Of a DNA stretch of 64,000 nucleotides, positions 1 through 64,000 are shown piece by piece. The notes beneath the pieces were generated by a model that made no database searches, had not been told where the DNA came from, and saw only the letters and a list, made by a program, of their open reading frames with translations. The stretch is from Brachyhypopomus gauderio (taxonomy: Eukaryota; Chordata; Actinopteri; Gymnotiformes; Hypopomidae). Position numbers and translations under genes: made by a program. The stretch's first letter is position 1, and each line of letters begins with the position of its first letter. The stretch is taken from NCBI RefSeq assembly GCF_052324685.1, contig NW_027506873.1:940001-1004000 (forward strand), in the 5' to 3' direction.

Positions 1-452
1 CAGGGCCCTTAAGTACCAATTGAGCATCGTGTCAACGCCACAGCCTATCTGAGTATTGTTGCTGACCGTGTCCATCGCTTTATGACCACAGTGAACCCAT
101 CTTCTGATGGCTATTTCCAGCAGGATAACGCACCATGACATAAAAGCATGAATCATCTCAGATTGGTTTCTTGAACATGACAATCTGGTGACTGTTCTCG
201 AATGGCCTCCACAGTCACCAGATCTCAGTCCACTAGAGCACCTTTGGGATGTGGTGTAACGGGAGATTCACATCATGGATGTGCAGCTGACAAATCTGCA
301 GCAACTGTGTGATGTTATCATGTCAATATGGACCAGACTCTCTGAGGAATGTTTCCAGTACCTTGTTGAATCTATGACACGAAGGATTAAGGCAGTTCTG
401 AAGGCAAAAGGGGTCCAACCCGGTACTAGCAAGGTGTACCTAATAAAGTGGC
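1..452 (+). mobile_element. Tc1-like transposon remnant, 3' part of transposase
   Basis: Broken reading frames give the C-terminal third of a Tc1-family transposase. The motif around the last catalytic acidic residue (SPDLSPLEHLWD) reads near 215-255, and a degraded second-aspartate motif lies near 120. Several stops and frameshifts make it non-coding. The family tail near 430-452 runs into a (TG)n tract at about 454-473. It lies in the intron upstream of the first naa25 exon seen here, and its 5' half is outside the window. Family assignment is firm; subfamily is not. Confidence 0.8.
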
Positions 453-681
453 CTGTGTGTGTGTGTGTGTGTGTAACTATATATTTTGAGCTAGGCTTCA
501 GCTACAGGTAATACCACTGTAATCATTCTGAATTCTGATCTTTAGTATGTGGTCAGTATTCTCTATTCGGTCTCCTCCCCTCTCACTCTACTGTCTGCCA
601 GTTCCACTTGGCTTATTTGTCTTCTAAACGCATGAGCACTACTTCCCTTTGATGACCGTTAACTTTCTGTTTACTCAACAG

Positions 682-3600
682 GGACATCCTGTCTAAAGAC
701 TGAACTGCAGTTCTCAGATATGTACTGCCTCATGGCGGCCCACATCTACATTGACCTGTGGTTGGAGACTGGTAAGGCCCTTGACCCTCAGGCATGCCCC
801 AAGCATCATTTTATGCCAACCTAGTAAGGTGGCTGAGGGTCTACTGGACACTGGGTACACTAACATGGTAGATTGAGTTGTCCTACTTAGGGATGCACCG
901 ATTCACGTTTTTCACTTCCGATACCGATTCAGATATCTGAGGCTTAGTATCGGCCGATACTGATCTGATCTAAAACAGTGCTGAATCGACTTAAAACATA
1001 ATTTTTAGTGCTGTCAATTCCAGGTGCCGCAATTAAAAGTCCTATCCAGGATTTTGCTCAGGCTTCCTGGATTGTGGTGATTCCACTAATTTTACCTGGA
1101 TTGCTAATTAGAAAATCTAGCAAGCTTGAGCAAAATCCTGGTGAGGACTTTTAATCGCGGCACCTGGAATTGACAGCACTAATAATTTTTTTTTTTTTTT
1201 TACACATACTGAATTACAAGTTTATTGAAAACTGCACCAGTATAGCACACTTAAACACACATAAAAACATGTTAAAACACAACTTGCGTTTGTTCAGTCA
1301 GTGCAATTATGAATATAACATTGTATGTCAAATAAATAATACCAAAGAACCTGAAATGGACAAAAACAATAGTTTCACATCTTTGGTCAAACATGAAAAA
1401 AAATAAACTGCAAGAAACCTTTGAAATGGTTCAAGAATTCTAAATATAATTTAAAATAAATAAGGAGATGAAATAAGAGAAACAGCTATTCCTATGCGGC
1501 TACCGCAGACATCACGCAGAGCACAAAGCATGTAACGGCTAGAAATATGTGTACTGTCTCTTTAAGGGAGCGAGTTGAGTGCGCGCATGGATGTTTTTTT
1601 TTAGCTTTCTGCCATAGACCGAATCAGACCACTGCTCTTTATTTTATTTTTATTTTATTTCTGTAAGTAACGCATTCAATGAGCTTTGGACAACTCACCA
1701 GTTCATGTATGAACAGTCAAGTAGTGCTGGAGCCCAGCTTAATTTTGGTCAACCAGCAAATAAACGGACTAAGTGTAATAGCACCAGCGCGAGTACGAGT
1801 CAGTGATTCACCTCTCCTCTGTGTGCTTCATGTTTCACTCGCCTGTTAACTGTCCAAGTTCACTTCTATACGGGACAGAGTGGATATTTAAGGTTGAACT
1901 AACTCCAAAAAGCGTTACAAGCATAGAATTAGACTGAATAGATCTGTTTTTATGGATCGGTCACATTGTCACCGATACCTGATCTAGAATTTTTTCCAAT
2001 ATCGGGACCGATACAGATATTAATATCGGAATCGGTGCATCCCTAGTCCTACTGGACACTAGGTACACTAACATGGTAGATTGAGTTGTCCTACTGGATA
2101 CACTAACATAGTAGATTGAGTTGTCCTACAGCCTTATTTAACTAGAATTCTAAGACTGACCTGGTGTCAGTATTCTGACTTGTGAAATGTGTCAAGATGT
2201 AAGTTAATTCTTTATCTTTGTTTGCCATCACACATGTCCTCTCTGCTGTGTCTCGTGTGTGTGACGCCGACTCTCCTGCGGCTCCCACATGGGAATCAGG
2301 TAATGAGCACATGCTCTGGCAGTGTCTCGGGCTCCTGGAGGAAGGCCTGTCGCACAGCCCATCTAACGCCCAGTTCAAGCTGCTCCTCCTCCTCCTCTTC
2401 TGTCGCCTGGGAGCCTTTGAGCCTGTAGTGGACCTCTACTCCAGCCTGGACGCCAAGCACGTTCAGCATGACACCATAGGGTGAGCATCTGGCCCCACTG
2501 TCCTGGCTCCGCCCCCCTGTCACAGGTTGATATTGTTTTGTTTTTTCTGTCCACAGATCAGGCATGAAAATCTGTCACCTTTCGGCGAAATTCGCCGTTT
2601 TGAAGTCGAAAAGGGTGACTTACGTGAATCGTGTAGATCCGATGAGTTTTTTTTATGGGGGGGGGGGGGGGGGGGGGGGGGTCGGGAGATTATATGTATA
2701 TATTTTAATTATATTGACTTAATAAGCAAACAGAGCACTTCCGAAATCGGCAATTCCAGCAGTTTCCGCCCAGAACCTTCATAGAGGCCAAATAGCGTTC
2801 AATCATGCGAACGTTCTTCATTCATGTTATTCATTTACTGCTAAGCAGGACGAGAAGCAGGACCTAGTGCTACACCGGGGACAAGGCAGAAGAGCATACA
2901 TTTACCACTACATTTACCAGATCATACATTTACCACGTTTACCAGATCGTACATTTACCACTACATTTACCAGATCATACATTTACCACGTTTACCAGAT
3001 CGTACATTTACCACTACATTTACCAGATCGTACATTTACCACTACATTTACCAGATCGTACATTTCCCAGTGGATTTAATTGGGTTATTAATGGTTTCAA
3101 TCGTTTTCATATTTTGCGGTAAAACAAAGTTACTGCCGTTCGCTACAGCGTTGAACACTGTCAGAAATAGCCACAAGCTCTTGTGATAAATAGGTAGATG
3201 GGCATACTAAGTTCGCGTCAACCCCGTGTAGTTAACGGCGACATAAAATGAGAAACAAGATTTTTTTTCTAGTGTGTCTATAGTTGTAACTGGTGAATCC
3301 AGGGACGTGTGAGGATAACATTCGCGCCAGGGCTGAAAAGGTTGAAGATGAAGTTGTAAACGCTTGTCGTTTGAGTCTACCCTGTGCTTTAGCCCATGTT
3401 AGAAAATAAAAACACGTGAACCGTGGTATTTTTACACTCATTTTCGCCGCTGATGTATTTATTGGTTCATTAAGACGTAATGGTTTTGACTAAGCCATCC
3501 GGAATGGCGAAAACAGCTTCTCGCATTTACGGATCTGGCTCGTACATTGAATCCATTGACAAGACAGTCAAAACATTTTTTTAATGGATTTTACTATATT

Positions 3601-3694
3601 TTACGGAGCCCGTAAGGTGACATCATGTAAAAAATAATAACGCGTGGCCACGACTCACCTGTCGCTGTATCCCCGTACACCAGCAGCCACCACC

Positions 3695-3730
<36 letters not shown>

Positions 3731-5139
3731 TCGCCGTATCCCCATGACGTCACATGTCAATGCCCCCCACGTCAACGCCCCGTCGCCGTATCCCCATGAC
3801 GTCACATGCCCCGCCCCCCCCGGTCTTCTCACATTTTTAACCCCGGACCCATTTTCATGCCTGCAGATACTTACTGACTCGTTATGCTGAGTCCTTGGGC
3901 CAGTTTGCTGCTGCATCCCAGGCGTGCAACTTCTCCCTCAGGTTTTTTCACTCAAACCAGAAAGATGTAAGTGTCGTCGTCCCCCCCACGCTCCACCGCA
4001 CGTGGCCATGACACTCCAGTGCAGTCCTCCAGACTCAGCTCTGTCGTTCCTCTTGCAGACCTCAGAATACATCATTCAGGCGTACAAGTACGGCGCGTTT
4101 GAGAAAATCCCGGAGTTCATCGCCTTTAGGAACCGCCTGAACAACTCTCTGCACTTTGCCCAGGTGCGCACAGAGAGGATGCTGCTGGACCTCTATCTGG
4201 AAGCAGACATGTGAGCTCTCTCTGACCGGCTTATTCAGACTGAACTGCTGATTTTTACTTTATTGACTTTTATTTTGTTAACATGGGACACATAGGTCTT
4301 TAAACATCCTTATTGCCATCTGCTGAATAATTTGACAAATAGATGGGTGATTGTGTTTTGTCCTGTGTTCAGATTGTCCACGTTAGAAGAGAGTGTGAAG
4401 AATATGTCTCTTTGTCCCGAAGAAGACGACATCCCATGGGACAACTTGCGGGACAATCGTGATCTCAACGTTTTTGTCAGCTGGAACCCGAAAGTCCAGT
4501 ACAGTATTAGGTTTTCTTCTCTCTCACACACACACACACACACACTGCGCTTGCCTTGTTCCACCAGCAGCTGACTGCAGTGTGCAGCATGTTCAGGGCT
4601 CAACCCCAAGAGCATGTCATGCTGTAATTATGTAGCTGCACTCCTGTCATGACTTGCGATATGAAGTTGGTTACATAACTGACATGTGGTTAGAGATGGA
4701 CATGAGGCCTGTACTAAAGGACTCTGTTTCCTAGGCCACGTCTGTGGTTTGATTGGCTCATGTGCACAGCACACACACACACACACAGCACACACACACA
4801 TATTTTGTGCCTTGCCGTCATTTCAGTGCCGTAACCCCGAGTTGTAACACACACCCTTGTGTTGTGGGGGTGTGGCCACAGGCAGCTGACTGAGGAGCAG
4901 CGGCGTCTCTCTCTGGAGGAGGAGACTCTGTGGCTCCGCCTGCGCTCCCTCACGCTCCGGCTGGCCGGCTGCCTCTCGGGCCTGTGTCCATCACCGCGGG
5001 CCCCGCCCCCTACGCAGCACAATGCAGAGAAGAGTGCAGAGAATGGAGTGGGTTCCAAACCCAACGCCATGGGTCCACTCCTCACGCAGCTGGAGAACAC
5101 GATCAGCCAGGCAGAGCAGTACACACACGTGAGTGAGCA

Positions 5140-5174
<35 letters not shown>

Positions 5175-5388
5175 CCCACAACACCACTCAGCTCGGTAAC
5201 ATTAGTCCATTGTTCTTTCCATGATGATGGACCTCCTTAGTGCTTATGTAAAATACTCTTAGAAATAAAGTCATAGAAATCAAGAAATAATGCCAAGTGA
5301 TTTCACAGTAAAACAGTAAATGTCTTTTCGTTTTTAGGAACTTGGTCAAATCTTCCTCTCAGTCCTTGTTATTGTACTGTGGGTCTAA

Positions 5389-5477
<89 letters not shown>

Positions 5478-8305
5478 ACAGCAGCAGTACCCCTTCCTGG
5501 GCCCTCCCTCCTCCCGCCTGGCCCAGGCTCTGGCCAGTGGTGGCTGCCACTGTCAGCTGGCCGCCCTGCAGCTACCCCTCCACCTCCAGGAACTGGAGAC
5601 CGGCCTGGGTAAGCTCACACTGCCCGCACTCTACACACACCACTTGCACCACCACCCACACACTGCCCATACACCACCCACACAACACACACACGCCGTT
5701 CACACACAGCTCTTCCTTTGTTTTAGATCAGTCCGTGGAACGTCAGGCCCAGATAGCAAATCTCTTCAAATCATTAACAGTACAACTTCAAGGTGGGTTG
5801 TGTATGGTTTGTTTTAACTGTACATGCACATTTCTAAATGGTAACTTCTCATACATGATCTATGAAGTGTGGTGAGCTCTCTCTCTCCTACACCAGATAT
5901 GCTGAGTAAATGCAAAGGCGACTTGTTGGAAGTGAGGGAGAGCCAATGTAGAGTCCAGCCTTCTCTGTTGGAGAACCTAGTCTTCTTTGTAGAGGTGAGT
6001 GCCCACATCCCAAATGGCTAATCATCATCGTGGGAACTGCTGCTGCTCTTTGCTTTACATCGTCTGATTGGTCGATTCCAGTAGCCAGAACCTCTCTCCC
6101 ACGTCTCTGCTGTATTAACGCATCGTTTAATGTCCCAAACCAGACAATCTGTGTAGTCCTCTGGGTGTGCAGTTATTGTGGCAGCACTCTCCGGCCACTT
6201 AAGTCCAGTTTGCAGAAGAAAAAGAAGAAGAAAAAGGAAGTCAACACGGTGATGGTGAGTCGCAGTCCGTCGGGTCTGCACCGCCACGTCAGGCTGTGCC
6301 GCACAGCTCAATTTGGCCCTCAAGGTTTTGTCCTCTTTCTTTATATATCTCTCTCTCTCTCTCTCTCTCTCTCTCCCCCTCTCTCTCTCTCTCTCTCTCC
6401 CCCCTCTCTCTCTCCCCCTCTCCAGCCAGTGGTGCTTTCTGGATTCCAGGAGTTTACAAGTAGCCTGCAGAGTGTTGTCAGCCAGGCCCTGGAGCAGATC
6501 CAGCACCAGGAGATCAGCCTGGCGTCGCTGAAGCTGGAGGCGCTCTCTCTGGAGGGCCTCACAAACATGGAGGTCAGCTCCTTTAGCACCTCGCCCTCAC
6601 ACACGCGGAGGTCGGCTCCTTTAGCACCTCGCCCTCACACACGCGGAGGTCGGAGGTCGGCTCCTTTAGCACCTCGCCCTCACACACGCGGAGGTCGGCT
6701 CCTTTAGCACCTCGCCCTCACACACGCGGAGGTCGGCTCCTTTAGCACCTCGCCCTCACACACGCGGAGGTCGGAGGTCGGCTCCTTTAGCACCTCGCCC
6801 TCACACACGCGGAGGTCGGCTCCTTTAGCACCTCGCCCCTCACACACGCGGAGGTCCGCTCCTTTAGCACCTCGCCCTCACACACGCGGAGGTCCGCTCC
6901 TTTAGCACCTCGCCCTCACACACGCGGAGGTCCGCTCCTTTAGCACCTCGCCCTCACACACGCGGAGGTCGGCTCCTTTAGCACCTCGCCCCTCACACAC
7001 GCGGAGGTCGGCTCCTTTAGCACCTCGCCCCTCACACACGCGGAGGTCGGCTCCTTTAGCACCTCGCCCTCACACACGCGGAGGTCGGCTCCTTTAGCAC
7101 CTCGCCCCTCACACACGCGGAGGTCAGCTCCTTTAGCACCTCACCCCTCACACATGCGAAGGTCGGCTCCTTTAGCACCTCGCCCTCACACACGCGGAGG
7201 TCGGCTCCTTTAGCACCTCGCCCCTCACACACGCGGAGGTCGGCTCCTTTAGCACCTCGCCCTCACACACGCGGAGGTCCGCTCCTTTAGCACCTCGCCC
7301 CTCACACACGCGGAGGTCAGCTCCTTTAGCACCTCGCCCATCACACACGCGGAGGTCGGAGGTCAGCTCCTTTAGCACCTCGCCCTCACACACGCGGAGG
7401 TCAGAGGTCAGCTCCTTTAGCACCTCGCCTTCTGCCTTTTAATTCTAGGAATGAATGATATGTTTGCCATCATCACCATAATGCCATATGCAATACCAGT
7501 ATCGTAGACGACTGTAATATGCAAATAATATTGGCAACACATCACATTTCTTTTGTGCTGTGAGCATCTTGACATATCTCTGACATTTGAATCAGTGTGC
7601 TCAATGTTTTATGATAATCCACATTACCAGTCAAATGGCACAATAATATACAGTCCAGTCTTTTGATCAGATCACCTACCCCACAGAGCACATCACAATC
7701 ACCATATAATAGAATTGCAGTTTGAAATATCTCCATTATGAGAGCTTTCATGCCTGCTTTGTTGTGGTTTTGTCTACCTTTGTGTATGTTTTGATGTAAC
7801 ATTTGTGTTTGAGCAGGAGGAAGGGACCTTCATAAAGACTGCAATGGACAAAGTTCAGAGCAGCTACCTCCGCTCCTTGCAGGAAGTTGGGGATTTGTTG
7901 CGCAAACGAGCAGACACGTTGAAGTCACTGAAGATCTGAACCACCTGAACCATCCCTCTGAGCAGCACAGCCAACACCTCCTGCAGTCCCTGTCTCCTCA
8001 GACCTCCCAAAACTCACATCTCCCTTCCTCCCTCTCTGTCCCTCGCCCTCACCATCCCTCCCCCTCTTCAAGATGATCCAGTCTATCTCTTTGTACTTTC
8101 TCCACTCCCACAACTTGACCGCTTCAGCGCAATGACGTCTCTCTGAACCGCCGCTCCACTGAAAACACACATCCTCTTCCTGGCAAACCAGACAGGCAAG
8201 CAAATAAGCAATTTTAGAAGAGCTACTCTATAAATTATTGTACATAGTGTGAAGATCTATGAATATCTACGCCAAACTTGCCAGAATTAAAGTGAGTTCA
8301 CTTTG
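682..8305 (+). CDS. naa25: NAA25, N-terminal acetyltransferase B auxiliary subunit (3' part, 12 exons)
   Basis: Exons read at 682-771, 2300-2480, 3867-3966, 4059-4210, 4373-4498, 4882-5128, 5482-5608, 5727-5792, 5897-5994, 6144-6254, 6426-6572 and 7817-7939 (stop TGA). All phases fit and give about 521 residues, roughly the C-terminal half of the 970-residue vertebrate protein; the 5' exons lie upstream of the window. Telling stretches are GLLEEGLSHSPSNAQFKLL, AYKYGAFEKIPEFIAFRNR, a lysine run after LRPLKSSLQ, and the end DTLKSLKI. NAA25 is the TPR-rich, non-catalytic partner of NAA20 in NatB, which acetylates Met-Asp/Glu/Asn N-termini at the ribosome. For the 4373-4498 exon I chose the GTACAG donor because it keeps the remembered human length; a donor 12 bp further on would also be in frame. 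The 3'UTR probably ends near 8305, after an AATTAA-type signal. Convergent with brap. Confidence 0.93.
888..2045. mobile_element. Non-autonomous hAT element with 8 bp target duplication
   Basis: Terminal inverted repeats begin TAGGGATGCACCGATT and end AATCGGTGCATCCCTA. The 8 bp duplication gtcctact lies at 880-887 and 2046-2053, which is diagnostic for hAT. The ends are rich in 'tatcgg' subrepeats. No transposase frame is seen in the 1158 bp, so it depended on another element. It contains the foldback MITE at 1008-1179. Confidence 0.9.
1008..1179. mobile_element. Foldback MITE nested in the hAT element
   Basis: This 172 bp element has inverted arms of roughly 55 bp. The left end GTGCTGTCAATTCCAGGTGC is mirrored at the right end, and both arms are flanked by TA (1006-1007, 1180-1181), the target used by Tc1/mariner elements. 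The arms differ at a few positions. With almost no loop it would fold into a long hairpin. Its place inside the hAT shows it arrived later. Confidence 0.85.
2559..3863. mobile_element. Unclassified TIR element inserted in a naa25 splice acceptor
   Basis: The element starts CAGGCATGAAAAT and ends ATTTTCATGCCTG, with the pentamer cagat duplicated at 2554-2558 and 3864-3868. No transposase is visible. It carries a long G run (about 2657-2681), a minisatellite of cattta/accaga units (about 2897-3068) and a C run (3696-3729). A related copy on the other strand lies at about 32100-32544. The 5 bp duplication fits no superfamily I can name with confidence, so I leave the class open. Confidence 0.75.
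2897..3068 (+). repeat. Minisatellite of 'catttaccactacatttaccagatc' type
   Basis: Alternating units of 'acatttaccactacatttac' and 'cagatcgtacatttaccac' repeat about six times inside the TIR element. Units are about 25-30 bp and differ by single bases. Confidence 0.8.
5391..5476 (+). repeat. (GT)n microsatellite abutting a naa25 splice acceptor
   Basis: Forty-three GT dinucleotides run to five bases before the acceptor CAG of the exon starting at 5482. The usual pyrimidine tract is replaced by alternating GT. Other simple tracts in this gene are (AC)n at 5139-5172 and a CT-rich run at about 6349-6425, also next to an acceptor. Confidence 0.95.
6573..7432 (+). repeat. 38 bp minisatellite starting at a naa25 splice donor
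   Basis: About 22 units of roughly 38 bp repeat 'ggtcggctcctttagcacct' followed by 'cgccctcacacacgcgga'. The first unit is the exon-intron junction itself: the exon ends at 6572 (..GGAG) and the intron starts gtcagctcctttagc. Nearly every unit therefore repeats the context GGAG|GTCRGC. A few units carry an extra ggaggtc, others an extra c. Confidence 0.95.
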
Positions 8306-11190
8306 TCCTCCTGGTTCTTGTTGTGGCGTCTTGCGGCCGAGCACTAGCTGACCCTCAGTAGCTCCTCCCCAACACAGCCGTTCATCCAGAGCAGCGCTCA
8401 TCTGTCAGTGCCTGTCACGCCGTTTCCCCAGACAACTTTTTTTTCCCCTTATTCTACAAGGTGAGCTTATGTAGGGCACTGACATTTGTGTGTACATTAT
8501 GGAGTACATAAAAGACCTATTAATGCACGGGTCATGTGCACTGCAAGATGTAGCATACTACCTACAGTTTGATTTCACCAACTGAAGGGACCATCTACAT
8601 GAAGTAGTACTGCCTTCTGCAAGGGGCTCTTCTCCGTCGTTCATAGCAAAAGACTTTCACAGTATCGGACGGTGATGGAACGTCGAGTCAGATGCTCACG
8701 TTGTATACAAATCCAGATGGGCAAAGAACAGGCTTTGGTCCGACTCTACCCGGGGTTTCTGTTGTACCGAAACATGAATTTCAGTTAAGCTGGGGCTGAA
8801 CACTTTTTTAATAAAAACAAAAAAAATTATGTTTACTGTTTATACCGTTGAGGGAAATAAGTAAATTGCACTGTGGTCCCTGAAATTGTGAGATTTTTTT
8901 AATATTGACAAAAAATTAAAAAAATTAACAAAAGCATTACAGCTGAAGCAGGCTCCCTCATTTACTACGGGGATTGCAACAGCAGGCTTCGTTGTTTACA
9001 TGTTTCATTAGAATAAAATGACAAAATTCATATTTATAGTTTGGGGGAGTGTGCTGCAGGCCGTAGCTTTGCTCTGCTTAGAGTTGTTTTGGGTAAGAAT
9101 GAGTCGTTATTATATTTTTTGTCTTTTTTATGTTCTGAGAGCAAAAAGTGGTGTGAACGATCAGTGGGTGTGGTGTGTGTGACCCGCAAAGCTCTCCAAA
9201 CAAACTCCTGTAGACTACTTCTGGACCGAAGAGCTCATCGTGAGGTGCGAAGAAGTGGTTGACAATCTGTCATTTCTCTTCTTTTGTTAGGAAAATTGGA
9301 AAAAATAATAAAAACACTGGAATGTGAAAGGATGGGTTTTTTTTTATGTAAATGTACCAAAAATAACTGTACAGTTGCCATGTCGAAATGAGTAATGCAA
9401 AGTTTTAGAATGTAATACTTTAGTCAATAAATACGTGACCTTATTACGGTAGAATCGGAACCTTTATTTAAGCGTTATCACTGGGCCTGCATCTTTCACA
9501 CTTGGTATGAATATCCAGGCTTCAGGCTAAGAATGACCATTTCATTTTGGTATCATCTTAAATCTATTCTGCCTGAAAAAAGTAGTTAGGCAAAACGCTT
9601 AGATTGGTTCAGAGAAATTCTTGGTACCAGCTAATAACAAATAATATAATAATTATTATATACCAGCACAAATATTAACATTTCCTTAACTGAAAAGGTT
9701 TCTTGTTTTAACCCAGACTCGTTTAACATTTTTGTGTTTGATAAGACCAAGCATTTGTTGCTGAATATATTTGTGTGTATGGACATAGGTGATACAAATG
9801 CAATGCCTAAAAAATCACTACCCATCGGTGTATGGTGAGCAAATACTGGCTGTGAAATACAACTAAACACGTAATTTGGCTACAAAATGACGCTAGCTGA
9901 CGTTCTTGCACGGCACAGATCTGCAGTTTCAATAACCCTGTTATTAGACTAGCAGTCCAGCAGATGGCACTATTGCTCTGGGTCAGCTGCAGTTTCTTCC
10001 AAAGCCATGTTGAAAGGCAGCAACGATGGTCATGGAATAAATTTTCACAGCCCCTTTACTCTTTACTCTCAACACGCCTGGCAAGACAGGGCAGCTTATG
10101 GTCTTGACCTTTGACATATGGATCGCTGCTTGATTTCTACTTGGCAATAATGAATCATTTCCATTGTAGCTTATTCTTTATTTAGCAGATCTGCTAAATG
10201 CACCATACATGACATAATAAAATATAGATTTATATATTATATGTGGAAAGAAAGGATCACTTGGTACATTTTCTATAATGGACGCAGTTACATTGCAGAA
10301 AATATTCAGAAGAAATTCCGCATTTCAGTATTTTGCCACCATATCTGAAGTGAGATCTGGCACAAAACTGGAACTTCCAGGACATGTGATACGAGATTCA
10401 GTACCAAGGATTCAGTACCAAGGTAACTAAGATTCCATTGTCTACACCTGCTGAGAGCGCCCAGCTCAGCCTAGTCATATTCAGGCATATTTAGATAAAG
10501 AAGAAAAGCCATTTTGCAATAAATCTACAGTCATAACAATTTGTGTATCGTTCCAGCTAGTCAGCATGCAGTAGTTTACTAAAATGTTCCATTTTTGCCT
10601 TTAGAAAAGTACGAAACTTGTCTTTTCTAGGCACCAAAAAGAGTAAACAAGTACTCGGATTCACACTTGGAGTAGCTGCAGTAACACCACCAGAGTTGTG
10701 CGCGCAGCGTTGCTGTGCAAACATTCTTCAAAGAGCCAATAAAGTTTGCATACATCTTCACCACATGAAGGTCCTCAGTGGCCTCAACATAAAGATCTGC
10801 TCTGTTTAATGTTCACTGAAAACTACCTTGAATAATATCACAAGAAAAGATCTGCTCTGCAGAAAGATCTCTGCACACTGCCTTGAACGAAAACACAAGC
10901 AATGTGAGCAGTGCTGAGGACCCTCACATGCACAATACAGAATTCCAGCCAATTCTGAAGTGTGACCCATTCCGGTGTGAGGAGTTAATTAGTGCGGGTT
11001 GAACATTACTCCTCATACAGCCCATGTCTTCCTATTTCCAGAATAGGCAGAAGGTAACTAATTCTCACTGGGCAGTCCAGTGGACTGGCTCAACGGGACT
11101 CGAGGTCTTTATAATTGAGTCTTTTGGAGGAACAAGTCCACCATAAGCGTAACATCACAAAGTCTGTCATTTATCCCAGCCCATTTTCCT
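8306..11190. other. Intergenic region between naa25 and brap 3' ends
   Basis: AT-rich sequence between two convergent genes. I see no convincing coding frame, RNA gene or complete element. Short frames near 9041-9262 and 10618-10809 have no recognisable content. Some stretches may be old repeats I could not identify. Confidence 0.5.
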
Positions 11191-11196
11191 AACAGG

Positions 11197-25004
<13,808 letters not shown>

Positions 25005-25740
25005 GTGTTAACCTGGCAGCTAGCGGCCTAGCTAATCGGAACTTAGATTTTTGATAACAGCAGAAAAGCACAACAAAGCTGTAGCCTGGTCCAACATATA
25101 CAGGAATAAGTGAAATAGAATGACAACGTGCAAGATTATTTTACCACCATTTGCGAGACACGTTATCAGAGTTTATATATAAATATCTGCATTACTGTAG
25201 AACTCAGGAATTTGTAAAAAAATTAATAAATAAATTTGGGTAAGCGTGACAAATAAATATCGTTAAAGCGTGAAATGTCAGCAATCATTTCCGGGTAAAG
25301 ATTAAAACAAGGTACTTATATCAAAATAAAAGCCGAAACTGTGTTATGGCGTTTTCACACTATTCCCAAATACTTCCGAGTACGCATCCAGGACCGATTA
25401 TGGGCTCGTCTAGGTCAACGGCTGGTCAATCGCTGGTTTTCTTTTACACCGAGGATTGGTAGTGCAGTTTTATGTGTTTTATTTCTGAGCGCAGGTTTGC
25501 AAAATTTTTGACACTAGGATTTTGTTTTATTATTTACTTTTACATACACTCAACCTGTGAAGAACAGCACATTTTGGACACATGGCATTTCAACGTACAA
25601 AATGAACCTGAAGAGTGAAGCGATTAGTCAAAGAAGTCAAGTTACAAAATTAACGTATCGGGCAACTACACACGCGACACCTGTTGTGGATAGCTTTGTA
25701 TCTATGCATTTATTACTATAAATTTATTGTTGTTGTTGTT
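25005..25740. promoter_or_regulatory. Upstream region of brap
   Basis: Sequence 5' of the brap start codon on minus. I see no TATA box at a fitting distance and no other gene. The first untranslated bases probably lie just above 25004. A (TTG)n tract at about 25724-25753 marks the far side. The promoter role rests on position only. Confidence 0.4.
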
Positions 25741-25753
25741 GTTGTTGTTGTTG

Positions 25754-26516
25754 CAATGCTCCTGCAGAACAAAAGTTGCAGAACTCCGTTCTGAGGGTCC
25801 TTGTCCATACCAGACTATGGGATCATTTAATTTCAATATTCAAACCCTTACATTGGTTGCTCATTTAGCTCCATATACAATATAAAGCACTTCTGTTGGT
25901 TTTTAAAGTTTTACATGATTAGGCGCCTTCTTGTGTTGCTGCTCTCCTTCACCCACCTTCATTTATGCTCTTCCCCGATTTCACCCTTACCCTAGGCCCT
26001 AGGCCCTTGTCTTACCCTAAGCCCTAGGCCCTTGTCTTACCCTAGGCCCTAGGCCCTTGTCTTACCCTAGGCCCTTGTCTTACCCTAGGCCCTAGGCCCT
26101 TGTCTTACCCTAGGCCCTGTGCCCTTGTCTTACCCTAGGCCCTGTGCCCTTGTCTTACCCTAGGCCCTAGGCCCTTGTCTTACCCTAGGCCCTAGGCCCT
26201 TGTCTTACCCTAGGCCCTGTGCCGTGGCACACAGGGCTCGTGTACGAGGTGCTCTGGAACACTATCACACCTCACCTGCACAACTGTACATCCCCCATAT
26301 TTTAAAAGGCTGCTGAATCCCCACCTGTTTCAGCTTGGGTTCGCAGCTGGGTTTTGACTTTGTCAAATTTTCATTTTGTTATGAGAAATCTATTGTACTG
26401 CATTCATTTCTTAATATGTATTGTTATTTTATATTACAATTATTTCTTCACCTTTATTTTATGTGCAGTGGCCCTGGGTATCACTGACAAATAATATAAA
26501 TGTTTATTATTATTCA
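25754..26516 (+). mobile_element. LINE 3' tail with internal minisatellite
   Basis: Decayed C-terminal ORF2 sequence ('cagaactccgttctgagggt', a hallmark-like LINE tail) leads to a 3' end with 'gtgcagtggccctgggtatc' and a short (ATT)n tail near 26508. Most of it is interrupted by the minisatellite at 25982-26222. 5'-truncated and inactive. Confidence 0.65.
25982..26222 (+). repeat. Minisatellite of 'taccctaggccctaggccct' units
   Basis: About nine units of 24-32 bp combine taccctaggccc, optional taggccc or tgtgccc, and ttgtct. The TTACCCTA core resembles a telomere-strand motif, but the unit as a whole is not telomeric. Confidence 0.9.
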
Positions 26517-28499
26517 TGTGTCTCTTTTTACTACTTCTCAGGACAGGAGTAAGTTGCAAGTCAGACAACTTCACACTTTAATGAACTTGATTAAATTACT
26601 CTGTTTAGACTCTATACGTTGGGCAAGTCTTAAAGTTTGTTAAGGAACAATGTAGAAGACAGCCCTGCACCGCAGTTACGATATATAGTAGCCTATATTA
26701 GTATTGCTGCTCAGTTTCTTCACATGAGAACGTATACACAGACAGCCCTTTGACAGGGATTAATTTACATATTTATCTGATATAATTTAAATCCCCTTCC
26801 AGAAAGTTTAATCACGAGTCAAAGTTCCGCCCTGATCTCACTAGTGACACATTCATACGTCAGAATTAACTTTCCATGTTCTCTTCATGCTCTCGTGGTT
26901 TCCTAGTGTATAAAAGCACGAAAATAAACTAATTGATGACTGGAGGATATATTTTAAAATGACTGATTATTGGAGGATATATTAAAATTCTCAATATTTA
27001 CTTTTGGAGCTCTAAGAACGAATGCTTAGAAGATCAATTTAATCTAAAAAGAAAGTTATTCTAAAAAAAATAAAAAGTTAATTGCTCAGTTAATCTAAAA
27101 AGAAATAAAACATAAGGAATATACAAATATATTCCTTATATTTTAATATATACAAATATATTCAAATATTTTAGCTAAATAACAAACACATACTCACTGT
27201 TAATCAATTATGCATTCAAGCAATTGTTTACTTAGTGTGCACATACATTTTATTTAAGTTCACGATGCTCTGAGAACGTGCTAGTAGCATTTTGGTGGTT
27301 ACAAGGAAGAGGAGGGGTTTGGCTGACAGGGCTTGCGGCTGGGTAGAAGAGATGAGATAGGAGGAGTTTCACTACTTGCGCTTGTCCGAAATGTTGGTCA
27401 GAAGAGAAGCAGCAGCTATATTTCACATTTGCTGTGGTGTTTGAGATTTGAGACACAAAACTAACTGAAAGGTAAGTTACCTGCAGGATGCTTTCATCTC
27501 CGCTCATGTAAGCTAATCATTGCAGCTGTGGCCACAGTCTTGTCTTAATCTTACTCTTAACACCTCAACTTCCCGTTTCATATGGTTCATTTGAGTAGTT
27601 AGAAATAGCGACAAGTTTCAGCAGCAGCAACTATTTGATCGGCATTACAGCTTGCACAGTAACACTAATGCAAACGTCGGAGTTACTTCCAGGTCTGCTA
27701 AATGATCATGTCGTTCACCAAGCATGCAATATGTTTAAACTGCAGATTTCTGTAGTGAAATGGGACGTTACCATGGCGCAGTACTAAACTCCAGGAAGGA
27801 AATCGTATCTGATTGAATGTAGGCAATGGAGAGAAAAAACACAACGGGTGGAATTCTTTTAGGTGGTTATGGAGGGACAATACGCGTAACCTTTACAAGT
27901 GCATTAAGCGTTCATCACTGTGTAATTTCTGATTAATTAAAAAGCAGAAACTGTTGAATTTGCTGTTTAAGTGGTGTTACAACGTTTACTGCGTGCCAAA
28001 GACCCTCTCGGGAATAGAAGAGGGAACGTTTGACCTCGTGAGTTATTTGATATTATGAACTGATGCTGATTTCTTTTACTTCATTGTTAACTGACGTAAC
28101 CGCCCATATTTGTTTGTAATGTCAAAGGAATCTGAGGAGCCTTTGTTTACCAAGCAAATATTATTTGCATTCAAAGTCGCTTGAAAATAGTTGCCTTTCG
28201 CTTTCGCGAGATGAAAATATGACGTTATTCGTTTTTAATTGATGCCATCAAAACCTGTTCAACAGAGGTTGGAACCTGAGGCAGGACTTTCTATCAAGAA
28301 ACGTGTGAAAAAAATACACACTGTAGGTGGAGAAAACGGACGTTATTCCCGAAACGTATGCAAATAGCAGTCGATGTAACAGTCTCTAAATCTCAAAGAA
28401 ATATAGGTAAAATATAGGTAAAACGTGGTTTGTGGTACCACAACTGGTATGATGTTTCTTGGCGAATGTTTGCTGTTTGCTGTAGTTTCTAGCTACAAT
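26517..28499. other. Intergenic region upstream of tor4a
   Basis: AT-rich, without a recognisable coding exon apart from the candidate first exon at about 27340-27471. A TATA-like 'tgtataaaagcacg' occurs near 26909 with no obvious gene after it. Confidence 0.4.
27340..27471 (+). promoter_or_regulatory. Possible non-coding first exon and promoter of tor4a
   Basis: GC-richer than its surroundings, this stretch ends in a strong donor (GAAAG|GTAAGT at 27471/27472). The tor4a coding exon starts with an acceptor directly before the ATG, so an upstream untranslated exon is needed, and this is the best candidate I see between brap and tor4a. No transcript evidence is available. If right, the intron to copy 1 is 11.5 kb. 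Confidence 0.3.
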
Positions 28500-29420
28500 G
28501 GTGTGTCAGTAAATGAGAATATCATCAAAACGTAATTCAGTACAAAAAGTGAAACGCATATATTATAGATTCACGAGTGATCTATTTCAAGTGTATATTT
28601 CTGTTAATGTTGATTATTACTTACAACCAATGAAAACCCAAAAGTCATTATTTCAGAAAATATTACATAAGACCAACTGAAAAAATAATTTTGAATTCAG
28701 AAATGTTGGCCTACTGAAACGCATGTATGGTAAATGCACTCAGTACTTGATCTGAGCTCCTCAGTGTGGAGTGGCATGAAGGCGATCAGTCTGTGGCACT
28801 GCTGAGGTGTAATGGAAGCCCTTTGATAGCAGCATTCAGCTCGTCTGCATTGTTTGGTCTGGTGTCTCATCTTCCTCTTGACTATACCTTCCTCTTGTCA
28901 AGTTTGCTGGCCAAACAGGCACAGTGATACTGTGGTTATTAAACCAGGTATTGGAACATTTGGCAGTGTGGACCAATTTGGCAGTTCCAGCCAATCCTGC
29001 TGGAATATGAAAATTCCATCTCCAAAAAGCTTGTCAGCAGAGGGAAGCATGAAATGCTCTAATATTTCCTGGTAGACCGCTGTGCTGACTTTGATCTTGA
29101 TATAACACAGTGGACCTACATCAGCAGATGACGAGGCTCCCCAAACCATCACTGATTGTGGAAACTTCACACTAGACCTCAAGCTGTCGGCCTGTGTGCC
29201 TCTCCACTCTTCCTCCAGACTCTGAGACCTTGATTTTCAAATGTAATGCAAAATTTACTTTCATCTGAAAACTAGAGATGGGTCCGATCCAATACAATAT
29301 CGGTATCGGGGCCGATATTGACGTAATTTCACGTATCGATTATCAGGCGAATGGGGCCGATCCACTTACCGATCCATTTTCCAGTCGGCAGCTTGAGCTG
29401 GACTATAAACGCGCCGTAAC

Positions 29421-30623
29421 TAGGGTTGCAGCGGTAACCGGTTTCACGGTATACCACGGTATTAAAATGCACGGTTATCATATCGTGTGCGTTTGCTTAT
29501 TACCGGTAAAAAGCAAGCCAGCGGAGAAACTGACCCGCGCATGCGCAACTCCGCTCCGGTTCAGCTACTCAGCACACAGCGGTGAGAATGGCAGAAAGTG
29601 CATCAGACTTAACAAATTTTTTAACAAAAAAAAAGCTAAACTAAAATCAGCGGCGAAAATGACGTAATCGCGCGCTGTCGATTCGCGAGGTCGTACACCT
29701 CTCGAATTTTGTAACTTTGCGCGCGCTGCGCCTCAGCGCAATGAACAAAGTCATGTTTGCAGGGTTCATACACCTTTATAAGGTGGAATTAAAGTACTTG
29801 TACGTAACTTTAAAGGTCCGTTTCAATATTTCCCAGCACCTTAAACTTAATTAAGTTAAATATTTATACATATACTCGAAATAATTCGCTTTTTAAATCA
29901 CATTATTTAATGGTTGTTTATTTCCAAAACGCCCAATCTTAACGTCTTCACGTTCTCTCATGTTTCGTCCTGTAATTACAAGAGGCTCGTATTTGTTAAC
30001 GTAATACAAAAGAACTGCGGAGTCGCGAGCTACGGTCACTAGTGAAAGTATAAACCAGCTTTTTAAGGTCCTTGCTTTCACTGGATGTGAAAGACGCCAT
30101 TAATTTACATGCGTTCATTTTCAAATTCTAACGTGCCTGTTTTTGATATGTTAAAACCAGACTCGGTGTGAAAGCCTTAAAATAGAAATCTCTATTGTGA
30201 GGATCATGTCAGAAATAAATCCTCTCTTTCTGCAGTATCTGGTTATATTCTAACTTGGAAGTACAACGGATGTTTACAACAGTTGTTGATCAGACAGTGA
30301 CCCAGGCTGAGTTTATCAGATATTAAATAATTTAAACTTAAATCATGGATTTCAGTACAATTATTTAGGTTTCTCTAATTTTGCAGTATTTATATAAACA
30401 TGTGTACAGCTTATTTTTTTAAAGGACACATTTTGTATACAATAGTTCCAGGTTTCTACAATAAATAGTTAATTGAACAAAAATAACTTGTTGTATTTTC
30501 TTTAAGGGTCAGTGTATCTTTTAATAATATACAAACTAACTGTGATACCGTGATAACCGTGATACCGCGGTATTTTCTGAGACGGTTATCATACCGTGAA
30601 AATCTCATACCGTTGCAACCCTA
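29421..30623. mobile_element. hAT element nested in the larger hAT
   Basis: The ends TAGGGTTGCAGCGGTAACCG and GTTGCAACCCTA are inverted, with 'ggtat'-type subrepeats. The flanks gccgtaac (29413-29420) and gccataac (30624-30631) match at 7 of 8 positions. A short frame near 29590-29665 may be the start of a lost transposase. Near 29760 a second motif 'gcagggttcatacacc' suggests a fragment of another hAT. Confidence 0.85.
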
Positions 30624-30867
30624 GCCATAACGTTAACGCGAAACACACCAGTGATCCGGATTCCACAGTTTACCTTCAACCCCCAGCAGCTTCAGTCTGC
30701 AGCTGGCTGAAAAATATCCGTGATGATTAACTAAAACAGTGATTCTCAACAGGTGGGTCGCGGACAGCTTGTAAAAAAAATTAATGGTCTACTCTTTTGT
30801 ACTCGTCTTTTGTCTTGAAAAAAAAAATACTATGGGTCCAGGGTTCTGGACCCATAGTATTGTTAAC

Positions 30868-30955
30868 CTTGTAAACCCTGTAAAGCTGCTTTGCGACAAC
30901 TTGAGTTGTTAAAAGCGCTATACAAATAAACTTTGATTGATTGAAAAAAGACAGA
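30868..30955 (+). mobile_element. LINE 3' tail fragment
   Basis: Short stretch with 'aaagctgctttgcgacaact' and 'aaaagcgctatacaaataaa', a typical 3' end of fish LINEs. It follows a small palindrome around 'gggtccagggttctggaccc' (about 30834-30856). Confidence 0.6.
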
Positions 30956-31673
30956 GGCACATGCCAGGGCTCCAGATTGCGACTAAAATGGTTGCAATCG
31001 CGACCATAAATATTAATTTGCCAGTAATATAATTATTTCACTCGACAGTGGCGACGTGATACAACAGCATTATTTTTATTTTTTTTGGAAAATTTGTCAT
31101 TGGAAAAATATGCACCATTTTCTTTGAGTTTGTATGTTAAGTTAATCGATATGCTGTAGATCCACTCACGTGTTCGTCTCTGCCCATCAACAAAGGCGGG
31201 AATCCGATCACGTGACTCGTGAAGCAGCAGAGCTGAAACTTCAGCACTAAGCGTTAGCTTGTTGAAAATAGTGAAGACAAAAATATCAGACTATTTCACA
31301 CAGTCTACATCTCTGTGGGACCTGAAGAGGACACACTCCTTTATAACTCTACATAGTTTAAAGTTAATTTTAATGGTATCAAAAGTAACTCGTATGCATA
31401 CTAGAAGACTTCAGTCAAGTTTTTTTGTGACTTTTATTTATAGAAATTTTCAGTTATTGTACAAAAACTGTTTAAATCCAAACTAACTGTGACATTGTAA
31501 GGTATTGATACAAACTAAACAATATCACAGAACAAACCAAAAAAAGAATAACAACCCCCCTCAACCTATAAATCCTCACAAACTTGCGTGTGGTTGCCGG
31601 TTTGTTCACAGATGGGCAAACATACCAATTGTACACCAACACATGGACATAGACATGCACCTGTATAAAAGCG

Positions 31674-31710
<37 letters not shown>

Positions 31711-32099
31711 CAAATGCATATTAGCAAAAGTCCGGTATGTAAGGAAATGACTGATACAAAATAAGTAAATAAATCGACAGAATGTAACCAATACACACAC
31801 ATTCTCAGGATTCAGAGACAACAGGCACTCCCACACAGACAAGGGAAGAAATAATACCAATAAAATGGATATAAATAAAAGAAATTAAAGGAATAGAAGG
31901 AATACAATTATACACGCACTCACAAATGAATAAATAATTTCAAATTAAAGAGAAAAATAAACAAATAAATACAAATTAAATAAAAACAATTAGCCTCTCC
32001 TGCGTTTACTCTGGCACAATGATGCACCCATCAATATATTTGAGAACGGGTAACCAGGTTTCTTTAAATTTCTGCAGAGAACCTAATCTATAAGTGTAA

Positions 32100-32544
32100 A
32101 ATGATTGTAAAAATACCAGGGTTCACGTGTTTTTATTTCGTCACAAAAGGCTTCTAACATGGGCACAGGGTAGGCTATCAAATGACAAGAGTTTACAACT
32201 TCATCTTCATCCTTTTCAGCCCTGGCGCGAATGTTATCCTCACACGTCCCTGGATTCACCAGTTAGAACTACAGAGACACTATAAAAAAAATTTTGTTTA
32301 TTTTATGTCACCGTTAACTACATTGAAATCAATGATTAACAAATCATTGAAATTGCCGATTTCGGAAGTGCTCTGTTTGAGTCAATATGATAATTAATTT
32401 ATATATATAAAATATCTCCCGATTTCCCCCCCCCCCCCCCCCCCCCCAAGAAAAAAGTCCTCGGATCTACATGATTCGCATAGGTTACCCATTTCAACTT
32501 CAAAACGGCGAATTTCGCAGAAAGGTGACAGATTTTCATGCCTG
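32100..32544 (-). mobile_element. Second copy of the CAGGCATG element, inside the L1
   Basis: On minus it starts CAGGCATGAAAATCTGTCAC and follows the element at 2559-3863 closely, including the homopolymer run (C on plus, about 32426-32447), the 'cacttccgaaatcggcaatt' block and the part matching 3228-3440. It lacks about 430 bp present in the first copy, and its other terminus is missing. It replaced part of the L1 ORF2 C-terminal region. Confidence 0.8.
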
Positions 32545-33508
32545 CAAGCGCCAGACCTACCCAGAAACATTCTCGCATTCTAGCATTAGTGAGATGTAGC
32601 CTATGTAGTACCTTAAATTGTAGCAGGCTGTGTCTAGCACAAATGGAGGATGTGTGCACCCTATCTAGAATGAGATCCCACTGCCCGTCTGAGATGGACA
32701 CCGCCAAGTCCTGCTCCCATGAGCACCTAAGGACATCCGAGCAACCAGTATCTGAAGAACAGACAATGGTGTAAATGGTAAATATCAACTTGGACTGAGG
32801 TGGGTCGAGAGCAAGAATTTGATCTACCTTGGATTCGGGTGGGCGGTTGAGAAAGTGGGGGACAGACGTGAGACAAAGTGTCTAATTTGAAAAAAAACGA
32901 AATAGGTGCTGGGCAGATCAAACTTCGCCTTCAATGCCGCAAATGACAGTCAATAGTTATAATACCTTTCTCTCCCCACATGCGAAAGGCAGAGTCGGTA
33001 GAAGAAGGGAGAAACTGATGATTGTGGAGAATAGGCATACGGACTGCATTGCTGTGTAAGCCTAAACACTTCCTGAACTGGAACCAGATCCTGATGGAAT
33101 CCCGGACAACCAGATTGGCCGGGAGCCATTTAGTAGGAACGGGAAGCTGGGAACAAATTATGGAGTTAAGGGAATATTGAGATGAGGACAGTTCAAGTTG
33201 TGTCCACAGTGGACAGTCAATGGAAGACCCACCCCCACTTCAATAGATTAATTTATGTATATTGCAAGCCCAATAGTAATGCCGAAAATTAGGTAAGGCC
33301 AGTCCCCCATCAGTCTTCCGAAGTTGAAGTGATGCCCTTTTCAGACGGGCAGGTTTGTTACACCAAATAAATCGAGTCAGTGCACTATCAAGTTTATTAA
33401 AATGCTTTGTTAATTAAGATAGGGATATGCTGAAACGGGTATAAGAATTTTGGTAGCATGTTCATTTTAATTTAAATAATATGGCCAAACAGTGATAAGG
33501 GTAATGAT

Positions 33509-33933
33509 TAGGGATGCACCGAAAATTCGGCCACCGAAAATTTTCGGTCGAAATGGCTTAAATTTGCATTTTCGGTTTTCGGCCGAAATACTTTCATCAC
33601 CGAAACAACACGGCCGAAACAATGTGCTGTGATGACGCAAGCAAAAATCGCCACCTGCACGCGCTTATTTGGATAAAGCTAGCAAAAAAGTTTTCCAGTG
33701 ATGGCGCCGAGGCAAAAGACATTACACCAAAAATTATGAAACTCGTTGCCTTAGACGATCAGCCGTTCTCTGTCGTAGGGATTTCGTAGGCTAATAGAGC
33801 ACATTGAGCCCCGTTATGTTTTGCCGAGCAGACGACATTTCTCAGAAGTGTGTTTACCCGAGCTTTTCGGCCTTGGTTTCCTCATTTTCGGTTTTCGGTT
33901 TCGGCTAAGAATTTTCATTTCGGTGCATCCCTA
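33509..33933. mobile_element. Small hAT element inside the L1
   Basis: 425 bp with ends TAGGGATGCACCGAAAATTC and TTTCGGTGCATCCCTA and a perfect 8 bp duplication gtaatgat (33501-33508, 33934-33941). The interior is rich in 'ttttcggttttcggccgaaa' repeats. Non-autonomous. The first 14 bases match those of the hAT at 888. Confidence 0.95.
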
Positions 33934-35583
33934 GTAATGATGTCCATCTATCCAAGTCTGATATAGTTTTGTCAAGCAGAGGAATAAAAATGTCTCCCAG
34001 TAAATCATTAAATGAGTGCGTAAATGTAATGCCCAAATATCTAAATTTTCTATGAGTGACCCTAAAAGGAAAGGAGGATAAGGGAAGCGACTGAGCAGCT
34101 GAATTGACCAAAAATAACTCACTTTTCTGGAGATTCAATTTATAACCGGACACATTACACATAATTGTTGAAGAATAGCCAGTACTGAAGGAAGGGAGGC
34201 GCTGGGGTTAGAAATGTATAAAAGATCATCAGTATATAAACAGAGTTTATGAACAGAATTGAAGCGCGAGATTCCTTCAAAACCCTGATGTTCATACAGC
34301 CATATAGCCAGGGGTTCCAACTGCAAATTGAACAGCAAAGGTGAAAGAGGACAGCCCTGACGTTTTCCACGCTGGAGAGGAAAGGAGGGATAGTGCCGTT
34401 AGAAAGAACAGAAGCGGTTGGAGCCGAATACAAAAGACGGATCCAAGAGATAAACCTAAGGCAGCAGCCAAATTTTTCCAAAGCTAAAAACAAATAGTGC
34501 CATTCCACCCTATCAAAGGCCTTCTCTGCTTCGAGAGAGATGATAACCTCTGGAGAGTCAGAAGGATGAGAGTATAAAATATGCATGTCTATCCTGCATG
34601 TCTATCCTGCATGAAACCAGTTTGATCCTGAGCAATTAAGTCAGGTAGAATCCGCTGAAGACGAGAGGCAAGAACCTTGGCCAGGATCTTAAAATCCACG
34701 CTAAGAAGAGATATCGGTCTGTAGCTAGTGTAGAGGGTGGGGTTTTTGTCCTTTTTGAGTAGAAGTGAAATGGTGACATGAGACATGGATGTGGGTAGAA
34801 GACCAATGAGAAGTGAGTCATTATATACCCTTGCCAAAACAGGAGTGAGAAAAGAGGAAAATTCTTTATAAAATTCTATTGTAAACCCATCTGGGCCAGG
34901 GGATTTACCAGAATTCAAAGACTTTTGGAGTAGTGATGTGGGAACCCATGTCGTCAATTTGGGAAGGCGAAGCCTGGGGAAATGGCAAAGAATCAAAAAT
35001 AGTGGGAGCTCTGAGTAAGAGGACGTGACTCTGAAGCATACAGGTTAGTGTAGAAGTCTGTGAAAATTTGGTTAACTAACTTAGGGTCAGAAACCACATC
35101 ACCAGAGGGAGATCTGATTCTAGGAATCAATCTAGAAGCTCCATTGGACCAAACCTGATGGGCAAGAAGCTTCCCAGCCTTGTCACCCTGTTCATAAAAG
35201 CGTAGCTTGGACTGTCTTAATTGTACTTCAACCTTCCGGGTCATTAAACCCTCGACTCTTGAGTGAAGACGCCGTTTATAAAGCGAGGGAGACGCATACC
35301 GCATAATCAGTCTCCAGTTTACGCAGTTCCTCCAAAATCTCTGACAATCTCAGTCTCTCAGTCCTCCGTGAGTGAGAGACAAATGAAATAATTTGACCAC
35401 GAATATATGCTTTAAAGGCCTCCCAAAGAGAGTGGATGTTGACCTTGGGGGAGTCGTTACATGAGAAATAAAGATCTATACGAGGGATGATGTATACTTT
35501 TTAAAGTCGTTATCAGATAACATGTATGAGCAGAATTTCCAGTGCTTGTGGTCAGGTCTGCTAATAGGAACACATAAGTAAAT

Positions 35584-36011
35584 CAGGGTACCCGTGGGTC
35601 CTTAAAAAGTCTTAAAATGTCTTAAATTTAGTTTTCCATATTCAAGGCCTAAAATGTCTTAAAATGTCTGGAATTTTATGAGGGGAGGCATTAAATTATT
35701 ATAAGTGTGTGTTGTTCAGTTGTTCTGGCGCGATGTGAACTTTGCCGAATCTAGCGCTAGGACCATGCAGAAAATAACCGCTCCAGGGTCCTAGTGCTAG
35801 ATTCCTAGCGTTGGCGTATACGGCCTCAACAACGTATGTCAACAACTCTCCCCCGTCAACAATTCTCGTTCGCGCCCCCCCCCCCCCCCCCCCCCGTCAA
35901 CGATGTGGAACACACCTGCATCCACAGTAATAGTATTATTTTTTCTTGTGAGAGGTATTAAAAAGGTCTTAAGTCATTGAATTTGAGATTTTAAAATGTG
36001 CAGATACCCTG
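35584..36011. mobile_element. hAT-like MITE inside the L1 (CAGGGTACCCGT ends)
   Basis: 428 bp with ends CAGGGTACCCGTGGG and TGTGCAGATACCCTG and 'gtcttaaaatgtcttaaatt' subrepeats. A C run of about 20 lies at 35876-35895. The flanks gtaaat and gtcaat are similar but no exact 8 bp duplication remains. Confidence 0.75.
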
Positions 36012-38289
36012 GTCAATGGATGTGGGGGCTTGGTCAGAAACAATAATTGGGTGATAGGAGGATGAAGAGACATGTGAGAGCAATTTATTGTCCAATAGGA
36101 AAAAAAATCAACCCTGGAGTAGGTATGATGTACAGCTGAAAAAAAGGAAAAGGCTCTGTCTACCGGGTGACTGACTCTCCATGGATCGGACAGACCAAGT
36201 TGAGATGACTACTTTAAAACCCGATTGGAGAACTTGGACAAGACTGATTGCTTAGGGGAGGATCTATCTAGCCATATGTCCTGTACCAGATTAAAATCGC
36301 CCCCAATAACAATATGATGAGTATCTAAATTGAGAAGGCTAAAAGAATTTATCAAAAAAATTTGTATCGCCCCATGTGGGTGCATAGACACAAGCTAATG
36401 TCACCAAGAGGCCCTGCAGTATGCCAGTGACCACCACAAAATGACCGTTAGGGTCTAAGGTTAGGGTTAGTATAGTATAGTATAAAAATAGTATTCGCCG
36501 GTTCAAAGTTGATATTTTTCTGGATAATTAAGTCCCCCTTGCTCGAATTGAATATCTTGAATGAAAAATATGACCCATCCAGGGTTTTTTAATACGCTGG
36601 ATTTCTGAGGATTTAAGATGGGTTTCTTGTAAGAAGATTATATCGGCCTGTAGCTGTTGTAATTGAGAAAACACCATACCCAATTTCACTGTGTTGTTTA
36701 AACCATTGACATTCCAGGAGATCAAGTGCAAAGAGTTAGCTCTGGTCATAACATGGTTCTAAAGAGAAAGGTTCAATGCACAGGCAAGAGAGGAGATAAG
36801 GAGAGATAAAAAAAACCACAATATAAAAAATAAGAAGAAAATAAAGGGAGAGCATACCAACTAACATCACATACATACAGACCACACACAATCCCCACCC
36901 CATTATGGTCCACTGGGCTAAACGCTGAGGCCCTAAACTCCTCAGCACGCCTACGACTCGGCCTCCAGCACAAGCATTCACATTATAACAGAAACTGCGC
37001 CAGAAGGCACATTCATATATCCCCTAAATATTGAAAAAATAGAACAGTGTTGAAGCGAACGAACCCATCGGTAGGACAATACTGTGAATAATGGAACTCA
37101 AAGCAGTTCCAATGGATGCTGCAGCAATCCAGTAGCCACCAATCCTCCAAGCCGGTTTTAACAGTTATGCTGAGAAGTGACAGTTTGTCTGGATTTTAGA
37201 AAGTTCTCAGCTTCCGCGACAGAGTTAAATTTTTTCTCGCTACCGCTTGGTGATGAGACGAAAAGCCTAGCAGGAAACCGAAGTGCCGGTCGTTGACTGG
37301 ACTCGTACAAACGCCGCATCACATCTCTGTATTCGGCTGCTCCAGGATCTCCGGAGCATAATCCTCGTAGATTGCAACTGGATGGCCATGATACTGCAAA
37401 TTACCTCTTCTGGAGCGAGCTGCACAGATAATGTTATCCTTAATTTGGTAATAATGCAGCCTAATAATAACAGACCTTGGTCTGCCACCCTGTTGCGGCT
37501 TACTGACCAGAGACTGATGTGCTCTATTTGATGGTGGCGAGGAGAGCACATCACCCAAAACCTCCGATAAAAATTCGGAGAAAAAGGCAGTGGGGCGTGG
37601 ACCCTCCATAGATTCAGGCACACCAATTACACGGATATTATTGTGTCTGCTGCGGGACTCCAAGTCAGTGACTTTAGCTTGTAGTTTAACTTTAGCCTCT
37701 TTTAGCTACGCGCATACCACCTCCAGCGTCTGGACCTGTTCCAGCGAATTAGAGCTGATTTCTAGAGAAGAAATCTTTTGCCCGTGATCAGACACCGTGA
37801 GCTGCAATTGATCCATTTGGGTCTCCAGAACAGCGAGAGCAAGTGTGTGATCTGCACAAATAGCGCTGCGGTGTTCCTCCAGCAACTTAGTTAGCAGCAC
37901 AACGCTAACTTGTTGGTCAGGGGTGTCATGTACCACAGATTTGGCAGCTAGCTCCTCCTTTCCTTGTTTAACCGACTTGGAAGCCATTATCATATGAAAT
38001 ACGATGTCCAACGCGAGTAAGTACACGTTCAAAGAATATTGAGCAATAGAGACGTTCGGATCGGATGGGATTAAAGTGCAGGGGAAAAAAGTGCCGGAGA
38101 CCGAGTGTAAAGCGTTCCACTCATCTGCCATCTTGAAACCCCCCGACTTCAGTCAAGTTGGATTCACGATCGCATATTTGGAATTCTTTCTTCAATACCT
38201 TTAAGTTAAAAGTGCCAAAATATGCAAATTCTTATTTCTGGCAACCAAGACAAACATCAACAACTTTTTTTACGTCAGGACTAGATGTA

Positions 38290-41200
38290 TTTAAAATTTA
38301 AAATCTAACCTCTGAACTAAAGAGCCCATATATCATTATTGGTATCGGTATCGCAACGAAACTGAAAAACACTGGATCGACCCATCACTACTGAAAACAG
38401 GACTTTGGACCACTGAGCAACAGTCCAGTTCTTTTTCTACTTGGCCCAGGTAAGATGCTTCTTGAGTTGTCTCTTTGTCATGAGTGGCTTGACACAAGAA
38501 GTGCGATAGTTGTAGCCCATGTCCTGGATACATCTGTGTGCGATGGCTCTTGAAGCACTGACTCCAGCAGCAGTTCACTCCTTGAGAATCTCCTCCAAAT
38601 TTTTAAATGGCCTTTTATTGACAATCCTTTCAACTTTCCATTAATATGCTTGGATATAGTACTCTGTGAACAGCCAGCTTCTTTAGCAATGACCTTTTGT
38701 GGCATACTCTCCTTGTGGAGTGTCAATGACTGCCTTCTCGACATCTGTCTAATTAGTGTAATTTTCTGAGATAATGACTTTTGGGTTTTCATTGGGTGTA
38801 AACCATAATCAACATTAACAGAAATGAACACTTGAAATACATCACTCTGTCATGAATCTACATAATATATGCGTCTCACTTTTTGTTTAGAAATACTGAA
38901 ATTAAATTAAATTTATTGCGATGCACCTGTGTGTGTGTGTGTGTGTGTACATAAACATAAATGATATTATGTTTACGTTGCTAATGTTAATTTTTCAATG
39001 GTTTGTGCAGATGAATGTAGATTTCCCTGAGGCAGTTTCGGAGAGTGAAATTGAGACGCAGAATGAAAATGGAACATTATCGTTCTCGGAGTTCTCCTCA
39101 TCTGTACGAGCCGTGGTTCGAATTCGTCAGAAGTACCTGGCAATGAAAAAGAGGCGCCTGGAGCTTTTGTCCACAGCAGTTCCTTTCTGCACCTCTGCAC
39201 GTTCCACCAGCCCCAAGATCTTCACGTTTGACGGGGTAGCAGAAGGCAGCACAGTCACGTCATGCAGGAAGAAGAAGAAGAAGAAGGGTCGTATCCTCTT
39301 TCCCAGCGGAAACCGCCGAGTCATGCCCACCAAGGAGCGCAACCGTGCCAAGAACTGTCTGGTCCTGCTATGCATCATCGTCTTCTTGCAGGTCTACAAT
39401 GCCATTGAAAACCTAGATGACCATGTGCTTAAATATGATTTGGAAGGACTTGAGAAGACCCTTAAAAGGGAGGTATTTGGACAGCAAGAGGCAAGTGAGG
39501 GCCTCTTAGGACATTTAAAAGATTACTTGTCGACGTATGTGCACAGTAAACCTTTGGTATTGTCTCTTCTGGGACCCAGCGGTGTGGGGAAAAGCCACCT
39601 TGGGAGGCTCCTAGCCCAGCACTTCCGCTCCGTGGTGGGCGAGCACCTGGTCCTGCAGTACTTTGTGCTTCACCACTGTCCCACAAAAGGAGACCTCCCA
39701 CTCTGCATCCAAACTCTGACCTCCCACATTTCTGAAATGGTCTCCCTGGCTGAGGAAGAGGAGAAAATCCCCATCTTCATCTTCGATGAAATGGAGCACA
39801 TGCCCCCCGAGCTGCTCGACACCGTGCACGGACTCATCGTCAAACGAGACAGCAACGAATACCTGAATGCAATCTACATCCTAATCAGCAACCTTGATCA
39901 CGGAGAGATCACAAAGTTCGTCTTGCAGAACTCCTCCAGCATTGCTGCTTCAGGACGAGGGCGCTTCAGCAAGGAGCTGAACCCTCTGTTGCTTGGGCAC
40001 CTAAAAAAGCACCATGCCCTCTGGCTGGAGGCAGAGCTATTGCCCCTTACACTCCTAGAGAAAAGCCATGTGATGGAATGCTTTATGGATGAGATGTCCA
40101 GGGAAGGATTCTACCCAGACCGCTCCCATGTAGAAAGACTAACAGAGGAGCTGTCATACTATTCTGTGGGAGATCGGGAGTTTTCCCGTACTGGATGTAA
40201 ACAGGTGGTGGCGAAAGTGAATCTTCTGTGAAAACGGAGAGGGAGATTATTGAAGTTGTGCTAGACTGAGGTTTGTTAATAAGGAGAGGAACACAATCAG
40301 CCCAGGTCAGTGCTGCAGGAAGATACTAACATGGTCCATGGTTATTTTTGCAGTTATAATGAGATCTTAAGATCTCTCCGGGTTATATTTTTTCAACATT
40401 TTAAAATTGGAATATGTGAAATGGTTCTGCATCTTTTCACACACAGTGTTATATGCTTTGTTGTGTTTACTTTGGGGTGTAGTTTGTTGTAACTGGTAAA
40501 CCTTTGCATGGATGGCATTGTATACTTGAGCATGATTGCATATTGCAAGAGAAACTAGGTCAGTTCAGATGAGGAGGACCACAGTAGCAATGCAGACATT
40601 TCCCTTACAAAGAACATCGAATGAAACTGAACTGCAGTGGACCTACCAAGTCCTCAAGAAGTACTGGGTGAGCAAAATAATTGTAATTTACACAAGCAGT
40701 GAAGAGGAAAAACTATGACGTGAATTTAATTTTTTTTTTTATTTATACATTTTGAAGGATGTCCGTTTTATAACTCTGAAACCACAGCACAGTGTTCTCC
40801 TCCCCCATAGAAACGGCACCAAAGTTGTTTGCCTCTTTACAGTTGAACCTCTCCATTATATTGGTACAAGGTTATTACAAATTCTAAAGCTTTAGTCATC
40901 TCTGCCTTTTTTTTCTGAAAACCATCTGGTCTGTATATCTGATGATGATCAGTTCCTTTAAGTGCTCTGTGTATCATAATCCTATTCTTCTGAAAACAGC
41001 TCTCTGGGCCTCCGTATTAAGATGCCAAAAGTAGAAAAGTGGTGATAGGAGTTCAGGTTTCAGCAAACATGTCAGTAATGCATTAACAGTAGGAATTTAT
41101 AATACTTTAATACTGATACACTGTCTCAACATGTACACTTGGTATATATTGGGGACTGGATAGTACAAGGGATATTCCAAAAAAAGTCTTCACAAATAGT

Positions 41201-41968
41201 GACATTATATTAACATTTCATATTTAATGCAAGTTTATGTAAATGACTTATCAGGCACATCAGGAAATTACCTACATTCAATGGAGCTCCTTTTAAATTT
41301 GGGTATCGTTATAAACTGAATAAAGGTGACAGCATTTTTTGTGGGGGAAACCACCACCAACTTTGTCTTTATTTATTATCATTTGTGAGCTATTGCTGAA
41401 AACATGAAGTAATATGTACAAACAAATCAAGCATCTCCACTTCATAGTAAAATTAGTGTAACAATAATGCTTTGCAAAACACATTGAAATTGATCAAATT
41501 CAACTCAAAAGTAACTCATGATGTTCAATAGCTGCTTGTGTTTCCACGTTTATTGCAGAATGCTGGTGGGAGTCAGTGATGGTTCATAAGCTAGTGTTCT
41601 GTACCTATGTACCACATGAGAGGCGAGAGAGGTTTCCCTGTCGATATGTAATGTGCCATTGAGCAGGAAAAAAATATTTGTGGTTAAGCACACTACTGCC
41701 ATTGAATGCTTCATAATCTCATCATAGTGCATTTCAGTCTATTTGTACTATTGTAGTGTATTCCATTGATTTCATATTCATTGCTGCACCGTTCCTCCGT
41801 TAATAATTATGGTATATTGTCTGATGGTGGATTTTCATCTTTAATTATGTCTCTGACGGGGGTGTAGGAGAAGCAGAAATAGAGCACATAGTGTAGGACC
41901 TGAGTGTGGTGTCTCATTCCAAGAAGAGACTTATGCTTCGACTTCAAAGCCTAGTCCAACCTTATGCT
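38290..41968 (+). repeat. Tandem unit 1 of 4 (tor4a array), 3679 bp
   Basis: The unit holds, in order: the last 101 bp of the hAT element, the right half of the Tc1-like element, a (GT)n tract, the tor4a coding exon, the tor4a 3' region and, on minus, the last 38 coding bases and 3' region of vdac3 (41931-41968). It is shorter than units 3 and 4 by 10 bp: one AAG in the coding exon and a 7 bp filler (tttaaat) that exists only at junctions between units. Confidence 0.95.
39011..40231 (+). CDS. tor4a: Torsin-4A, copy 1 (406 aa)
   Basis: Single coding exon; the acceptor TTTGTGCAG ends right before ATG (MNVDFPEAVS). Frames extending upstream into the CVCVCV repeat are not coding. The order matches vertebrate TOR4A: basic cytosolic N-terminus with a lysine run (6 here), a membrane anchor at about 116-132 (CLVLLCIIVFLQVYNAI), then a torsin AAA+ domain in the ER lumen. 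Walker A is GPSGVGKS (188-195), Walker B IPIFIFDEME (253-262), with ENLDDHVLKYDLEGLEKTL before them and the C-terminal GCKQV (395-399) typical of torsins. TOR4A is the least-studied torsin; torsins are weak ATPases that need LAP1/LULL1 as activators. The ending is VVAKVNLL. AATAAA at 41319-41324 is a likely poly-A signal. Confidence 0.93.
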   Translation: MNVDFPEAVSESEIETQNENGTLSFSEFSSSVRAVVRIRQKYLAMKKRRLELLSTAVPFCTSARSTSPKIFTFDGVAEGSTVTSCRKKKKKKGRILFPSGNRRVMPTKERNRAKNCLVLLCIIVFLQVYNAIENLDDHVLKYDLEGLEKTLKREVFGQQEASEGLLGHLKDYLSTYVHSKPLVLSLLGPSGVGKSHLGRLLAQHFRSVVGEHLVLQYFVLHHCPTKGDLPLCIQTLTSHISEMVSLAEEEEKIPIFIFDEMEHMPPELLDTVHGLIVKRDSNEYLNAIYILISNLDHGEITKFVLQNSSSIAASGRGRFSKELNPLLLGHLKKHHALWLEAELLPLTLLEKSHVMECFMDEMSREGFYPDRSHVERLTEELSYYSVGDREFSRTGCKQVVAKVNLL

Positions 41969-42438
41969 TTTAAATTTTAAAATTTAAAATCTAACCTCTG
42001 AACTAAAGAGCCCATATATCATTATTGGTATCGGTATCGCAACGAAACTGAAAAACACTGGATCGACCCATCACTACTGAAAACAGGACTTTGGACCACT
42101 GAGCAACAGTCCAGTTCTTTTTCTACTTGGCCCAGGTAAGATGCTTCTTGAGTTGTCTCTTTGTCATGAGTGGCTTGACACAAGAAGTGCGATAGTTGTA
42201 GCCCATGTCCTGGATACATCTGTGTGCGATGGCTCTTGAAGCACTGACTCCAGCAGCAGTTCACTCCTTGAGAATCTCCTCCAAATTTTTAAATGGCCTT
42301 TTATTGACAATCCTTTCAACTTTCCATTAATATGCTTGGATATAGTACTCTGTGAACAGCCAGCTTCTTTAGCAATGACCTTTTGTGGCATACTCTCCTT
42401 GTGGAGTGTCAATGACTGCCTTCTCGACATCTGTCTAA

Positions 42439-42929
42439 AGCCTGCTTTATACCTCCGGACACGGACGAATTTCGTCCGTCCGTACCAAACGTAGCCTCCG
42501 TAGGGGGCCACTATACCTCTTTCCGTTTCCAACGTTGTTATGATTTTTTTTAATACATCCTCTAGAGGGCAGTATAGTCAAATTTCCGGCACCAGCGCAC
42601 CAGCAATCTCCTCCCAGCTGTTTTTGCATCGCTGTTTATCGCGATGACCTGGCACCGTAGCAGAATGTAGCCTCTAACCAACTCGCAAAGTTTCTCTTCT
42701 AACTCGAGCGTCATTTTTTAAAGTCCAGTACTCTTCTTCATTGATTTTCCCGAATTGGTGTACGCCCGATGCTTCTGACTCTCTACTGCCCCCTGATTTG
42801 CGGATTATATTGCTCCGTTACTACGGATTCGTAAGCGCTCTGGCAACGGACCCACTGACGGATGAAACGACCTCCGGAACCGGACGAAAGGGTCCGTATC
42901 CGTAATTACCGTAGGGTGTGAATGGGCCT
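42439..42929. mobile_element. Harbinger-type MITE present only in tandem unit 2
   Basis: 491 bp inserted in the sequence gtctaattag with TAA duplicated (42436-42438, 42930-42932). The ends AGCCTGCTTTATACC and GGGTGTGAATGGGCCT are imperfectly inverted, with 'cggacacggacg' and its inverse nearby. The 3 bp TAA target points to PIF/Harbinger. Units 1, 3 and 4 have the empty site. Confidence 0.85.
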
Positions 42930-43190
42930 TAATTAGTGTAATTTTCTGAGATAATGACTTTTGGGTTTTCATTGGGTGTAAACCATAATCAACATTAACA
43001 GAAATGAACACTTGAAATACATCACTCTGTCATGAATCTACATAATATATGCGTCTCACTTTTTGTTTAGAAATACTGAAATTAAATTAAATTTATTGCG
43101 ATGCACCTGTGTGTGTGTGTGTGTGTGTACATAAACATAAATGATATTATGTTTACGTTGCTAATGTTAATTTTTCAATGGTTTGTGCAG

Positions 43191-44414
43191 ATGAATGTAG
43201 ATTTCCCTGAGGCAGTTTCGGAGAGTGAAATTGAGACGCAGAATGAAAATGGAACATTATCGTTCTCGGAGTTCTCCTCATCTGTACGAGCCGTGGTTCG
43301 AATTCGTCAGAAGTACCTGGCAATGAAAAAGAGGCGCCTGGAGCTTTTGTCCACAGCAGTTCCTTTCTGCACCTCTGCACGTTCCACCAGCCCCAAGATC
43401 TTCACGTTTGACGGGGTAGCAGAAGGCAGCACAGTCACGTCATGCAGGAAGAAGAAGAAGAAGAAGAAGGGTCGTATCCTCTTTCCCAGCGGAAACCGCC
43501 GAGTCATGCCCACCAAGGAGCGCAACCGTGCCAAGAACTGTCTGGTCCTGCTATGCATCATCGTCTTCTTGCAGGTCTACAATGCCATTGAAAACCTAGA
43601 TGACCATGTGCTTAAATATGATTTGGAAGGACTTGAGAAGACCCTTAAAAGGGAGGTATTTGGACAGCAAGAGGCAAGTGAGGGCCTCTTAGGACATTTA
43701 AAAGATTACTTGTCGACGTATGTGCACAGTAAACCTTTGGTATTGTCTCTTCTGGGACCCAGCGGTGTGGGGAAAAGCCACCTTGGGAGGCTCCTAGCCC
43801 AGCACTTCCGCTCCGTGGTGGGCGAGCACCTGGTCCTGCAGTACTTTGTGCTTCACCACTGTCCCACAAAAGGAGACCTCCCACTCTGCATCCAAACTCT
43901 GACCTCCCACATTTCTGAAATGGTCTCTCTGGCTGAGGAAGAGGAGAAAATCCCCATCTTCATCTTCGATGAAATGGAGCACATGCCCCCCGAGCTGCTC
44001 GACACCGTGCACGGACTCATCGTCAAACGAGACAGCAACGAATACCTGAATGCAATCTACATCCTAATCAGCAACCTTGATCACGGAGAGATCACAAAGT
44101 TCGTCTTGCAGAACTCCTCCAGCATTGCTGCTTCAGGACGAGGGCGCTTCAGCAAGGAGCTGAACCCTCTGTTGCTTGGGCACCTAAAAAAGCACCATGC
44201 CCTCTGGCTGGAGGCAGAGCTATTGCCCCTTACACTCCTAGAGAAAAGCCATGTGATGGAATGCTTTATGGATGAGATGTCCAGGGAAGGATTCTACCCA
44301 GACCGCTCCCATGTAGAAAGACTAACAGAGGAGCTGTCATACTATTCTGTGGGAGATCGGGAGTTTTCCCGTACTGGATGTAAACAGGTGGTGCCGAAAG
44401 TGAATCTTCTGTGA
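43191..44414 (+). CDS. tor4a: Torsin-4A, copy 2 (407 aa)
   Basis: Same protein as copy 1 with two differences seen by eye: one extra lysine in the run (7) and proline for alanine near the end (VVPKVNLL). A silent change (gtctctctgg for gtctccctgg) lies near 43925. Walker A is at 189-196, Walker B around D260-E261, C397 in GCK. The acceptor before the ATG is unchanged. The nearest upstream sequence is half a Tc1 element with the Harbinger MITE, not a promoter I can recognise. Confidence 0.92.
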   Translation: MNVDFPEAVSESEIETQNENGTLSFSEFSSSVRAVVRIRQKYLAMKKRRLELLSTAVPFCTSARSTSPKIFTFDGVAEGSTVTSCRKKKKKKKGRILFPSGNRRVMPTKERNRAKNCLVLLCIIVFLQVYNAIENLDDHVLKYDLEGLEKTLKREVFGQQEASEGLLGHLKDYLSTYVHSKPLVLSLLGPSGVGKSHLGRLLAQHFRSVVGEHLVLQYFVLHHCPTKGDLPLCIQTLTSHISEMVSLAEEEEKIPIFIFDEMEHMPPELLDTVHGLIVKRDSNEYLNAIYILISNLDHGEITKFVLQNSSSIAASGRGRFSKELNPLLLGHLKKHHALWLEAELLPLTLLEKSHVMECFMDEMSREGFYPDRSHVERLTEELSYYSVGDREFSRTGCKQVVPKVNLL

Positions 44415-46151
44415 AAACGGAGAGGGAGATTATTGAAGTTGTGCTAGACTGAGGTTTGTTAATAAGGAGAGGAACACAATCAGCCCAGGTCAGTGCTGCA
44501 GGAAGATACTAACATGGTCCATGGTTATTTTTGCAGTTATAATGAGATCTTAAGATCTCTCCGGGTTATATTTTTTCAACATTTTAAAATTGGAATATGT
44601 GAAATGGTTCTGCATCTTTTCACACACAGTGTTATATGCTTTGTTGTGTTTACTTTGGGGTGTAGTTTGTTGTAACTGGTAAACCTTTGCATGGATGGCA
44701 TTGTATACTTGAGCATGATTGCATATTGCAAGAGAAACTAGGTCAGTTCAGATGAGGAGGACCACAGTAGCAATGCAGACATTTCCCTTACAAAGAACAT
44801 CGAATGAAACTGAACTGCAGTGGACCTACCAAGTCCTCAAGAAGTACTGGGTGAGCAAAATAATTGTAATTTACACAAGCAGTGAAGAGGAAAAACTATG
44901 ACGTGAATTTAATTTTTTTTTTTATTTATACATTTTGAAGGATGTCCGTTTTATAACTCTGAAACCACAGCACAGTGTTCTCCTCCCCCATAGAAACGGC
45001 ACCAAAGTTGTTTGCCTCTTTACAGTTGAACCTCTCCATTATATTGGTACAAGGTTATTACAAATTCTAAAGCTTTAGTCATCTCTGCCTTTTTTTTCTG
45101 AAAACCATCTGGTCTGTATATCTGATGATGATCAGTTCCTTTAAGTGCTCTGTGTATCATAATCCTATTCTTCTGAAAACAGCTCTCTGGGCCTCCGTAT
45201 TAAGATGCCAAAAGTAGAAAAGTGGTGATAGGAGTTCAGGTTTCAGCAAACATGTCAGTAATGCATTAACAGTAGGAATTTATAATACTTTAATACTGAT
45301 ACACTGTCTCAACATGTACACTTGGTATATATTGGGGACTGGATAGTACAAGGGATATTCCAAAAAAAGTCTTCACAAATAGTGACATTATATTAACATT
45401 TCATATTTAATGCAAGTTTATGTAAATGACTTATCAGGCACATCAGGAAATTACCTACATTCAATGGAGCTCCTTTTAAATTTGGGTATCGTTATAAACT
45501 GAATAAAGGTGACAGCATTTTTTGTGGGGGAAACCACCACCAACTTTGTCTTTATTTATTATCATTTGTGAGCTATTGCTGAAAACATGAAGTAATATGT
45601 ACAAACAAATCAAGCATCTCCACTTCATAGTAAAATTAGTGTAACAATAATGCTTTGCAAAACACATTGAAATTGATCAAATTCAACTCAAAAGTAACTC
45701 ATGATGTTCAATAGCTGCTTGTGTTTCCACGTTTATTGCAGAATGCTGGTGGGAGTCAGTGATGGTTCATAAGCTAGTGTTCTGTACCTATGTACCACAT
45801 GAGAGGCGAGAGAGGTTTCCCTGTCGATATGTAATGTGCCATTGAGCAGGAAAAAAATATTTGTGGTTAAGCACACTACTGCCATTGAATGCTTCATAAT
45901 CTCATCATAGTGCATTTCAGTCTATTTGTACTATTGTAGTGTATTCCATTGATTTCATATTCATTGCTGCACCGTTCCTCCGTTAATAATTATGGTATAT
46001 TGTCTGATGGTGGATTTTCATCTTTAATTATGTCTCTGACGGGGGTGTAGGAGAAGCAGAAATAGAGCACATAGTGTAGGACCTGAGTGTGGTGTCTCAT
46101 TCCAAGAAGAGACTTATGCTTCGACTTCAAAGCCTAGTCCAACCTTATGCT

Positions 46152-49100
46152 TTTAAATTTTAAAATTTAAAATCTAACCTCTGAACTAAAGAGCCCATAT
46201 ATCATTATTGGTATCGGTATCGCAACGAAACTGAAAAACACTGGATCGACCCATCACTACTGAAAACAGGACTTTGGACCACTGAGCAACAGTCCAGTTC
46301 TTTTTCTACTTGGCCCAGGTAAGATGCTTCTTGAGTTGTCTCTTTGTCATGAGTGGCTTGACACAAGAAGTGCGATAGTTGTAGCCCATGTCCTGGATAC
46401 ATCTGTGTGCGATGGCTCTTGAAGCACTGACTCCAGCAGCAGTTCACTCCTTGAGAATCTCCTCCAAATTTTTAAATGGCCTTTTATTGACAATCCTTTC
46501 AACTTTCCATTAATATGCTTGGATATAGTACTCTGTGAACAGCCAGCTTCTTTAGCAATGACCTTTTGTGGCATACTCTCCTTGTGGAGTGTCAATGACT
46601 GCCTTCTCGACATCTGTCTAATTAGTGTAATTTTCTGAGATAATGACTTTTGGGTTTTCATTGGGTGTAAACCATAATCAACATTAACAGAAATGAACAC
46701 TTGAAATACATCACTCTGTCATGAATCTACATAATATATGCGTCTCACTTTTTGTTTAGAAATACTGAAATTAAATTAAATTTATTGCGATGCACCTGTG
46801 TGTGTGTGTGTGTGTGTACATAAACATAAATGATATTATGTTTACGTTGCTAATGTTAATTTTTCAATGGTTTGTGCAGATGAATGTAGATTTCCCTGAG
46901 GCAGTTTCGGAGAGTGAAATTGAGACGCAGAATGAAAATGGAACATTATCGTTCTCGGAGTTCTCCTCATCTGTACGAGCCGTGGTTCGAATTCGTCAGA
47001 AGTACCTGGCAATGAAAAAGAGGCGCCTGGAGCTTTTGTCCACAGCAGTTCCTTTCTGCACCTCTGCACGTTCCACCAGCCCCAAGATCTTCACGTTTGA
47101 CGGGGTAGCAGAAGGCAGCACAGTCACGTCATGCAGGAAGAAGAAGAAGAAGAAGAAGGGTCGTATCCTCTTTCCCAGCGGAAACCGCCGAGTCATGCCC
47201 ACCAAGGAGCGCAACCGTGCCAAGAACTGTCTGGTCCTGCTATGCATCATCGTCTTCTTGCAGGTCTACAATGCCATTGAAAACCTAGATGACCATGTGC
47301 TTAAATATGATTTGGAAGGACTTGAGAAGACCCTTAAAAGGGAGGTATTTGGACAGCAAGAGGCAAGTGAGGGCCTCTTAGGACATTTAAAAGATTACTT
47401 GTCGACGTATGTGCACAGTAAACCTTTGGTATTGTCTCTTCTGGGACCCAGCGGTGTGGGGAAAAGCCACCTTGGGAGGCTCCTAGCCCAGCACTTCCGC
47501 TCCGTGGTGGGCGAGCACCTGGTCCTGCAGTACTTTGTGCTTCACCACTGTCCCACAAAAGGAGACCTCCCACTCTGCATCCAAACTCTGACCTCCCACA
47601 TTTCTGAAATGGTCTCCCTGGCTGAGGAAGAGGAGAAAATCCCCATCTTCATCTTCGATGAAATGGAGCACATGCCCCCCGAGCTGCTCGACACCGTGCA
47701 CGGACTCATCGTCAAACGAGACAGCAACGAATACCTGAATGCAATCTACATCCTAATCAGCAACCTTGATCACGGAGAGATCACAAAGTTCGTCTTGCAG
47801 AACTCCTCCAGCATTGCTGCTTCAGGACGAGGGCGCTTCAGCAAGGAGCTGAACCCTCTGTTGCTTGGGCACCTAAAAAAGCACCATGCCCTCTGGCTGG
47901 AGGCAGAGCTATTGCCCCTTACACTCCTAGAGAAAAGCCATGTGATGGAATGCTTTATGGATGAGATGTCCAGGGAAGGATTCTACCCAGACCGCTCCCA
48001 TGTAGAAAGACTAACAGAGGAGCTGTCATACTATTCTGTGGGAGATCGGGAGTTTTCCCGTACTGGATGTAAACAGGTGGTGCCGAAAGTGAATCTTCTG
48101 TGAAAACGGAGAGGGAGATTATTGAAGTTGTGCTAGACTGAGGTTTGTTAATAAGGAGAGGAACACAATCAGCCCAGGTCAGTGCTGCAGGAAGATACTA
48201 ACATGGTCCATGGTTATTTTTGCAGTTATAATGAGATCTTAAGATCTCTCCGGGTTATATTTTTTCAACATTTTAAAATTGGAATATGTGAAATGGTTCT
48301 GCATCTTTTCACACACAGTGTTATATGCTTTGTTGTGTTTACTTTGGGGTGTAGTTTGTTGTAACTGGTAAACCTTTGCATGGATGGCATTGTATACTTG
48401 AGCATGATTGCATATTGCAAGAGAAACTAGGTCAGTTCAGATGAGGAGGACCACAGTAGCAATGCAGACATTTCCCTTACAAAGAACATCGAATGAAACT
48501 GAACTGCAGTGGACCTACCAAGTCCTCAAGAAGTACTGGGTGAGCAAAATAATTGTAATTTACACAAGCAGTGAAGAGGAAAAACTATGACGTGAATTTA
48601 ATTTTTTTTTTTATTTATACATTTTGAAGGATGTCCGTTTTATAACTCTGAAACCACAGCACAGTGTTCTCCTCCCCCATAGAAACGGCACCAAAGTTGT
48701 TTGCCTCTTTACAGTTGAACCTCTCCATTATATTGGTACAAGGTTATTACAAATTCTAAAGCTTTAGTCATCTCTGCCTTTTTTTTCTGAAAACCATCTG
48801 GTCTGTATATCTGATGATGATCAGTTCCTTTAAGTGCTCTGTGTATCATAATCCTATTCTTCTGAAAACAGCTCTCTGGGCCTCCGTATTAAGATGCCAA
48901 AAGTAGAAAAGTGGTGATAGGAGTTCAGGTTTCAGCAAACATGTCAGTAATGCATTAACAGTAGGAATTTATAATACTTTAATACTGATACACTGTCTCA
49001 ACATGTACACTTGGTATATATTGGGGACTGGATAGTACAAGGGATATTCCAAAAAAAGTCTTCACAAATAGTGACATTATATTAACATTTCATATTTAAT

Positions 49101-49840
49101 GCAAGTTTATGTAAATGACTTATCAGGCACATCAGGAAATTACCTACATTCAATGGAGCTCCTTTTAAATTTGGGTATCGTTATAAACTGAATAAAGGTG
49201 ACAGCATTTTTTGTGGGGGAAACCACCACCAACTTTGTCTTTATTTATTATCATTTGTGAGCTATTGCTGAAAACATGAAGTAATATGTACAAACAAATC
49301 AAGCATCTCCACTTCATAGTAAAATTAGTGTAACAATAATGCTTTGCAAAACACATTGAAATTGATCAAATTCAACTCAAAAGTAACTCATGATGTTCAA
49401 TAGCTGCTTGTGTTTCCACGTTTATTGCAGAATGCTGGTGGGAGTCAGTGATGGTTCATAAGCTAGTGTTCTGTACCTATGTACCACATGAGAGGCGAGA
49501 GAGGTTTCCCTGTCGATATGTAATGTGCCATTGAGCAGGAAAAAAATATTTGTGGTTAAGCACACTACTGCCATTGAATGCTTCATAATCTCATCATAGT
49601 GCATTTCAGTCTATTTGTACTATTGTAGTGTATTCCATTGATTTCATATTCATTGCTGCACCGTTCCTCCGTTAATAATTATGGTATATTGTCTGATGGT
49701 GGATTTTCATCTTTAATTATGTCTCTGACGGGGGTGTAGGAGAAGCAGAAATAGAGCACATAGTGTAGGACCTGAGTGTGGTGTCTCATTCCAAGAAGAG
49801 ACTTATGCTTCGACTTCAAAGCCTAGTCCAACCTTATGCT
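46152..49840 (+). repeat. Tandem unit 3 of 4, 3689 bp
   Basis: Begins with the same 7 bp filler (46152-46158), then the hAT end (46159-46259), Tc1 half and tor4a exon, and ends with the vdac3 tail (49803-49840). Exactly the same length as unit 4. Confidence 0.95.
46880..48103 (+). CDS. tor4a: Torsin-4A, copy 3 (407 aa)
   Basis: Predicted protein identical to copy 2, including VVPKVNLL and the seven-lysine run. The nucleotide sequence has the common gtctccctgg at the site where copy 2 differs. All torsin motifs are intact and the splice acceptor is preserved. Confidence 0.92.
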   Translation: MNVDFPEAVSESEIETQNENGTLSFSEFSSSVRAVVRIRQKYLAMKKRRLELLSTAVPFCTSARSTSPKIFTFDGVAEGSTVTSCRKKKKKKKGRILFPSGNRRVMPTKERNRAKNCLVLLCIIVFLQVYNAIENLDDHVLKYDLEGLEKTLKREVFGQQEASEGLLGHLKDYLSTYVHSKPLVLSLLGPSGVGKSHLGRLLAQHFRSVVGEHLVLQYFVLHHCPTKGDLPLCIQTLTSHISEMVSLAEEEEKIPIFIFDEMEHMPPELLDTVHGLIVKRDSNEYLNAIYILISNLDHGEITKFVLQNSSSIAASGRGRFSKELNPLLLGHLKKHHALWLEAELLPLTLLEKSHVMECFMDEMSREGFYPDRSHVERLTEELSYYSVGDREFSRTGCKQVVPKVNLL

Positions 49841-52800
49841 TTTAAATTTTAAAATTTAAAATCTAACCTCTGAACTAAAGAGCCCATATATCATTATTGG
49901 TATCGGTATCGCAACGAAACTGAAAAACACTGGATCGACCCATCACTACTGAAAACAGGACTTTGGACCACTGAGCAACAGTCCAGTTCTTTTTCTACTT
50001 GGCCCAGGTAAGATGCTTCTTGAGTTGTCTCTTTGTCATGAGTGGCTTGACACAAGAAGTGCGATAGTTGTAGCCCATGTCCTGGATACATCTGTGTGCG
50101 ATGGCTCTTGAAGCACTGACTCCAGCAGCAGTTCACTCCTTGAGAATCTCCTCCAAATTTTTAAATGGCCTTTTATTGACAATCCTTTCAACTTTCCATT
50201 AATATGCTTGGATATAGTACTCTGTGAACAGCCAGCTTCTTTAGCAATGACCTTTTGTGGCATACTCTCCTTGTGGAGTGTCAATGACTGCCTTCTCGAC
50301 ATCTGTCTAATTAGTGTAATTTTCTGAGATAATGACTTTTGGGTTTTCATTGGGTGTAAACCATAATCAACATTAACAGAAATGAACACTTGAAATACAT
50401 CACTCTGTCATGAATCTACATAATATATGCGTCTCACTTTTTGTTTAGAAATACTGAAATTAAATTAAATTTATTGCGATGCACCTGTGTGTGTGTGTGT
50501 GTGTGTACATAAACATAAATGATATTATGTTTACGTTGCTAATGTTAATTTTTCAATGGTTTGTGCAGATGAATGTAGATTTCCCTGAGGCAGTTTCGGA
50601 GAGTGAAATTGAGACGCAGAATGAAAATGGAACATTATCGTTCTCGGAGTTCTCCTCATCTGTACGAGCCGTGGTTCGAATTCGTCAGAAGTACCTGGCA
50701 ATGAAAAAGAGGCGCCTGGAGCTTTTGTCCACAGCAGTTCCTTTCTGCACCTCTGCACGTTCCACCAGCCCCAAGATCTTCACGTTTGACGGGGTAGCAG
50801 AAGGCAGCACAGTCACGTCATGCAGGAAGAAGAAGAAGAAGAAGAAGGGTCGTATCCTCTTTCCCAGCGGAAACCGCCGAGTCATGCCCACCAAGGAGCG
50901 CAACCGTGCCAAGAACTGTCTGGTCCTGCTATGCATCATCGTCTTCTTGCAGGTCTACAATGCCATTGAAAACCTAGATGACCATGTGCTTAAATATGAT
51001 TTGGAAGGACTTGAGAAGACCCTTAAAAGGGAGGTATTTGGACAGCAAGAGGCAAGTGAGGGCCTCTTAGGACATTTAAAAGATTACTTGTCGACGTATG
51101 TGCACAGTAAACCTTTGGTATTGTCTCTTCTGGGACCCAGCGGTGTGGGGAAAAGCCACCTTGGGAGGCTCCTAGCCCAGCACTTCCGCTCCGTGGTGGG
51201 CGAGCACCTGGTCCTGCAGTACTTTGTGCTTCACCACTGTCCCACAAAAGGAGACCTCCCACTCTGCATCCAAACTCTGACCTCCCACATTTCTGAAATG
51301 GTCTCCCTGGCTGAGGAAGAGGAGAAAATCCCCATCTTCATCTTCGATGAAATGGAGCACATGCCCCCCGAGCTGCTCGACACCGTGCACGGACTCATCG
51401 TCAAACGAGACAGCAACGAATACCTGAATGCAATCTACATCCTAATCAGCAACCTTGATCACGGAGAGATCACAAAGTTCGTCTTGCAGAACTCCTCCAG
51501 CATTGCTGCTTCAGGACGAGGGCGCTTCAGCAAGGAGCTGAACCCTCTGTTGCTTGGGCACCTAAAAAAGCACCATGCCCTCTGGCTGGAGGCAGAGCTA
51601 TTGCCCCTTACACTCCTAGAGAAAAGCCATGTGATGGAATGCTTTATGGATGAGATGTCCAGGGAAGGATTCTACCCAGACCGCTCCCATGTAGAAAGAC
51701 TAACAGAGGAGCTGTCATACTATTCTGTGGGAGATCGGGAGTTTTCCCGTACTGGATGTAAACAGGTGGTGGCGAAAGTGAATCTTCTGTGAAAACGGAG
51801 AGGGAGATTATTGAAGTTGTGCTAGACTGAGGTTTGTTAATAAGGAGAGGAACACAATCAGCCCAGGTCAGTGCTGCAGGAAGATACTAACATGGTCCAT
51901 GGTTATTTTTGCAGTTATAATGAGATCTTAAGATCTCTCCGGGTTATATTTTTTCAACATTTTAAAATTGGAATATGTGAAATGGTTCTGCATCTTTTCA
52001 CACACAGTGTTATATGCTTTGTTGTGTTTACTTTGGGGTGTAGTTTGTTGTAACTGGTAAACCTTTGCATGGATGGCATTGTATACTTGAGCATGATTGC
52101 ATATTGCAAGAGAAACTAGGTCAGTTCAGATGAGGAGGACCACAGTAGCAATGCAGACATTTCCCTTACAAAGAACATCGAATGAAACTGAACTGCAGTG
52201 GACCTACCAAGTCCTCAAGAAGTACTGGGTGAGCAAAATAATTGTAATTTACACAAGCAGTGAAGAGGAAAAACTATGACGTGAATTTAATTTTTTTTTT
52301 TATTTATACATTTTGAAGGATGTCCGTTTTATAACTCTGAAACCACAGCACAGTGTTCTCCTCCCCCATAGAAACGGCACCAAAGTTGTTTGCCTCTTTA
52401 CAGTTGAACCTCTCCATTATATTGGTACAAGGTTATTACAAATTCTAAAGCTTTAGTCATCTCTGCCTTTTTTTTCTGAAAACCATCTGGTCTGTATATC
52501 TGATGATGATCAGTTCCTTTAAGTGCTCTGTGTATCATAATCCTATTCTTCTGAAAACAGCTCTCTGGGCCTCCGTATTAAGATGCCAAAAGTAGAAAAG
52601 TGGTGATAGGAGTTCAGGTTTCAGCAAACATGTCAGTAATGCATTAACAGTAGGAATTTATAATACTTTAATACTGATACACTGTCTCAACATGTACACT
52701 TGGTATATATTGGGGACTGGATAGTACAAGGGATATTCCAAAAAAAGTCTTCACAAATAGTGACATTATATTAACATTTCATATTTAATGCAAGTTTATG

Positions 52801-53529
52801 TAAATGACTTATCAGGCACATCAGGAAATTACCTACATTCAATGGAGCTCCTTTTAAATTTGGGTATCGTTATAAACTGAATAAAGGTGACAGCATTTTT
52901 TGTGGGGGAAACCACCACCAACTTTGTCTTTATTTATTATCATTTGTGAGCTATTGCTGAAAACATGAAGTAATATGTACAAACAAATCAAGCATCTCCA
53001 CTTCATAGTAAAATTAGTGTAACAATAATGCTTTGCAAAACACATTGAAATTGATCAAATTCAACTCAAAAGTAACTCATGATGTTCAATAGCTGCTTGT
53101 GTTTCCACGTTTATTGCAGAATGCTGGTGGGAGTCAGTGATGGTTCATAAGCTAGTGTTCTGTACCTATGTACCACATGAGAGGCGAGAGAGGTTTCCCT
53201 GTCGATATGTAATGTGCCATTGAGCAGGAAAAAAATATTTGTGGTTAAGCACACTACTGCCATTGAATGCTTCATAATCTCATCATAGTGCATTTCAGTC
53301 TATTTGTACTATTGTAGTGTATTCCATTGATTTCATATTCATTGCTGCACCGTTCCTCCGTTAATAATTATGGTATATTGTCTGATGGTGGATTTTCATC
53401 TTTAATTATGTCTCTGACGGGGGTGTAGGAGAAGCAGAAATAGAGCACATAGTGTAGGACCTGAGTGTGGTGTCTCATTCCAAGAAGAGACTTATGCTTC
53501 GACTTCAAAGCCTAGTCCAACCTTATGCT
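49841..53529 (+). repeat. Tandem unit 4 of 4, 3689 bp, joined to the real vdac3 exon
   Basis: Begins with the filler tttaaat and ends at 53529, where the sequence continues without interruption into the rest of the vdac3 terminal exon (53530-53583). This unit therefore keeps the ancestral right-hand junction, as unit 1 keeps the ancestral left-hand one. Confidence 0.95.
50569..51792 (+). CDS. tor4a: Torsin-4A, copy 4 (407 aa)
   Basis: Seven lysines like copies 2 and 3, but the alanine of copy 1 near the C-terminus (VVAKVNLL). All motifs are intact. Its 3' region is shared with vdac3: AATAAA on plus at 52880-52885 lies some 50 bp from AATAAA on minus (within 52929-52938), so the two convergent transcripts end next to each other. 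Confidence 0.92.
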   Translation: MNVDFPEAVSESEIETQNENGTLSFSEFSSSVRAVVRIRQKYLAMKKRRLELLSTAVPFCTSARSTSPKIFTFDGVAEGSTVTSCRKKKKKKKGRILFPSGNRRVMPTKERNRAKNCLVLLCIIVFLQVYNAIENLDDHVLKYDLEGLEKTLKREVFGQQEASEGLLGHLKDYLSTYVHSKPLVLSLLGPSGVGKSHLGRLLAQHFRSVVGEHLVLQYFVLHHCPTKGDLPLCIQTLTSHISEMVSLAEEEEKIPIFIFDEMEHMPPELLDTVHGLIVKRDSNEYLNAIYILISNLDHGEITKFVLQNSSSIAASGRGRFSKELNPLLLGHLKKHHALWLEAELLPLTLLEKSHVMECFMDEMSREGFYPDRSHVERLTEELSYYSVGDREFSRTGCKQVVAKVNLL

Positions 53530-56500
53530 CCCCGGCGCTGATATTCTTGCCGTCTATGAGCGCGGAGAGCGTGAGTTTCACTCCTGAACAAAGGTGAGAG
53601 CAAGGAGCACAGTCAGGCTGAGCACAGAGCTGGTACAATTATGCTAAACTCACAAATGCAACTTGCAAAGTATAGCCAAAAAACCAAGATCAAGTACAAT
53701 GATGAAAACTACATAAGAGCAGCCAGAAGCCTTCACCTGGTCGCAGCCACTGAGTGTAACCAATCCCAAGCAAGCTGGTGTTGTTCACCTTTGCCTGGAA
53801 GTGCAAAAATAAGACAAGCTGTCAGGCTCCTGTGCAGTGCTAATGATGCTTATTACCCTTCATCATGTAATGTCACTCCAGTGCCAGAGCAACATATGGA
53901 AGTTGTCTTGGTGGATACAAGTGAAAATTGCATTTCTTTAAAAGACTCACTTCAGTGCGTCAGGAAACACTTTCAGCATTCAGAGACAATTAGCTTTTTT
54001 GACAGCATGTTTGTCAATGCTTGATTTCAGTATGTACATCTGTGCCAAAATGACCCACACACTTCCATAGCACAGACTTTCAAAAATGTGACATGCCCGT
54101 ATTGACTGAATCTCCAATATAGCAACATAATGACTGGACTATTAATTTAGTGTCGTACTGAAACCTGACAAAGATCCAAACATTTAAGTATCTCACAGTT
54201 TACCAGGACTGGTATTGCATGCCCTGACAATCATAATCTGCTCATCTTTGACAGAGAACCTGATCAGTACTCTAGATTAAAGAAATGATCAGTACTCTAG
54301 ATTAAAGAAATGTATATTTGCTTCATGTTTGTTTGTTTTGCCCCATGAAATGTTTAAGTTTTAAATGCGACTGGAAGACAGCTAAAGTATCTAGCTATAA
54401 CTAATATAGCTGTTTTTATGCTTAACTACATCTATAAGACATGACTTGACATTAGTAATTTTAAAACCAATCACAGTTCTAGTCCTTGAAGCCTTTGACC
54501 CACCACTTCATCGCTGCTCCGTCACCCAAATAAGAGAAACCAAAACATGGTAATACTATAATGTAATCCTGTTAACTCACAGACAAAGAGGAATCCTCGT
54601 CTAGCTGGTACTTGGCACCAATGCCAAAGTGCGTGTTGTTGCTGCCTGCTGTCCAGGCCAGAGTGACTGCAGTCTGCAACTGCTCACTGATCTTCTGGTA
54701 TACAGAGCCTCCAAACTCAGTCCCATCATTTCTGGGTGAAACAAGACAAGTGTGTTCATGCATAATAACCAATTATATAATCACTCAATATTGGGGCATT
54801 TAAAAGTCTATAAAAATGCCAGTATTGAAAAGTAAATATGGCTGGTTAGCATGACCTTACTTGCATAACTAACCACTGATAAGCTAATAGAGGCTAGTTA
54901 GCATTATTGTATTTGCATAATTAGCCATTGCCAGCTTTGACCTATGGGCTTGGCTTTTCTCTACCTAGTTTGCTGATGAGGTCATCCACATTGTGACAGT
55001 GGCACATTTATTACCAGTCCTGGACACTTACACACTGGTGTGAAGCTCATAATCTCCATCCTTATAGCTCAGTGCAAAGTTATTCTGTACAAGTGTGGAC
55101 TTGGCGGTGTCAAACGCCATCTGGTAGCCCGCCAGCCAGCCCTCGTAACCCAAGACGGCAGCAGAGTGCAATACTGGGCCGTCAAAGTCAACGTCACAGG
55201 ACAGGTTGAGGTAATCCCGCTTATAGCCTGTCTTCAGTTTGCCAGTCTTCTTTCTGTTGCAACAGACAGGGTGTTTTGTACTTCACAATATTATACAGAA
55301 ACATCTAAGAGACACTCTGCTGGTGATTTTCGCCACTCACCCCGTGTTTGGTACAAAGGAAGTGTCAAAAGCAACTTTCAAGCCCTTTGCCAGCTGAAAA
55401 AAGAATAGATATCTATTGGAGCTAATTTAATCACTGAATGGATCTGTAATGGATCTAATGGATTTTAGAGACTGATTAGACATTTAGGACAAGCACTTCT
55501 GACCTGGTCCTCCACAGAGAGCTCAGTAGCCAAGGTATTGTCAGTGTTCCACTTCTGATTGAGGCAGAGCCCCAGCTCCGTCATTTTGAACTTGGTCTCC
55601 AAGCTCCCAGAGGCCCTGCCAGTGTTGGTATTAGTAGAGCCAGAGGTGTTGAACTCCTGTGGTCAATTATAAAAGAGCATTTCAGGAGTAGATAAAAAAT
55701 AATGCAAAACATGGAACTGTTGGCACAACAAGACTTTGCAAGTCATTGTGGGTGTATGTGCATCTCACATGCAACAACTCTTGCACTGATGTTACCATCA
55801 CACCCAACACACTGCAGGAAAGGTCATGAAAGCAGTTAACCCAAGAAGAGACAGATACCCCGCAGATTAAATTTAATAACTAAGCTTGTCAAAACTACCA
55901 TAAATGTGAATTAATTTACAAAAAAAAGTTTATCTGAACAAAAACTGATTGTCTAGCTACATCATGCGACTATACAGCTTATAATACTCCTTTTTAGTCT
56001 GCATTATTTTGGCTGGCTTGCCTTATTTTGACTAGAATAATTTGTTTATTTGATCACATGATTCAGATAAAAAACATCCAATATGTACTCTGACACTATT
56101 TAACTGTTCAGGATGCTCACAGCCCAAAAAATAAATAATCCTGTGATTTGCTTGACAACTAATTTGCTTATGGCTGCATTTTGCAATATCAGTATTGCAC
56201 ATATATTAACCAATAACCACATCATGCACCTCCTGATTTACAACATTTCTGAACATAGAATAGTTAGCGGTGACATTATCCTTCGTACTTAACATCTTTC
56301 ACAAAAGGATGATGTTGTAATGCTGTGAAGAATGAGATCAGCCCACCTCTCTTGGGCAGCTGACAGGTGTAAAAGACCCTAGCAGCAACAGTACACAGGT
56401 AAGGACAAAGAAATTATTAATTACTCACCACTCCACTTTGTGATTTAGTCTTGAGGTCCAACTTTACGATTCCAAAGCCTGTAAATAAACCCAAAATGTG

Positions 56501-56666
56501 AAACAAGGCCAGAAAAGCTAATGCACAAGGTGCAACATTTTCCCTGAGAGCCAGAACACGATAAGGGCTACATTAAAGCCTCCTGTGGGCAGCACCTACC
56601 ATAGCCCTTGCTGAAGATATCATGTGCTGCTTTGCCCAGGTCCGAGTATGAAGGAGGAACCGCCAT
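53492..56666 (-). CDS. vdac3: Voltage-dependent anion channel, VDAC3-like (complete CDS)
   Basis: Coding exons on minus: 56666-56600, 56478-56429, 55656-55504, 55393-55341, 55253-55032, 54731-54581, 53794-53737, 53583-53492 (TAA). They give 281 residues, close to the usual 283. Start [20 protein letters not shown] (N-terminal helix), then the 19-strand beta-barrel; VDAC hallmarks are [57 protein letters not shown] and [23 protein letters not shown] and FVPNTGKK favour VDAC3 over VDAC1/2, but the paralogue call is from memory. It forms the main metabolite pore of the outer mitochondrial membrane. A 5' untranslated exon probably ends with the donor TTG|GTATGC at 57797, and an acceptor lies five bases before the ATG. 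The last exon straddles the edge of the tor4a array (53529/53530). Confidence 0.92.
54263..54313 (+). repeat. Two-copy tandem repeat in a vdac3 intron
   Basis: A 26 bp unit starting gatcagtactctagattaaa is present twice head to tail. Short and otherwise unremarkable. Confidence 0.85.
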
Positions 56667-57796
56667 TGCAGCTGGCATAAAATCAACAGGACAGTTAACA
56701 TCTCATGCCATTACTGTGATAAAGGGATGTCTAAGCCAGCTATTAAACACCATCTGCTGAGTAGAGTTTCCAACCCTAACCTCACTGCTAGCTCTAATAT
56801 TCAGTTACTTCTAAAGACCTTGATCACCTGTGCCAGGTGTCGTAGCAATTGCAACATTGGGTGTGCTTGAGGTGAGGTAACACAGATATTGAGGTAACAG
56901 GTAACAAAGTTTTTTTTTTATTTAGTTACTTTTTCTGCTTGAAATTTCTCTGTTGAACGTTTTAAAATGTTCTTATGTGGAATAGAATTATCCTCATAGC
57001 TTATTTTTGCAACCTGCATAGGAAATGTTTACTACATCAGAATATCTACAGAAAAGACATGATTAACAATAATACACTGCAAAAAAAGGTTACACACAAA
57101 TGCAAAGCGTCAGGGCACAGTTTTACTGTTACCTTTATTCAAAGTAACTGTCTAAATGAGCTTCATTAATAAATTATGTAAATGAGGATTACGTTTTTTA
57201 AAATGGCCAAGATAATTCCCCTTACTAAAAAGTAGACAATTAGGATTTCTTATTATTGAAAAGAAAGATTGCTTTAGTCCTCGTGCCAAGTTCAAAAATA
57301 GATTTTCGTTCATTTGACATTTACCGTACGTCAAACATTTAACGATAAACGGGACTCAGACGCTACTTCACAACAGCTGCCATCAGTTTGTTGCCAACGA
57401 CTTGTTCGAAATGACAAATTTATTACATACAATTAAATCTTTAGAACACCAACATCGATTTTACACTTAGTGAGTGTGAAAGAATAAAAGCTAGATAGTT
57501 AAACAGTCAAACTATGTTTTGCGTTTACCATTAAACTGTTTGCACGAACATCATATTCTACCTATTTCGGCACTTTAGATGGACTTTAAGAAGCCTTAAA
57601 TATTAAACTTTAAATAAATGCATAACTGACGTTATCGTATATCGGACAGCCAGTTTTCGACCTAACCTAGCTTCTCATGTAACGTTATCTGTTATAATAT
57701 TAGGCTTAACAAAATGTTTGTTAGAATTGCGAAGTCACGACTTCATATTAACGCAACAAAGTAAATTTCATCTTATAAGTGATAGAAATTGCATAC

Positions 57797-58821
57797 CAAC
57801 GTCGTGGAGCAGAGCAAAAACTGAAACAAAGTCAAACTTGCAGTGGCTTAGTGTTGGTTGCTATCCCAAGTAGGACAAAACTGAAGGAGAAAAATATGGT
57901 ATGCGCAATCGAATAAGGCGGGGACAGGCAAAAATGCACCAAAGCAGAGCGCTTAAGGCCTATGAACTTGTGACTTTAAAATAAAAGTCTCTGAGAACCT
58001 GCTAAAATAAATTAGGAGCCATGTGAACATTACCCAGAAATACAATTTAAGGTTAAACTAAAGCCCGGAGTCTTGAAGCAGAATATGTGGAGTCAGTTTT
58101 GGCCAGTGCAAATTTTGTAGTATGTCTCGTAATTTACAAACTAAGATGATCATCTAAACGGAGATAATGGATCACAAGTCGCTCGATTATTAACGCGCAT
58201 TCATGGTAAAACCACCTACTGACCTCTAGGGGTCATCAAAGCCAGTTTAGTCATGCAGTACCAAGTCAAGACCCAGACGAAGCCTATCGGACGTGAATGA
58301 CGTTTAAGGTTTTGCTATTCAACAAATCCATTGCATTTAATCCCACATTATGTTTTTTATTTTGCATATTCCTACTGGTAACTCTACAGTGCTGACTTTT
58401 ACTTACCAGTCTAGAAAACAAAACTACACGCATGAGTGCAGAATAATAAATTGCATAATAATAAGTTGTACATTGAATATGTTTGGAGCTATGCTGGAGG
58501 AAGCTGAATCAACAGATAATACGCGATACAAAACAATGTCGTTCCACCTTAAGCAGTTTTGTTTGCGAAAAATATGGCGCTACGTGGTGTTGGAGAAACC
58601 GATCGCCCCGCCTCAATGTGTTCATCGTTTTGCCCAACACTGACAGGAGCAGGACAGCCAAGAAACTTCTCGCTGTCAAAACCCCTCAGCAATATTGCTT
58701 TGTAGAAACCATACCTGAATTAATGACCAACTTACTACTTTACATAATACTTTTTTAAAGCAAGGTTAGCGAGGAGCCGCGATCAAGTTCAGTTCACAAA
58801 TTCCCTTTTTAAAGACCAAAC
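57797..58821. promoter_or_regulatory. Divergent promoter region of vdac3 and slc25a1
   Basis: About 1 kb separates the putative vdac3 first exon (minus) from the slc25a1 ATG (plus). Both are mitochondrial transport genes. I see no clear TATA box. Short frames at 58350-58643 and 58483-58758 show no recognisable content. Shared regulation is inferred from the head-to-head arrangement only. Confidence 0.5.
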
Positions 58822-61800
58822 ATGCCAGGAGAGCCGAAATTCGTGAGTCCCTTCCATAGACCACACTGTCTGTCCGCAGCTGCACCAGCGGGGAAGGCGA
58901 AACTAACACATCCTGGAAAAGCCATATTAGCGGGTAAGTTCACATTTGCACATTCTAAGCGATAACATTATGCTTCAGTTTCATCAAAAAGATAAAGATA
59001 TGACACTTCGAGGTTCAGTGCAACATTATCAAATAAAAAGCGTTTTATTTTGCTTGTTGAGCCAGTGATTAATAGCTAATTAAACAACACCTGGTGCTCT
59101 CAACAGGACCCTAAACCGTCTCAAATAAACATCAGCACACTACAGGCGAGTATGTGGTGTGTTGTGGCATGCTGTCTTTAAAGTGTGTGCTTCTAACTGT
59201 TTGATCTTCTCTTTAAGAGAACACCCGGAGGTGTTGACTCTTAAAAAGTAATCCATCCCTACGGTTAAAAGTATGTTCTGCCTGTGAAGTGTTATTTTTG
59301 CATATAAATGAATTTTAAACAAGACTGATTTTTAGCTTAATGAATTTCTGCTTTTACAAAAATGTAAACAACTGATTACTTTCCCCCAAAATAACAAAAA
59401 AACTAAAATTTTTACTCTAAATCATTGCATTATTTAGCACATTTGTTCATACTCAGATGTTCTTGAAGCCATGATTTCCTTCAATTGACTTTGTTACTTT
59501 GTTTATTTGTTGAGCTCTTTTTTAGTGGATGGATGTTATAACTAACTGTCCTAAAGCCTTATCTGCCTGCAGAACAGTTCATTCATGACCTGCTCCTTGT
59601 CACCCTACTCCTGACCTGTTGAACAGTCTGTTAAAGTGGTTTAAATTTAATTTGATCAAATGGATCTCTAGAACCTACATAGTGCTAATAGAAAATAGTG
59701 TTAAAAGTGTGATGTGATGTGTGAATCATTTCTCAGTTAAAAGTCTGTTCTGAAAGTTGTAGTTTGTCAGTTCTCTCCCTTAGTTGATGTGTGTTGCTGT
59801 CTTGCCAGTAACCTTTGCACTCATGCTGATATTCAGGAGTCAGCAAGACTTTAGATAATGAATGATCCAAAAGGAGGACATTGCTCAGACCTTAACCTTA
59901 ATAATAAACCTCCAGTAGGTGGCAATGCATGTACATTTCACAAATGTTTCTTAAACTTTTCCAATTCACCAATGTTCCTTACAGCGCCTTCGCGTGCTGA
60001 TCTTTCACTGTGCTTATACAGTGAATGTTGTCATAGGAGGACAGACATGTCCGTAGCGATCTGAGAAATTCTAACTGTCAGGACCTGCTTCATCCCCTCT
60101 TTCCACACTTCACTTAACAAACCCGTATAACAGGTAGAAATGGTCCTTAAGAAATTGTTCAGCAAATTCTTGTTAAACTGGTATGGACTATCGCCTTATG
60201 CAGCACTGTCTGTCACTGGATTTAAAATAGATTACAGGCTGTCTTTGTTTGGTACTTTGAAATATTTAATCTGAATCCTTAATAAAACCACCAGTCAATA
60301 CTAACATTTTCCATGTTACTGTAATCCAAATGTCCTCCACACCTCACTAATACAGCCATTGAGATAACGATTGGTCTTTTAATGGTGGCCTTCTGTAAAC
60401 TTCACTCAGTCATGTTTAGGTATGTTAGCGTATTACCTGCGAACGCAAACACTTTGTGGTTGGCAAAGGTCAGAGGAGAGTAGCCGGGCTTGGTCACGCC
60501 AGCCAGAAAAACAGGACTCCTTAAATAACTGCTCTTCAAGAAGGCCTTCTCTGACTGTGATGAGTCAGAGCACGGAGTCCCTGCATTGGGCATCACTTAA
60601 CATGGTTTTCCTTACACTGCTTAAGTGTCACTTCACTGTCATTTCAACGCCTCAGTGTGCCAAAGCAGCACTGCTGACCTCATCACTCTGTTTATTCATA
60701 TGATGTTTCCACACTTTGTCAAATCCATACCGCAGAGAAATTCAGATATATGGAGTCAAGATGTTCTTGTCTGCATGTATCTGATACAGTTGCCACTCAG
60801 TGTGGAATTACATATTCCCTGCATTTTGTTTTCTTAGCAAAGCAAAAAAGCTGATGGTTGTTTTCCAATTACTTCCTGCTGTCTGTCATATTGAAAGTCT
60901 GGATTGGATTTATGTATCATACAAAATTTCGATCCTGTAATATTAGGAAAAGGTTGTTTGCATGTTTGCATGGGCAGATAATACTAAACATATCGTGGTA
61001 TGTTATTAACTATGGCTGTGTTCTAGCAGGCTGGTAAAGGTAGCACAGAGCATGTGGCGGTCTTTCTGAACACAGTAATGTTGTCATATCTTGTTGAATA
61101 TCACACTGGGCTTTACAGACACACCCCTTCAGAACTGGAGAACAGCCAGTGGGAGTTTTCAGTGGGCAGAATCTTGCTGAGCCAATAGCAGCCAGTCATT
61201 TGCCCTCTTGCTTTTTGTTGTTCAACTGCATAGCGCTCCTGTACGTTTTAAGGAGGCACTAGTTAATTCATGTCTGAATGACTTTATAACTATGAACTTT
61301 AAAATGATTAATTATTATATTCATATAATGAATATATGCATATTTTTGCATGTATAAAAAGGTCATGTTTATTGATCATGCAGTTTCTTTTATTTTTTAT
61401 TAAACTTGTAGTAGCATTTCGTCTGTGTTTTGTAGGAACAGATGATGTAAATATGGGTCTCTTTGTTTTTACAGGTGGCATTGCTGGAGGGATTGAAATC
61501 TGCATCACTTTCCCCACAGAGTATGTGAAGACCCAGCTACAGTTAGACGAAAAGGCAAACCCCCCACGCTACAAAGGCATTGGTGTGTCTTCTTTCAACC
61601 CCCTCTCTCACTTTATATTCCAAGTTTCATATAAAGAGTTGCATTTTTTTGAAGAGCTGTAGACCCTGGGGCTTCTGATTGAGAGCAGTGAGGGTTCATA
61701 GTTTATAGGTCAAAGAGCATTGCTGGCATGAGCCCCTTCTGATATCTCTAGTGCTCATTGGAGCTGTATCAGTGCGCTGTAGTCCCTGGACTTTGAAGGT

Positions 61801-63841
61801 AGCCCCTCTTTCTTCACATGTTTGCCAATGCCAGTCACACCAATGCAGCACTCATGTTGGTTATGTCCTCACGTGTCACGTTTGATCAGATAAGGGATCA
61901 GCCAGGGTGCTGTCTTGATGTAATCAATGATTTACCACTTACGCTGCCAAAGTATGAATGAATGAAGTTATATGACTCTTTTCAAGGTCACTTTACAGTT
62001 TACAACTTTTACTTCCAGTGACATGCTGGTGTTCTATTCTCCCTTACAGAACAGATACAAATCTATATTTCATAACATTTCATGCATTTTTGTCAGAGAA
62101 CCTTTTGTTCCCTCTCTTGCACAGTGGATTGCGTAAGGCAGACAGTCCAGAGCCATGGGGTCAAAGGTCTGTACCGGGGTCTGAGTTCACTCCTTTATGG
62201 TTCCATCCCCAAAGCAGCAGTCAGGTAAACCAGTCCACTGATGTTTGTGGAAGTGAAACGGCTTTTGTAAATTTGTTAGCCTTATTTACTCTCATTTGCC
62301 CCTTTAACTACACGTGTCTCTTAGGTGTGGTTTATAAGTGTACATCACCGACTATAATTGCCAATCCAATCATCATTGGTGTGGTTTATCAGTGTACAAT
62401 CACGGATTATACTTGACATCCCTCTTAGTAATGGTGTGGTTTTCCTGAATCTCTGCAGGTTCGGTGTGTTCGAGTTCCTTAGCAACCAGATGAGAGACGA
62501 GTCTGGGAAGCTAGACAGCACGCGCGGCCTGGTGTGTGGCCTGGGCGCTGGCGTGGCTGAAGCTGTTGTCGTGGTGTGTCCTATGGAAACAATAAAGGTA
62601 TGTGAACCAGTGCAGACGTTTGTCTCCGCCCCGCCGCTCCCACCTCACCGCCCTCACCCCACTGCATCCTGGGTGTTTCCTGTCCTACTTTTGACACATG
62701 CTTAAATGAAGGTACTAGAAAAAAATCTGCTTAAAAACATGTACATGTAGCTTTCACAGAAATAAGAATTTGTTGAAATAAGATTCAAAGGTCAGATATC
62801 CTTGAGCTTGTCACTGTGATCATACATTAACAAGCATGAAGAAATTAGAGAGTGATTGATAAACTAATCAGTCATCTTTAAACTGTGACTTTCAGTTCTG
62901 TTTTTAATTGTTTATGCTTTTGATACCTCCAATTTCAGGTCAAATTTATCCACGATCAAACCTCTGCAAACCCCAAGTACCGAGGGTTTTTTCACGGCGT
63001 AAGAGAAATAGTCAGAACGCAAGGTTTGTGAAATGTACATGCATTGCCACCTACTGGAGGTTTATTATCAAGGTTAAGGTTTAAGAGATACTCAACCAAG
63101 GTCAGCTAAGGCCAAAGCAAGTTAAGTTTTAAAACTTAAAATCCTTTAATTTTGTCACCACTTTATTAATGGTATGTATAATACTGATTATACAAATATT
63201 TGCAATTTAGGTTTAATTCATCAAATGCAATGTTTTAATGCACTTTTAACATGTTTTACCCATGTCAGTTGTCCCATAATAAAAAGGAATCTAACAATTT
63301 AATTCTTTCCAGGGCTTAAAGGAACATATCAGGGATTGACTGCAACAGTACTGAAGCAGGGATCAAACCAGGCTATTCGATTCTTTGTTATGACATCCTT
63401 GAGAAACTGGTACAAAGGTCTGTGTTTCATTTGAGTGCTTTCTCTCCATATTCACCAGCTGTTGACTGACTTATATGTGCATGTCTGAATAAACATTATG
63501 TTAATTTCAAAACCAGGTGACAACCCTAACAAATCCCTAAACCCATTGGTGACTGGAATGTTTGGAGCCATAGCAGGAGCTGCTAGTGTGTTTGGAAACA
63601 CGCCACTTGATGTGATTAAAACTAGAATGCAGGTATGGTTGACCAGTTTCAAGGTCTATGGTCTAATCTGTCCTTATCTGAGAATATTGTGTCCAAAGCT
63701 AGTATTGGGCCATTGTGAAGCTAAGAGGATATGATTCCATGGTGTGTCTGTAAATGTTTGTTTTTAGGGCCTGGAGGCTCACAAATATAAGAGCACTATG
63801 GACTGTGCCATTAAGATCATGAAACATGAAGGACCAAAAGC
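58822..63841 (+). CDS. slc25a1: SLC25A1, mitochondrial citrate carrier (last exon outside window)
   Basis: Exons: 58822-58933, 61475-61582, 62125-62224, 62459-62597, 62939-63023, 63313-63417, 63517-63632, 63768-63841. All phases fit and give 279 residues plus two bases; roughly 30 residues remain beyond the window. The three mitochondrial-carrier signatures are present: [24 protein letters not shown]. The core [20 protein letters not shown] and [20 protein letters not shown] is nearly the same as I recall for human. It exchanges matrix citrate for cytosolic malate across the inner membrane and supplies acetyl units for lipid synthesis. The N-terminus ([20 protein letters not shown]) is longer than the human one. 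Teleosts often have two slc25a1 paralogues; I cannot tell which this is. Confidence 0.94.
58934..61474 (+). other. First intron of slc25a1, no feature recognised
   Basis: A 2.5 kb intron without an identified element or RNA gene. Several short frames, for example 60402-60596 and 60422-60703, show no recognisable content. The other large vdac3 intron region (56667-57796) is similarly empty. Confidence 0.5.
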
Positions 63842-63871
63842 GTAAGTGAACATGGCAGTGAGTGGGCAGGC

Positions 63872-64000
63872 ATACCATGACACCTACCTTGTAGTTATAC
63901 CATGACACCTTCCTTGTAGTTATACCATGACGCCTACCTTGTAGTTATACCATGACACCTACATTGTAGTTATACCATGACACCTTCCTTGTAGTTATAC
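63872..64000 (+). repeat. 25-26 bp minisatellite in slc25a1 intron, running off the window
   Basis: Units with 'taccatgacacctaccttgt' followed by agtta repeat at least five times, differing at single positions (acc/tcc, gcc). The array reaches the last base, so its full length is unknown. Confidence 0.9.

Follow-up and report, generated by a model that had tools for sequence, protein, structure and literature searches.

Four near-identical tandem tor4a coding exons in Brachyhypopomus gauderio point to a very young array of a partial gene

Introduction

According to the available text of a preprint (PMC12776057), MYH3C of the stickleback forms a copy-number array in which regulatory sequence is duplicated along with the coding region (~17.6 kb copied). 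One non-homologous join, with 4–8 bp of microhomology and a breakpoint in a neighbouring gene, is common to the 4- to 6-copy haplotypes surveyed; population data are given, and expression rises. The recombination model in the same text expects middle copies to resemble the last copy on the 5' side. The Sdic array of Drosophila, as far as the accessible part of PMC7475035 describes it, has been documented in 20 populations, with tests both of its expression and of the effect that it has on sperm competition. In the portion available of a review (PMC3449122), duplicates without the complete ancestral gene are reported to make up a frequent class of young duplicates in several animals.

The tor4a locus of Brachyhypopomus gauderio resembles the MYH3C array, as that text presents it, in being a fish tandem array with a single non-homologous join, a breakpoint in a neighbour gene, apparently later unequal crossing-over, and middle copies like the last copy at the 5' side. 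It differs from it in a unit of 3.7 kb, a seemingly absent first exon and a 7-bp insert at the join, and it comes from one assembly only. With Sdic, as covered by the same part of that paper, it shares young tandem units, transposon insertions that distinguish arrays, variants at the 3' end of the protein and a copy number that is unreliable in some assemblies. In contrast to Sdic, no coding chimera of tor4a and vdac was seen in the array. As in the partial duplicates of the review, the complete ancestral gene seems not to have been carried along; however, the review's available text judges truncation by reading frames, whereas the tor4a copies keep the whole frame and are presumably missing a 5' non-coding exon and the promoter. 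A literature search restricted to open-access papers returned no paper on a tor4a array by title, and the part of PMC7140721 that was accessible made no statement about the copy number of tor4a or the structure of the gene.

Results

In the window, that is, the whole 64-kb stretch of DNA that was analysed, BLAST self-comparison and MAFFT alignment of the units placed four tor4a coding exons head to tail in units of 3.68–3.69 kb (units 1 to 4, or U1 to U4):

Unit 1: 38290..41975, plus strand, 3686 bp (BLAST self-comparison and MAFFT)
Unit 2: 41976..46158, plus strand, 3689 bp without the 491-bp insert and one TAA copy
Unit 3: 46159..49847, plus strand, 3689 bp
Unit 4: 49848..53529, plus strand, 3682 bp, continuing into the intact vdac gene
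tor4a coding exon, unit 1: 39011..40231, plus strand, 406 codons, basic run of seven, Ala at the residue-402 site
tor4a coding exon, unit 2: 43191..44414, plus strand, 407 codons, basic run of eight, Pro402, silent T
tor4a coding exon, unit 3: 46880..48103, plus strand, 407 codons, basic run of eight, Pro402
tor4a coding exon, unit 4: 50569..51792, plus strand, 407 codons, basic run of eight, Ala402

The four intact, near-identical coding exons with spacings of 4180, 3689 and 3689 bp, as described in an earlier note on this DNA, were confirmed, and all four frames were open to the stop. Unit 2 was longer by 494 bp, made up of the 491-bp insert and one TAA copy. With the insert set aside, alignment of U1–U4 left three variable places, the same codon-length, Ala/Pro and silent changes that the note had listed: an AAG codon missing from U1, a G/C change giving Pro in U2 and U3, and a C/T change with the T confined to U2. 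The sole further difference was the absence from U4 of the final 7 bases, at its exit from the array. Pairwise substitutions numbered zero for U1–U4, one for U1–U3, U2–U3 and U3–U4, and two for U1–U2 and U2–U4. The chance probability that all three differences would fall inside the coding exon was 0.037 (0.11 for the two substitutions alone), and this clustering was set aside as evidence. The self-comparison gave a repeat of 3.7 kb at 99.9% identity, which is no chance match, and the locus showed the head-to-tail units, identical novel junctions and differing outer flanks of a young tandem segmental duplication.

The copied segment of ~3.68 kb runs from AT-rich DNA beside a transposon remnant through the tor4a coding exon into the last coding exon of vdac. 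The features at its ends were:

Junction insert TTTAAAT: 41969..41975 (U1/U2), also 46152–46158 and 49841–49847, no strand assigned (unit alignment)
vdac tail fragment: 41931..41968, also 46114–46151 and 49803–49840, minus strand, two bases, the last 11 codons and the stop
vdac gene: 53492..56666, minus strand, 8 coding exons, 281 aa, intact, convergent with tor4a

All three junctions were identical and each contained the 7-bp insert. A vdac tail is present at each junction because the right breakpoint (53529/53530) cuts the last coding exon of vdac. The vdac/insert/left-edge junction was found in neither outer flank of the array, and a novel junction of this kind shows that tandem duplication has really taken place here at least once; the earlier view that at least two loci are real thereby gains firmer ground than was first given for it. 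In Coilia grayii, tor4a and vdac carry consecutive locus tags (ACEWY4_016497 and 016498). Of 18 species found by eye, with contig sizes given, in both lists of the best 120 matches, eight had the two genes on contigs of equal size and ten on contigs of unequal size; in seven of the latter the vdac match was named 'protein 3', possibly another paralogue. The adjacency of tor4a and vdac looks old.

Two pieces of probable transposon origin were found in the units:

Tc1-like transposon remnant, upstream part of unit 1: 38404..38886, minus strand, part aligned and the rest by eye
MITE-like insert of 491 bp in unit 2: 42439..42929, no strand assigned, TAA target-site duplication at 42436–42438 and 42930–42932

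Positions 38761–38886 of the remnant aligned to 28661–28542 (88% over 126 bases); the remainder was judged by eye from broken reading frames, and we take the family to be Tc1-like. The idea of another transposon nested at the unit's left edge was rejected, as the alignment score of 12.5 was below the shuffle maximum of 14.0 (200 shuffles). MITEs of the PIF/Harbinger type are recognised by a three-base TWA-type target-site duplication together with terminal inverted repeats; in the 491-bp insert the TAA duplication was present and the inverted repeats were imperfect. No second copy of the insert was found within the 64-kb window. What the earlier note had separated into 'filler' and MITE proved to be this one element.

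The protein of unit 3 matched PF06309 (Torsin; 45.2 bits, cut-off 27) and PF21376 (TOR1A C-terminal; 36.7 bits, cut-off 27). Named torsin-4A proteins of related fish were matched over their full length, that of Electrophorus electricus with 87% identity over 99% of the length. The expectation that TOR4A is usually a single gene was only loosely right for teleosts: both a 'member Aa' and a 'member Ab' appear among the names in the match list, and Megalops cyprinoides gave two torsin-4A matches on contigs of different size. A structure predicted for the Pro form (mean pLDDT 76.4) puts residue 402 into a short helix at the C-terminus (400–406), within its first turn. Proline can be accommodated in the first turn of a helix, and no damaging effect of Pro402 is claimed for this predicted site. 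Four intact frames are compatible with use as well as with youth.

The unit differences fit a conflict-free chain, U1-U4-U3-U2, in which the steps are AAG, then Ala402Pro, then the silent change and the 491-bp MITE; the two Pro units, U2 and U3, are adjacent in the array. This order is fitting for one duplication followed by unequal crossing-over. Among the 119 relatives in the matches listed, residue 402 was Ala in 118, Gly in one and Pro in none. A K/R run of seven, like the shorter basic tract of U1, was present in 20 of the 22 nearest relatives (P0002–P0023); across all 119, the run was eight long in 67 and seven in 34. The nearest relatives thus point to U1 as the ancestral state, and confidence in the polarity of the AAG change is moderate. 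AAG runs are prone to slippage. The chain itself stands without any root. At AAG, the only site to distinguish U1 from U4, the middle units match U4, and this single informative site fits the 5' prediction in the available text of PMC12776057. Growth by non-allelic homologous recombination would also make middle units resemble the first unit on the 3' side; U1 and U4 have no 3' difference, so this part of the prediction has no informative site.

Only 721 bp of the unit lie upstream of the ATG, partly taken up by the Tc1 remnant. Signals in and after this region were:

Splice acceptor immediately preceding the unit 1 ATG, with a branch-point-like CTAAT: 38981..39010, plus strand (sequence and acceptor score)
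Donor-like site CAG/GTAAGA inside the Tc1 remnant: 38450..38455, plus strand, possible end of a cryptic first exon
AATAAA in the tor4a 3' region, unit 1: 41319..41324, plus strand (unit 1 scanned; other units unchanged there by alignment)

The acceptor scored above 95% of 4078 AG sites, and CTAAT was presumed to be a branch point from its consensus. The 40 bases preceding the ATG are identical in all four units, and the acceptor is thus present in each. At the start column of 120 aligned rows among the matches listed (our own included), 83 begin at this Met, 12 are without Met and 25 extend upstream. In 24 of these 25 rows, which are related to one another, the residue before Met is Q, K or E, as NAG codons at the ends of exons or introns would yield; as a sign of a splice boundary this pattern is indirect. 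Four of the extensions (P0059, P0071, P0074 and P0076) add just 2–3 residues, include a Met themselves and may reflect offsets in the alignment. Taken together, the acceptor and the homologue extensions suggest that there seems to be a splice boundary directly before the ATG. With such a boundary and only the short, partly Tc1-derived upstream DNA, the ancestral first exon and promoter probably lie outside the copied unit, and copies 2–4 are probably terminal-exon cassettes without a native promoter.

Scans of CpG content and donor score upstream gave no supported candidate, and the first exon was not located. CpG-rich stretches at 29.25–29.75 and 33.5–33.75 kb were rejected, as by eye they look like young transposons, and the donor at 27472, the best between 24.4 and 38.3 kb, had no other support. 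Among the 3817 GT sites on the plus strand of the window, the donor-like site at 38450 ranked about 9th against the consensus that we assumed, and a transposon-derived first exon inside the unit is possible by this route. The 124 bases from the aligned Tc1 end to the ATG have 29% G+C and include a GT microsatellite. An antisense signal, TTTATT, lies at 41368 in unit 1.

Discussion

In our view the locus is likely to be a real tandem array, formed very recently, of part of the tor4a gene, with unit 1 as the expressed gene and units 2–4 as cassettes without a native promoter. The first join would have formed once, by error-prone repair or replication switching; the array would then have been enlarged through unequal crossing-over between units, and the MITE would have inserted into unit 2 later. 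Only the terminal coding exon, with its acceptor, coding sequence and poly-A signal, would have been copied. Because the ancestral first exon would have been left out, unit 1 would remain the expressed gene, and units 2–4 would lack the native promoter; their use would need read-through and exon skipping, or a new transposon-derived promoter and first exon. The very recent amplification put forward in the earlier note agrees with the near-identity of the units, the identical junctions, the conflict-free order of differences and the confinement of the MITE to one copy. The dosage effect on torsin that it also raised became less likely, since the copied segment seems to be without first exon and promoter.

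The number of units may be inflated, because one base in 3682 separates U3 from U4 (one base and the MITE separate U2 from U3), and a true array of two or three units, or haplotype-specific arrays, could have been written out as four. Some long-read assemblies did not faithfully recapitulate the Drosophila Sdic array, according to the accessible part of PMC7475035. We nevertheless hold such inflation to be rather unlikely, given that no two units share the same combination of states, that these combinations form a chain free of conflict, and that the two Pro units are neighbours. If the units were alleles, the probability of at most one difference per unit would be ~0.005 at an assumed heterozygosity of 0.2%; at an assumed 0.1%, however, it would be 0.12, so a low-diversity fish is compatible with alleles.

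Transcription of all four copies from promoters within the units, for example in the Tc1 remnant, would raise torsin-4A dosage or give Ala/Pro variants. The intact frames and acceptors of all four units, the AATAAA of unit 1 that is unchanged in the others, and the high-ranking donor-like site agree with this; against it, the first exon is apparently not part of the unit, the 124 bases before the ATG are poor in G+C with a GT microsatellite, Pro402 in U2 and U3 alters a position at which every relative among the matches listed has Ala or Gly, and the copies, with 0–2 differences between any two, are of too recent origin for selection to show. Functional amplification is therefore distinctly improbable in our judgement. 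Since each unit is a cassette of acceptor, coding exon and poly-A signal, one upstream first exon could also be spliced to one or another of the four acceptors, and the resulting proteins would differ slightly; this is very doubtful, as the AATAAA of unit 1 would normally terminate the transcript and units 2–4 would be reachable only by skipping unit 1. Least probable is that each 3.69-kb cassette has become a torsin-4A gene complete in itself, with a first exon that terminates at the donor-like site of the Tc1 remnant, and that Ala402 and Pro402 forms occur together in one fish. Were it true, a 5' end supplied by a transposon would have made a promoter-less exon amplifiable.

On the favoured reading of a young array of a partial gene, the locus looks like a very young duplication of an ordinary kind in a relative of the electric eel, a freshly formed array in which a single sequence reveals the breakpoints, the insert at the joins and the order in which the array probably grew. 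A count of reading frames would give four genes and can mask that three may lack the start region. The extra copies, probably without the native start region of the gene, need not mean more torsin, and in gene-family studies of electric fish the array should not be equated with a fourfold torsin dosage without RNA.

Structure of the tor4a array

The four near-identical tor4a copies described in the earlier note were borne out when the four units were aligned, with the reading frame of the coding exon open in all four and three internal differences. The features of the array and the adjoining gene are as follows.

38290-41975, unit 1 (U1), 3686 bp
41319, poly-A signal AATAAA of U1
41976-46158, unit 2 (U2), 3689 bp when a 491-bp MITE-like insert is subtracted together with one of the two copies of the flanking 3-bp duplication
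46159-49847, unit 3 (U3), 3689 bp
49848-53529, unit 4 (U4), 3682 bp
56666-53492, opposite strand to tor4a, complete vdac gene encoding 281 residues; its 8 coding exons have GT-AG borders

Within the window the units lie head-to-tail, and their coding exons start at 39011, 43191, 46880 and 50569. All three differing sites were found within the coding exon, and pairs of units were separated by 0 to 2 substitutions. The U3 protein matched the Torsin and TOR1A C-terminal domains, both above the curated cut-offs, and its best named relative among the matches listed was torsin-4A of Electrophorus electricus (87% identity over 99%). The protein's own database cluster counted 4 members, all on a single contig of 2,961,868 bases, which matches the four copies but probably shares its source assembly with the window and is thus not independent.

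At all three junctions, CCTTATGCT was followed by TTTAAAT and then by TTTAAAATTTAAAATC. At the left outer flank other sequence precedes TTTAAAATTTAAAATC, and at the right outer flank CCTTATGCT runs on into CCCCGGCGC. The right breakpoint lies within the last coding exon of the vdac gene, and the 3' ends of U1, U2 and U3 carry the final 11 vdac codons and stop, severed from the remaining gene. One vdac exon gave a Porin_3 match, and the protein was 90% identical to an Electrophorus record; together with the torsin-4A match, this makes a gymnotiform host probable. Because the breakpoint cuts the vdac exon and the join is absent from both flanks, the join marks a real rearrangement. Its origin may be repair, or a replication switch, in which nearby sequence was copied; the insert TTTAAAT, similar to the neighbouring TTTAAAA, would fit this.

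The adjacency of tor4a and vdac is probably old, on evidence from some of the lineages compared. The torsin-4A and vdac records of Coilia grayii are tagged consecutively (ACEWY4_016497, 016498), which leaves no annotated gene between the two on that side of tor4a. Equal length of the sequences bearing the tor4a and vdac rows was used as a proxy for linkage in 18 species, picked by eye, with lengths in both lists of best 120 matches. Lengths were equal in eight (Silurus meridionalis, Myxocyprinus asiaticus, Coilia grayii, Denticeps clupeoides, Carassius carassius, Xyrauchen texanus, Anguilla anguilla and Anarhichas minor), and it is from these and the Coilia tags that we take the adjacency to be old. 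They were unequal in 10 (Astyanax mexicanus, Sardina pilchardus, Alosa alosa, Chelmon rostratus, Cololabis saira, Echeneis naucrates, Melanotaenia boesemani, Myripristis murdjan, Oryzias melastigma and Cirrhinus molitorella); in 7 of these 10 the vdac row was named 'protein 3' and may represent another paralogue.

Order and age of the units

The three differences and the MITE-like insert form a conflict-free unrooted chain, U1 - U4 - U3 - U2: an AAG codon separates U1, which lacks it, from the others, Pro402 is common to U2 and U3, and a silent T and the insert occur in U2 alone. Residue 402 was Ala in 118 of the 119 relatives listed, Gly in one and Pro in none, therefore Pro402 is derived. 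A K/R run is eight residues long with the AAG codon and seven without it. Across the same 119 relatives the run was eight in 67 and seven in 34; in the nearest rows (P0002-P0023) it was seven in 20 of 22, as in U1, and 19 of 22 had the U1 spacing between flanking motifs. We hold with moderate confidence that the AAG-less state of U1 is ancestral; if so, the right-hand copy was the source of the array's growth, and the chain holds even otherwise. A TAA duplication flanks the insert (42436-42438 and 42930-42932). U1, U3 and U4 lack the insert, so it was acquired once U2 was in place.

The chain and the U2-only insert fit a single initial duplication followed by unequal crossing-over. Such a two-step scheme appears in a study of stickleback myosin genes, which predicts middle copies that are last-copy-like on the 5' side (PMC12776057). 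The tor4a middle units agree with this at the one informative site, and U1 and U4 have no 3' difference. Mean unit divergence would correspond to approximately 16,000-53,000 years at an assumed 3e-9 to 1e-8 per site per year, a figure that would be too low if gene conversion acted.

First exon and dosage

Only 721 bp precede the ATG inside a unit. Of these, 126 bases aligned at 88% to another copy outside the array but within the window, and disrupted Tc1-like frames reach, by eye, beyond them; the final 124 bases are 29% G+C, GT microsatellite included. Immediately 5' of the ATG, all four units have an acceptor, scoring above 95% of the 4078 AG sites in the window by a consensus score, and a CTAAT branch-point-like motif. 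Among the 120 aligned rows, own row included, 83 begin at the start Met, 12 lack a Met in that column and 25 extend upstream. The residue preceding Met in the extended rows was Q in 7, K in 13 and E in 4 (24 of 25), a pattern given without a probability as these rows are related to one another. Q, K and E are encoded by NAG codons, as would be expected where an exon or intron ends. By eye, several extensions resemble translated pyrimidine tracts. Four of the 25, just 2-3 residues in length and each with a Met of its own, may reflect alignment offsets.

These features make it likely that a non-coding first exon lies upstream of 38290 and that what the array repeats is just the terminal exon with its 3' region and poly-A signal. 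A search for the first exon of tor4a by CpG content and donor score found none. It is possible that each unit has a first exon derived from the transposon, because the Tc1 remnant contains a donor-like site (CAG/GTAAGA, 38450) that ranks about ninth among 3817 plus-strand GT sites. The dosage effect suggested in the earlier note is possible and is not the best reading of a unit with 721 bp upstream and a first exon likely outside it; judged from sequence, the array probably does not simply raise torsin-4A dosage.

A LINE-like element (34138-38152, minus strand) stops some 140 bp short of the array's left edge and probably sits in a tor4a intron. It has a reverse transcriptase match at 34592-35044 and, by eye only, ORF1-like frames at 37322-38152; 37709-38152 gave no Pfam match.

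Other repeats in the window

13503-15130, plus strand, Tc1-like transposon with 34-bp terminal inverted repeats, 33/34 identical

This transposon may be intact, with a 348-codon stop-free frame matching Sleeping Beauty-type HTH, Tc3-type HTH and DDE_3. Minisatellites were found at 23023-23633 (47-bp unit, 13 copies, 97% match) and at 6557-7402 (38-bp units, about 21 copies), the latter near a naa25-like gene with a NatB_MDM20 match at 3891-4211. At gathering score, Rfam matched the window just once, at a UnaL2 LINE 3' element (17470-17523, minus strand).

Reality of the array

The count of four depends on one assembly, and the chance that assembly has inflated it is about one in five. A study of Drosophila Sdic states that some long-read assemblies did not reproduce that array faithfully (PMC7475035). 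Were the units alleles, the probability of at most one difference per unit would be 0.005 at an assumed heterozygosity of 0.2% and 0.12 at 0.1%. The novel junction requires at least one genuine duplication, and the array is a real tandem duplication, young and probably of only part of a gene. This kind of event is already known; what stands out here is its unusually readable history.
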